A DNA stretch of 64,000 bases from Clusia tigrina. Taxonomy: Eukaryota > Arthropoda > Insecta > Diptera > Clusiidae. A model generated the notes under the pieces. The model was not told the origin of the DNA. It saw only the letters and a program-made list of their open reading frames with translations, and searched no databases. Below are positions 1 to 64,000 of this stretch, piece after piece. Made by a program: the position numbers and the translations under genes. The DNA is taken from assembly GCA_920105625.2 (NCBI GenBank), contig OV050032.1:204194758-204258757 (forward strand), read 5' to 3'. Position 1 is the stretch's first letter. Every line of letters begins with the position of its first letter.

Positions 1-401
1 ATCCCTGGAGTGTTTGTGGGACAATTGTGAATGCCTGGCAACACTTGAGGAGAAACGAGAATAGTAACGTTACTTGGAAATGCTAAGAAAATGCGAAATC
101 CACGATTGTCCATGACAGCAAATCGAAGGATGACGAAACAGAACCGAACTTCATTCGTGGCCAAACGCCGGCTTTTCTCTCTGGTTTCGTTTATTCCGCA
201 ACGTGTTTTCATGCCGTGATCGAATTTTGTGTGCGGTGAAATTTATATTATAATTTCGTGTGGTGCTTCCTTTTCATTTGTTAATATTTCAACGAGTTTT
301 CTTATTATTTTTAATGTTCGTTCAAACTTGATTTTTTTGTTTGTTGTTTATATTGTGAAAATTCGCAATTGTGTTTGTTAATTTTTCTTTAACTCATAAA
401 A
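1..401 (+). promoter_or_regulatory. Upstream/5' UTR region of the swallow-like gene
   Basis: This stretch precedes the first ATG of the swallow-like gene. I see no clear TATA box and no convincing upstream coding exon. It becomes T-rich toward the start codon. Transcription start and any 5' non-coding exon cannot be placed from sequence alone. Confidence 0.4.
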
Positions 402-3400
402 ATGATCCAAGATGAGAGCTTTCCCGATGATGAATTTTTGGACGAACTAAATTTTTCGACAAATGCTGGCATACGTTTTCAATTCCCACATCACAATCAG
501 CTTCACCGCCAGCAGCGGATCGGAAACGATCTGAAACCAACCCCATCCACGTCTACAACGAACACTTCATCGTCGTCCACCGATCAAAATATCTCAGGCG
601 AGTCAACAAATGGGCGCTCATCCTCGGCCCTAAGCAGCAAAACAACCGCAAGTGATCCAACTGGTTTAGCAGGTAAACACGCCCACCAAGCAACTCCCAT
701 AATCAGTAGGTCTTTAATATTATCCAAAGGCACTTCACTCCCCTTTCCATACTAATGATCAAAAATACACGTACACATACAGATGCATGTGTATGTACAT
801 AAGCAGGGCACACCTAAAAGGTAGTGGCAAGGGAGAATTGATCTTCTTCTTGTTTTCGTTTTGACACACTGTTAATTCGCAGCTTTTATTTGAGATTAGT
901 GTTGTAAAGAAACAAAGTTTGAAATATACAAATAATAGTTTGTAAATAGTTGATATATAATAATTAATAAAAATAAATTGGGAAAGTGCGCTTTATGTGG
1001 AAAAGTGACAAAATTAAAATATAATTTAAAATTTTCTAAAATGTTATAAAATAAAAAAATTAATTCTTCTTTGGAAATATTCTTATGTTGTTGCGCTTTT
1101 ACAAATATTGAACATTGTGGGTATTTTCACAAGAATCATTGCTTTAAATAATGCACCTTTGCTGAGTTGGAAGTGGGGCTGTTGTCCACTGGTATGCATA
1201 TTATTTGCAGGTATACAGTTTGAATGCGTTTGAACTGAATTGTATATGTATGGGCTCTTGCGATTTCGGCAGTGTATTGTTGTGGTTCTATGTGTAATCG
1301 TCATAGTTGTTAATTGTAAGTAAATAATTATCAAAAAATTAAGCTCCTGTTCGGGGGTTGAGTTCACATATGGATATGGCTCTTGATTTATGCATCTAAT
1401 ACAACATATTATTAGGATGCCGCATTGTGTACCCCTCCCACACACAATTGTGTACAACGGGAGTAGTCGGGCCACTTGTTTCATTGATCCGCGCCCACAA
1501 AAAATATTAAAAATTTTTCCATTTAAACATTTTTATATAATTTAAATATTTTCATATTTCTGCATAATTTAATTTTGCAGAAATGCCTGCTTTCCTACAT
1601 TTATTTAACTTTATTTAATTTTCCTCACTATCAAAATCGCAAAATTCAAATTCAAATCCAGGGTACACGATTAGTACTCCCTGTTCGAATCTAAAATTGG
1701 ATTTTACCATGTCAAAAGCGAAAGCTTTTTCCAAGCAATTGACAAGTCAAAATCCAGAAATTGTTGTTGTTGTAGACTTGTTGTAGCCTTGTGGCCACCT
1801 TCTTAGTGCACACTGGATAGTGCCTTGATGCAACGACACAGGTGGTGCAGATAAATTTTTAGAGAACTCAGATCTCGCTTCTGTCAAAATAGTCAGCAGG
1901 CGGGTTCCGGAGGCATGAGAATATATGTAGTAACGGGCGAAAAATTTCTAGCACGGCTGAAATTTTATTTTTATAACGGCTGAGATATTTTCTTAATTTC
2001 ATGAACTGATTTTATTATTCTCATAAATTTTCATTTTAGCTTATTATGTAGCGAGAGGCAAAACCAAAAATACCTAAATAAATAAATATATATAAATTAA
2101 CAATTTACCCAGCGTAATAGCATTCGAGAAGGAATTGCACTGATCTTCATTTCCGCATTTGTATTAATATTTAATAATACGGAAGGCACTGCACCTGGTT
2201 ACAACCGCACTAATGCACCAGGCAAATTGCTTCCTGGAGCATTTATGAAATCACTGTTTAAAAAAGGTTTTTTTCGCAAACGAACGCTTGCTAGGGTAAG
2301 GAAACACCACTAGCTTTGTTCCAACGTTGACGCATATTCTCGTCACTTGGAACTTTGAAACACTTCACATTTTCTTTGCCCCAAATTTTGCGGCATATTA
2401 CCCAAATTTACTCATTTTATTATATATTTTCACTTAATATTAAATAAATAGAATTTATAACCACAGCAAAATTTTATGTTTCGCTATTTTCAATAAAGCG
2501 CGGCAAAATTTTTAGGCGGCGCCGGTTTTCATAATTTGACAGAACCGAGACCGAAAGAAAACAACAAAACAGAATAGACTAGGAAACGTCACTTATCTGC
2601 ACCACCTGTGTCGTTGCATCAAGAATAGTGCCTGTTAATTGCATTAGCAGTTGATGTGCAAACCTCATTGGGAGGTATTTAACATTTAATGCATAACATC
2701 TTTTAATGCTTAACATCTTCTTTTGCATACAATTGGCTTGTGTTAAGCAAACCTTGCCAGCTTAACGACGAAATTTGCATTGTTGACAAAAACTCCAATA
2801 ATATACTACACCAACGAAGGCATTGCACTAGATGAAACATGAGAGTTAACTGTGAGTCTCTTCATTTTAACTTACCATTGATTTATTCTATTGCCTATTG
2901 TCAAACCCACCATCAACTCGGTACAAGCACCGCTGTTGACATTAGGTCCATCTTTAACGACACCAAGGTTTACGTACCTGTTGTCAACGTTATCATCAAC
3001 TCGGTACAAGAACCGTTGTTGAATTCAGCTGTTAAATTTAGTTTAACAGTGCCAATAATAAAACGATGGATAATTTATGCAAAATAAATATCAAAAATTT
3101 AAATACATCTGCAAAATTATTGCGTTTACTCCATAACAATAAAATCCAATCTAACAATTTACTTAATATAGCATATACGGAAAAACAAAAACTTCCTAAA
3201 ATTGCACATATTCATTGACGAACGAAATGTTTTTTTAATTATTCTTTCTTCGGATAGACTCAAAAAATGTTTGATCACATGCTGCTAAAGGGAATATATG
3301 AAATATAAAATCAAAAGAATAAACTGTGCTGATATTTGTCCATACTGAAAATATTGGCATATCCAAAATTTCATGACAAATTGAATTCTGCTTCACTTTA

Positions 3401-6400
3401 TATTAAAAGAAGCCACACCGCACATCATACAACAAAAACTCCAATCGAGACATAAAGGCGCTTTGTTTTAATTTCATTTCATTCTTTTTATGGCACAATT
3501 CGCTACCAGTAAAATGATGATAGCACAAATTTGTACATATTTATGTATGTATGTTTATATGTATGTGATTTGTCAAGATTGAATTTCATAATACTCCACC
3601 GTTTCTAGTCTTCTTCTATAACAGACTTGAAATATTTCTGCTCTAGATTTGGTCCAGTAAAAGGATATAATACTAGCTAATTTATGGAAAATAGTAAAAT
3701 AGTTTTATTATTATTTATAAAAAGGATTGTTAATTTAAAACAAAATATAGATAAAATACAATAGCCTTTTGCTGGGCTCCAACCTTAAGTCGCAAAAACT
3801 ATACACCAACGAGCAAACCATTGAGCTAAAGACACTCATACCAGTTTTGTGTATTTTGGAGTACATCAGAGAGTCAAAGTATTTGCTGGTGCAATTCTGA
3901 ATTAACTAAAATTCCTACAATTCTGCACATAACATTCCGCAAAAGATCACTTTAGTCTTCTGCTATGCAGCCATTAAGTTTTGCTGTGCAATTGGATGGT
4001 GGCTTATTTTGAGATAAAGAAATAAATTAAATAAATATATATTTAAATTTATTTATTCAATTTTTACACGAATTTTTTCTTTTTTTTACAAATTTACAAT
4101 GTAAATTTTAAAAATATTCCCATAATTATTTATATAATATTTATATATGTATGTATATAATATTTGGAAAGAAACTTATTTTTTTAAAATGTATTGTAAA
4201 TTGTATTAAATGTTTGTGCGGAATAACATATTTTGAATATACAATTTTTTATAATTTTTACAAATTTTGTTTCAAATGAAATTCTTAGAAATTTCAAATT
4301 ATATTTACTATGAATATGTGTCTGTAATGAATCGGTTTAGCAGTGGAAATTTTAACTTTAACATTTTTTTCAGCGACTCCACAGCGATAGCCATGAACAA
4401 AGAGTATTGTTTAAATTTGATATTATTGTCTTATTAATTTAAATTGTTTTAATTTGTATGCTATCAATATACTATTAATTAATAGATAATAAGACTATTA
4501 AATCTGGATTTCTTAATTTTCCTACTATGACAATAAAAACCATTCCTTCCTAAACTCATATTAAATTTATTATGAATCTGTAATGACTCGTTTTTAGCAG
4601 AATAATGTTATGTTTAATTTCTGTTAACGGTTCCACGGCGATTTCCATACAATTCGATTCCCCTCTTTTGCCAAAGAGAGCGACGGAAACTATATACGTA
4701 AATACTCTTTGCCCTGATTCCTACCTGTCGAAATATTCCAGTTGACATACTTATGTACAGTGTGCACTTTAGCTGTGCCCTGGGTCGTAAGTTATAAATA
4801 TGTGTCAAGAGCGGGCGTCGCTATGAAAATCACCCGCCCATTTTTGTGTGGTCTTTAATGTTAGCACCCCCAACCTTCCTGTGAAATTTCGTTGATAAAT
4901 CTTTAATGATTTTTGGTTAATTGTGGGCGCGGCAGTAGTAGTATGATCCCCATAGTTTGCACACACACTTTTATGAACCCTATGTACATTACTTCTCATT
5001 TGTGTTCCCATAGCATAAATAAAAGCATAGATAGGCAAATTTTAAAATAAGACCCGAAAGTTCCTTATATCAAAAGTGGGCGTGTCCTTTCTCTGATCAA
5101 CCCTAATTGCCTTGATGTCCCAATGCTGCTCCCACAAAATTTAGTCCATGGATCTCTAATAGATCTTAAGAAGTCATCAATATTTGTCGATAGTGGGCGT
5201 GGCAGTTAAAATACAACACCCACATTTTGCTTAGTGTTTAGCGGGATCCACATCTATACTGAGCACTTTGTTATTTTTGTCTTAAACTCTTGAAGTTTCC
5301 GTATATTTATGTTGTGCATTATTTCCAGATAAGGACTCAAAGAAGCCTGATTACCAGTGTAACGAGAAAGCCATCTCTTATCAAGACATTCATTCGCAGT
5401 ATGTGAAACGTCGTTACAAACATGTCGAGAGCAAGGTGGGCCAATATATCGCCAGTATGAAGGCCGAAGATCAGAAACGAAAGAATTCTGCCAAATTCCA
5501 ACGACACCGCTCGCTGCCCGACACACTGGTTGCCAGTAATGCCAGTCCATCGAAGCGTACTTCCATACGTCTCAGTGTTGCGGAGCTGCAGAAACTGGAA
5601 GAGTCCACCAGTGAAGCGGAGGCTGATTCCTCAGAGAATACAACCGGCACGGCATCGACGTCATCAATGCGAACCCGACACAAATCGAGTGACGACACGG
5701 GAGCCGCAGTACAGTTTATGAATAAGATGGCGTACGCGCAGCTAATGAGCGAGATGGAGCGCATACAATCGTTTAACGACTACCTGCAGACGAAACTGGA
5801 TGAGAAAATCGGTGATAATATTCGTCTGAAGCGAAATGTCGACATTATGCGTATTGAGCTGAGCAATTGCATGGACAAACTGAAGAAGCAGCCTATTGGT
5901 GGTGGCATGTGCAACTCGATGGGGCGTCATTCGTTGCAAGCGCTACTCTACTGCGAGGTGACCGGTAATAAGGCAACGCAAACGGATATCCTGCCCCTAC
6001 CACCGCCACCACCACTCTACAACACACCGGATGCCAACAACAACAAATCGAAGAGCAGCAACAACGTGGTGGCCAACATGCAACCGATTTCGTTGAACTT
6101 CAGCCACATTGCGGAACAGGACAGTGGCGAAGGAGGCAATAACCGAATTGGTATAGTTATTTGATCATAATCTTGTATCTAAACTCTTCAGTGGCAAACG
6201 TTATATGTGGATAGCATAGTGGTCCCAATCACGATCATCCTAATTCTCTTCCATTTACTACAATGTATTTCTTATATATATTGTTCCTAATGCATCTTAT
6301 TTATATTATTCCTGTTGTATCTGAATTTCTCCCTTTGCAGAAGTGCCCTGTCAACATTCAGTTTCCAATGGTTCAACGCAAGCAGTGCAGCCACTGGTCG

Positions 6401-6867
6401 CCAACTGCTCGAAGCACAATTCGCACAGCAGTTGTCGTAGCAGTAGTGGCGACTCAGCCATCGACATTGAGTCCACGGGGCTAGTCTCGCCAAAGCCCCA
6501 TCTAAGAAAAGTAGTGTTGCCGCCACCCACAGAGACGCAGACTTCCCAAGCGTACCGTGCAGAGTACATGTACTATGACAAGAACACCAGACGCTATGCC
6601 GCACTGGCAGAGCTGAGCACTTCCAATGCCGACGACGAGAATTTTGTGGCTGGCGCTTCTGGCACAACTCATCGGCCTGATGCCAACAACAAGGCAACAA
6701 AGAAGTACAACTCCTTGCGTAAACGCTGGCTGCGTATATTCGGGCCGTGCGCTGGCTGCAAGGATCCCAATCAGACCCTGAACGCCAGCATCGCCACGCA
6801 ACAGACCTATACGCAGATTCCGCTTTTGGAAAAAAGCCTCGAGAATCACTGCCGTAATTTCCGCTAA
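402..6867 (+). CDS. swa: Swallow-like protein, 3 coding exons (539 aa)
   Basis: Exons are 402-672, 5329-6150 and 6341-6867. Donors GTAAAC and GTATAG and acceptors TTCCAG and TTGCAG keep the frame (each junction splits a codon 1+2). The N-terminus (MIQDESFPDDEFLDEL), the block YQDIHSQYVKRRYKHVESKV near residues 108-127, the basic RHRSLP stretch, a central coiled coil (about 221-278) and the length all agree with what I remember of Drosophila Swallow (about 548 aa). In Drosophila that protein is needed to localise bicoid mRNA in the oocyte and binds dynein light chain. A KATQT sequence at residues 305-309 fits the K-x-T-Q-T dynein light chain LC8 consensus just after the coiled coil, as expected. 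The C-terminus is basic and cysteine-containing (RKRWLRIFGPCAGC). No RNA-binding domain is obvious. Family assignment is from memory; the exon structure is seen directly. Confidence 0.75.
1824..2623. mobile_element. P-superfamily-like MITE, 800 bp
   Basis: The ends are perfect 31-bp terminal inverted repeats (1824-1854 and 2593-2623), beginning CTTGATGCAACGACACAGGT. Identity stops at exactly 31 bp. The flanks carry an 8-bp target duplication with one mismatch (GATAGTGC at 1816-1823, AATAGTGC at 2624-2631). A further imperfect subterminal inverted repeat lies at 1871-1890 and 2533-2552. A 31-bp TIR containing GATG...AGGTGGT plus an 8-bp duplication is what I know of the Drosophila P element; superfamily placement is inference. 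There is no transposase frame, so the copy is non-autonomous. Confidence 0.7.
3235..4490 (+). repeat. 1.2-kb dispersed repeat, left copy of an inverted pair
   Basis: The sequence from about 3235 to 4490 reappears as its reverse complement at about 24195-26010, there interrupted by a solo LTR. Matching landmarks include the stretch at 3840-3960 (partner near 25300-25420) and the segment around 4380-4490 (partner near 24200-24310). There is no ORF. The copies differ by many small changes, so the duplication is old. Boundaries are approximate; I see no clean terminal repeats or target duplication. Confidence 0.7.
3768..3836 (-). other. tRNA-like sequence with pol III A and B boxes (relic)
   Basis: Read on the minus strand, 3818-3828 is TAGCTCAATGG (A-box-like) and 3774-3784 is GGTTGGAGCCC (B-box-like), 33 bp apart, as in tRNAs. 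The right-hand repeat copy has the better B box GGTTCGAGCCC near 25470 but a decayed A box. It could be a tRNA-derived SINE head captured in the larger repeat. It does not fold as an intact tRNA that I can recognise. Confidence 0.4.
4308..4720 (+). repeat. Degenerate direct repeat at the right end of the 1.2-kb repeat
   Basis: The segment near 4308-4400 (TATGAATATGTGTCTGTAATG followed by a stretch with the CCACAGCGATAGCCAT block) recurs in altered form at about 4562-4655 (TATGAATCTGTAATGACTCG ... CCACGGCGATTTCCAT). This points to an internal duplication within the repeat or two adjacent relatives. Confidence 0.45.
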
Positions 6868-7665
6868 ATTCGGATGAGGAATTCACTTTATTCAGTTTGC
6901 GGTGTTTTGCGAAGAATTTTCATATTTTTGCGCCGTGCAAAGGTTTTCTTAAATTTTTCCAATCTTGCTAGCAGAGCTATGAAGCGATCAGAGAAGGAAG
7001 AGAAGCTCAACTACTGGGTTTCTATATAATTAGATTTAAACATATTTGTAATCGTAAGTAATTAGTGTGATTGTTCTCGCAGATATCACGAAAACGTACC
7101 GTTCAACGTAAACGCTGAAGCAGGCTTTAAGCTTAATCAATCAAAATCGTGTATAGTAGTATTAATATAAAACACATTCATATAAAATACAATTAATATT
7201 TGGGTTTCTGGAACAACGACTTCTCATTTAAAACCATAAAAACAAAAAGAACAGAAATCCGCCGAATCGGGACGAGGGTCCAAGCAAACAGAGCAAAAGT
7301 TTTATCGAAAATTGTGTCGCGACTTGTCCTCGCATCACTTTTGTTGAAGCTGCGAGGATGTCGAGGAAGAGAAACTTATATTGCACCACCTCTGAACTTT
7401 TCCGGTGTCGAGAGAGAAAGAAAGGCCCATGCAGGAGGTAATTCCAATTCCTTGATATCAATATTAAACGACTATTCCACTTCATGCTCAAGCACAGAAC
7501 TGGTCGCTGACCAAATGGAAAGCTGAATTCTGGAATATTGAACATGTGCCTTTATTCTCAGAGCTTTGAAAAATTCATCAGCCGCGAATATGCCACAAAA
7601 TGAAAGATTTTGCCTTGTCTACGGTGGAATTGTACGCAAGCGCCAACATCAATTTCAATACTAAA
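6868..7665 (+). other. 3' flank of the swallow-like gene; no other gene seen
   Basis: The sequence after the stop at 6865-6867 is AT-rich and presumably begins with the 3' UTR. Open frames of about 100 codons near 7200-7545 on both strands lack conserved features and read as chance frames. Confidence 0.4.
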
Positions 7666-7750
7666 AGTCAACTCTCCGATACCGAGTGAACTCTCTGAAA
7701 CCGAGTCAACTCTCCGATATCGAGTCAACTCTCCGATGCCGAGTCAACTG
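7666..7750 (+). repeat. Short tandem repeat, 18-19 bp unit, about 4.3 copies
   Basis: Units of the form GAGTCAACTCTCCGATACC follow one another with one to four changes each between 7666 and 7750. The array lies in intergenic DNA between the swallow-like gene and the foldback-like repeat. Confidence 0.8.
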
Positions 7751-8582
7751 CCTTTCCGCTACCATTGCAGGAAAAATGTCGTATCCAACCAGAGTAATAT
7801 TAGATCAGATTGTTGCATCACTAGGAAGATTTTTACCTCCTTTCAATATTGGGTGGAACTTCTAAACAATTTGGACAAGTAGTTTCTAGGATTAGCATCA
7901 ACAAGGGATTACTCCGTCCATCATGACAGAGCTCATTCGGAACACAGTACCATCCATAAATATATGCTGCATTCCCATAAAAACTGATTAGGTTCCATCT
8001 ATGATACACAACTTCTCAAGCAAAGCTACGCTGGCGTCTAGGTTCGTCCTGAAAGCCATAATTTCAATGGCCAGCATACGCACTCGCCTAGACTAGCATG
8101 CTCGCTAATAGGACACAGGACCCGCCGACTCATGAATGTATTCACTGGACATTTTGTTACCCCGTAAATAAATCGCACAAACGCACCCAATGTTGACTAA
8201 ATAATCCGAGTGCAGATTGACTACTCCAGCCTTGCATAGCCCCCGAATTTATGTGCTCAGTTGGACACATTTCCAACAATTCTTTAACATACCCAAATAG
8301 TTCCGATTCAACAATACGAGTAGTTCAATGCCGAACTGAGCACTTCCATTTACTCCCTTTAGTTTGGATGGAACTTCAGAGTCGACACGAAAATGGCCAA
8401 GAAATGTTTCCAATTGTGCATCCCAATTTTGGAACTATATAAACAAAGATAGTTGTACGAGTTTTATTCACAAGCATGCGAACGCCTTCATCAGAACGTG
8501 AATCCTTGCCTTTTAGACACTTCACACTGAGAAGAAGACTTTCACAACAAATACTTCCCCCTTTCTTAGCTCAAAAACAGGC

Positions 8583-9599
8583 GCTTTTCTCTTTTTCCTT
8601 AGTTTTCGCCATTTTGGACGAAAGTATTCCGAAACTTCCCTGTTGGCTATTTTGAAGCTCGCTCACTGCATACATCGTTGCCAAACTACGGTCGTCTTTG
8701 AAGCCAATAATTGACACTGGTGTGAATAGCTACAATTCGTTTCGATAAATCCCATCAATGAGCGCTTTAGTCAACGACGGAGTAGTCTGTTCATTATACA
8801 CTCTCAGCTCCGAACAGACCTTAACTTGAGAACGTTTTCCCAAAATTAATGATCTCTCTCTGTTTCCATTTTGAATATAAAGTAGTAAACATAATAGCGA
8901 AAATTAGGTACGAGTTGATTTCCTAAAAAAACATGGGACCCGCAGCACTTTTGGATGGTTGTAATGGCGAGTTTTTTTCCTTTACCATCCGAAGATCCCG
9001 CCGACACTTATTAAACACAATCGCAGTTCATTTGAGACTTCATCCAGACGTCCCAGAAGTCTTGTCGCAAGTAAAAATGAGCCAAGTCGCCCACCTGTAA
9101 TCACACTACTACTGAGTGGATTAATTGCCAACCGCCAGTATGTATCCTATCGCTTTTTTATAGCATCCTAGTCAAAAAAAGCTCTTGGGCAATTAAAATA
9201 AGCAAACTTTGCATTGAAGCAGTTCACAACTACAAAATGAACACATTCCCGAGGTCCTTTAGTGCAAAAATATTTGAACAACATTCTCAAGCTAAGCTCT
9301 GTTCGGAGCTGAGAGTGTATAATGAACCACTCGTTGACTACTGCTCCGTCGTTGAGTACTACTCCGTCATTGACTACTACTTCGTCGTTGGATACTACTC
9401 AGTCGTTGAATACTGCTCCGTCGTTGATGGCATTTCTCAAACGATTTGCAACCGTTCACACCAGTCTCAATTATTGGCTTCAAAGACGACCGTAGTTTGC
9501 CAACGATGTATACAGTGAGCGAGCTTCAAAACAGCCAACAGGGAAATTTCGGAATTCCTTCGCCCAAAATGGCGAAAACTAAGAAAAAAGAGAAAAGTG
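8583..9599. repeat. Foldback-like inverted repeat with unequal arms
   Basis: The left arm 8583-8835 is, by eye, about 90 percent identical to the reverse complement of 9281-9599. The shared blocks include the stretch reading TTGGCTTCAAAGACGACCGT on the right arm. The right arm is longer because of an 18-bp tandem expansion at 9331-9430. A short direct repeat (CCTGAGGTCCTTTAGTGCA and a near copy) sits at about 9245 and 9619. The centre, 8836-9280, holds no ORF of note. It could be a foldback transposon or a palindromic duplication. Confidence 0.75.
9331..9430 (+). repeat. 18-bp tandem repeat, about 5.5 copies
   Basis: Units such as TCGTTGAGTACTACTCCG repeat five and a half times within the right arm of the foldback-like structure. 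The left arm has only the equivalent of about one unit (8770-8790), so the expansion happened on one arm. Confidence 0.85.
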
Positions 9600-10891
9600 A
9601 TGATAAAATTAATACATTCCTGAGGTCCTTTAGTGCAGATCATCATTATCATCAGCTTATATATCATCGTATATTTTAGAAGGTAATCGAAGAATTTATA
9701 ATCATTTTATGCAAAACATCGAATTTTATTCATTTTTGTTCTTGTTTTTTGTTTTTTTAATACAATTGAAGACTCAAAAGTCGTTTCTTTTTGATGCATT
9801 TATCTGCATGAGTGGAGTTAGTCCTACGAATTTATATTTATAACAAGCTTAAAGTACTGGTTACATAGATTGAAGCATGTAGAACTACTACGTTCTCATA
9901 TAGATTCACATTGTGGGGCGCAACAGCACACACACGTGGGTGGTCCTGAGGAACAATGTGAAACGACATGACAGGCCTTAGAAAATACATCTTAAAGAAT
10001 ACATAATATAATAATAATAACGAATACAAATTTATTCATTTTAAATGAAGTTCTTATATAATATTAATGGAATAAAGTATTTTAACAATTGAGCATACAC
10101 AATGCGATTAAATATGCGATTAAATATAGTCGACGGGTTTACAATAATAATTCTAACCGTGTGCTTATTTTATTTTTGTTCAGTTTCGTTTTTTGTGACT
10201 TTTTATGTGCAAAATTGTTAAATATTATTTGCTTGTATTTAGAGAAGCTTTGTTAGTCATAAAGACATCCTCCATTTGGAGATGAGAAAATTATGTTTGG
10301 AAGTCGTCCCCATTCCACAATTTTGCTATTTTGATGCACTTTATAGTAGCGGTCAGATGGCAAGCAGCAGACACCTTTCAAATTTTGTCTATACATACAA
10401 ATTGATGCATTCATTAAGTCTCAGATATCAACGTGTGACACTTGAATAAATACGAAACTTGAGTGCTGGTGAATTGCGATTCTGCTTTAAATCGCAATAT
10501 ATCGATATCTTGTGCTTCAAATTAGAATCGTTCTCCAACAACATTCAAAAATCGGATTTATTCAAGTGACAACCATTGATATCTTTGCTACCACAATGCA
10601 TTAATTTGTCCGTATAAAAAGATTTGAAAGCTGCCTGCTTGTCCGTCTGCAGTAAAGTGCAACAAACCATCAAAATTGTGGAATGAGAACCACTTCCAAT
10701 CCTCATTTTATCAGCACCAAATGGAGACTGCCCCCATGATTGACAAATATTCCCTGTTATAAAAAGTAAATAATACTGTTCAACAATTTGCAAATTACAA
10801 AAAACCCAAATTAAATAAGCACATTACGATTAAATCCAATTGAAATTATAATAAGCCTCCCTGGCCACGCATTAAAGAATAATTTTGAATG
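9600..10891. other. Intergenic DNA; nothing recognised
   Basis: AT-rich sequence without coding exons, terminal repeats or tandem arrays that I can support. Short open frames near 9838-10029 and 10545-10793 have no conserved character. Confidence 0.4.
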
Positions 10892-11240
10892 AACTATGCG
10901 CATAAACTTCACGAGAGAAAATTAACAAAAATGTCTTCCTGACCACGCGCATTAAGAAAAGAAAAGGATAATTAATATCGCGTATTTGTGTATAGCGTAA
11001 AAGTAAACTATGCGCATAAACTTCACGAGAGAAAATTAACAAAAATGTCTTCCTGACCACGCGCATTAAGAAAAGAAAAGGATAATTAATATCGCGTATT
11101 TGTGTATAGCGTAAAAGTAAACTATGCGCATAAACTTCACGAGAGAAAATTAACAAAAATGTCTTCCTGACCACGCGCATTAAGAAAAGAAAAGGATAAT
11201 TAACAAATTGTATGCAAGAATATCGCGTATTTGTGTAAAC
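10892..11240. repeat. 114-bp tandem repeat, about 2.9 copies, 3' flank of Wbp2
   Basis: The motif AACTATGCGCATAAACTTCA starts at 10892, 11006 and 11120, a strict 114-bp period with almost no differences between copies until about 11207. A shorter diverged piece precedes it near 10860. It begins only about 35 bp beyond the Wbp2 stop codon, so it may lie in the 3' UTR or terminator region of that gene. Confidence 0.9.
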
Positions 11241-11273
11241 TTTTTGTGACAAAAATAAATATAAAAGTAGAAT

Positions 11274-14200
11274 TTATTGGTGTCGGCGTCCATTCAGACC
11301 ATGAAAGTGTGGTGGACCATCATGGCCATCATTCTGCAAATAAAGCAAAAACATTTTTTAATTGGAGTAGTTTATAAAAAAAAATGGATTAAGTTACGTA
11401 GTACGGTGGTAACATGTCGTTAGCACCTGGATTTCCATTGCCGCGCTGTTGGAATTGTGCGTGAAATGCGCTGGCCAGAGCTTCAGCTTCTTTAGGATCT
11501 GCAAAAATTTATATTTGAACATATATTAGCATACACATAAATGTCACACTACTTGACTATAACCATTCTACCAATTCATCATACTCAACCCTATTCTGAA
11601 TAGAGGGCCCGCCCAGGCGCGAAAGCGTATCGCAACATACGATTTGCGTGGCAGTCTGTTGGAACAAGGATTCTTACATTGCGTGGGTACATTTGTTAGG
11701 GTGCGTTTATGTTGAAGAAGCTCGAACGCTCGGCGGTTTTGAATAGAGTAGAAACGTCGTTTGTTTTTTTTTTAAATAAAATAAACAGTTGCTTAAAAAA
11801 TAAAATCGCTGATTTTGTAGAAAAAAATAGTTTTGGAATAGTGTGTGATGGAATTGCTCCGCATATGATCAATTTCCACTCATGTCCACACCAAATTGAA
11901 TGGTGCATGAAGGAGTATAAAAAAATTGTTACATACGATTAGCACTGAAAAGTTTAAAAAAACCTCCAATTGGGTGGGCTTTGGAGTTTTTGACCTCACA
12001 TGAGTGCCATATCCATCCATCATGGACAAGAACGAAAACCTCACACTAAGCAGGGATTTTGTAGTTACTCTTTTATCGCCAAGCACGGTTGTCAGGTAAT
12101 TTTATTTATATTATTCTTCGCTCTCGCATCGCTCGACATAAACGCAAACTTCCTAACGGCCTTGTAGTGTGTGTACAGAATCCGGCATAGTAGCTCACGA
12201 TTTCCACCTCCTACTCTACAGATTTCCACCTGACTGAGACGGCCTCTATTATCTGCGCCACGATATGCTTTCGCTTACTTGACCCTTTAAAGCAATGATG
12301 TCCACGCTGAACAAAAATAAGCTCCAGTAATTCCGAGCAAATAGAAGGCATTCTCCTCATATACTTTACACAGATTGAGCGTACCTCGCCCTTTACCCTG
12401 AAGCTCCGACTCCACTTCACCCACATATCAACTGTGAGAAGCCAATTTGTTTTTGTTTTTTGTGCATGCGAAACACAAAACAACAGAAACAAAAATGTTA
12501 ACGTGTTTACTACGATTTCAATTTAGTTTAAAGCTAAAATTAATTTCATTTACATTCAATATAGTTTAATAGAAATTCAATAAATTTATTTGAACTTAAT
12601 TTAACATCATTTGTTGACTTTTCCACTTTCTAGCAGAATTATTTATCAATGTTAGCGCTTTCAAATTTGTGCAGTTTAAACGCACCTCAATGCAAATATT
12701 TTTTATTGGCGTTAGCGAACGTTTACGTTGACATGAATGCAAATGCGTACTTATCTGTAGAGCAAGTGAGTCGTATTATTTTCTCTAGCTCCGGATAAAT
12801 TTCTCGTGGACATCCCTGCTTTAAAGCCCCGTGCAACTTTCGCTCCACCTCATCCATACGAGTTAAACATGTGGAAGAGAGAAAAGAGGAAATTTGCCCG
12901 CAAGTTTTCATCCAGAACAAGGTTGACTGTAAAAGTATTTTGTTTGGTATTTCAATCAACCGGTATATGATTTTCTCTTATTTACAGTATTGATGATTTT
13001 AATTATATTGTATTGAAACTTTCCACTTCCTCCAACAAGACCAAAAGTCATTGCCTACTTTTAGGACGCACCATTTTCATCGATACGACCCCGCGAGTTG
13101 TGCCGTGAACACATTTCTGGTTGTTTCTGAGGAACCCAAAAATTTACTTCACTTTCTTACGTACCAGTCGCATTTCAGTACCAGACATATTCGGTATGCA
13201 ATGTGGGGTGCAGCCCCAAAAAATCCTAGAAGGGCATTCACTGCACCTATCACTGGTACGTACGTTCTATCGATGCGTCCTTTCGTTTTGCTTTTATGAT
13301 TTGATTGACTTTTACAGTATATGATGACAACATAAATTGAATACATACACAAATACTAGGAACATCACAAACGTCAAAAACAAGACAAAACACTTAAAAC
13401 AAATGAACGCTTACTTGTGACTAGTTTCATAAAAATTGTGCGGTTCTTGCAATGAACAACACAAGAGTCGTACCTTCGCACGTGCTCACTCTCTTCACGT
13501 GCCCAAAAAACTTTTGAGTGACAGAAAAAAAAAAATTTAAATTGATGATTAGTGAAAAGGTTTTATTTACATTTTTGCACTTGCATTCAAGATTGAACTA
13601 CTTTATTAATTTTAGTGCTTTAATAATAAATAAATAAGAATAATAATAATAGAAAATCGGAAAAGCGCAGTGAACGGTAGTGTTTAATCTCAGGGAGCAC
13701 TAATAAGGTGGGAACAAGTCCACAATAATAACAATTTCATTAAATTTGATTGACAGTTGAATTGCCAATTAGGTGAAAAAACTGATCGCTAAAAAACGAT
13801 AAAAGCGATTTTCCCTTGCGATCACCCTAATAAGTGCGGCCTGAACAACAATACAAATAATGCAAATAATACACATATAATCCAAATAATAATAAACAAA
13901 TAATGCAAATAATAATAAACAAATAATGGAAATAATAATCCAAATAATGCAAATAATAATAAACAAATAATGGAAAGAATAATCCAAATAATGCAAATAA
14001 TAATAAACAAATAATGCAAATAATAATAAACAAATAATAATAAACAATTAATGCAAATAATAATAAACAAATAATGGAAATAATAATCCAAATAATGCAA
14101 ATAATAATACATAAATAATGCAAATAATAATACAAATAGTCCAAATAATATTCAAATAATGCAAATAATAATAATAATTCAAATTATGCAAATAATAATA

Positions 14201-17200
14201 ATACTAATAAGAATAATGCACATAATTGCGCTCAATCTCTCGCAACAAAAATGAATAGCAACTACTATGGAGCGAACTAGCTACTCAGCGGATTGCTCAA
14301 GCTCAGCGCCCGCATCCAACGCTCCTGCATCGAAGTTACTAAATATGCTGGGCGCAGCCTGAATGCTAAATCGGTCTCTCCGCTTAATTCCGTGAGTGTA
14401 TCAGAAAATCATGCATATAAAGTCGCACATGCGCATCTAACCAACAACAAAATCACAGATCTAGTTCTCCTCCGCCTCACAAAATTGAGCTGGTGAGAGA
14501 CTGACTACACTAAAGTGGTTCAGGGGACGATCAAAATTTCGCCTCAAGCATTGCATCACGTGTGTTTTGACACTCTCCGCACACACAACAAAATAACTCG
14601 TCAAAGTACATTTTATTTTTGCTTTCGTAGAGTGTGGTCATGGCATCATCTATCGGACGAAGACGATTTGCTATTGACTTTAGTTGTTGGTGTTTATTTA
14701 AAAAAAAGAAAACACAAACAAAGAAGAAAAAATGGATGAAAGACTGGTTAAAGAAAGTAAATGTATTTACTTATGAAAATTTATTAAACGAGTTGCATAA
14801 CAGAAAATGATTATGGAAAATTGTTGAGTAACTGGTTCTTAGGAAATGCAAAATCTACAATTCGAGCAAAACACAATAACTCCGTTTATTTGTCTCCTCT
14901 ATCACTGTATGCCGACATTCTCACATCCCATAAATGCTGGCAACAAACAAGTAATAGCGATCTATCAACTCAATCAAGATTTTGTTCATCATTAATCTGC
15001 GGACATATTCTATACTTCACGACCAAAGCACAACTGAGCCAACAATTCGTCAATCACAGCCGCACACGATGCAATTGGAACTCATCCAAATAAAATCCAA
15101 ATTAAAAATCGTTGATTTACAGGCGGAAGGATAAGTCATCAAATGTCCAGTGCGTCTTGTCTGGTACGTAGGCAACCACCACCACCACCCCAGCAAACTA
15201 TAAGGGCATTATACAGTTTATAAGTGCAGCAAAAAATGTATCACACACTTCATAAAAAAAGAAGTAGTTACCAATCAGACCAAAAATACCCCAAATGCTA
15301 CATTAAATTAAAGTCAAATACTTCCAGAGGCACCACGTACGCTGAAATTTTCAAAAATGTAATGCCAACAGAACCAACGGAGAAGACGACGTCACCAGCA
15401 ATAGCATATCTCATCCCCTCAAGAAAAACCCAAAGACGATACGACCCACTTGAAATCGATGAGGAAAAATCTCATTTCACAAATGAACACTATTCTTAAA
15501 CACCGTACAAAAATAGTGTAAAAAGGCATGGAACCCCAACGGATCAACCCAACATATTCAAATGACACATTTTCTTGACTACTTTCATTAGTTAGTTTCT
15601 GAAACACATTTCACATTAAAAAGTTACGTAAATATACCTCAATACCTGTCGCAACCGCGAGATCCTCACAGCTATCATGGAATTAAAATAAAATAAAACA
15701 TCAGCTTCTAGAAAAAACACCAACATCCTCATATTCAAGCAACCAGAGCTTAGCCTCGAACTATCACTTCTGTATTCTGCTCAGGTGAGACATGCCAATT
15801 TGATCATTTTTTCAAAGTTTGGGACCAAGATTTACTGCTGCTGGCAACTACAACTCCAAGCACACTCAGTGGAGTTCAAGAATAACAAATCCAAAAGGCA
15901 GAGAACTTCTTCTAAATACCGTTTTGTCTAGCAAATGCCCGCACGCACTTATCATCAACGGCAGAACCAACGTACTGACCTTCAGATAACAAGAAAGTAC
16001 CTGACGTCATAGTTTTTGAGTAATGAAGGGCCTTCTTGCATTAAATAATGTTAAAGCAGAATCTTGCTCAGATCTATCTCCTGATCACTCACCTTTTGTT
16101 AATATATAAATATGAACTCCAAATCAGTAATAACACAATGAGCATCCCCCACCACCTTCTTCTCACAGCAAACTAACGAGCAATGTGGGCATGTCGAAGT
16201 CTCTTTGGTAGAACATGGGGTCTAGACTCAAAAATGATACACCCAACATATTATGGTTAGACAAATCATTCCATATGCATCCCTTGTGTGGTGGCCCAAG
16301 ACAACACAAGAATCTGGTAAGAAAATACTTACAAGTCTTCAAAGGCAGGCTTGCCTGGCTATCACCGGTGCCAGGCGAAACTGCCCAACCGCTGCTATTG
16401 AGGCCATAATAGGACTATCCCCACTACATGCATTCGTGAAAAATGTGCTGCTAGAAGCGCATTGAAGATGCAAATCTTGTCTAGACAAGAACCTCCTGAC
16501 TATGGTAATTTCAATATTTTAAAAAACATACCAGATCAGAACATAATCTGCTCAATAACGGATTTTATGATACCAAAACGACAGTTTGATCGCAATTTTG
16601 AGATTATTATCTCCAGACCGTGATGAATGGGACATAGGGAGGGCCTTCGGTCGACCCTAGAAGTCTAGAATGGTTCACAGACGTTTCAAAAACAAGCACC
16701 GGAGCCGGTGCAGGGGTCTATGGACCAAATACCAAAATCTCAGAACCAATGAGCAGGTGGCCTAGCGTCTTCCAGGCTGAAATTCAAGCAATCTCAATCT
16801 GTGCGAGGACAAATCTGAAAAGGGGTATCAAGGGCGCACTCATAGCTATCTATTCCGATAGTCAAGTTGCATTACAGGCCTTAACTTCAGATACTTTAGA
16901 ATCGAAACTGGTGGAAGAATGCTTCAACAACCTACAACCTTTAGGTGCAACAAATAAGGTTGCAATTTGCTAGGTCCCGGGTTACTCGGTGATCGAAGGC
17001 AACGACATTGCTGACGAACTGGCTAGGGCCGGTTCCGCTATACTGTGGTATCAACTGGGCGGAGGCTAAATACAGGGTAGATAGCTGAGAACATAGTCTC
17101 AGAATGTCACACTGGAAAGGGATAGAGGGACTTAGCCAAGCCAAAAGACTGGTAAGGCCATTCTCCTACAATAAAGAACTACGCAATATGTGCAAAGCAA

Positions 17201-20200
17201 ACATGGGGAAAATAGTAGGTAAGTCATTACTGCCTGAAATATCACCTGACTAAAATCCACATTCTTGAGGATACGGAGTGCCGGCTCTGTCTAGAAGAAG
17301 AGGAAACCACAGAACACATACTGTGCAACTGCATTGCGTTGGCAAGAACCAGAATGAACATATTGCACCGCTCTGGAAGAAATAAAGAGTGCTCCTGTTA
17401 TGGACATTCCCAAATTCATCCATAAAGCGGAAAAGATAATAAAGGAACATGAGATTCAGCTACTTCCTTTCTCTAGAGAAGGAACATCTAGGTAGAAAGG
17501 AACCTGATAACTTTAATTGTGACGCTTTGACGTCATAAGACGGACGAAATGCTATGGCATTACGGAAGAAATTCCGGTACTAAACCCTATAGGTTTAGAT
17601 AGTATAGGTTTAATAGATCGAACAGTTGTGATCACATGGATCATTAATGACAAATGTAGTATGACACAAATGATCTTTTAGGTCGCAGTGTCGGCCATGG
17701 GGCAAACTACTAAAACTAAATATAGCGAACGGAACGCCTTCCAAGTCACCCTAACATACTTGCTTCTAATAACCCAATCAATCGCAGACTTAAAAGACGA
17801 CCGCTGCCTCCAGCTCTTAATTAAAATTTAAGTTAAAAAAATAAAATTTTAAATATATTTTATACAAAAATAACAAAAAAACAACAACTGTGAGAAACAA
17901 TAATTAATTAATATGTGAATTTTAATATTTTCGACTAATTTTCTAAATGTTTAGTTTTAAAGCTAGTTTTAGGATATATTAATCGCTTAAGAGGATTTGA
18001 AAAAAAAAATAAATAAATATATATACATATATACATACATATTTGGTTTTAAAGAAAAAGTACGGGAATTGGTACAACACATAAATTCGGATATATGTGA
18101 CAGGGATAATTATACGAGTAATATTGAGTGTGACCACCTGCAACGTAAACAGTCGTAAAGAAAGAAAGAAAGGAGAAAAATAAACAAACAAACAAGTAAA
18201 TATACAATAGGCGAATACATTCAATATTTAAAAGCGTTTTGCACCTTCTCGGCTTTTGTGCGTATTCATTGAGTAATTAAACATTGATAAAATAAACTGC
18301 AGCTATATTGAAACAAGAAAGTACCTTGTTGTATGCAATGCTATGTGGGTGGATGCGATATACCTTAAAAGGCTGTAAGAGGGCATTTGAAGAAAATAAA
18401 CAAACAAACGAAAATAAATACTTCATTAAATGTTTACTTTTAAGAAATGTATTAACAAAATGAAAAGTGGCAAAGGAATCGTTATAGAGGGGATAACAAT
18501 GTGTTAATGCAAATAATTGATGTTTTTATTAATTTGAGTCAGTCTGCCTGCGATTTGAGCTCTCTTATAATATATAATTATTTCGATTCAACTTCAATTT
18601 GAGCTGTATTATTATAATTCTATTTAATACTATATCGATTCAACTTCGATTTGAGATCTCTTTATTATAATCCGATAGATTCTTATTTCGATTTGACTTC
18701 GATTTGAGTTCGATTTGAGCTCTCTTTGTTATTATAATACAATATATTATTATTTCGATTCAACTTCAATTTGAGCTCTCTTATATTATGTAATTCAATA
18801 TATTATTATACCAATTCAACTTCGATTTGACATCGATGTAAGGTGTTGTATAATATATAATTCATTGTATTATTATTAGTCAAATCGATTTCAGCTCTTT
18901 TATAATATAATCCAACGTATTTTCGCCACAGCCCCAAAAATAGTCTTAAAGATACGATAAGTGAGATAAGTGTACTCACTGCTGTCAACTCCATTGCATT
19001 GCTCTTTCAGAGAACTTTAACCACATATTGGGTAAAAATCAGAACAACTTTGGTATATGGACACGCTCAACCAAAGAACATAAACGTAATAAAAAGTCTC
19101 AATAGGAAGAAAAACACAATATTTGATTTTCTCTGTGAGTTTCGAGTCTAATGGGCGACAAACTAAAAATCATGATATATATATTTTGTATTCAGAATTC
19201 ATATTTGTTTTCCATTTGAGCATGCAAGCATACATTGTATGTATGTAAGTCCTTGTGTGTACAATTCACAACAAAAAATTAAAAATTCTGTAGTTTTGTA
19301 GTGTCACGCCCATTCACCCGGAACTCATAGAGAAATTCAAATATTTTGTTCTTCTTAACGAGACTTATTACGTTTATGTTCTCTTATGTTGGCTCAACGC
19401 AACCGTTTCAGTACGCAACTTATACCACACCCCCTAAAAGTAGGCTTTTTTATAGTGAGAGGTGATTGTGTGTAATTCCAAATCAAACACGAAAAGCTTC
19501 GAACTAAGAAGCCGGTCACTCACGGCATCCTGTAAATTTGCTTATATTGACTATTGGCGAAGGTTTTCTGTACTGCACTGACAATCACACATGAACACAG
19601 TAACCGCCTGAATATAAGCGATGACACTCCTTCATAACTTTTACCCACATAAACCTGTCCATTTCTGACTTCATAAAATGGAGCAGAGGTCTATGCTTGG
19701 GATTGTGAACTGGAACTTGGAGTTCTCAGTAAGGGTGAGTTATTAACTCGAACTGATGACCTCCCTTGCCGTTTGTATATACCGCCCGTTGCCACTACCA
19801 ATTGAATTGGTTAGTGAGGTCTCCGGAGGTTGCGAATAGTTTCGGAAAACAATATTTTAAAATATGCTTTTTAGTGGCCCGATATGAATTTTTGCGTTTG
19901 CTGCGGTGGACCATTGTGGATAAGATTAAAAAATAGTGATTTGAAAGGGAGAACACAATTTATAAAATCAGAAAATTGCCAATTTAAAACTCGTCGATAC
20001 TCCCAATTGCACTGAGAAAGTTTTGGTACACGCGTTCTAGCGCTGCCCCCGCCTTTCCTTATATAAGAAGAATGATAAGTAGAAACTAGTTTAAAAGAAT
20101 CTGCATTCAAAAATATATAAACTATTTATCAGTTATTCAACAAAAGGAGCAAACAAACATTTAATATAATCTCATTTGCAAATATTCCAAATCTATTGTA

Positions 20201-22095
20201 GAAATGATCGGATCACTCTGGCAGTTAATGAACTTAATGTTAGAAGTCTCTTAATCTTACGAATGATCATTGATACAAAACGACTACTGACTGACAAAAA
20301 AAAAAAAATATATATATATATATACTATACATAATATATATAATATACATAATACATATAATATACATAACATATATAACATACATATATAACATACATA
20401 ACATATATAATTATATAATATATATAATATATATAATATACATAACATATGTAATATATATAATATACATAATATGTGTTATATATAATATATATAAAAT
20501 AAATAATATAAATAACATACATAACATACATAATATACATAATATACATACAGACAATGCCGACATACATACACATATATTGAAATTTGATTGTGATAAA
20601 TGAAAAAGATGATGCATTAACAACAGAACATCACAATGAATGATGATGAATATTAGTAAAACCAATTGGACTCACTTGCTGGGGGCGCACTAAAGCCCAT
20701 AGCACCACCACCACCACCACCCGTAGGGCCTCCGTATCCACCTTGCGGCGGTAGATAGTTACCAGGATAACCCTGGAAGCCACCCATATAGCCTGGCGGT
20801 GCTGGACCACCAGGGACCATAGCAAAGCCAACTGCTTGCGGTACGCCGCCTCCACCATAGGGGACTACATAGCCAGGTGGTGCATACCCGGGGGCAGCGA
20901 ACGGTGGTGGCTGATAGCCGCCCCAACCCTGCTGCGGGTGCTGTGGTTGTTGTGGCTGGTAGCCGCCTCTTCCTCCGCCCCACATCTGCATCTGCAGCTG
21001 TTCTTGGTCTGACGGCGGAGCCGAAAAACCATTCCGGTTGGGCTGATCGTGGCCAATCATAGCCTGTTGTCCGCCTGCATCATTAGGAACTAAACATGTA
21101 CGCAGATGAAACGAAAGAACCAGAAAAAATGTAAAAGTGCGCTTAAATGTGATGTTAATCAAGTGCAAACAGAACAAATCAAATCAAAATTATAAATTCA
21201 TTTTTCCCGACCCCACCGCAGAGGAGACCCAACTCTTTCCTTAAATAGAGAGTGGGTAAAGTAATATAAACTATATTTGGTGCTTGGCAGCAACAAAAAG
21301 CCGAGAATTTACAAAACGACACAAAATCGAACTGATAAACGACAACTTACGCGGTGCGATGCCTGGATAGGGTGGCGGATTATCGCTCACATACACACTA
21401 TTGGGTGCAGGACCCCGGAAAGCATCGTGTGTCGGCAACCAGCCGTAGTAGCCTGGTGGTGGCTGGTAGGCTGGTGGTGGAGCCTCATGCCACGATCCAG
21501 ATGGTGTGTATGGTGGTGGATCGTCTCCGAATTGGCCATTTTGGTCGTTGCTTTGAGCAGTCTTGGCTGCGCGTAGCAAGGCCTGTCCGTATTCGATGGC
21601 CCCACCAGCTTTGAAATATAATTTAAATTTTACCTCGCCCACAAAATTGCCATTCGGCTGAGCGCGTACTTTTCCCCTGATGTAATTGGCGCCGAAGACC
21701 GGCTGTTCAAGTTCGACCTGAAATTATTGACCCATTATTTCAAATTTCCATTAAAACAATTTAATTGTTCTTTCGAACACCACTAACGTCGGATAATGCC
21801 ACGAACGGGGCACTGAAGGACATCAACATGTCGGACTTCTTGGTGTTGTAGATAATGCGATGGGACGTCAAGTAGATTCGTCCATGCTTTGGGCCCTTAA
21901 ATAAGGGATTGTCTTGGCCCGAAAACTCCATAACCACGCAATCACTATGTAATAGTATACTGCAAAAAAAAAAAGTTTATTTTAAATTACTATAAAATTA
22001 AGATTCGTTTATGTCACGATGTGATGGTGTCCTTACTGGATACAACGTGGGACGAACTCATCCACATGAAGTGTTTTTGTCTTAAATAACGACAT
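11274..22095 (-). CDS. Wbp2: WW-domain-binding protein 2 homolog, 6 coding exons (390 aa)
   Basis: Exons in transcript order are 22095-22037, 21959-21788, 21717-21351, 21089-20676, 11498-11398 and 11333-11274; all junctions keep frame. Exons 2-3 encode a GRAM-type domain (ILLHSD...VMEFSG...GRIYLTSHRIIYNTKKSD...QPVFGANYIRG) ending in FKAGGAIEYGQALL, the WBP2 signature. Exons 3-4 are Pro/Gly/Tyr-rich with PPxY motifs (PPPY, PPAY, PPPY, PPGY twice) that bind WW domains of Hippo/YAP-type partners. Exon 4 can be read through to a stop at 20653 (ending SNWFY), but a consensus donor GTGAGT at 20675 joins in phase to 11498. That gives NPKEAEALASAF...LPPYY, matching the conserved alanine-rich and PPxY C-terminus I know from vertebrate WBP2. 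The 64-bp last intron is typical of flies. The N-terminus (MSLFKTKTLHVDEF) is the least certain part. Confidence 0.85.
13846..14222. repeat. AAT-rich minisatellite
   Basis: Imperfect repeats of AATAATGCAAATAATAATAAACA alternate with AATAATGGAAATAATAATCC over about 380 bp. Open frames of about 100 codons in this stretch (L, I, Y-rich on the minus strand) are artefacts of the repeat. Confidence 0.85.
16200..17480 (+). pseudogene. Fossil LINE 3' end: RT C-terminus plus RNase H
   Basis: Translated pieces in several frames on the + strand match the end of a Jockey-superfamily LINE polyprotein. Near 16260-16460 is the post-RT region (LVWWPKTTQES ... LQRQACLAITGA ... TAAIEAIIGLSPLH). Near 16660-17040 is RNase H (WFTDVSK with the usual G changed to V, VFQAEIQAI, IYSDSQVALQAL, VPGYSVIEGNDIADELA). 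Near 17270-17340 is a terminal Cys-His motif (CRLCLEEEETTEHILCNC). Frames are broken many times and there is an in-frame stop before VPGYS, so this is a dead, old copy. The 5' end is missing. Confidence 0.85.
18540..18920. repeat. Degenerate minisatellite, about 60-70 bp unit
   Basis: Copies of TTCGATTCAACTTCRATTTGAGCTCT followed by an AT-rich spacer recur roughly every 60-70 bp, about six times, with considerable divergence. Confidence 0.8.
20292..20570. repeat. TA / ACATA-type microsatellite
   Basis: Low-complexity run of TATATA, ATACATAA and ATATAATATACATA units just downstream of the retained-intron stop of Wbp2 exon 4. Reading frames of over 80 codons here are repeat artefacts. Confidence 0.9.
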
Positions 22096-22496
22096 GATCT
22101 TGATTGATTTTAAACAGTCCAGTCCACTGACACGTTGTGTCTTATGTGATACCCAAGGTAAGTGAACCAGTACCAGTGAAAATCATCATTAACTTGTCGA
22201 TGAGTTGCCAAACTCCCTGTTCCCAAAACTTTTGCAAAAATTCCAAATGAAATGCCTCAATGCTGAGTTGTTTTCGTTATCACCACCCCGTGCTATTTAT
22301 ACTGTGCCTCTAACCCAACTGATTCAATTAATAGAACCAGTGATATTTAGTTCAACTCAGATCAACATTAGAGGCAGAGTCCCGTCACCACTGTGTTTTT
22401 ATACGAACTCAATTGGCTTTAGCAAACACTCCATGAAATGTGCACCGTTCAACAGCTCCTTAAAAGTGCCTGTCACACGGAGTCTTACGTAGTACT

Positions 22497-22770
22497 CGTC
22501 CAGTCTAACCAACTTCTTAGAAAGTGCATGAATCTTCCACCTGTCCACACATCTATTTATAAACCCTCTTCCATTCATAAAGAGGAAATAATAGTAGTCA
22601 CAGTTCTATTTAACACTCGTTGGGAGTAGACGAGTGTCAAATAGAACTGTGACCACTATTATTTCCTCTAACTTCTGAGAAGGCGCATGAGTCTTCCACC
22701 TGTCCACATGTCCACCCATCTATTTATAAATCTTCTTCCATTCACATAAGAGGAAATAATAATAGTACAA
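22497..22770. repeat. Pair of about 100-bp direct repeats flanking a 39-bp-stem hairpin
   Basis: A segment at about 22505-22600 (CATGAATCTTCCACCTGTCC ...) recurs at about 22670-22770 with some changes. Between and overlapping them, 22582-22620 and 22630-22668 pair over 39 bp with two mismatches around a 9-nt loop. It lies about 0.5 kb upstream of the Wbp2 start codon. The arrangement suggests local duplication with inversion or a small foldback element. Confidence 0.8.
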
Positions 22771-23739
22771 TTTCAATTTCCAATAATTTGCAATCATATA
22801 TTCTCGAGTGAGCTTGAACAGAATTAAATGTTATTATTCCTCATGTGCATTAGCAAAAGAGAGACAATTAAATGTAATTTGATTTAAACGGATGTAATTT
22901 CAGAGCACAATGTCTGTTTTCTCTACTACTGTATTTCTTTTTATTTGCAATGTGAATAGATTTTTCCATTATTTATTATTATTAGAAAACCGAGTCATGC
23001 ATATTCTTCATAAATAACTGTGGCTATTCAATTATGCATTGGTGGCGTGGCTTGCTGGAGCCCCTTAAAAATACATAAAACCTTAAATGTAAATATATTT
23101 TTAGTATTAACTTGGCCTAGAGTAGCTCCCAACTGCGAACTAAATTCCCGTATCTGCAATCTTTCACTTTCAGGTTTATTTGTTTATTATCGGGTTAGTT
23201 AAAATAATGGAATTATGCAGCATTTGAGGCGGACGGACTAGCAGGCTGCAAAGGTATTCGGACAAATTGTGAAATAACACAATTCACAATTGAATACTTT
23301 AGAAAAGCTTTATTAACGACGCCTTCCCTTTAAGTATACACAAGATTCCGGCTGCAAGCTCCTGCACAAGACTGCAGTTGCTATGCCTGAAAATCTAATT
23401 AGACAGACGCCGCGTCTGTCCACCGATTTACCGTTATGTATGGCGTCATTCGCTATGGCGACCTACGACGCAAAAACGACATTCCGTCCGTGAAACCGCC
23501 CCTTTATTACCACTTATGTATATAATATCCGAAAGTTAACAATTATTTAATTACTACAATTAATATTACAATGATCTCATCTTTTGCACATATTGTACAA
23601 GTGCATAAGACTTTTCCTCCAGTATACTTACATACATAGTACATATGCACATATAATAGTTTCACAATTTCAGTAAATTAATATAAATTCAATAAATTAA
23701 TATAAAATTTCACTTACTATTCGCCAGAATGTATTAAAA
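22771..23739. other. Intergenic DNA; nothing recognised
   Basis: I see no gene, terminal repeat or tandem array in this stretch. It contains a short GC-richer patch near 23400-23510. Confidence 0.4.
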
Positions 23740-23959
23740 CGCCATTATTGGCATGAGCCGTGTTTACAGACATGTTTGAACACTTTTTTTAAATTTTTTA
23801 AATAATTATGTTTTTCTGCAGCACTATTCGACTTCACAACCGCTCGATACGAAAGACAAATTACAAATAACACTTCGATTTTCTCGAACGTCAGATGATC
23901 CATGACTCGTTCCAGTGATGCCAGAGCGGATGTGGGTAATTCCCGCTTGGGTAAAATTA

Positions 23960-24170
23960 TCCCAATATTCACATAAACCCACGTGTCCACGGGCAATTTA
24001 TGATGGCATAACAACTGTTCGGAATATTTTAATGGTGGGCATTGTCAAGTTATGTTATCGTCATTTTGAAAATGTCCTCAAATTCGCTGTGTCCGCGCTT
24101 GAAATAGTGTTTGAATTATACGATGAAGAGGAAAACAGAAGGGAACCGAAATCCTGAGTGAATCCTTTTT
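23960..24170 (+). mobile_element. Diverged relic of the CCCTACG MITE family
   Basis: The sequence TGTCCACGGGCAATTTATGA near 23980 and the following TGGTGGGCATTG ... CATTTTGAAAAT blocks match the left half of the MITE at 27662. The stretch at 24125-24165 (with GGAACCGAAATCCTGAGTGA) matches the reverse complement near 27970-28010. Ends and target duplication are not clear. Confidence 0.6.
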
Positions 24171-24194
24171 TAAAACGAACGGAAATGCACCATC

Positions 24195-26010
24195 TTCATT
24201 AATTAATAGTATATTGATAGCATACAAATTAAAACAATTTAAATTAAGAAGACAATAATATCAAATTTAAACAATACTCTTTGTTCATGGCTATCGCTGT
24301 GGAGTCGGTGAAAAAATGTTAAAGTTAAGATTTCCACTGCTAAAACGATTCATTACAGACACATATTCATAGTAAATATTGTTACGAAATTGCCCTCTTG
24401 ACAATTTACTCTGTTACAAAATTGCCCTCCTGACAATTTCTCTAACTCTCTGTACTCGGACTCGTACCACTGGATTGTGTAGTAATCAAACAATCGCTGG
24501 TTAAATTAAAATAATTAGCTTTATTTAATTATTGCTATTTACACATTTAATATTAGGCTTAAAGTTTACTTAGTTATGATTTGCACTTTATTTAACACTT
24601 TATTTAATAAGTAATTTCATCACTTTGCACAATTACAAATACTGCTGCTTTGATTATAATGCTAGATGCACACACTTTTACGGTATCTGATCTACTGTCT
24701 TCGACTTTGAACAGTCTTGTCGCTTTTATAGTTTTCGAATGGTTGGTGTAGAAACTTCCACGCTATTCTCGTATTATCTAGAAGCTTCTATCCTCTTCGA
24801 CGGAAGTCGAGAATATTCTTTTTGATATTACCGACAGATGGTTCTTGAATAAGCTATTATTCGAATAGTTCGCATCTTGACTCACAGGGGGCACTCATTC
24901 TCCAGATGGGATCCTAAAAGTATGCATCCATTTTCACTGAGTTATCACGTTTCAATATAATTTGAAATTTCTAAGAATTTCATTTCAAACAAAAATTTGT
25001 GAAAATTACAAAAAATTTTAAATTAATATTAAAATTAATGCACTTTACAAAATATATTAAAAAAAAAAAATTACTTTGTAAATATTAATACTACTATATG
25101 TAAGTTAATTGCATTTGAATAATTTCATTTACGTAGGTAGGCATGTATATTTTTATAACTAATTATTGGAATATTTTTAAACTTTAAATTGTAAATTAGT
25201 AAAAAAAAGAAAAAATTGGTGTATAAAATTATGAATAATAATATGTATTTATTTGATTTATTTCTTTATCCCCAAAAAAGCCACCATCGAATTGCACAGC
25301 AGAAGACTAAAAGTGATCTTTTGCGGAATGTTATGTACAGAATTATAGAAATTTTAGTTAATTCAGAATTGCACCAGCAAATAATTTGACTCTCTAATGT
25401 ACTCCAAATGCAACAAAACTGGTATGAGTGTTGTTGCGCGTTGGTGTATAGTTTTCGTGGTTTAGGGGGGGTTCGAGCCCCAGCAGAATGCTTTATCAGA
25501 TCTTCTTTTTTAATTAATAATCATTTTTATATATAGTAATAAAACTATTTTACTATTTTCCATAAATTAACTAGTATTATATCATTTTACTGGACCAAAA
25601 CTAAAGCAGAATTATTTCATGTCTGTTATAGAAGACGACTGGAAAGGGTGGAGTATTATGAAATTCAATCTTGACAAATCAGATACACACATCCATACAA
25701 AATAAATGTACAAATTTGTGTTTGGATCATTTTGGCAGGCAGCGAATTGTGCCATAAAAAGAATGAAATGAAAATAAAAGCGTCATTTCTCATATAGGAG
25801 TTTTTGTTGTATGATGTGCGGTGTGGCTTCTTTAAATATAAAAGCAGAATTAGAAGTCAATTTGTCATGAAATTTTGGATGTCAATATATTCAGTATGGA
25901 CAAATATCAGCACAATTTACTCTTTCGATCTTATATTTCATATTTTCGCGTTAGTAGCATGCGATCAAACATTTTTTGAGTCTATCAGAAAAAAGAATAA
26001 TTATGCGCAA
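24195..26010 (-). repeat. 1.2-kb dispersed repeat, right copy, split by a solo LTR
   Basis: This is the inverted partner of the repeat at about 3235-4490. It is interrupted at 24380-24954 by a solo LTR with a 4-bp target duplication, which dates the LTR insertion after the repeat. A tRNA-like B box (GGTTCGAGCCC) is visible near 25470. Confidence 0.7.
24380..24954 (-). mobile_element. Solo LTR (575 bp) of the Ty3/gypsy family at 45.4-51.6 kb
   Basis: It starts TGTTACGAAATTGCCC and ends ATCACGTTTCA, flanked by ATAT (24376-24379 and 24955-24958). The uninterrupted target is seen in the left repeat copy near 4300. The sequence closely matches the LTRs at 45415, 50956 and 51582. Orientation matches the full element on the minus strand. 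It has the TATA box but one half-site of the heat-shock element is mutated. Confidence 0.92.
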
Positions 26011-26829
<819 letters not shown>

Positions 26830-27149
26830 CAGAAACATATATTATAGAGACATCCAATTTCCCTTTTTAACATTTCTTCCAGCGAAATCGCAGGGAGGAA
26901 AGACTTGTTTCTGTAGTTTGCATACATGTTCCTTGGAACTTAATTCAACATTTTCGGTATACATTTATGATCAATTTTGTATACGCAACATTATAATTAT
27001 ATACATATGTATGTACGATTATGTATGCTTATAAAAAACCACTTGTGTGGTATGTATATTAACAATATATGTTATGGTATATTAATAATATAAATATGAA
27101 TATATGCGCATGCACGTGTCATTTGTAGGTGTGTTACAATTTTTAGTTG

Positions 27150-27213
<64 letters not shown>

Positions 27214-27256
27214 TTTGATTTTTTCAAATCTATATAAGAAATATATAATTTTAATA

Positions 27257-27449
<193 letters not shown>

Positions 27450-27560
27450 AGTAGCAAGTACTCGTATACGGGTATGTGCTTATATGTATTTACTATTTAG
27501 TTATTGTGAATATCGATTACTACCTAAGATACATCACTACGATAACTACTCGATAACTTA

Positions 27561-28185
27561 CCCTACGTCTCCACGGGCAATTTTTGATGGTATGCAATTG
27601 GCAATTTCAAGCAAATTGCCAATGGAGACTCCAAATTGCTTCAAGTTGGCAATTTATGTTACCCTACGTCTCCACGGGCAATTTTTGATGGCATAACATC
27701 TGTCAAATTCGATTGCAAAGGTTGGCAATATTTGAATGGTGGGCATTGCGATGTTATGCCATTGTCGTTTTGAAAATCGTGTTATGCCATAAATTGCCAA
27801 CGTGCTGTGTTGCAATCAGTTGTCATTTTGTTTGTTTGACAGCCATTTTTCATTTTTTCGTGACGCTCACAGTGGAAGCATCGTCGGACATTTTCGTTTT
27901 ACCGCATCTATTAAATTAATAAAAACGCTAAAATGAATGGAGACTGTTCATTTGCATTCTTTGTAATAAAGGATTCACCCAGAATTTCGGTTTCCTTCTT
28001 TTTTCCTCTTCATCGTTAAATAAAAAATTTTTTCAAGCGTGGGCACAGCGAACTAGATTGCTTGACGGCATTTTCAAAATGACAATGGCATAACATCGCA
28101 ATGCCCACCATTCAAATATTGCCAACCATTGCAATCGAATTTGACAGATGTTATGCCATCAAAAATTGCCCGTGGAGACGTAGGG
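27561..28185. mobile_element. PIF/Harbinger-like MITE with TTA target duplication
   Basis: The ends CCCTACGTCTCCACGGGCAA (27561) and its reverse complement (ending 28185) are flanked by TTA on both sides (27558-27560, 28186-28188). The empty site AACTTAAGAAC is visible in the LTR copy at 26814 and at 45037. A second left end with its own preceding TTA starts at 27662. From there about 120 bp or more of inverted repeat pairs with the right end, so a 524-bp unit carries an extra 101-bp left end. There is no ORF for a transposase. The 3-bp TTA duplication is the basis for the superfamily guess. Confidence 0.85.
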
Positions 28186-28252
28186 TTAAGAACACTAGAA
28201 CAGAAACCAGAAACATATATTATAGAGACATCCAATTTCCCTTTTTAACATT

Positions 28253-29694
28253 TGTTGCGTTCGTTGTTTTGGCGTCTACCGTCTGTATGTTTGTTTTGTT
28301 TCTCTCCTTCTTTTGTTCCTTCCACTTGTCCGCTTTGCTGGTGAATGCGGCCAGGCTGAAACCTACCAGACGATTCTGAGGTACAGATGGCGCTGCCTCA
28401 GAATAGTAGAAATTCTAAAGAAAGGTGACTGAACGCCTCGACCGCTGGAGCGGTCACTGATGGAATAGCGGAAGAGGCCGAGGAAATGAAAAAGATACGG
28501 TTTCAGGAGAGAGGAAAAAAAATCATATATGGCAGTGGTAGAGAAAAAACGGCGCGAGATAGAGTGTTAAGTGTTGAGGAAGTTGTGTCGAAAATTTTTG
28601 GTTGCCGCGCGCGTTTCAATTTTGTGTTTTACTGTGGAGGATTTTTTTTGGACCGAGAAAATTAAGATTTTTCGTAGCGGATTTTGTATGGATAGTCTCT
28701 CGTCTCGTCCGTGGTCCTGTTATTTATTCGGATAGATTTAACGTGTGAAAGATTCCAAAAAAATTTTTGATTTCAATTACAATGTACATGTGTAGAAAAT
28801 AAACGTTAAAATTTTGAATCAATTTAAAGTGTTAGTTTAGTTTAAAGAGTTGGCGTTAGAAAGTTTACCTTGATTATTGAGTGTGCTGAATAGATCCATA
28901 ACCGCTTGTTTCCGGCCCATCCCATAAGAGGGATAACTGATTGTTCCGGCCCACCCCATTCGAGCATCGGAGGAAAAGGAGGCTGCCGCCCGCCCCTAGA
29001 GATAAGTATATATTTGTTAAGTATACGCGTGTATACATGTGGCGACACCACTACCGCCACCTATTAACACGCTGTCGCTGTCGCACAGCGTGTTTATGGG
29101 TAAACCGGAACCAGCCTGTGTTGGCTGCGGAGCAACACACTTCGTGTTTCCGGCTTTTTCATTCGTTCTCTTCTGTTCGCAGCGCTGGAGCCGAGCACAC
29201 GCTCTCATTTTTCTGTGCTGAAGCTAGTGTGGAGCATTATAGAGCGTTTTGTGAAATTAATATTCGTTTCTGCAAATTACTAGGAATTTTGTTAAGTCCA
29301 ACATTTAAAATAAATATTATAATTTAATTTGGCTTCTTTTCTTTTTATTATTGGGTTACGCTCCACCCGAGCGTAACCCAAATACATAGGTATTATTAAG
29401 TATTCACGTGTATGTAGGTATTATTAAGCATACGTGTATATATATGTTATTTATTTAAGTACAAGTAGAATGTTTAGTGTGTTTAATTTTATGTTGAAAA
29501 TGTTAGGCTAAGGCGGACAATATGGGGCGGGCTCGCTTGTCGTCGTAGAGGAGGATGCTAGGCAAAAATGTGAGTTGAAATTTTTTTTTTGTAGTGTTGT
29601 CCCACCCGATGCAGTGTGGCGGGTTAAGGACCACGCCCATTGCGGTGAGCTAGCCGTGGCCACCACACTGCATCATTCTAGTGGTGAGGTAACA
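28253..29694. mobile_element. Solo LTR (1442 bp) of an LTR retrotransposon
   Basis: It begins TGTTGCGTTCG, ends GTGAGGTAACA, and is flanked by CATT (28249-28252, 29695-29698). The empty site AACATTTCTTCC is present in copy 1 at about 26871. TG...CA ends and a 4-bp duplication fit a Ty3/gypsy LTR. It contains a 12-bp-stem palindrome at 29352-29380 and an AATAAA near 28798. It has no ORF of note. No internal region or partner LTR is in the window, so the family is unidentified. Confidence 0.82.
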
Positions 29695-29824
29695 CATTTC
29701 TTCCAGCGAAATCGCAGGGAGGAAAGACTTGTTTCTGTAGTTTGTATACATGTTCCTTGGAACTTAATTCAACATTTTCGGTATACATTTATGATCAATT
29801 TTGTATACGCAACATTATAATTAT

Positions 29825-31359
29825 TGTAAGAACCAAAATCTTCTGTGGGAAATTTTGGCCCACACTACAAATGACAGAGTCGCCACGAAACTATATACAC
29901 ACACACATCACGATAAAATACCCGAACCGAAGCAACTACATTAGAAATTTAACGAAAAAACTACAAGCATTGTAACCAATTAGCGCGGCCGTGGTAGGAG
30001 CGCAGATCAGTAGCAGCATATTAGACCAGTTGGAATAATAACTAGGATTACAACAAAAGCAACCTCACGCACAGCCAACGATCTTGCCAATCAGCGCTAT
30101 GCTTGCAAAGAGCGAGGAAAAACACAGCGACGAGGAATACAACAAATACATGCCGGACAAGAGAAGGTGAGTGCACGAACTCAGCGGTGGAATTCGCCGA
30201 GTGCGCTCGCTCGGAAATCTTACACCAACAACACGAAGAAACGAGAGCGAAGCACAAGACGGACAACGACAGAACCACCACCACGCCAACGGCCGGCAAG
30301 TACAAAGCACAAGAGGGAAATGCTGGTTGGCAGTTAAATTAAATATTTAACAACAACAACACTATAGGATTCCGGACAGCGCTGCTGGCAGGCAACAATA
30401 CTGCAGGCTAACCAGGGACCGTTGGAGTGAGGTGGCTGACCGCCAGAAGTTGAAGGTGGCCCAAGGGCAAAAGACGGCAACACCAACAAGCCTGACTGCA
30501 ACAACAACAAGCCTGCCACAACAACAACAATCGACTACTGGCCAACGGAAGTAAAATCACACAACGGTGGCCTGCGAACAACAACATGTGTCAGCCGCTG
30601 CGACCTGGGACTATATAAACCACGTAGCCCAGGCAGTAGGTCTCTTCTTCGGACACCAGCATCCTGACTAGCAACAGCTCTACAAAGTACCATACGAACA
30701 TAAAAAGCTTAGCAAGAACCTCTGGTTTTTAATCGTTTTCTTGCTAAGTCATACACAGACAGAGACTACAGGGATTCAGTGAGAGCCTCTGGTTTTTAAT
30801 CGTTCTCCCACTGAATCACTGAGACACATACGCAACCGAGACTTAGGAAGCTTAGCAAGAACCTCTGGTTTTTAATCGTTTTCTTGCTAAGTCATATACA
30901 GACAGAGACTACAGGGATTCAGTGAGAGCCTCTGGTTTTTAATCGTTCTCCCACTGAATCACTGAGACACATACGCAACCGAGACTTAGGAAGCTTAGCA
31001 AGAACCTCTGGTTTTTAATCGTTTTCTTGCTAAGCCAGACACAAGCAGGGACTACAGGGATTCAGTGAGAGCCTCTGGTTTTTAATCGTTCTCCCACTGA
31101 ATCACAGAGACACACACTTACCGGGACGTAGAGACGTAAAAACAAGTACACATTGAATAAGTTATTTATACACTAAGCAAGTTGATTTGTATAGAGTTAA
31201 GGAAGTAGTATTGTTTTGAGCAAGGACTAACAAGAGTCCATAATCAATACACTAAATAAATACGTTGAAATTAATTTAACACACAGGATTTTATATTTTT
31301 CTGTATACGACCCCTGGAGCCGCTGAGTTATACCCCAGCTATAGAAAAGAGTCGTTACA
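29825..31359 (+). repeat. 5' LTR of element B
   Basis: It starts TGTAAGAACC and ends GAGTCGTTACA. U3 holds a TATA box (TATATAAA at 30612-30619), so transcription should start near 30635-30645. A poly(A) signal AATAAA lies at 31255-31260. The region between (R, roughly 600 nt) contains the six-hairpin array. Short ORFs in this LTR recur identically in the 3' LTR and are not genes. Confidence 0.92.
30708..31103 (+). repeat. Array of six stem-loops, two stem types, one invariant 19-nt loop (5' LTR)
   Basis: Type A hairpins are at 30708-30748, 30851-30891 and 30994-31034: an 11-bp perfect stem, CTTAGCAAGAA with TTCTTGCTAAG. Type B hairpins are at 30773-30817, 30916-30960 and 31059-31103: a 13-bp stem, GATTCAGTGAGAG with CTCCCACTGAATC, one A-C mismatch. 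All six enclose the same 19-nt loop, CCTCTGGTTTTTAATCGTT. A and B alternate, and the A-B pair repeats with a 143-bp period. The array lies downstream of the predicted transcription start, so it would be in the RNA. Confidence 0.93.
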
Positions 31360-31360
31360 G

Positions 31361-31379
31361 TGGCGCCCGAGCAGGGACT
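31361..31379 (+). promoter_or_regulatory. Primer-binding site of element B (tRNA-Lys-like)
   Basis: TGGCGCCCGAGCAGGGACT begins two bases after the LTR end. It fits priming of minus-strand cDNA by a lysine tRNA. Confidence 0.85.
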
Positions 31380-31579
31380 CTGAGTTAAAGAAAACTAAAT
31401 CAGCGCGTCAGACTTTGAAAAAGAAAAAGACTAAATCGCAAGGAAGCTCAGCTCGTGAGAGAATTTACCAGGGCAAAGAGAAAGCTACGTCTACGCAGTC
31501 ACGCATAATACAGCCGAATAAGCGCCAGCTTATAATACACACACAGATTGTCTTCATCGTCACCTAAGACTTTCACAGG

Positions 31580-33901
31580 ATGGTGAAAACAAGCTGGGTG
31601 TACTTGTTATGCAAGGATGAGCTGGTGATCTTTGCTGATGAATTCGGTGTAGAGGCTACAGGTACCGTGGATGAAGTCCGTAAACGTCTTTCCGACTTCT
31701 TCACTGAAACAGAGCTGACTCAGGATCAGAAATACCAATTGCAGAAGCTACAATCCAAGTACGTTAAGAGCACATCCCCAAGGCCGGCTGTGTCCATAGT
31801 TACCCGCGAAACGCTGGAAGTGGACAGGCCAGAGGCATACACAGGTGCAACACTAACGGCAGAGAACTCAGGGGTACGGAGAACACTACATCATCGCTCC
31901 GTGTCACCTGCAACAATGAATCAACAGCACAACGGGATTGTACAGTACGCCGTTGTGATTGACCAGGTGAGGAAGTGGTCCCTTAACTTTGACGGAGGGC
32001 GTGACCCGCTAGCGTTTATAGAGCGAGTCGAGGAATTGGCAGATGTGTACGAAATAAACAAAGATTTCCTTCCGCGTACTATGCCTGAACTCTTGAGAGA
32101 ACGAGCACTCATGTGGTTCAGAAACAACAATCGAGCGTGGCGGGATTGGCGTACATATAGGAGAGACTTTCTAAAATTCTTCTTGCCAGCACGATACATG
32201 GAGAAACTCGAAGACCAGATCCGCCAGCGTCACCAGAGACCCAGAGAAGGGTTCAAGCAGTTTGTAGTTGAATTGCAGAATCTAATGCGGCACTTGGACT
32301 ATTCCGAAGAACAGAAACTGGAGCGTATTTTCCAGAACAGCCTGCCAGAATACCAGCTATATGTGCGCCGCAGAGATTTCACATCGCTAGCAGAGCTGAT
32401 AGAAATGGCTGCAGACTTGGAGAGCATACGGAGAGAAGGCGAACAACTACCAGCGCCACCCATACAACGGCGAAGAGAGCAAGGTCCACCACGAGAGGTG
32501 AGAAACTGTCAGGTGACGGTAGAGAGCAGAGAGACACCCATAGAACCAAGAACAGCCTGCTGGCGTTGTGGCCAAAATGGTCATATAGCACGCATATGTC
32601 GCAACGCACAGATCCTGTTCTGTTGGGAGTGTGGTCAAAGGGATGTGAGGACTATAGAGTGCTGCAAACTAAGAGCACCAACCGATCGAGAGCTACCGAC
32701 GACAGAAACACAGCATGCCACAAAGGAGAGACAGCAGACTTCCCCATTGGAAAACTTATTGCACTGTGACGGACAACGAATCTGCGCCACCGTTTCGATT
32801 GGCACAGAAACTGTCACAGCAACACTGGACACAGGGGCAACTCACAGTTTTGTGAGCAGAGAGCTAGCACGAAAGCTACGCTCTTCCACCAGCAAATTTG
32901 GAAAATCCAAGACCAGAGCACGTATGGCAGACGGAAGCGCTAGGAGAGTCAGTGGGACATTGACGGCAACTGTAAGGCTTGGAGAGCAGACATGCGAGCA
33001 AGAGCTACTTATCATGCCTGATTCCATTAATGAGCTACTCCTTGGACTAGACCTCATGGCAAGCCTAGGAATGACAGTGAAGTGTGGTGAACAGGAGATC
33101 ACATTGGGACCTCAAAACAATTGCGTGCAACCCCGAGATATTGCAATGTGCACGACAATTCGTGTTGAGAATGCCACACAAATCCATTCAACGACTTCCA
33201 AGAGGCACGCCAGCGACAAAAATGCTCAGATAAAGAGACACAACAGAGAATACACAGAGAACCAACGAATTCGCAAACACACAACACCAAAAACAAAGAT
33301 GACTCATACGAACGAATTCACCTGCCACGGACTATGCCCAGCGAAATCCCACAGCGAATCCCACAAAAGCATATATAGAAGGACCACACATGAATCAGCA
33401 TATGGGCCTCGGAAAAAGGACGCAGGCGCCACCAAACGCGAGGAGCTGGCACAGCTAAGTCAAAATACAATCAGAGCAATCAGGGTATCTCCTAATCACT
33501 TCGCAAAGTCAGAACCAGTGCGAAACAACCAAAACATACCACGTAGACAACGTGGCAGATCAAGGGACAACCACCGTGCAATCAAGTGCACCAAACACAG
33601 CAGAAGCGATGACAAGAGGAATAAACGTGACTTCAATAGCCACCAACCCAACAGCATTAAACAACAGAGGCAGTCAACAGAGAAACATACGACAAACACA
33701 GGCACCTTATTCACATTCCAAAACATAGAAGAGCTACAAGGACCAAAAGGAGGTGATCTGCCACAGAACTTGGTAGCTGAAGTTTTGCAAATAGCCAAAG
33801 GGGCTCAGCAAAAACGGACACGAGGGCGAATACGATTTAGGCGAGACGCATACAGAGTGACCCTCAACCGTGACGCTGTCATCATTTTTCATCGTCGGTA
33901 A
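31580..33901 (+). CDS. Gag-protease protein of element B (773 aa)
   Basis: This single ORF fills the interior. Residues about 8-42 look like a SAP-type helix-turn-helix (DELVIFADEFGVEATGTVDE). A Gag capsid-like region follows (RDPLAFIERVEEL ... MPELLRERALMWFRNN). A CCHC zinc knuckle (CWRCGQNGHIARIC) lies near residue 326. A second knuckle-like motif (CWECGQRDVRTIEC, near 347) has Val in place of His. An aspartic protease with the DTGATHSFV active site starts near 417, with LLGLDLMASLG further on. The last ~250 residues are rich in Arg, Lys, Asn, Thr and His, with no reverse transcriptase, RNase H or integrase. The stop is 14 bp before the 3' LTR. Cleavage and packaging could act on the element's own RNA, but copying must depend on enzymes supplied in trans. 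Confidence 0.9.
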   Translation: MVKTSWVYLLCKDELVIFADEFGVEATGTVDEVRKRLSDFFTETELTQDQKYQLQKLQSKYVKSTSPRPAVSIVTRETLEVDRPEAYTGATLTAENSGVRRTLHHRSVSPATMNQQHNGIVQYAVVIDQVRKWSLNFDGGRDPLAFIERVEELADVYEINKDFLPRTMPELLRERALMWFRNNNRAWRDWRTYRRDFLKFFLPARYMEKLEDQIRQRHQRPREGFKQFVVELQNLMRHLDYSEEQKLERIFQNSLPEYQLYVRRRDFTSLAELIEMAADLESIRREGEQLPAPPIQRRREQGPPREVRNCQVTVESRETPIEPRTACWRCGQNGHIARICRNAQILFCWECGQRDVRTIECCKLRAPTDRELPTTETQHATKERQQTSPLENLLHCDGQRICATVSIGTETVTATLDTGATHSFVSRELARKLRSSTSKFGKSKTRARMADGSARRVSGTLTATVRLGEQTCEQELLIMPDSINELLLGLDLMASLGMTVKCGEQEITLGPQNNCVQPRDIAMCTTIRVENATQIHSTTSKRHASDKNAQIKRHNREYTENQRIRKHTTPKTKMTHTNEFTCHGLCPAKSHSESHKSIYRRTTHESAYGPRKKDAGATKREELAQLSQNTIRAIRVSPNHFAKSEPVRNNQNIPRRQRGRSRDNHRAIKCTKHSRSDDKRNKRDFNSHQPNSIKQQRQSTEKHTTNTGTLFTFQNIEELQGPKGGDLPQNLVAEVLQIAKGAQQKRTRGRIRFRRDAYRVTLNRDAVIIFHRR

Positions 33902-33914
33902 AGTGGGGAGGGCG

Positions 33915-35449
33915 TGTAAGAACCAAAATCTTCTGTGGGAAATTTTGGCCCACACTACAAATGACAGAGTCGCCACGAAACTATATACACACACACATCA
34001 CGATAAAATACCCGAACCGAAGCAACTACATTAGAAATTTAACGAAAAAACTACAAGCATTGTAACCAATTAGCGCGGCCGTGGTAGGAGCGCAGATCAG
34101 TAGCAGCATATTAGACCAGTTGGAATAATAACTAGGATTACAACAAAAGCAACCTCACGCACAGCCAACGATCTTGCCAATCAGCGCTATGCTTGCAAAG
34201 AGCGAGGAAAAACACAGCGACGAGGAATACAACAAATACATGCCGGACAAGAGAAGGTGAGTGCACGAACTCAGCGGTGGAATTCGCCGAGTGCGCTCGC
34301 TCGGAAATCTTACACCAACAACACGAAGAAACGAGAGCGAAGCACAAGACGGACAACGACAGAACCACCACCACGCCAACGGCCGGCAAGTACAAAGCAC
34401 AAGAGGGAAATGCTGGTTGGCAGTTAAATTAAATATTTAACAACAACAACACTATAGGATTCCGGACAGCGCTGCTGGCAGGCAACAATACTGCAGGCTA
34501 ACCAGGGACCGTTGGAGTGAGGTGGCTGACCGCCAGAAGTTGAAGGTGGCCCAAGGGCAAAAGACGGCAACACCAACAAGCCTGACTGCAACAACAACAA
34601 GCCTGCCACAACAACAACAATCGACTACTGGCCAACGGAAGTAAAATCACACAACGGTGGCCTGCGAACAACAACATGTGTCAGCCGCTGCGACCTGGGA
34701 CTATATAAACCACGTAGCCCAGGCAGTAGGTCTCTTCTTCGGACACCAGCATCCTGACTAGCAACAGCTCTACAAAGTACCATACGAACATAAAAAGCTT
34801 AGCAAGAACCTCTGGTTTTTAATCGTTTTCTTGCTAAGTCATACACAGACAGAGACTACAGGGATTCAGTGAGAGCCTCTGGTTTTTAATCGTTCTCCCA
34901 CTGAATCACTGAGACACATACGCAACCGAGACTTAGGAAGCTTAGCAAGAACCTCTGGTTTTTAATCGTTTTCTTGCTAAGTCATATACAGACAGAGACT
35001 ACAGGGATTCAGTGAGAGCCTCTGGTTTTTAATCGTTCTCCCACTGAATCACTGAGACACATACGCAACCGAGACTTAGGAAGCTTAGCAAGAACCTCTG
35101 GTTTTTAATCGTTTTCTTGCTAAGCCAGACACAAGCAGGGACTACAGGGATTCAGTGAGAGCCTCTGGTTTTTAATCGTTCTCCCACTGAATCACAGAGA
35201 CACACACTTACCGGGACGTAGAGACGTAAAAACAAGTACACATTGAATAAGTTATTTATACACTAAGCAAGTTGATTTGTATAGAGTTAAGGAAGTAGTA
35301 TTGTTTTGAGCAAGGACTAACAAGAGTCCATAATCAATACACTAAATAAATACGTTGAAATTAATTTAACACACAGGATTTTATATTTTTCTGTATACGA
35401 CCCCTGGAGCCGCTGAGTTATACCCCAGCTATAGAAAAGAGTCGTTACA
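33915..35449 (+). repeat. 3' LTR of element B
   Basis: It is the same length as the 5' LTR (1535 bp) and, as far as I can read, the same in sequence, including the six-hairpin array at 34798-35193. Apparent identity means very recent insertion. The purine-rich tract immediately upstream is the plus-strand primer site. Confidence 0.93.
34798..35193 (+). repeat. Array of six stem-loops (3' LTR copy)
   Basis: It repeats the array at 30708-31103, offset by 4090 bp. Because it is in the LTR's R region, the genomic RNA would carry it at both ends. Confidence 0.92.
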
Positions 35450-35453
35450 TTAT

Positions 35454-35598
35454 ATATGTATGTACGATTATGTATGCTTATAAAAAACCACTTGTGTGGT
35501 ATGTATATTAACAATATATGTTATGGTATATTAATAATATAAATATGAATATATGCGCATGCACGTGTCATTTGTAGGTGTGTTACAATTTTTAGTTG

Positions 35599-35632
<34 letters not shown>

Positions 35633-37699
35633 TTTGATTTTTTCAAATCTATATAAGAAATATATAATTTTAATAAAAATTTCACATATATAGAATCTAG
35701 AGATTTTTATATATTTTTAATATTTAAATTATATTTCATATACATATAATAAAAAAATACTTCATAAATTTACTTACGTACAAAAAATCGCTTTCTATTG
35801 ATTATGTCAGCCACTGACACCAGGCGACCAGAAAACGAAAAGAGCATCACATTTCACATCATAAATTGAAAATCGAAATTATTCTTTAATTCCAAAATAT
35901 TACGTAATGTGGACAAATTTTTTTTTGCATTTGGCGTTGCGGTCCCTTCACAAGTCGCTACATACCAGAACTATATATGTATTTTGTATAAATGTATGTA
36001 CGTGCCTATTCAGAATTACCCAATAGGAAATTTCGTAATGAATATATCGAACAATATTTTCAATACAACGGACAACAATATTTTCACATTACAACATTCT
36101 CTTCTTCCGTCAATAAGATTAGCAATGGAGATCCGAGTGATATCGATTAGTTTTGTGCATTGAGTATTCTTTACTTTAATAAATAAAAAGGAAGCTGTAT
36201 GACTTCTTTCTTACCTAACTGAATAACGCTTACATAAGCCGGCCAACCATTTAATAAAAGTAAATCGAATTCGTGAGGTAAGAATGCTGTACTTACGGAT
36301 GGAAAATAAGCATAATGGCATGCATTAAGTGAGCATTATTTTCCCGACTGCGTAATGCTGGGGGATTCACTTTCCATCAGATCTTAAATTTTTAAGCACA
36401 ATGAAAAGGAATAACATTTCTTGTGGTGTGTGTACGAAGCAATATGCAGCGCTTTCCAAGCTTGCAAGTCAGCTGGAGGTGCGAAACCTTGCAAATATGT
36501 AAGCTTTCTTTAAGCGGGCTGCAATTTTGTGAGCTGTGGACCACTGAGGAATAGCATTGCAAATAATTTGAAAATAAAGAATAATTTCAACTTTCAAGTG
36601 TGCCACTGCTTTCCTTTTCTGTTCGCCTAGTATGAGTGGCCAACATACTCAATAGAAAAGGACTGATTTTATTTATTTCTTATTATTAAAATTATAATAA
36701 ACAAAATCACAACAAATATGAGTACCAATATTTCCATTTTTATAAAAATCAGTAAAATATGAAATCAAATAAATTCTAAATTTCTTAATCACACATATTC
36801 ATGTACGTATAAAATTGAGAAAGTATTTGATTTCATGAAATAGTATGTGTTTTTATATGAAATGTGGCACTTCTGCGCAAATTGCCAAACTTAAAAATGA
36901 TAAAAAATACCAAATATAAAAAATATTTATCTCTAAACCATGTGAGACCGTTTGACCTACATACATTCGAGTAGAATCAATGTGTACATTCTCACATGCA
37001 TATGTATTCAAGAAGCGTGTGTTTGTATGTATATTTTGTATGCTCTACATTAAATAAACGCATTAATTTCATTCCATTCTTTCGGTGTTCTTTATCCGAC
37101 AAGCAAAACCGCCACATCAAAGAACAACGAAAGAGTAAATAAAGAATCAATTTGCAATACATCTTCATTTTGCCCAACATTGCAAAAAGTATATACAATG
37201 TATTATCAATGCGAATGCATAGCTATATGGTATAAAATTGAAATGAAAACCAAATACATATGTGCTACTGTGATATAAGCTGTCAGCAATAGACTCCTGA
37301 GGTAGTTTCGAATCCTTAACAAAAACTATTTTTAAATAGATATTTGTTGTGATTTTTTGGCAAAAAGTTTAATGGGCAAATATCTCATAATTTATATTTC
37401 GGCTGTATGTATGCTTTTTTGATTTTATACTATATTAGAGATGAATGGTGAGTGGTTGTTAGCCATATTAAAAAAAATTTCAAAATAAAACTCTTTATAT
37501 AATCAGCACAATTGCATTATTAAATTAATTGTTTTATACAAATACGTAGAGCATCTAAACATTGATTATAAACACTTCGTGTATACAAAACAAGTTGTGC
37601 CAACTTTGTATCTTTCATTCCAAAAAGTTTTCCTCCCTGCGAATTTTGTATACAAGCTTAACAGAGGGAAATTGGATGTCTCTATAATATATGTTTCTG
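35454..37699. other. Right-hand body of T1; no gene
   Basis: It continues copy 2 of the duplication (to about 35683) and then unique T1 sequence to its right TIR. It has a TA run near 35600-35630. A short subterminal match to the left end (the CGCAGGGAGGAAA block) is near 37630. No transposase or other ORF can be supported. Confidence 0.6.
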
Positions 37700-37742
37700 A
37701 CTAGAACATGAAGAAATAAAGATCAGTCGTTGAACACCCGTT

Positions 37743-39678
37743 CATAGATTACCAATAGATACGCAGCTTGCCGAATCCAACAACAAAATCAATGCAAAAT
37801 GGATTTGCAATAGTATGCGAGAATCTCATTTTTCACCGAGGTCTGTTAGCACAAGTGGCCTCGGTGAATAAACTACTTATACACCATTTTGACTCCTTTT
37901 ACAAAAGAGTGTTACCGAAGTACATAATTTTGTAGTAGGTTGTAAATTCATATTATTATCAATATACTGAAATATTAATGAAAAAATATAACATTAAATG
38001 AACTCAGTACTGCAATTCAATTAAAACTATTTTATGGTTGCGAAAGAACTTCCATGTGAAGAAAACAAAATTTTAAGAACCTTTTTTGTTACTGTTAATT
38101 TATAACTGTGTTGAAGGTGTTCGTTTATATTGCGAAATATTAAATAAATGTTGCAGTTACACTTTTATATCTAATTTAAATTAATTGTAAGCGAAGGATA
38201 TGTGATTTTATCTCAAATTGACTTTACGTAGCTAAAATGCGTCTTGAGGCAGATAAAATTTTAAATTTTATTATTGTTTTTTTATTATCTCAGACAATAT
38301 ATAGGAAGTGTTAAGGACGAGTGATAAAGAAACATGTTTTAAAATAAAAAAAATTTGTCTCACAGTCACGACCTCATGCGAAATGCTTCTTTTGTAAATC
38401 TTTTTCTCTTTGAGTCGAAGGCCTTAGTTGCTAGTCTTCTTTTAGCTTCATCTATTGCAATATTATCTGAATCGCTTTTGAATTCTCGTAAATATAAATA
38501 ACATACCACACTATTTCACTAATAATTTTCACTTTAGTTATATTTTATTTAATTCGAAATATAAATACGCTAATAAAGTTTATTTAAGAAATAAATTTTA
38601 TTTATTACACACAAGCTCATAGTTATAAAAATTATTTCAACCATTTTTGTTTGCGAATTTTCCAACGCTGAATAATTGTAAGTATTCACCACTAACATTG
38701 ATTGGTTATAAATTGCCGCATTTTAAAAAACAAACTGGAATTTCCATATAAGAAGTATGGTGTAAGTGTATTTAATTAAAAATTTGGCAATAATGGCAAA
38801 AACTAAGGTTGAATAAAACAGCTACGTTATTTTTTCCTTAAAATGGAAACTTTTTACTAAAGAAAAATTGTGAATCAAAAGGCTTTTACCTTGTTAGTAT
38901 TTCCTGGTCAAGTTCTATCTTATTGGTACTTGCAACGAAGTGTTTTATTCTGAAAACAGTTGATTCTTAAGCGTTCAGAGTAGCAACATTTACAAGCCTT
39001 CATATTACTTCGGATTTTACATCGACTTAAATGAACACTTAATAATAATAATATTTTTAATAGCAATAATTATATTTCCATGTTTACTGGATCTTCGAAT
39101 CAACTAGCGTTTTTGAAAGAGGTCGAAATTTTTTGAAGTCCATTACTATAAAAGATGTCAGGAATTATGATCTGACAAAGACTTAATTTTCTAAAAGGTT
39201 GGATTTTAAATAGAAGGTTTAAGGGAATTGTGGCAGTTTTTGTCACAAAAAGGCTTTCCACACATAATGACTAGGAAACTTTATTCAGATAGTACAAAAG
39301 CTACCTACGCAAACTCTACACATCCAAACCATACCAATACATAAGACACACCCATCCGCTGCACTGCGATACTATGACACTTGACATGTGCAACTTAATT
39401 AGAATCCTAGCGTGCAGCCATTGGTGAGTTAGTCTTAAGCGAAAGGGATTAGACATAAACAAATTAGAATAATCGAGAATTGTTATCGAATTTGTAACTC
39501 AAACAAATTATATAAAAACCCTGCTCGGGAATTAAACAAATCAGTTTCCAGTTGGCAACTCAAACAAACTGCATTTTTCTTGCAATCAGCCTTTCTTCGC
39601 CTTTCTCTGGCTCACAGTTAGTTATTGCTCAATGGCGTCTTGCCATTGAACGCTCTAACATATCTATATTGTGGTATT

Positions 39679-39730
<52 letters not shown>

Positions 39731-40155
39731 TCTCGCACACACTATACGCGCATTACAAAGGTAACTGCGAGCAGATAGCGGATTTTTCAGAAGACCCCTC
39801 CATATCTTGTTACTGGGAAAAACGTGATCCCAATATACCGTTAGCTTTATTTATTAGGATTAGAATTTATTTCGCAACATATGTAAATATAACATACTTA
39901 TGAAACATAAGAATACCCTACAAAATAATATGTATCTAACCGCTTTCAAATTCAAAGTACTTTTTAATTGTTACGCCACGAAACTCTAAATTCTACTCCC
40001 ATGTTTAGCGTCAGCTGTAGCAAATTTTATTTTCTCACCATAGCATGGCCGCTATACATTGTGTTGTTATTGTTTCACACGGATAGGGAAAAAAATGGAT
40101 ATTTTTCAACAGCTGATGAGGAAGAAGAAGAGTTGCGTATCTATTTTAATCTATG
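37743..40155. mobile_element. T2: 2.4-kb TIR element with 8-bp target duplication
   Basis: The target duplication CACCCGTT is exact (37735-37742 and 40156-40163), and the empty site is in the 3' LTR near 45080. Ends CATAGATTA and TAATCTATG are inverted; the wider imperfect TIR includes AATAGATACGCA on both sides (about 24 bp with an indel). There is no transposase ORF. The 8-bp duplication fits hAT or P superfamilies. A (TA)n run lies at about 39685-39722. Confidence 0.85.
39511..39546 (+). promoter_or_regulatory. Candidate TATA + initiator promoter inside T2
   Basis: TATAAAAA (39511-39518) is followed 30 bp later by the arthropod initiator TCAGTT (39541-39546). This is the canonical spacing. 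No downstream ORF of note follows, so its purpose is unknown; it may be a captured fragment of a retroelement promoter. Confidence 0.5.
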
Positions 40156-40163
40156 CACCCGTT

Positions 40164-40216
40164 GGCAGAGAGACACTCGTTTGATTTCCCGCCGGCTAAA
40201 ATTCAGAAGTGGGATT
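40164..40216 (+). repeat. Last part of element A 5' LTR plus tRNA-Leu-like PBS
   Basis: 40164-40202 matches the end of the 3' LTR (GGCAGAGAGACACTCG to GGCTAAAAT). It is followed at 40203 by TCAGAAGTGGGAT, part of the sequence complementary to a leucine tRNA 3' end. Confidence 0.8.
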
Positions 40217-40289
40217 GATCCGCCAAGCAAAAAAAAAAAAAAAAATTTTTTTTACACAATTTGTTTAAATTAAATTATAAAGTTTTGCT

Positions 40290-42857
40290 ATGGACGCAGT
40301 TGACTACAACAAATATTCGGCCCTACAACTCAGAGAGTGGCTTAAGAGGTTGGGGTTACCTCCTGGCGGTACAAAGGCAGAAATGACAGTTAAGATAGAC
40401 AGTGTTTCATTAGAAAAACGTGGTGTCTGTCCAACTGTCAAAGAGAAGGATGACGGCGTCGTCCAACAAACTGTTGCAGAAAAAAGTACAGCCGAAAAAA
40501 TTACAGAAAACTACGCAGCACAAACCGCAGGCATACACGAATTTGCACAAAATTCCAACGACGACGGTCAGTCACAAAGTCAACGAGCAGTCGGCACCGA
40601 CACACAACAACAACATCAACATCAGTTTGTGCGTACATCGATGGAAGCAGCGACTGAAAAGCAGTTCGTCGAATTGAAGCAAATCATAGCGGAACTTCAA
40701 CAACAGTTAAAAGTACCACAGACGGCAAAGCAAATGAGTGAGAACACTGGTACAGAAAACTCTGAATTGCAAAAGAACGGTGAAAATATGTGCACCGAAA
40801 ACACAGAGACACAAATTACCGAAACAAATTTACAGACACAAAGTAACGAAGCAAATGTAAAGACACAAACACAGAAGATAGAAGCAAATGTGAAAGAAAA
40901 GGACGAATTGTTACACATCTCATTCTCGCTCGCAAAAGATTTGGTGGTAGAATTTGATGGCAACACATGCGCTCGTATATGGATAAAACAACTTAAAACC
41001 ATTGCAGAGACATGCAAGTTAAATGAAAATTTTCTTCGCTTGCTGTTAATAAGCAAATTAAGAGATAACGCACAAAAGTGGTTGTATGCAGACACAGATC
41101 GAATTAAAGAACCTACTGATTCGCTGTTGGAGCAGTTAATGTTAGCGTTTGGACAAAAAATCAACAAGATCGAAGCTAGACAAAAATTTGAATCTCGCAT
41201 CTGGCAAGTAGGCGAATACTTCGAAAAATATTTCGACGACAAAATGTCTCTTTCCCGTGACATCAACGTTGATCAGGATGAGCTGTTAGACTACGTCATT
41301 GAAGGCATCCCCGTGGAATATCTAAAGATACAGGCCCGTATTCAATGCTTCGCGAATCCGTCGCAGCTATTGCGTTCGTTTCGAAATGTGCAGATGAAGT
41401 CGTCAATGACGGGTGCAGATAAACGCGATCAGAAGCCTGCAACAAAAGACATCAGATGTTACAATTGTAACTCGATGGGTCACTACGCAGCTGGCTGCCG
41501 TAAGCAAAAACGCCAAACCGGGTCCTGTTTTGGGTGTGGAAGTATGGAACATTTGGTCTCGCAGTGCCCGGACAGGAAAAATGGAGGAAATAATTACGTA
41601 AGACATTTCAAGATTTTTGTAGGTGATGATCCTAATGTTCCCTTAATTTCAGCGTGCCTCATAGATTCCGGTAGCCCTATATCTTTTATGAAATCGTCTC
41701 TTTTAAATGAAGAAATCCAAGTGAAGTCTGATGAAAATTCTTTTTATTTTGGCTTAAATAAAAGCCCACTGAAAATTTATGGAAAGATTTTATGTTTTGT
41801 AATGAATAATAGAAATAAAAAAATTCATTTTAATTTGAAAATTGTTGCCGACGAATCTATGAGCTACGATGTAGTTTTGGGTAGAGACTTTATGAATGCA
41901 TGCAAATTAAAATTAAATATGGATTCTTTAAAAATTGTAACGCTAAAAGAAGTTAAAGAAAAACAAAAATATGCAGAATCAAATGATCGAAAATTAACGT
42001 ACAAGGTTATTAAAAATTTACAGAAAAAAGACAGTCAGTTGGAAAATCATACTGAAACAAATGAGTTAGATTCGGTCGTTGAAGAAATGTTACAAATTAA
42101 TTATGTCGATAATGTTGAACAAGAATATAATGTCGGTAAAAATGTTAATTTTGACACAAGAAGTAAATTTGTTAAAATGTTTGAACGAATATATAATAAG
42201 ACTGTCAGACCAAGCGAGCCGTTTGTTAAAAGCAAGATAAAATTATGTTTAGAAAACCCTGAGCCGTTTAATCGCCCTGCTAGACGATTGGCTGTTGAGG
42301 AACGCGAAAAACTGCAGAAACTTCTTGATGAGTATTTACAAAAAGGATTTATTAGACCAAGCGAATCAGAGTATGCGTCTCCAATAGTGTTAGTGAGAAA
42401 AAAGACAGGAGAACTCAGAATGTGTGTAGACTATAGAACCCTTAATAAAATGACTTTGAAAGACAATTACCCTCTACCGCACATAGACGATTTGTTAGAC
42501 AGGTTGGTGGATAAATGCGTGTTCTCAAAGTTAGATTTGAAGAATGGGTTTTTCCATGTTTTTGTTGACGAAAGTTCGGTTAAATATACATCTTTTGTCA
42601 CTCCACTAGGACAGTATGAATTTTTACGAATGCCCTTTGGATTAAAAAATGCACCTTCAGTGTTTCAAAGGTTCATAAACAAAATTTTTGCTGATTTGAT
42701 AAGAGAAAATAAAGTTATTGTGTATATGGACGATATAATGATCGCTACAAAAAATTATGAAGAACATCTGAAGATATTAGAAGAGGTCCTACACAGACTT
42801 GTTCAAAACAAGTTAGACCTAAGGTTAGACAAGTGTGATTTTGCAGAGCCAAATTAA
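40290..42857 (+). CDS. Element A Gag-protease-RT polyprotein, first part (855 aa)
   Basis: The N-terminus has a SAP-like motif (SALQLREWLKRLGLPPGGTK, about residues 10-30). A Gln/Thr/Glu-rich linker and capsid-like region follow. Then come two CCHC knuckles (CYNCNSMGHYAAGC near 390; CFGCGSMEHLVSQC near 412), an aspartic protease with DSG rather than DTG (LIDSGSPISFM, near 457), and reverse transcriptase with VDYRTLN and the catalytic YMDDI near 812. The frame ends abruptly inside the region after RT. The downstream frame 42835-44790 resumes there with YLGFL, so a small indel separates two halves of one Ty3/gypsy Pol. Gag and Pol are in the same frame up to the break. Confidence 0.9.
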   Translation: MDAVDYNKYSALQLREWLKRLGLPPGGTKAEMTVKIDSVSLEKRGVCPTVKEKDDGVVQQTVAEKSTAEKITENYAAQTAGIHEFAQNSNDDGQSQSQRAVGTDTQQQHQHQFVRTSMEAATEKQFVELKQIIAELQQQLKVPQTAKQMSENTGTENSELQKNGENMCTENTETQITETNLQTQSNEANVKTQTQKIEANVKEKDELLHISFSLAKDLVVEFDGNTCARIWIKQLKTIAETCKLNENFLRLLLISKLRDNAQKWLYADTDRIKEPTDSLLEQLMLAFGQKINKIEARQKFESRIWQVGEYFEKYFDDKMSLSRDINVDQDELLDYVIEGIPVEYLKIQARIQCFANPSQLLRSFRNVQMKSSMTGADKRDQKPATKDIRCYNCNSMGHYAAGCRKQKRQTGSCFGCGSMEHLVSQCPDRKNGGNNYVRHFKIFVGDDPNVPLISACLIDSGSPISFMKSSLLNEEIQVKSDENSFYFGLNKSPLKIYGKILCFVMNNRNKKIHFNLKIVADESMSYDVVLGRDFMNACKLKLNMDSLKIVTLKEVKEKQKYAESNDRKLTYKVIKNLQKKDSQLENHTETNELDSVVEEMLQINYVDNVEQEYNVGKNVNFDTRSKFVKMFERIYNKTVRPSEPFVKSKIKLCLENPEPFNRPARRLAVEEREKLQKLLDEYLQKGFIRPSESEYASPIVLVRKKTGELRMCVDYRTLNKMTLKDNYPLPHIDDLLDRLVDKCVFSKLDLKNGFFHVFVDESSVKYTSFVTPLGQYEFLRMPFGLKNAPSVFQRFINKIFADLIRENKVIVYMDDIMIATKNYEEHLKILEEVLHRLVQNKLDLRLDKCDFAEPN

Positions 42858-44790
42858 ATATTTAGGATTTTTGATAACAAGAGAAGGTGTTAGCGCGGAT
42901 GACAAAGGTATTAAAGCTGTTAAAAACTTTCCGACTCCAGACAATGTCCACAATGTACAGAGTTTTCTTGGTTTATGCTCGTATTTCCGACGGTTTATGA
43001 AAGACTTTTCGATAATAGCTAAACCCCTTTATGATTTGTTAAGAAAGGATAAAAAATTCTGTTTTGAAGAAAAAGAATTAGAATGTTTTTTATGTCTTAA
43101 AGATAAACTAATTCAGTCTCCAGTTCTGTCAATATATAACTATAAAGATGTTACAGAATTGCATTGCGATGCAAGTTCTCATGGATTTGGGGCAGTATTA
43201 ATGCAGAAAAAAGAAGACGGCAAGCTACACCCAGTGTTTTATTTTTCCAAACGGACGACAGACGTAGAGTCAAAATACCACAGCTTTGAACTGGAGACAT
43301 TAGCAATTATTTATGCGTTACGGAGATTTCGTATTTATCTCCAAGGGAAACGTTTTAAAATTGTTACCGACTGCAACTCCCTAACGCTCACTTTGAATAA
43401 AGTAGAGTTAAATCCAAGAATAGCCAGGTGGGCGTTAGAATTGCAGAATTATGATTATGAATTACAACATAGAGCAGGAAATCGCATGCAACACGTGGAT
43501 GCTTTGAGCAGATGCATGAATGTGATGGCTATAGGAACAAATACTTTTGAAGAAAATTTACTGATATGCCAAGCAAAAGATAGAAGGCTACAAAAAATTA
43601 GAGAAACTTTAACTACTTCAGAACACAAACTGTACGAGATGAGAAATGGAATATTGTACAGAAAAAGTAATGATAACAGGTTGTTGCTTTGTGTCCCAGA
43701 AGATATGGAAGATCACGTGATGTACAAATATCATAATGAAATGGGACATGTGGGAAGAGATAAAATGACAGACGCAATTTCAAAAAGTTATTGGTTTCCA
43801 AACATTAAAACGAAGTCAACGGTCCATATTGAAAACTGTCTTAAGTGCGTTGCTTTTTCTCCAAAACCAGGTAAAGAAGAAGGATTTCTACACAACATTC
43901 CTAAGGGAAATAAGCCATTTGATATTGTACACATAGACCACTATGGACCGATAGATGCAGGAAGAGTTAAGAAACACATATTCGTAGTAGTTGATGCTTT
44001 TACAAAATTCGTTAGGTTATACCCAACAAAGACTACAAATACAAAGGAAGTAGTTCAAGCCTTAAAAGAACATTTCAGATCATACAGCAAGCCAAAATGT
44101 ATTGTGTCGGATAGAGGTAGTTGTTTCACGTCAAGCGAATTTGAAGCGTTTATGAAAGACAACTACATCAAACACATTAAGATAGCGACAGGTTCTCCCC
44201 AGGCAAATGGTCAGGTAGAATGCATTAATAGAAGTATAGGACCTATGATAGCCAAATTAGTTGAACCTGAAAGAGGATTACACTGGGACGTACTTGTTGA
44301 AACAGTTGAATATTCGTTAAATAATACACAACATAGAAGTATAAAACAATTTCCAAGCAAAATGTTGTTTGGAATAGAACAAAAGGGTAAAGTATTAGAC
44401 GAATTTAAAGAAAAACTGATGGAACTTAATGAAAACGTAGAGGAAATAAATTTAGAAGAATTACGGAAAGAGGGAGAGCATAACCAAATCAAAGCTCAAA
44501 ATTATAATAAATCTTACGTTGATGGAAAACGCAGAGAACCGTACAAATACAAAGTAGGAGATTATGTAATGGTGAAAAATTTTGATTCTACGGTAGGGTT
44601 TTCTAGAAAACTTATACCCAAACACAAGGGCCCTTATGAGATTGCGCGAATTCTTAGAAATGATAGGTTTCTTTTAAAAGATGTAGAAGGGTTTCAAGTT
44701 TCTCGCGTTCCGTATCAGGGTGTCTGGAGTGTCCAGAACATTAGACAATGGATTAACAACAAACGAAAAGAGTCTAAAAAAAAATTGTAA
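42835..44790 (+). pseudogene. Element A Pol, second part (RNase H and integrase), out of frame
   Basis: This frame starts within the RT connection (YLGFLITREG) and runs through RNase H (LHCDASSHGFGAVLMQKK, FELETLAIIYALRRF, IVTDCNSLTL). Integrase follows, with an HHCC zinc module (HNEMGHVGRDK ... CLKC), catalytic D, D and E in VHIDHYGP, IVSDRGSCF and GQVECINRS, and a GPY/F-like C-terminal module (KHKGPYEIARIL). There is no env. It overlaps the preceding frame by 23 bp at the break near 42840. The rest of the frame is open, so the lesion looks young. A programmed frameshift at this place, between RT and RNase H, would be unusual. Confidence 0.85.
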
Positions 44791-44926
44791 ATCATAATAG
44801 AATTAATTTATGTTTAGACTAGATTAAGAATTAGAAGATTAAGAAAAACTGTAATGTATTTCTAAGTTATCGGTAAGTCTTCTTGTATACAAAGATCAGG
44901 GGATCTTGTCGTCAGGACGGCCGAGT

Positions 44927-45294
<368 letters not shown>

Positions 45295-45414
45295 GTAAAG
45301 ACTCTCTATAGCTGGGGTAGACTCAGCGGCTTCCAGGGGTCGTGTACAGAAAATTTATAGATTGAATTCCACCAGGGTTATTATAGTTTAAATTTCTTTA
45401 TTTATCTAAAATAT
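45295..45414 (-). repeat. Relict LTR related to element B, reverse orientation (left piece)
   Basis: The blocks CTATAGCTGGGGTAGACTCAG and CGGCTTCCAGGGGTCGTGTACAG resemble the reverse complement of the end of the element B LTR but are clearly diverged. It is interrupted at 45415 by element C. The remainder resumes at about 52158 (TTAGTTAGTCCTTACAATAT). Confidence 0.65.
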
Positions 45415-46001
45415 TGTTACGAAATTGCCCTCTTGACAATTTACTCTGTTACAAAATTGCCCTCCTGACAATTCCTCTAACTCTCTGTACTCGGACTCGT
45501 ACCACTGGATTGTGTAGTAATCAAACAATCGCTGGTTAAATTAAAATAATTAGCTTTATTTAATTATTGCTATTTACACATTTAATATTAGGCTTAAAGT
45601 TTACTTAGTTATTATTTGCACTTTATTTAACAAACCATTAGTCACTTTATTTACTAATGAATTTCACCACTTTGTAAATCACAAATACTGCTGCTTCGAT
45701 TAAAATGCCTGCTGTACACACTTTTACGATCTCTGATCTACTGTATTCCAGTTTGAACAGTCTTGTCGCTTTTATAGTTTTCGAATGGTTGGTGTAGAAA
45801 CTTCTACGCTATTCTCGTAGTTTCTAGAAGCTTCTATCCTTTTCGACAGAAGTCGAGAATATTCTTTTTGATATTACCGGCAGATGGTTCTTGAATAAAC
45901 TTTTATTCGAATAGTTTGCATCTTGACTCACAGGGGGCACTCATTCTCCAGATGGGATCCTAAAAGTATGCAATCCCTTTTCACTGGGCTATCACGTTTC
46001 A
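45415..46001 (-). repeat. 3' LTR of element C (587 bp)
   Basis: It contains the three-unit heat-shock element at 45822-45834 and the TATA box CTTTTATAG (on + strand) near 45770. The immediately adjacent purine tract marks the plus-strand primer. Confidence 0.9.
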
Positions 46002-46012
46002 CTGCCCTCCGC

Positions 46013-49000
46013 TTAAACTTGTTCGTCCCGAACAAGGATAGTACTGCAACCTTTATAAGGAGATAACCTCTCTAAATGAACGACTTTCATTTTGCTCCTG
46101 GCATTTCTCGCCAACTGGATGCGGTATACTACATCGTTGAGCCGCTTTATCACCTTATAAGGGCCTTCCCAGTGTGTTTGCAGTTTTGGCGATAATCCCT
46201 TTTTCCTTTGCGGATTATGAAGCATAACTAGCTGCCCTTCCTGAAATCCCTTGGAGTTTGCTCGTAGATCATATCTGGCTTTCATTTTATCACTCATCAG
46301 TTGTGTGCGCTTTCTGATGGTTCCATGAATTTCATTCAGCTGTCTTCGTTTGTCAGCTACATAACTGCTACATGAAACTTCCGTAGATGAGTAGGCACCG
46401 AATTTCAGATCTGCAGGCAATCTTATGTCACAACCGAAAATAGCCTTAGCTGGTGTTGTAGATGTTGTATCGTGAGTTGCCGATCGGTATGCCATTAAGA
46501 AGAGGGGTATGTGTTGGTCCCAATCTTTCTGGTTTCTGTCCACGACTTTTCTTAGGTGTTCCTCAAGCGTACGATTAAATCTTTCAACCATTCCATCGGA
46601 TTGTGGGTGCAAAGGGGTTGTACGAGTTTTGCGTATGCCCATCAATTCACTCATTTCCCTGAATATTGTTGACTCGAAATTTCTGCCTTGATCCGAGTGC
46701 AACTCGAGGGGAGCTCCGAATCTGCAGACCCAATTATTGATAAATGCATCTGCAACGGTCTTAGCTTCTTGATCGGGAATGGGGTACACTTCTGGCCATT
46801 TACTAAAATAGTCGATTACGACGAGAACATATTTGTTGCCGGAATCACTAATTGGAAACGGACCTGCTATGTCCATTGCAATACGCTCAAATGGCGCTCC
46901 CACGTTGTATAAATGCATCTTCCCCTGGCTGCGACGGCTCGGTCCCTTGGCAGCTGTACACTTTTCACAAGCACTAATCCAGTCAACCACCGATTGCTGG
47001 CAACCAACCCAATAAAATCGTGTTTTAATTTTCTCGACTGTTTTTGTTATTCCCAAATGTCCTCCGCTTGGCCCACTATGGTATTCCTTGAGAATTTCGC
47101 TTATTCTTGCCTTGGGTACCACAATCAAGTTCTTCGTGGTTTTTCCATCTTCGCTCTCCCACAGGCGGAATAGGCATCCATCTTGCAGCTTTAAGCTATT
47201 CCATTGAGCCCAATATGCTTTAGTTATGGGGCTTTCAGTCGAGATTTCGTTCCAATCAGGCCGTTTTCCTTCGCTCTTACTTGATACGATTTTTGCCAAA
47301 TCTGGGTCATTTCGTTGTTCTTCTTTTATCTTTTCCGCTGTCCATTCATCGTCTGGTAAAACAGCCATTAAGCGCACATCGACTACTCCTTCTTTCCCTT
47401 CAGCTTTAGAACAGTGCTTACATTCCATACTGCAAGGACGTCGTGATAGTGCATCAGCATTCCCGTGGTTTCCGCCTCTGCGATGTTCTATTGTGAAATC
47501 GTAGCTTTGGAGTCTCTCAATCCATCTCGCAACCTGACCTTCGGGATTTTTGAACTGTAATAGCCAGCGCAGAGCAGCGTGATCCGTTCTCAACAAGAAC
47601 TTTTGTCCATACAGGTACTTGTTAAAGTGCTTCACGCACTGCATAACCGCCAAAAGTTCTCTCCGTGTTACACAGTAATTTCGCTCTGGCTTTGATAAGA
47701 TCTTACTGAAGTAGGCTATTACTCTTTCATGTCCGTCAATAACTTGCGACAGGACACCTCCAATCCCGAATCCACTTGCATCTGTATCCAAAATAAATTT
47801 TTCGCCAGGTATTGGATACGCAAGGATCGGAGCTGTACACAATAGCTGTTTCAATCTGTTGAATGCCTTCTCCTGTTCGCTTTTCCACTCAAAAGGACAA
47901 TTTTTCCTCGTTAATGCATGCAGACTACCAGCCACGTCCGCAAAGCCTGGAACAAAGCGTCTGTAATAGGTGCAAAGACCCAAGAAGCTGCGTAGCTCAT
48001 GCAAACTAGTTGGTCTTGGCCACTCCCTTACTGAGTCTATCTTATCTGGATCTGTGTGTACTCCTTCAGGTGTGACTTTATGTCCAAGGTACTTGACTTC
48101 TTTCTTGAAGAACGAGCATTTCTTTGCGCTCAGCTTCAACCCTGAAGCTCCTAATCGCATCAATACTTCTTCCAAATTCTTCAAGTGGTCCTCGAAGTCC
48201 TTTCCCATAACGATGATGTCATCTAAGTACACCAGACACGTTTTCCAGTGGAGACCCTTTAGCACATGTTCCATTAAGCGTTCAAATGTAGCTGGAGCAT
48301 TACACAGTCCGAATTGCATCACCAAAAATTGCCATAGTCCATCACCGGCACTGAATGCTGTCTTTTCCTTGTCTTGTTCGTCTACTGCCACTTGCCAATA
48401 TCCGCTTTGTAAATCCAGCGTTGAGAACCAATTTGAACCAGAAAGTGTGTCCAACGTATCGTCGATTCGAGGTAATGGATAACTATCTTTGTTCGTTACC
48501 TCATTTAGTTTACGATAATCTACACAGAAACGTGTGGAGCCATCCTTCTTCTTGACTAATACCACTGGAGAACTCCAGGGGCTCGCTGATGGCTCTATGA
48601 CGTTGTTCTGATGCATTTCCTTCAGCAATACATTCACCTCTTCTCTCTTTGCCAGAGGTACTCTTCTTGACGCTTGACGAATGGGTTTGGCATCACCAGT
48701 GTTGATTGTGTGTTTCACCATCTTTGTTCTGCCTTCGTTTTTACCCTTTTCAGCAAATACTGACCAATGTCTTGCCAAAAGTTGGCTGGCAGTCTTCCTC
48801 TGCTCTGTGGATAAGTCTTTGCTCCATTCTTTCGTGAGATCGTCGAGTACCTTTTTATCAGCTGGTATTTTCATTTTTGTGTCTCGCGGCTGGCTTTCAC
48901 AGTTTACAATTGCCGAAATTGCCTGGCAATTTCCAATTATCTGTCCTTTCTCTATGGTTTTAGCAGAATTCGCAAGATTGACCACTCTTACTGGCACTAT

Positions 49001-49555
49001 TCTGTTCTGCTGCTCTTCTACGAGGGTTTTTCCAATGATGATGTCGTCCAGTGCAAATTTTTCATCAGTCTCCACAACCCACAACTTGTTCTTCTCCACA
49101 TCTCCGTCCATTTTGGCCCATATGACTGCCTCTGACTTTGCTGGGATTTTTGTCCGCTGCGATACAATGGCTTGTCGGATACCTCCATACTTATCCTCAC
49201 CAACGGATAACGGTATTTCGGTGTTCGCATACTTCAACGTTCGGCATTTCAAATCTAGGGTGAATCCATTCCGAATCATAAAATCCACACCTAAGATTAA
49301 TTCGTCCACAATATCCGCAACTACAAACTCGTGCTTCACTGTTGTGGTACCGATAGTGATTTTCCGTGTAACTTTTCCAAGTACCGGTGCATCATCTCCA
49401 GTTGCCGTACGCAAACTTATTCCCTGAAGCGGCTCGATTCCCCGAACGAGATCCCTTCTAATTATGGAATGTGATGCACCCGTATCCAATGTTACCACGA
49501 TTTTTCTTCCATTTACTACGCTGTCGACAGTTAGGCTGTTGATTTTCCGTGCCAT
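46013..49555 (-). CDS. Element C Pol polyprotein (1180 aa), apparently intact
   Basis: The order is aspartic protease (VVTLDTGASHSIIRR, residue ~20), reverse transcriptase (CVDYRKLNEV near 345, LVYLDDIIVMG near 440), RNase H (LDTDASGFGIGGVLSQ, TRRELLAVM, LLRTDHAALRWLL), and integrase. The integrase has an HHCC module (HSGPSGGHLGITKT ... CEKCTAAK near 825-860), catalytic D, D, E in AMDIAGPF (near 893), LHSDQGRNF (near 953) and DGMVERFNRTLEEH (near 988), and a GPY/F module (HWEGPYKVIKRL). It starts 68 bp after the gag stop and in another frame, so translation would need reinitiation, a subgenomic RNA or a readthrough mechanism. Length and motif set are complete for Ty3/gypsy. Confidence 0.93.
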   Translation of the reverse strand: MARKINSLTVDSVVNGRKIVVTLDTGASHSIIRRDLVRGIEPLQGISLRTATGDDAPVLGKVTRKITIGTTTVKHEFVVADIVDELILGVDFMIRNGFTLDLKCRTLKYANTEIPLSVGEDKYGGIRQAIVSQRTKIPAKSEAVIWAKMDGDVEKNKLWVVETDEKFALDDIIIGKTLVEEQQNRIVPVRVVNLANSAKTIEKGQIIGNCQAISAIVNCESQPRDTKMKIPADKKVLDDLTKEWSKDLSTEQRKTASQLLARHWSVFAEKGKNEGRTKMVKHTINTGDAKPIRQASRRVPLAKREEVNVLLKEMHQNNVIEPSASPWSSPVVLVKKKDGSTRFCVDYRKLNEVTNKDSYPLPRIDDTLDTLSGSNWFSTLDLQSGYWQVAVDEQDKEKTAFSAGDGLWQFLVMQFGLCNAPATFERLMEHVLKGLHWKTCLVYLDDIIVMGKDFEDHLKNLEEVLMRLGASGLKLSAKKCSFFKKEVKYLGHKVTPEGVHTDPDKIDSVREWPRPTSLHELRSFLGLCTYYRRFVPGFADVAGSLHALTRKNCPFEWKSEQEKAFNRLKQLLCTAPILAYPIPGEKFILDTDASGFGIGGVLSQVIDGHERVIAYFSKILSKPERNYCVTRRELLAVMQCVKHFNKYLYGQKFLLRTDHAALRWLLQFKNPEGQVARWIERLQSYDFTIEHRRGGNHGNADALSRRPCSMECKHCSKAEGKEGVVDVRLMAVLPDDEWTAEKIKEEQRNDPDLAKIVSSKSEGKRPDWNEISTESPITKAYWAQWNSLKLQDGCLFRLWESEDGKTTKNLIVVPKARISEILKEYHSGPSGGHLGITKTVEKIKTRFYWVGCQQSVVDWISACEKCTAAKGPSRRSQGKMHLYNVGAPFERIAMDIAGPFPISDSGNKYVLVVIDYFSKWPEVYPIPDQEAKTVADAFINNWVCRFGAPLELHSDQGRNFESTIFREMSELMGIRKTRTTPLHPQSDGMVERFNRTLEEHLRKVVDRNQKDWDQHIPLFLMAYRSATHDTTSTTPAKAIFGCDIRLPADLKFGAYSSTEVSCSSYVADKRRQLNEIHGTIRKRTQLMSDKMKARYDLRANSKGFQEGQLVMLHNPQRKKGLSPKLQTHWEGPYKVIKRLNDVVYRIQLARNARSKMKVVHLERLSPYKGCSTILVRDEQV

Positions 49556-49623
49556 CTGAGAAACGAAGATTCTGGGGCTACATGTTGTGGGAGTCAGATC
49601 AAGCCCCTCGAGACTGACTCCAT

Positions 49624-50916
49624 CTAGTTTGTCGACGACTTTTCATCATTTTCTGATTCCCTATTTTGGAATCTGACTTGCTTTGGAGGTCTTACCGGTG
49701 AGCGTGATCTAGAACGTTTCCGTCTCGATTGGCAATTACGGGCCATGTGTCCGACCTCTCCGCAGGTGAAGCATTTGCCCGTGAAACTTTGGCCGCTTTC
49801 GACTTGTACCTGACGGGCTCTGTATACTGGCTGGCACACCAAGGCTGCTGTCTCTGAAGTTAAAGCGCTAGCTACTGTCTCCATATATGTAGCTTTCGGA
49901 TTAGTTATTGCAGAACGCTTTATCTCCGCATCGCGAATGCCATATACGAAGGTGTCCATCATACACCTCTCAGTGATCTCTCCTGGGTAGGCAAGATGAG
50001 CCAAACGCTCCACTTCCGCCGCAAACTGTTGAAGAGACTCACCACTCTTTTGTACACGTGCTCGTAGCTCTACTTGGTACATCTGCTTCCGGTGTTCACT
50101 ACCATACTTGCGCTGAACGGCATTCATCAAGCTTTCATAGCAGTCTCGCTCACTTTCTGAGATAGTTTGAAGCACATCTGCGGCAGCACCTTTCAATGAG
50201 ACGGTTAATGCAGCCACTTTTTCGCGAGCACTCCAACCATTTGTGCTAGCGGTAGTCTCAAACTGCATTCTGAACACGCTAAATGTCGTGGTTCCATCAT
50301 AGGTAGGAGGCTTCAGTTTTATTGAGGATAAAGCTGGCTCAGGCAATGCACCTTCCTGTAGTAGGTGAATTCTTTGCTCTAATTCGTTCTGCTTTTGCTC
50401 GTTCGCAATTAATTTTTGTTCTACAGATTTTTCGAACGATTCCTGCCGTGTCTCAATTTCACAAACCTTCCTGTCTACCATCTCGGACATTTCTTTCATC
50501 TGCTGTGAGTTTTGTTCCGCTAGTAGAGCAAGTCGTATTTCACTCTGCTGTAACTGTTCTTTAACATCCTCTCTGACAGCTTGAGCATTTTGTTGTAATC
50601 GCAACTGCATCTTCTCATCGGCTGCTTGAGAATTTTGTTGTAACTGCTGCTGCATATCCTGTTTAAAGGATTGGATTATCCCGATAAGTGCGCTCATGTC
50701 AAAGTTACCCGTGTTAGGTTCTTGTGGTGTTTCTTCGTGGCGAGATGTCGTTGGCTCTTCACACTGGAATTCATGCTCATCGACGTCTATACCCTGCTCC
50801 TCTAAAGCGCTTCTTAATCGCACCTGCAGCTCCGCTTTAAGCCCTTGTGTTTGTAAATTTAAGCGCTCAAGCTCCTTCTTGAGCTGCTCCAATCTCAGTT
50901 TTTCAAATTTAACCAT
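49624..50916 (-). CDS. Element C Gag (430 aa)
   Basis: The N-terminus has a SAP-like DNA-binding motif (LRLEQLKKELERLNLQTQGL, residues about 5-25). Next are a long Gln-rich coiled-coil region, the capsid-like domain (PPTYDGTTTFSVFRMQFE ... MNAVQRKYGSEHRKQ) and one CCHC knuckle (CFTCGEVGHMARNC), followed by an Arg/Ser-rich tail. It begins 40 bp inside the 5' LTR border. The coiled coil before the capsid is longer than in many gypsy Gags. Confidence 0.92.
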   Translation of the reverse strand: MVKFEKLRLEQLKKELERLNLQTQGLKAELQVRLRSALEEQGIDVDEHEFQCEEPTTSRHEETPQEPNTGNFDMSALIGIIQSFKQDMQQQLQQNSQAADEKMQLRLQQNAQAVREDVKEQLQQSEIRLALLAEQNSQQMKEMSEMVDRKVCEIETRQESFEKSVEQKLIANEQKQNELEQRIHLLQEGALPEPALSSIKLKPPTYDGTTTFSVFRMQFETTASTNGWSAREKVAALTVSLKGAAADVLQTISESERDCYESLMNAVQRKYGSEHRKQMYQVELRARVQKSGESLQQFAAEVERLAHLAYPGEITERCMMDTFVYGIRDAEIKRSAITNPKATYMETVASALTSETAALVCQPVYRARQVQVESGQSFTGKCFTCGEVGHMARNCQSRRKRSRSRSPVRPPKQVRFQNRESENDEKSSTN

Positions 50917-50955
50917 TGTTTATCACAGTTACACAATCCCACTTCCGACACCAAT

Positions 50956-51575
50956 TGTTACGAAATTGCCCTCTTGACAATTTACTCTGTTACAAAATTG
51001 CCCTCCTGACAATTCCTCTAACTCTCTGTACTCGGACTCGTACCGCTGGATTGTGTAGTAATCAAACAATCGCTGGTTAAATTAAAATAATTAGCTTTAT
51101 TTAATTATTGCTATTTACACATTTAATATTAGGCTTAAAGTTTACTTAGTTATTACTTGCACTTTATTTCACAAACCATTAGTCACTTTATTTAACAAGT
51201 AATTTCATCACTTTATTTAATAATGAATTTCATCACTTTGCAAAATTACAAATACTGCCAATACTGCTGCTTCGATTAAAATGCCTGGTACACACTTTTA
51301 CGATCTCTGATCTACTGCCTTCCACTTTGAACAGTCTTGTCGCTTTTATAGTTTTCGAATGGTTGGAGTCGAAAATTCTACGCTATTCTCGTATTTTCTA
51401 GAAGCTTCTATCCACTTCGACAGAAGTCGAGAATATTCTTTTTGATATTACCGACGGATGGTTCTTGAATAAGCTTTTATTCGAATAGTTCGCATCTTGA
51501 CTCACAGGGGGCACTCATTCTCCAGATGGGATCCTAAAAGTATGCAATCCCTTTTCACTGAGCTATCACGTTTCA
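50956..51575 (-). repeat. 5' LTR of element C (620 bp)
   Basis: It reads from 51575 leftward. It carries TTCTAGAAGCTTC (51396-51408; a heat-shock element on either strand) and a TATA box at 51343-51350. It is longer than the other LTR copies because of extra ACTTTATTTAAYAA-type repeats near 51180-51245. Confidence 0.92.
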
Positions 51576-51581
51576 ATATAT

Positions 51582-52157
51582 TGAAACGTGATAGCTCAAA
51601 GAAAAGGGATTGCATACTTTTAGGATCCCATCTGCAGATTGAGGGCCCCCTGTGAGTCAAGATGCGAACTATTCGAATAAAAGTTTATTCAAGAACCATC
51701 TGTCGGTAATATCAAAAAGAATATTCTCGACTTCTGTCGAAGAGGATAGAAGCTTCTAGAAACTACGAGAATAGCGTAGAATTTTCGACTCCAACCATTC
51801 GAAAACTATAAAAGCGACAAGACTGTTCAAAGTCGAAGACAGTAGATCAGAGACCGTAAAAGTGTGTGCATCTAGCATTATAATCAAAGCAGCAGTATTT
51901 GTAATTGTGCAAAGTGATGAAATTACTTATTAAATAAAGTGTTAAATAAAGTGCAAATAATAACTAAGTAAACTTTAAGCCTAATATTAAATGTGTAAAT
52001 AGCAATAATTAAATAAAGCTAATTATTTTAATTTAACCAGCGATTGTTTGATTACTACACAATCCAGCGGTACGAGTCCGAGTACAGAGAGTTAGAGGAA
52101 TTGTCAGGAGGGCAATTTTGTAACAGAGTAAATTGTCAAGAGGGCAATTTCGTAACA
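51582..52157 (+). mobile_element. Solo LTR (576 bp) of element C family, head-to-head with element C
   Basis: It starts TGAAACGTGATAGC and ends TTTCGTAACA, flanked by ATAT (51578-51581, 52158-52161). It is in the opposite orientation to element C and separated from it by only ATATAT, so the two inserted at the same ATAT target. The facing LTRs form a palindrome with arms of about 570 bp. Confidence 0.92.
51688..51814 (+). promoter_or_regulatory. Heat-shock-element cluster and TATA box in element C family LTR
   Basis: A perfect three-unit element GAAGCTTCTAGAA lies at 51749-51761. Two-unit sites TTCAAGAA (51688), GAATATTC (51719) and GAATTTTC (51779) fit GAAnnTTC or its inverse. TATAAAAG follows at 51807-51814. 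This is the arrangement of insect heat-shock promoters, where HSF trimers bind alternating nGAAn units. Confidence 0.7.
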
Positions 52158-52434
52158 ATATTAATAAAGTTTACTACTACTGACTTAGTTAGTCCTTACA
52201 ATATTATTTTTATTTATTTATTTTATTTACAAAAGAAGGATAAGAATCAATTCTTATCATACGAAATTTAGGAGCACTAGCTGCCAGGGCTTTCAGCTCG
52301 CTTATAGTTATGTGGGTTAGGAATAGATATTTAAATTCTGTAATTAGAGATAAGGCTTGGCAAATAAGAAAAAGAGAAGGCAATATTATCGTTAAACTAA
52401 AAGTAAAGAATAAAATTAGAAAGTTTTATCAATT

Positions 52435-54840
52435 TTAAATAAAAATAATAAGTTGGGAGTCACATAAAAATCTGTAAATCTTATTAATGTTGTCAGCACT
52501 GGGTTCCTGTAGCAAGGCCGATGGTTTTGCTTCTTTAAATAAGTTAGAGTGGATGTTGTGCAGATGAGGGCAGTGTTCCAGTATATGTAAGATTGTTGAA
52601 ATATCGGCGTTGCATCGGGGGCAAGTTGGTGGGCTGGTGCCATTAAGGAGATGCCCGTGGGTGAGCAATGTGTGTCCAATACGAAGACGTACGTAAGTTT
52701 TAATTTGATTGGGTTTACTCCAGGAAGGATATATTGGTTTGATGTTGTGTGGGTTAACTCGTGAGTAATGATTAACCTCTCTGGATCTTGTAAATTTATT
52801 ATTATTCACGTACGGAAGGATCAGACGATAAAAGTCATTTGTTTCAACATTATCGATGGTCAAGAGTGGCTCCTTTAAGGCTAGCTTGGCTCTTCCATCG
52901 GCTAGCTCATTTCCTTCGATGCCCGCATGCCCAGGAATCCACATAATTTTTATTTTGCTGTGATACTGAATGATTTTGTCACGTATAGAGGATATCAGAG
53001 GGCTTTTGCAGGACGTGTTCAGTAAGGCGGAGATTGTCGATTTGCTGTCTGAACAGATAATAAATTTATCTTTCTGAGTCGATGCAAATACCACAGCTTG
53101 ATGTATTGCTGTGGCTTCAGCTGTAAATACGGAGCAGAAGTGTTGCAGATGGCCCACACTTATCGTGCGGCCGCTGCTTTCGACTACAGCGAAAGATACA
53201 CAGTACTCAGATTTAGATCCGTCTGTAAAGATGAATTTCCAGGATTTGGCTTTAAGTGGAAGCATACTTTCTAAAAAGAGTTGTTTGTACATGTTGCTGC
53301 TTGTAACGTTTTTTTTATAGTCCTGAAGTTGTAGAAGAAATGATGAGTTGGAGAGTTGCCAAGGAGGGAAATAGTCCAGTATGGCATTTTTAATTGGTGG
53401 AGAGAACTCAATGTTTTTAGCAGATTTGATACATCTTAAAATTGTGGATGGATGATTAAAGTTTCGCGTATACAGTGATGACGTACGGACTACTTTGAGT
53501 AGGATTTTAATTGCGCTCTGGAAGAGTCTAGGCACCAGCCGCAGTGTTTTGTGATAAGTGCGGCTTTCAATAGACGGTAAACCAGATTCTATTAAGATGC
53601 TCTTGATGGGTGATGTTGGGAAAGCACGGAGGCTACGACGAACTGCAGCATGGTAAGGAGGACATACGAGTCGGATGTTGCTGGCTGCACAGTGTCCATA
53701 AATGGCAAGGCCGTAGTCAATTTTTGATAGGATTAATGCTATTGTAATGTTAATTAATGTGGATGTGTGGATATGGCAATACTTTGAAGATAAATACTTA
53801 ATTATATTCAGCCTGACAGCTAGTGATTTTCGTACATGTATACAGTGTTCCTTAAAAGTAAGTCGTCTATCAAAAACAATTCCAAGAAATTTTAAATTGA
53901 TTGTAGATTGTATGATGACATTGTTATAAATTAAATTCATACTAGTACAATTATGTTTTCTGCAAATATGGAAAGTTTTACATTTTTCGTAGCAGAGTCT
54001 GGCTCCTGAATAGTTAGACCAATTGTTTATATCTGACAGTATGCTAGAAAATTTTTGCTTAACTATATTTGTATCGTATGTTTTTGAGAAAATTAGTACA
54101 TCATCAGCGTAAATTATGTGGTCTATACCTTTATATTTAGTTATAATGTTAGTTAATTCGTTGAATGCAATAATAAAGAAGACAACAGACAATGGGGACC
54201 CCTGGGGAATTCCATTATAAATGTTAAATATTTTAGATTGAGCGTTATTAACCTTGACACAAAACCTACGGTTAGATAAAAGAGCTTTTACAAACTTGTA
54301 TATCTTCACACCAATTTTCCATTTTTTCAGCTGTTGCAAGACAACGTGTATTCCTATTCGATCAAAAGCCTGAGCGAAGTCGAGGCTTAATGCTGAAACG
54401 TGGTTTTTACAAGAAATTGCCTTAGAAGTGAAGTGCTCGAAGTATAACAAAGCGTCTGTTGTACCTAGTCCCTTTTTGAATGCAAATTGATGCGGACTTA
54501 AAAGGTTATTTTTGATAGCATACCATCTAAGGCGCGTTGATATCATTTTTTCGAAGGTTTTACCGAACCATGGGAGTAGCGAAATTGGTCTATAGCCAGA
54601 GCTTTCCATAATGGGTTTATTTTGCTTGAGGATTGGTACTACAATCGCTGTTTTCCATGTTTGCGGATATACACCTTGATCTAGAATGGTGTTATAAAGA
54701 TTTACCAGCCTGTTTTTATAGTTTTCCGGAAGATTTTTTAACATAGTATAGCATATCCTGTCAAAACCAGGTGTTTTACCTGACATGGAGGATATAGTGT
54801 TGTCAAATTCGGACAAGGTTATCTTACATTCAATTTGCAT
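52435..54840 (-). pseudogene. LINE ORF2, reverse transcriptase and RNase H part (801 codons open)
   Basis: RT motifs include GYRPISLLPWFGKTFEKMIS (near 80), LSLDFAQAFDRIG (near 145), GIPQGSPLSVVFFIIAFNEL (near 205) and the catalytic YADDVLIFS (near 240). RNase H begins at FTDGSKSEYC (near 545) and includes FTAEATAIHQA, ICSDSKSTISAL and IMWIPGHAGIEGNELADG. The C-terminal Cys-His motif CPRCNADISTILHILEHC follows. The frame is long and open, but the upstream endonuclease is in another frame, so the copy cannot make a full ORF2 protein. Confidence 0.92.
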
Positions 54841-56127
54841 AGCAGAAAGGGAGGGACATGGATTTTGTAGGGATCGGAAAGAGATTTATTTTTATTAGTG
54901 ATGAAAGTGGAGTTAAAGCTTGAATCGTGGGAGGACGTGGACCAATATGATGCAAAGTGATTGGCTATGTCTATAGGACAGAGCAATGGACCAGTGTTAG
55001 AGGATATAAGCTGAATCGAGTTATTAACAAATGACCCCGCTAGCCTTTTTATATCACACCAGACCTTCTTAGGGCTGGATGTGGGGTTGATGGATTCCGT
55101 CAATTTTATGAGACTAGTTCTTTTCGCCATTTTTAGTTCCTTTCTGAAGAGAGCGTTGGCTTTTTTAAATTTAACCAAGTTGGTTTGAGAACGATTATTT
55201 TTGAATTGAAACCAGCATTTTTGCTTCTCTGACCTCAACTTGGAGAGCTCTTTGTTCCACCATGGAACAATCGTTTTTAATGGGCGATTGTTTGTTTGGG
55301 GTATTGCATAGTGAGCTGCGGAACGTATGGCCCTTTGCATGGTAGCAGCTTCTTTGTTGATATTAGATCCAGCGGGGATACTGGATAATATGTTTTCCAA
55401 CTTTAATGCAAAATGAGACCAGTTTGCCTTTTCAAGAATAAATTTTGGTTTTGGTGTTATTATTTTTCCCTTTCTATGTATTAGCTGAGAAATTATTGGG
55501 TAGTGGTCGCTATTGTATAAGTCATTTAGAGTGTATGTTGTGAGTTTAGGAGCGAGGAGCGTGGAGCAAATGGTTAAGTCAACATGTGTAAAAGTATTGT
55601 GAGAAGAGAAATGAGTCGGAGATCCATCGTTCATAACTATAAGGTCTTCTGATAAGATTATGTCCTCAAGGAGTTTTCCCCTAGTATTGGGATGAGGGGA
55701 GCCCCAGAATGGGGACCAAGAATTAAAGTCGCCTAATATCAAAAGGGGTGTACGAAAGAGGCGCAGAATATCAATGATATCTCTAGAGTTAAAAGATTGC
55801 TGCGGGGGAATGTACATGGAGATGATGGTAAATTTGAATTCTGTGGTAACTTCAATTGCTATGGTGGCTATGTTTGAATGCACTGGAATAAATTTATGGG
55901 GGCAGTTTTTCTAAGATAAGAACACCTACACCTTGTTTGCTGGATTGATTTTGTGATAAATTAGTGAAGTAACTTGAATATTGTAGTGGGACGATGGCGG
56001 AGGTGTTTGCCGCAAGGTGGGTTTCTTGTATGGAAATGAAGAAGGGAGAAAATTCCTTAATGAGAATTTGAAGTTCATTATAGTTGTTATAGAAACCTCG
56101 CATATTCCATTGTAAAATTTTAAACAT
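54819..56127 (-). pseudogene. LINE ORF2, apurinic-type endonuclease part, two frames
   Basis: 56127-55894 encodes the N-terminal part (ILQWNMRGFYNNYNEL, ISIQETHL). 55883-54819 in another frame encodes the rest (ISMYIPPQQ, LLILGDFNSWSPFWG, FTHVDLTIC, NSDHYPIIS). The change of frame coincides with a run of five C residues near 55895. The second frame then overlaps the RT frame at 54819-54840, a second break. Confidence 0.9.
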
Positions 56128-56451
56128 CTTAGTGCTTAGAAGTAATGGAAGAAATTAAATGTTCACAGAGGTGTGAAGTTTATAAATAAAATTTATATAG
56201 AATATTATGTACAATGAGTATAAAATATATATACGAAAATATTTATATGTAATTTATTGGGAAATTTACATTAGTTATCAATATGTGGTTGTGATAATGT
56301 GTTTTCTACAATTGAGCCCTGAGAGCTACTCGTTACCTTTGAATTTAAAATTGATTGTTTTAGTAATGGGAGAGAATATGCGGAATGTAGAGTTTTATTT
56401 AGAGGAGTAGTATTAGATATTGTTGTGTGTGTGTTTTTGTTGTTGTCTGTA

Positions 56452-57624
56452 TCATGTGACGGTTTTTTGTTGATTCTTGGCAGAGTGTTCTGAAATTGGT
56501 GTTTTAATGTTATTATGAATATTGTGTTGGTTGGAATCTGCAATGATTGAGGAGAATGAAGGTGATGAGTGGTTGATAAACGGAACATGTGTTGGTGTAT
56601 CGTGTTTTTGTTTATTATCGTTAAAATTGAGAGAAGTGGTTAATGTATTATTGATTGGACTGTTTAGGTTTGTTTGTTGTAGTGGGTTTGACGGTGAGTA
56701 GTTGTTCTTTTTGTGTGGAGCAAGAATAGCAGAGAAGCTCGGCTTTAAGGAGAAATTGGGTGTTTGTGTTCTATGTATTTGTTGAGCTTCGCGCAGCGAA
56801 CATTTGTTTCGAGTTTTAATTTGTATGATTTCTTTGTGTTGTATGAATTTAGTGCATTCTTTAGAGGAAGCAGGGTGTTTCTCAGAGCAGTTAGCACATG
56901 TTGTGCGAATGCAAGTGGTAGGATTGTGAGGAGGGAGGTTGCAGTTGACACATGCGGGCGTGCTTTTACAGCGTTTAGCTGTGTGACCGAGAAGCTGGCA
57001 GTTTTTGCATCGCATAGGGTTCGGAATATATTCTCTGACACGGGCTGTATACCATGATATTTCAATCTTGGATGGTAGAGAGTATAAGTCGAATGACAAA
57101 AGAACTACTCCACTTGGTTGAGGTTTGCCGTCAATAGTTTTCGTGAATTTCTAAGCTGCGACTACTCCTTGCGGGCTCAACTCTTTAACAATTTCGTCTT
57201 CTGGAATTTTATTTAGCCAAGGGGCATAAACAGTTCCCTTGAAGAAGTTTAAATTTTCATGAAACTTTGACGTTATGGGACATAAGCCATGCAGTTCTTT
57301 AGCATGGATAAATTTATCAGCTGCCGTTTTGTTTTTTATTAAAAGTAGCAAGTTGCCATCGCGTAAAACGGTAACTGAAGTTATGTCTTTGCTTATTAGC
57401 TGCAGTGACCGTTGGACCGAGAAGCAAGACAAGTCGGAGAGAGGTTTTTTTTTCGTTTGTAGAAGAAACAACTACAAATTTCGGATTCGGCAGTTTAGTG
57501 GAGGGGAGTTCAGGGAAGGTATTGGAAGTGAGTGTTTGTGTGAATTTTTTCTTTTTTGCCTTGGGGCTACCAGTTGCGAATATAGCAAACCGGTTATCCC
57601 CTAAGTTGGGGGGTCCGGAGACCA
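56452..57624 (-). pseudogene. LINE ORF1 (zinc-knuckle Gag-like), broken
   Basis: The start (MVSGPPNLGDNRFAIFATGS) near 57624 is in one frame. After a run of nine A (T on the + strand) near 57450 the coding frame shifts to 57471-57151, and an in-frame TAG lies at 57151-57153. Beyond it the same frame continues to 56452 with knuckles CKNCQLLGHTAKRC, CVNCNLPPHNPTTC and CANCSEKHPASSKEC. Three CCHC-like motifs are typical of I-type ORF1 proteins. Confidence 0.85.
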
Positions 57625-57660
57625 TTTTCACTACACACGCGTGTCAACCGTGTAATAACA

Positions 57661-60600
57661 AGTATGCTGCAGAGAAATTAGAAAAATAAGAAATTATGAA
57701 TATGAAAATATGAAGTAGAAAACGGATTACGGAGTTGAAGAGTGCACTATGAACTGATCGCAACGAGTGATAGTCGGAGACTGGTGAGAGAGAAAAATAA
57801 AAAAGTATTCTCGTTTTAAAAAAAAAAAGATGAGAAGCAAAAAAACTCCCAACTAAAAATTTTCTTTTTAGAGACATCTTTTTTAGAACTTTCCATTTTT
57901 AGAGATTATATTCTTTAGAACCTACCTTGTTGCAGAAAATGTAATCTTTAGTACTTACCATACATTTTCATAAAAATACTAAATAATAATTTAAAAAAAT
58001 AAAAAAGTACTAGTACCAAAATAAATGTACTTCGTACTCGCAATATAAAAAGGTAGTCTAAATGGTACGAAAGTACGTACTTGTGCAACACTGATGTTTT
58101 AGTTATTTAGAGAAGTTAACTGAATTGAGGAAGACGATAGTTAGAGTTAAGGGGGGTGCACTGTATTTTTACCACAAAATACATCAATTTTAAAACCTCC
58201 TCTCAGTAGCAGAACTCGCACAACTAAATTCATATCAACTGTCTATTCTTGTATGTTCTTTAGTAGTACGTTCAATACTCAATTGTGTTATTATATTTAG
58301 GACAACACGCGTAAAACTCAACGACGAAGACACTGTCCTCAGCCTTTTGGCGGAAAGTTCGGACAAAGATTTTGTGGACAGCGGGTCAGAATACATTTCG
58401 AGTGAAAATAAGTCCGAAATTGAGGCGATATTTGATAGAATAAACAGGCGTGACGAAGACAATTGCGCTTCATGCGATTTACGGTAATCAAAGGGTTAAA
58501 GTGGTACACAATTTATATAAAATATATTTAATAGTTAAATATACTCATAATTTCTCCATAACGTTCAAATTTTATAAAAATAACAATTAAAAAACTCTTA
58601 TTCACTCAAATCAGAACTCAATTCGCAATTGTTTGCATAATTTTTTTCATCGAATTTTTCTATATATTCAATTTTGACAGCTACGTCGGGAAAATTGGTA
58701 CAAAAAAAATTGTTTTTGCAGCCACCATGTAAGCAGAGAATATGAGAAATGAAACTTACTTATACATTCACAGAATACACTTGTACTGCTGGCAATTTTT
58801 TCGCCACTGGATGTAAACAAACCAATTTTTCATTCCCCACTGGATGTAAATATACTGGTGAGTTTCGGAAAAAACACTATTTGGGGTTGTCGTTCGCTAA
58901 TATTTTAATATTATTCTCATTCCAAAAAGTACCAAATTCAATTTAGTGAATACTATTTCTGATTAATAATTTTGATCATTACTAATATTAGGTACACTAC
59001 TCTATATGCTAAAATAAATTTATTAAAACTATTATTTAATTCTTATATTAATTTATAATTTTTTTTTGCTTGTTTATTCTTTTTAATGAACTTAACGCCA
59101 ACAAAAGTACAAAAAATTAAAGAAATATTTATCTAATATAATAAAATATTTATCTATTATTATTTATCTATTATCATTAAATTATGTTGTTAAACTTACT
59201 TTAAATGTTTAGTAATAAATATAAGAAATTTAATTAAATAAATGTTATATAATTGGTTTTTGTTTTGAAACAACTATTTTGAGGGCATTTTAATTTCAAT
59301 TCATAACTAAAAATCTAATGAATACACAATATATTCTAGGCAAATTACAATGTCAAATTACGAAATACCAAAGCAGAAATCAGCATATAAATATATGAAT
59401 TCTGCGGAATTTTGTAAGTGAAAATATATATATAGTCCTTCTGCGAAAGCATGTCTACATTTGACAATGTATTCAGTATTATTTTAAATACTAATTTGCA
59501 TCTAAATAGATTTGATAGTTTAGATAATTACGTTATTTTGTTCATTATTATTGAGAATTAATTTCACAAACACCCAATTAGCTAAATTACAAATAACAAA
59601 AAACAAATACTATAAAACTATAATATAGTGTAATTTTATTACTATAGTCTTGCAAGAAACATTTAATTAAATACGTTGACTTCTTTTAGTTAAATATTGC
59701 TTCAGAATTTATCAAAAAACTATATAAAAATCAAACAATTGAATATCACAATAAAAATAAAAAAATTCTTAACAACCAATTAAGAAAAAATAATCGTAAT
59801 GGGCAATCAAGGTCGAGTTCGGAGAAAAGTTCACCATTTTCGATTCTGGCGTCCAGTGCCTTAAACGGAAACTAAAGCATTTAATATTTTGTAGAGTGAA
59901 GTAGTGATTGAGAATGATTTTAAAAGTGAAAGTAGAAAGTGTAATTTCAGAAGCAGTGAGTTATACTTATAAATTGTTTATAATTTTGTAATTGAAAATA
60001 AACTTATTATTACAGAGCAAAAATTTAGATGTTTGAACAGCGGAAGTGTGTTCTTCGATGCAATGGGTGGCAAAAGTGCTTCATATTTCTTAAGGAAGGT
60101 CCGGATGGAAGGTAATATTAAAATATATGTTTTTTGTTTCTTAAAATGTGTTGTATTATAGTGCTGCATTTGGCTTAGTAGATGCGATACATATTTCCTT
60201 TTTGCGTGTGTTACTTAGTTTGTTTTGACAAAAAAAAAGGTATTTTATTACATATATTCAAGTTTTCCCAGTAAACTATTGATTTACAGGCAGATTTATA
60301 TTGATTTATATAAGCAGATTAATACAAACTAAGATATTTCCTTATTTTAAAATAGGAGGGCCAAATGGCTGGAGATTTTAGGTGCGGTTTTTTCGGGAAA
60401 AAAAATTTATTTATGTAGATATAGATTTATTTTTGATATGTAATGTATAAAAAAAGCTAACTTGCATTAATATATATATGGAACTGGATAAAAAAATAAT
60501 TAAATATTGTTGCCTACAAATTTTTCTTATTATTATTATTCTGTATTATATTTTTATTCCGTTTTCCTAATAAAAAAATACTATAAAGTGATAAACTCTT

Positions 60601-61072
60601 TTATTCTGATTGTTCCTTTTTTTCTTTTCCTACTACAATTTCGTAATATGAAATTTTTAGTACAATGGCACCCGTTTTTTCGAGGTGAACTCACATATAG
60701 TGTATATGTTTTTTTTTCATACGGTAAAAAATTTGACGTATATGTTACGGCCCTATGATGTAAGTCACCAAGTAAGTAAATTCACCTTGAGTTACACCCG
60801 TGTGGTATCTACTGCCGCTGTTGTTCAGTCGGTGTACAATGTGTGCTTGCTAACCAGAATGAAAGTGATATAGGCAAATTTTTTGCATTTGTGGTATTTG
60901 TTAATTCTCCGTTGTCGGGGTGGTGTCTGATCAATCGTTATTGCCTTGTTGCACACAAAGTAAATAAGTAACTAATGGATTCTTAATTTGATCATTTGAT
61001 TTTTATCAACTTAAATTGAATGAACATGATTGAGCGTCTGTTGTGACTGCAAGTGTAGAAACTGAGTGAAAA
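57661..61072. other. Intergenic DNA before the ENOX gene
   Basis: It probably includes the 5' end of the LINE to about 57880. CAACACTG at 58086-58093 could be one end of a hAT-type element (ends beginning CAGTGTTG), unpaired. On the + strand, 58300-58487 reads as an acidic peptide (LLAESSDKDFVDSGSEYISS) like the N-termini of some transposases. 58490-61072 is very AT-rich and I see no gene in it; 5' non-coding exons of the ENOX gene may lie here. Confidence 0.45.
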
Positions 61073-63133
61073 ATGGCATACAACTATGGAAATTTGTCAA
61101 ACCAAGCTATGGACAGTATGCGTAAGTAGCATGGGCAGAATTTGTGGTTCAATATTTACCAATGATTAAAATTACAAAAACATCCGCATTGTGCATAATA
61201 ACTGTTTTCAGCATAATAGTGTTATTTTTATACCATGTCTGTGATTTAGTCGCAGTTAGTAGAATCGCAGTCTGACGCCATTTTTCCAGTGCTTGCTTTT
61301 TTCTTTTTTTTATAAGTGCGTTGGGAATTTGGTGCTAGTTTTTGCAGATTCTCTTAATCGCATTCCTTTATTAACAGCTGAGTACTTTTCTGTAAGGAAA
61401 GAACTAGAAATGTTGACGGCGGACGGACGGATGGGAACGGAAAATCTGCTTAAATTTAATTTTGTGTTATCATGGATAAGAAATTTTGTAAACACTGCTT
61501 TGTTGAAGACGATCCTTTGTGTTCAGCAAAGACTGCTTTTGTCTACATTTTGTCCGCTATGATGATGCTTATTTTACACATATTCACACCACAATTTCTT
61601 TTATCCTTGGGAAGATGTGATTCCTTTGTTGTTAATTCCAAGTTGAACTATTAAAATACACTATTATTAAATGCATATTCGCATTACTGTCTTCTCAAGT
61701 GGTTAATTTTAAATTAATTTCTGGTTTCCATTTCAGTGCCACTGTTCACGAACATTGTTAATGGCGCTGCAATGTCAAATCAGCCGAGTTTTATCAATCA
61801 ACTGGCGGCGGTTATGACCACAGCATCTGCTGGCGGGCACAATGTCACGCCCACTTCTACAACGTCCGTAGCAACGAATTGCAACCGCGACAGCACACCC
61901 GAACCGCCACCTGCACCAAAATTCACATTATCACCGCCAAAACCCAATCAAGGCACGGCGCCGATGGATTTGGAAAATGATATGGATATGGATATTATTG
62001 GCAGTACGACAATGCCAACGTCGCCTATACCATCCGTGGCAGCCACAGCAAAACCCGTGGAGAAAATGTCTTTGAGCATGCACGATCCTAATTTGTATTT
62101 AAATGGACTGATGCCAGCGGGCGTTACTACCGCCTCGGGATACATGTTCTTTCCCACAACAGCAGCCGACCCAACAGCAGCCACTACGACGGCAAACCCT
62201 ATGCTTATGGATCCTTCGGCTGTGATGGCCGCCATGCAACAAATGCAGCAGAGTTACGCAGGGTACGCGCTGGCAGCAGAGGCTGCTGTAGAGGGCACAC
62301 AACTTGCCCCAGGCACAGGTGCTTGAATATAATAACTGGCGAACATGCTTGAATATATAGATTTTTTATGAATATGTTTTTAATACTGCTTTTCACTTTT
62401 CTCCTAGATCCGTACACAACTCCTACCATGAAAGAAGTAATCAAAACTAAAAGCTCTATACTCTTCCCTCCCAATCCAACTGCACCGCCACCCAGCATAC
62501 GAGAGCGTCCGCCTGGCTGTCGCACCGTGTTCGTAGGTGGCCTACCCGAAAATATCACAGAGGAAATGATACGCGAGATTTTCGAATCATGCGGGGAGAT
62601 CACTACGCTGCGCATGTCTAAAAAGAATTTCTGCCACATACGCTATCGCCACGAGGCTTCTATCGATCGTGCCATCTACTTGTCTGGCTATCGTGTACGC
62701 ATTTCAAATGTCAACGAACCTGCCAACTTTGGTCGTCTGCACGTTGATTATGCACAGGCACGTGACGATCAATACGACTACGAATGCAAGCAGCGGCAAG
62801 TGCAGCGTGAACAGCGCCATCGCGAACGCACGTCGTTCGACCGGCTGCGCTCGCAATCTCCGCCACCTATGCCGCACTACAGTGACCACGAAGCCTCTTT
62901 GGTGGCGGAAAATTTACGCAATAATGAGACATTTGTTAAGGCTGTGCAGACAATTGCCATTTGGCTCGAACGCGGCGATTGCACGAAGCGCAATGCCAAC
63001 ATTTTCTATTCGATGATCCAGAGCACTCATGCCCATGTGCGGCGCTTGCACACCGACAAGCAGCAACTGGAGGAGTTTCTGCGCAAAGCTAGAGAGGGCT
63101 ATCGCAAGCAAATGTTAACCATGTCCACACAGT
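61073..63133 (+). CDS. Ecto-NOX disulfide-thiol exchanger (ENOX) homolog, 5' part
   Basis: Exons are 61073-61121, 61737-62318 and 62408-63133, with donors GTAAGT, GTGCTT, GTAAGT and acceptors TTTCAG and CCTAG, all in phase. The gene continues beyond the window. About 452 codons are present. The N-terminus is low-complexity (T, A, P, M-rich). An RRM-like fold (CRTVFVGGLPENITEEMIRE from about residue 248; SKKNFCHIRYRHEASIDRAI) is followed by FGRLHVDYAQARDD and an Arg/Glu-rich helix. Then comes PPPMPHYSDHEASLVAENLR and a helical region (FVKAVQTIAIWLERG, NIFYSMIQSTHAHVRRL). This order matches vertebrate ENOX1/2, cell-surface proteins with NADH-oxidase and disulfide-exchange activity. The last donor leaves one T, which fits the Phe expected next in the family. 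The biochemical role in flies is not shown by sequence. Confidence 0.92.
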
Positions 63134-64000
63134 GTAAGTTTAATTGAACCGTTATTAGTTGATTTTCAAAGGAAGTTGTTGTTGTGTCTGTACCTCTAAG
63201 ATAATTTGTTTGTTCCGCAATTTATAATATGTATTTAGGGAGAATCGGGAAACGTGCTGCTTCACAGCATGACTATATATATAATACTTTATTCCAAAAC
63301 GGCGCAAATTACGTCTCGACTATGCATTGTTTTATATCTCGGATTTTCTTTTTCTCATTATCGCTATTTATCTTCCTCTATATTTTCCTATATCTATTTT
63401 CTTTTTGGTCCTCAATATTTTTTTTAACAGCTTAAGTTGTTCTCGCCGTTTTTTTTTCTTTATCTTTAATATGCTTTGCATTTATGTTCCCATATTTTGC
63501 ATTATTTATATTTCTCGTTTGTTTATATTTGTACTGGTATTTTTTCTCATTTTTTTATTACTTTCTTTGTTTTTATTTTTATTATATCTCACTATCTAAC
63601 AGTTCCATTTTCTATGTTTCTGTCTGTCTTCCTCTCTCTCTATCTCTCTCTCTCTTGTTGGCTTCTGCATCTTTTTTGTATCACTGTCATCTTTATTTCT
63701 GTCCTTTTGTTTTCTCCTTTCGATTTCCATCTCTTTTTTTCATTTTCTCTACCTCCGGCTTTCGACTTTTGTCTTGGTATCTTTTTCTCTCCCACTCTTT
63801 CGATTTTTGTCTCTCTTTTGTTTTCTCCTTTCGATAACCATCTCTTTTCTCTACCTCTATCTTTTGATTTTTCTCTCTTTTGTTTTCTCCTTTCGATAAC
63901 CATCTCTTTTCTCTACCTCTATCTTTTGATTTTTGTCTCTCTTTTGTTTTCTCTCCAATTTTTTTCTCTTTTGTTTTCTCCTTTTGATTTTTATATCATT
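63134..64000 (+). other. ENOX intron 3 start, with pyrimidine-rich tandem repeats
   Basis: It begins GTAAGT. From about 63590 the + strand is strongly T/C-rich. Between about 63815 and 63960 a unit of roughly 55 bp (TTTTCTCCTTTCGATAACCA followed by a CTCTACCTCTATC stretch) repeats about 2.5 times. No exon is visible before the window ends. Confidence 0.75.

Follow-up and report, generated by a model that had tools for sequence, protein, structure and literature searches.

Why do the LTRs of a retrotransposon carry six RNA hairpins that alternate between two stems and all present one and the same loop? An earlier note on this locus had taken the array as a sign that base pairing and loop sequence are both under selection. 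We followed up this proposal in the whole stretch of DNA analysed, 64 kb in length (hereafter the window), asking what the hairpins belong to, where they would lie in the RNA, how they have changed and what they may bind.

The hairpins are part of an LTR retrotransposon whose features are collected in the table below. In agreement with membership in the Ty3/gypsy LTR retrotransposons, the element has two LTRs bounded by TG...CA and is flanked by a short target-site duplication, and the single long ORF encodes Gag and protease domains, recognized by Pfam as PF03732 (7.3e-10), PF13975 (8.4e-13) and zf-CCHC (1e-4). The target site of the element also occurs without insertion, as a paralogous copy at 26870-27222 that shares 99% and 91% identity with the two flanks of the element. 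As its two LTRs are identical, the element is apparently young. This copy is also non-autonomous, considering that neither reverse transcriptase nor integrase was found in the long ORF (searched as three pieces) or in two other internal frames, and that the internal region between the LTRs measures only 2555 bp. No Pfam family matches the last 176 aa of the gag-protease ORF (33371-33901) and no homologous protein was found for residues 560-773; this end of the ORF is possibly a remnant or a new region. Relatives of the Gag amounted to 18 proteins, with named ones coming from Rhagoletis, Bactrocera, Glossina, Teleopsis and Drosophila, which would make a higher fly the probable host, and the PDB structures nearest to its capsid domain are the capsid domains of Drosophila Arc2 and Arc1. 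For a host exon (RRM, ENOX-like), the best match among the 120 listed of 301 was an unnamed protein at 87%. Searches for Gag relatives gave 94 and 90 candidate stretches in viral_contigs and 30 in genome_contigs, none of which was confirmed.

The same window contains further repeats. Two more Ty3/gypsy-type elements, one per strand, occupy 40281-51546 (ORFs judged by eye), LTR-like repeats are found at 45413-45972 and 50954-51546 with another copy at 24378-24926, minus-strand ORFs at 52435-57150 resemble a non-LTR retrotransposon (translation judged by eye), and a 114-bp tandem repeat is present in 2.7 copies with 100% match at 10892-11203.

Table. Features of the element and of its hairpin array, in window coordinates.
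Feature	Position	Strand	Remarks
LTR retrotransposon, whole	29825-35449		two LTRs and a single long ORF
Target-site duplication TTAT	29821..29824	+	second copy 35450-35453
5' LTR	29825..31359	+	TG...CA ends, 1535 bp; 0 differences from 3' LTR
TATA box TATATAAA	30612..30619	+	motif only
R region	~30642-31285	+	start and cleavage sites inferred
Predicted 5' leader	30642..31579	+	938 nt, no ATG; start inferred from TATA box
Tandem array	30705..31114	+	143-bp unit x 2.9, 97% match; copy in 3' LTR 34795-35204
Hairpin A1	30708..30748	+	loop 30719-30737
Hairpin B1	30773..30817	+	loop 30786-30804
Hairpin A2	30851..30891	+	loop 30862-30880
Hairpin B2	30916..30960	+	loop 30929-30947
Hairpin A3	30994..31034	+	loop 31005-31023; pair 12 G-C, not G.U
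Hairpin B3	31059..31103	+	loop 31072-31090
AATAAA polyadenylation signal	31255..31260	+	motif only
Primer binding site (PBS) TGGCGCCCGAGCAGGGAC	31361..31378	+	tRNA-Lys-like; read from sequence
Single long ORF	31580..33901	+	773 codons: Gag (PF03732), CCHC knuckle, aspartyl protease
Polypurine-tract-like run	33902..33912	+	directly 5' of 3' LTR; sequence
3' LTR	33915..35449	+	1535 bp, identical copy of 5' LTR
3' LTR counterpart of the six hairpins	34796..35193	+	

Both identical LTRs indeed contain the six alternating hairpins described earlier, three of type A and three of type B on one loop, and a pair-by-pair reading bore out the perfect 11-bp stem given for A and the 13-bp stem with one mismatch given for B. 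In A the 11 perfect pairs are followed by a twelfth that is G.U (A1, A2) or G-C (A3), while the B stems have 13 positions with one A.C mismatch. All six loops of each LTR read CCTCTGGTTTTTAATCGTT (19 nt), a sequence present exactly 12 times in the window, six per LTR, where 0.03 occurrences would be expected even at up to three mismatches. Each 143-bp unit consists of one A and one B hairpin with their loops 67 nt apart and, as the array comprises 2.9 units, the A+B pair occurs three times in tandem. Single perfect hairpins of at least 10 bp are not rare in the window: six more with loops of 7-25 nt, two of them overlapping, were found in the 64 kb when simple-sequence arms were left out of the count. 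A covariance model of the hairpin recovered the 12 hairpins and their mirror images on the opposite strand; with filters off, over 29825-33914, it gave five more weak matches (E 0.46 to 7.3) that we took as chance. The exact loop had no match in viral_contigs and one in genome_contigs, in a Tenericutes MAG, also taken as chance. Rfam at the gathering threshold had no match in the window, and ARAGORN found nothing at the array.

The array had been placed between the LTR TATA box and the AATAAA, and hence in R at both ends of the RNA. The two signals, at 30612 and 31255, do flank it; the former is the sole TATAWA match found in 30001-31359, and the TATA box is preceded by one more A[AT]TAAA match, at 30338. 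The predicted R placement, for which the RNA ends are deduced from these motifs, is also supported by an ATG-free stretch. This run, 30586-31580, begins 26 nt 5' of the TATA box, ends at the gag start codon and exceeds every other ATG-free run on the two strands of the window; second in length (780) is its own 3' LTR copy. By comparison, five ATGs are present in the 817 nt of U3 and 11 in the antisense strand of the leader. None of 5000 mononucleotide shuffles of the leader was free of ATG, and with dinucleotide shuffles, 2000 for each sequence, ATG was lacking in 5 for the full leader, in 3 for the non-redundant leader and in 17 for the part after the array (for one array unit 736 of 2000, which is uninformative alone). 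The leader is apparently kept clear of upstream ATGs. If this reflects the need of scanning ribosomes, transcription is unlikely to start 3' of the array, and the scanned 5' leader probably includes the array, with the 5' copies of the hairpins predicted there and the 3' copies in the 3' UTR. A promoter and terminator scan of 30500-30800 with a bacterial model, which is not relevant to a fly, gave nothing.

We then compared the three tandem units with each other. Hairpins vary much less than spacers, with 1 of 88 columns changing against 18 of 55 (Fisher 6e-8), and the same contrast holds without the last, possibly non-homologous spacer (1/88 against 5/25, p 0.002). The sole hairpin change among units is that of pair 12, from G.U to G-C. 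The loop is unchanged in every copy, while stems and spacers have diverged.

The A and B stems had been held to be unrelated in sequence, and here the analysis led to a different view. An alignment of A and B anchored on the loop needs no gap over 13 positions, the two stems differ by transitions only (7 of 7 differences in the left arm, 6 of 6 in the right) and changes are compensated. The purine/pyrimidine class agrees at 13 of 13 positions in the left arm, a level attained by 544 of 400000 shuffled B arms, and likewise at 13 of 13 in the right arm, which is not independent of the left one. Among the 12 pairs counted, six are altered on both sides, five are invariant and one is broken in B, the internal A.C that is uncompensated in all three B copies; the 13th, outermost position (G-C in B, A.C in A) was excluded from the structure. 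The outer pair 12 is A-U in B, G.U in A1 and A2, and G-C in A3. With a sample of three distinct hairpin sequences in one element, and so essentially one A/B divergence, the covariation score was 0.667 against a shuffled mean of 0.351 (3 of 500 shuffles score as high), and sliding the partners gave at most 0.222. One of the five pair measures, the further pair types, was not above shuffles (7 against 6.3, reached by 315 of 500). On the opposite strand the A.C of B would be G.U and the G.U of A would be C.A; the pairs therefore show no strand preference. In six comparisons, plain identity between A and B arms failed to reach significance (181-656 of 2000 shuffles). The left 44-nt flanks of A2 and B2 align well (4 of 2000 shuffles), the other two left-flank comparisons gave 167 and 96 of 2000, and the right flanks align weakly (41, 64 and 52 of 2000), so that five of the six flank alignments, with scores of 8-11, are weaker than the best one. 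From the three distinct hairpin sequences of this one element we infer that the A and B stems are old duplicates. Selection on both pairing and loop is thus supported by the compensated A/B pairs and by hairpins varying less than spacers; what does not hold is the original argument from two unrelated stems on one loop, as the stems look homologous.

The main non-functional rival is template switching, during DNA replication or reverse transcription, that would recopy one arm from the other and keep the loop, the array being amplified in R by slippage or recombination without any RNA function. Such events can create several compensatory changes at once with the loop sequence kept, as reported in one study (PMC8794818). 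The 97% match between tandem units is in line with this origin, as are the G.U and A.C imperfections, one pair each among the 12 counted. However, template switching would not shield a 19-nt loop from point mutation while the spacers change (1/88 against 18/55). Moreover, the left-arm stem differences are transitions in 7 of 7 cases against 10 of 18 in the spacers (one-sided Fisher 0.04), which fits stepwise change through a tolerated mismatch, and pair 12 displays all three steps. We consider this origin unlikely.

Folding predictions were made for the isolated hairpins and for the whole of R. In isolation, A and B reach -15.6 and -14.9 kcal/mol, more stable than all 1000 mononucleotide shuffles for A and than 999 of 1000 for B, and at the tip of a predicted inner helix UGGUU/AAUCG the UUU has an unpaired probability of 0.95-1.00. 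When the whole R was folded without span limit, the local stems had a mean probability of only 0.43-0.64, because arms also pair across hairpins of the same type, A with A and B with B; limiting the span to 150 nt raised the means to 0.73-0.97 (taken over 11 loop-near positions, the mismatch of B scored as zero). The alternation of A and B arms would lower mispairing among neighbouring hairpins. For the 473-nt region the folding z was only -2.3, yet none of 100 shuffles was as stable. The energy of a loop-loop duplex was no better than that of shuffled loops (200 of 500 equal it), which gives no support for dimerisation via the loop. The best complement of the loop elsewhere in the element RNA has 7 perfect pairs, or 11 with G.U, counted with no chance control. 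As for Dicer substrates, stems of 11-13 bp are too short, and this candidate was rejected.

When stems covary and the loop on them stays the same, this usually points to a protein that recognises the loop in the context of its stem. That the array docks a protein is, in our judgement, rather probable, and the six copies suggest multivalency. Our preferred reading as a whole, which we advance tentatively and would place close to an even call, slightly on the lower side, is a multivalent RNA-hairpin docking array in R of a Ty3/gypsy-type element that is young and non-autonomous, with Gag as the most likely ligand. One ancestral half-unit of ~70 nt would have been duplicated to give A and B and then amplified as the 143-bp unit, selection holding every stem paired and the 19-nt loop unaltered, and the hairpins in the element RNA would dock a trans-acting RNA-binding protein multivalently. 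If the element's own Gag were to bind the array, it could select the element RNA for particles, and Gag bound to the 5' copy in the scanned leader could switch the RNA from translation to packaging. The assignment to Gag is possible, if somewhat unlikely by itself, and the switch is a doubtful extension of it. Retroviral packaging signals often sit 3' of the PBS, which counts against a docking array serving packaging here. Gag is the natural first candidate, considering its CCHC knuckle, the packaging of its own mRNA by Arc1 and the cis elements of Ty3 at both RNA ends. The capsids of Drosophila Arc1 contain dArc1 mRNA packaged inside (PMC13232152), and Ty3 has cis-acting sequences at both RNA ends, its packaging needing UTR or POL sequences that are not precisely mapped (PMC4974528).

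The loops could instead imitate the anticodon loop of tRNA-Lys(UUU) and recruit lysyl-tRNA synthetase (LysRS) together with the primer tRNA, as the HIV-1 tRNA-like element (TLE) does, a reading that we judge quite unlikely. Like the TLE, the array offers hairpins whose loop is U-rich and anticodon-like, and the element that carries them has a tRNA-Lys-like PBS: UUUUAAUC of the loop recurs, in anticodon register, in the anticodon arm of tRNA-Lys(UUU), the UUU is exposed in the predicted fold, and the PBS (31361-31378) differs by one base from the complement of the tRNA. In HIV-1, LysRS binds the TLE through its U-rich anticodon-like loop (PMC11181671). Yet an arm match equal to that of the loop occurs in ~1% of sampled 19-mers of the window (213 of 21328 on one strand and 201 on the other), in 77 of 1517 LTR 19-mers (array included) and in 1.4% of shuffled loops. 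Of the features of an HIV-1-like TLE, the U-rich loop in anticodon register is present, whereas the anticodon-like stem amounts to three weak pairs only, with a triloop form preferred, and the position next to the PBS is lacking, as the TLE adjoins the PBS and the array, in six copies in R, lies 258-653 nt upstream of it. A tRNA-Lys control pattern had no match in viral_contigs. In its fullest version, six anticodon-loop mimics of tRNA-Lys would gather lysyl-tRNA synthetase and primer tRNA at both RNA ends, with alternating non-matching stems preventing misfolding between neighbours; this seems very improbable; if true, an insect retrotransposon would possess a multiplied version of the HIV-1 tRNA-like element that arose independently.

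A host protein has also been considered, namely CPEB (Orb/Orb2), which would dock on the stem-borne U-rich loop UUUUUAAU and control, in germline or neurons, the translation of the element RNA and the length of its poly(A) tail. The loop contains a CPE-like UUUUAAU, copies are located upstream of the AATAAA in the 3' UTR, and U-rich loop motifs are mentioned for CPEB3-4 in a review (PMC7425470). What makes this improbable is that the last loop ends 165 nt before the AATAAA, beyond the usual CPE distance, so that the UUUUAAU about 100 nt upstream of AAUAAA that is typical of cytoplasmic polyadenylation elements is absent, the nearest copy being the one at 165 nt; the remainder of the 19-nt loop is also left unexplained. 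That the repeats act in DNA, as transcription-factor or enhancer sites 3' of the promoter with only incidental palindromes, would suit their position in R directly downstream of the TATA box, but a 19-bp binding site needs no compensated changes between A and B stems, and we regard this as highly unlikely. Two other RNA structures were tried and rejected: the pentaloop hairpin of Smaug/ZCCHC14 (CNGGN closed by a base pair), for which the loop has CUGGU with U/U flanks that form no standard pair, and the poly(A)-binding U-rich internal loop of ENE-type triple helices, which has two facing U-runs where each hairpin here has one U5 run.

Hairpins in R are known from retroviruses. As in TAR or the Rex response region of HTLV/BLV, a structured RNA in R would occur at the two ends of the RNA; each of these retroviral examples is a single compound structure, whereas a tandem array with diverged stems and one loop is found here. 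Ty1, Ty3 and Drosophila Arc resemble this element in a Gag-type protein with relatives that package their own RNA, and Ty3 in particular has cis elements at the RNA ends; a hairpin array is not described for them in the portions of the literature available. A tRNA-Lys or tRNA-Lys3 PBS is a feature of the Osvaldo/Isis and Osvaldo/Ulysses lineage. The Osvaldo/Isis lineage of Ty3/gypsy shares long LTRs with our element, whose 4-bp target-site duplication is Isis-like (PMC3630058), but no reverse transcriptase or integrase was found in the present copy. Helenus/Ajax and Cassandra are likewise non-autonomous LTR elements with RNA-like sequence in the LTR, which in their case is derived from tRNA or 5S rRNA (PMC10886601), while ARAGORN and Rfam find none of these here. 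No such hairpin array was recognised in the partial texts of open-licence papers from which we judged.

To our knowledge, the choice of RNA by insect Ty3/gypsy elements and the mobility of gag-protease elements without reverse transcriptase are poorly known. A compact array with internal covariation is a small, directly testable RNA handle for finding a binding partner, and the Gag of this element is near the Drosophila Arc capsid family, whose choice of RNA is also of interest.
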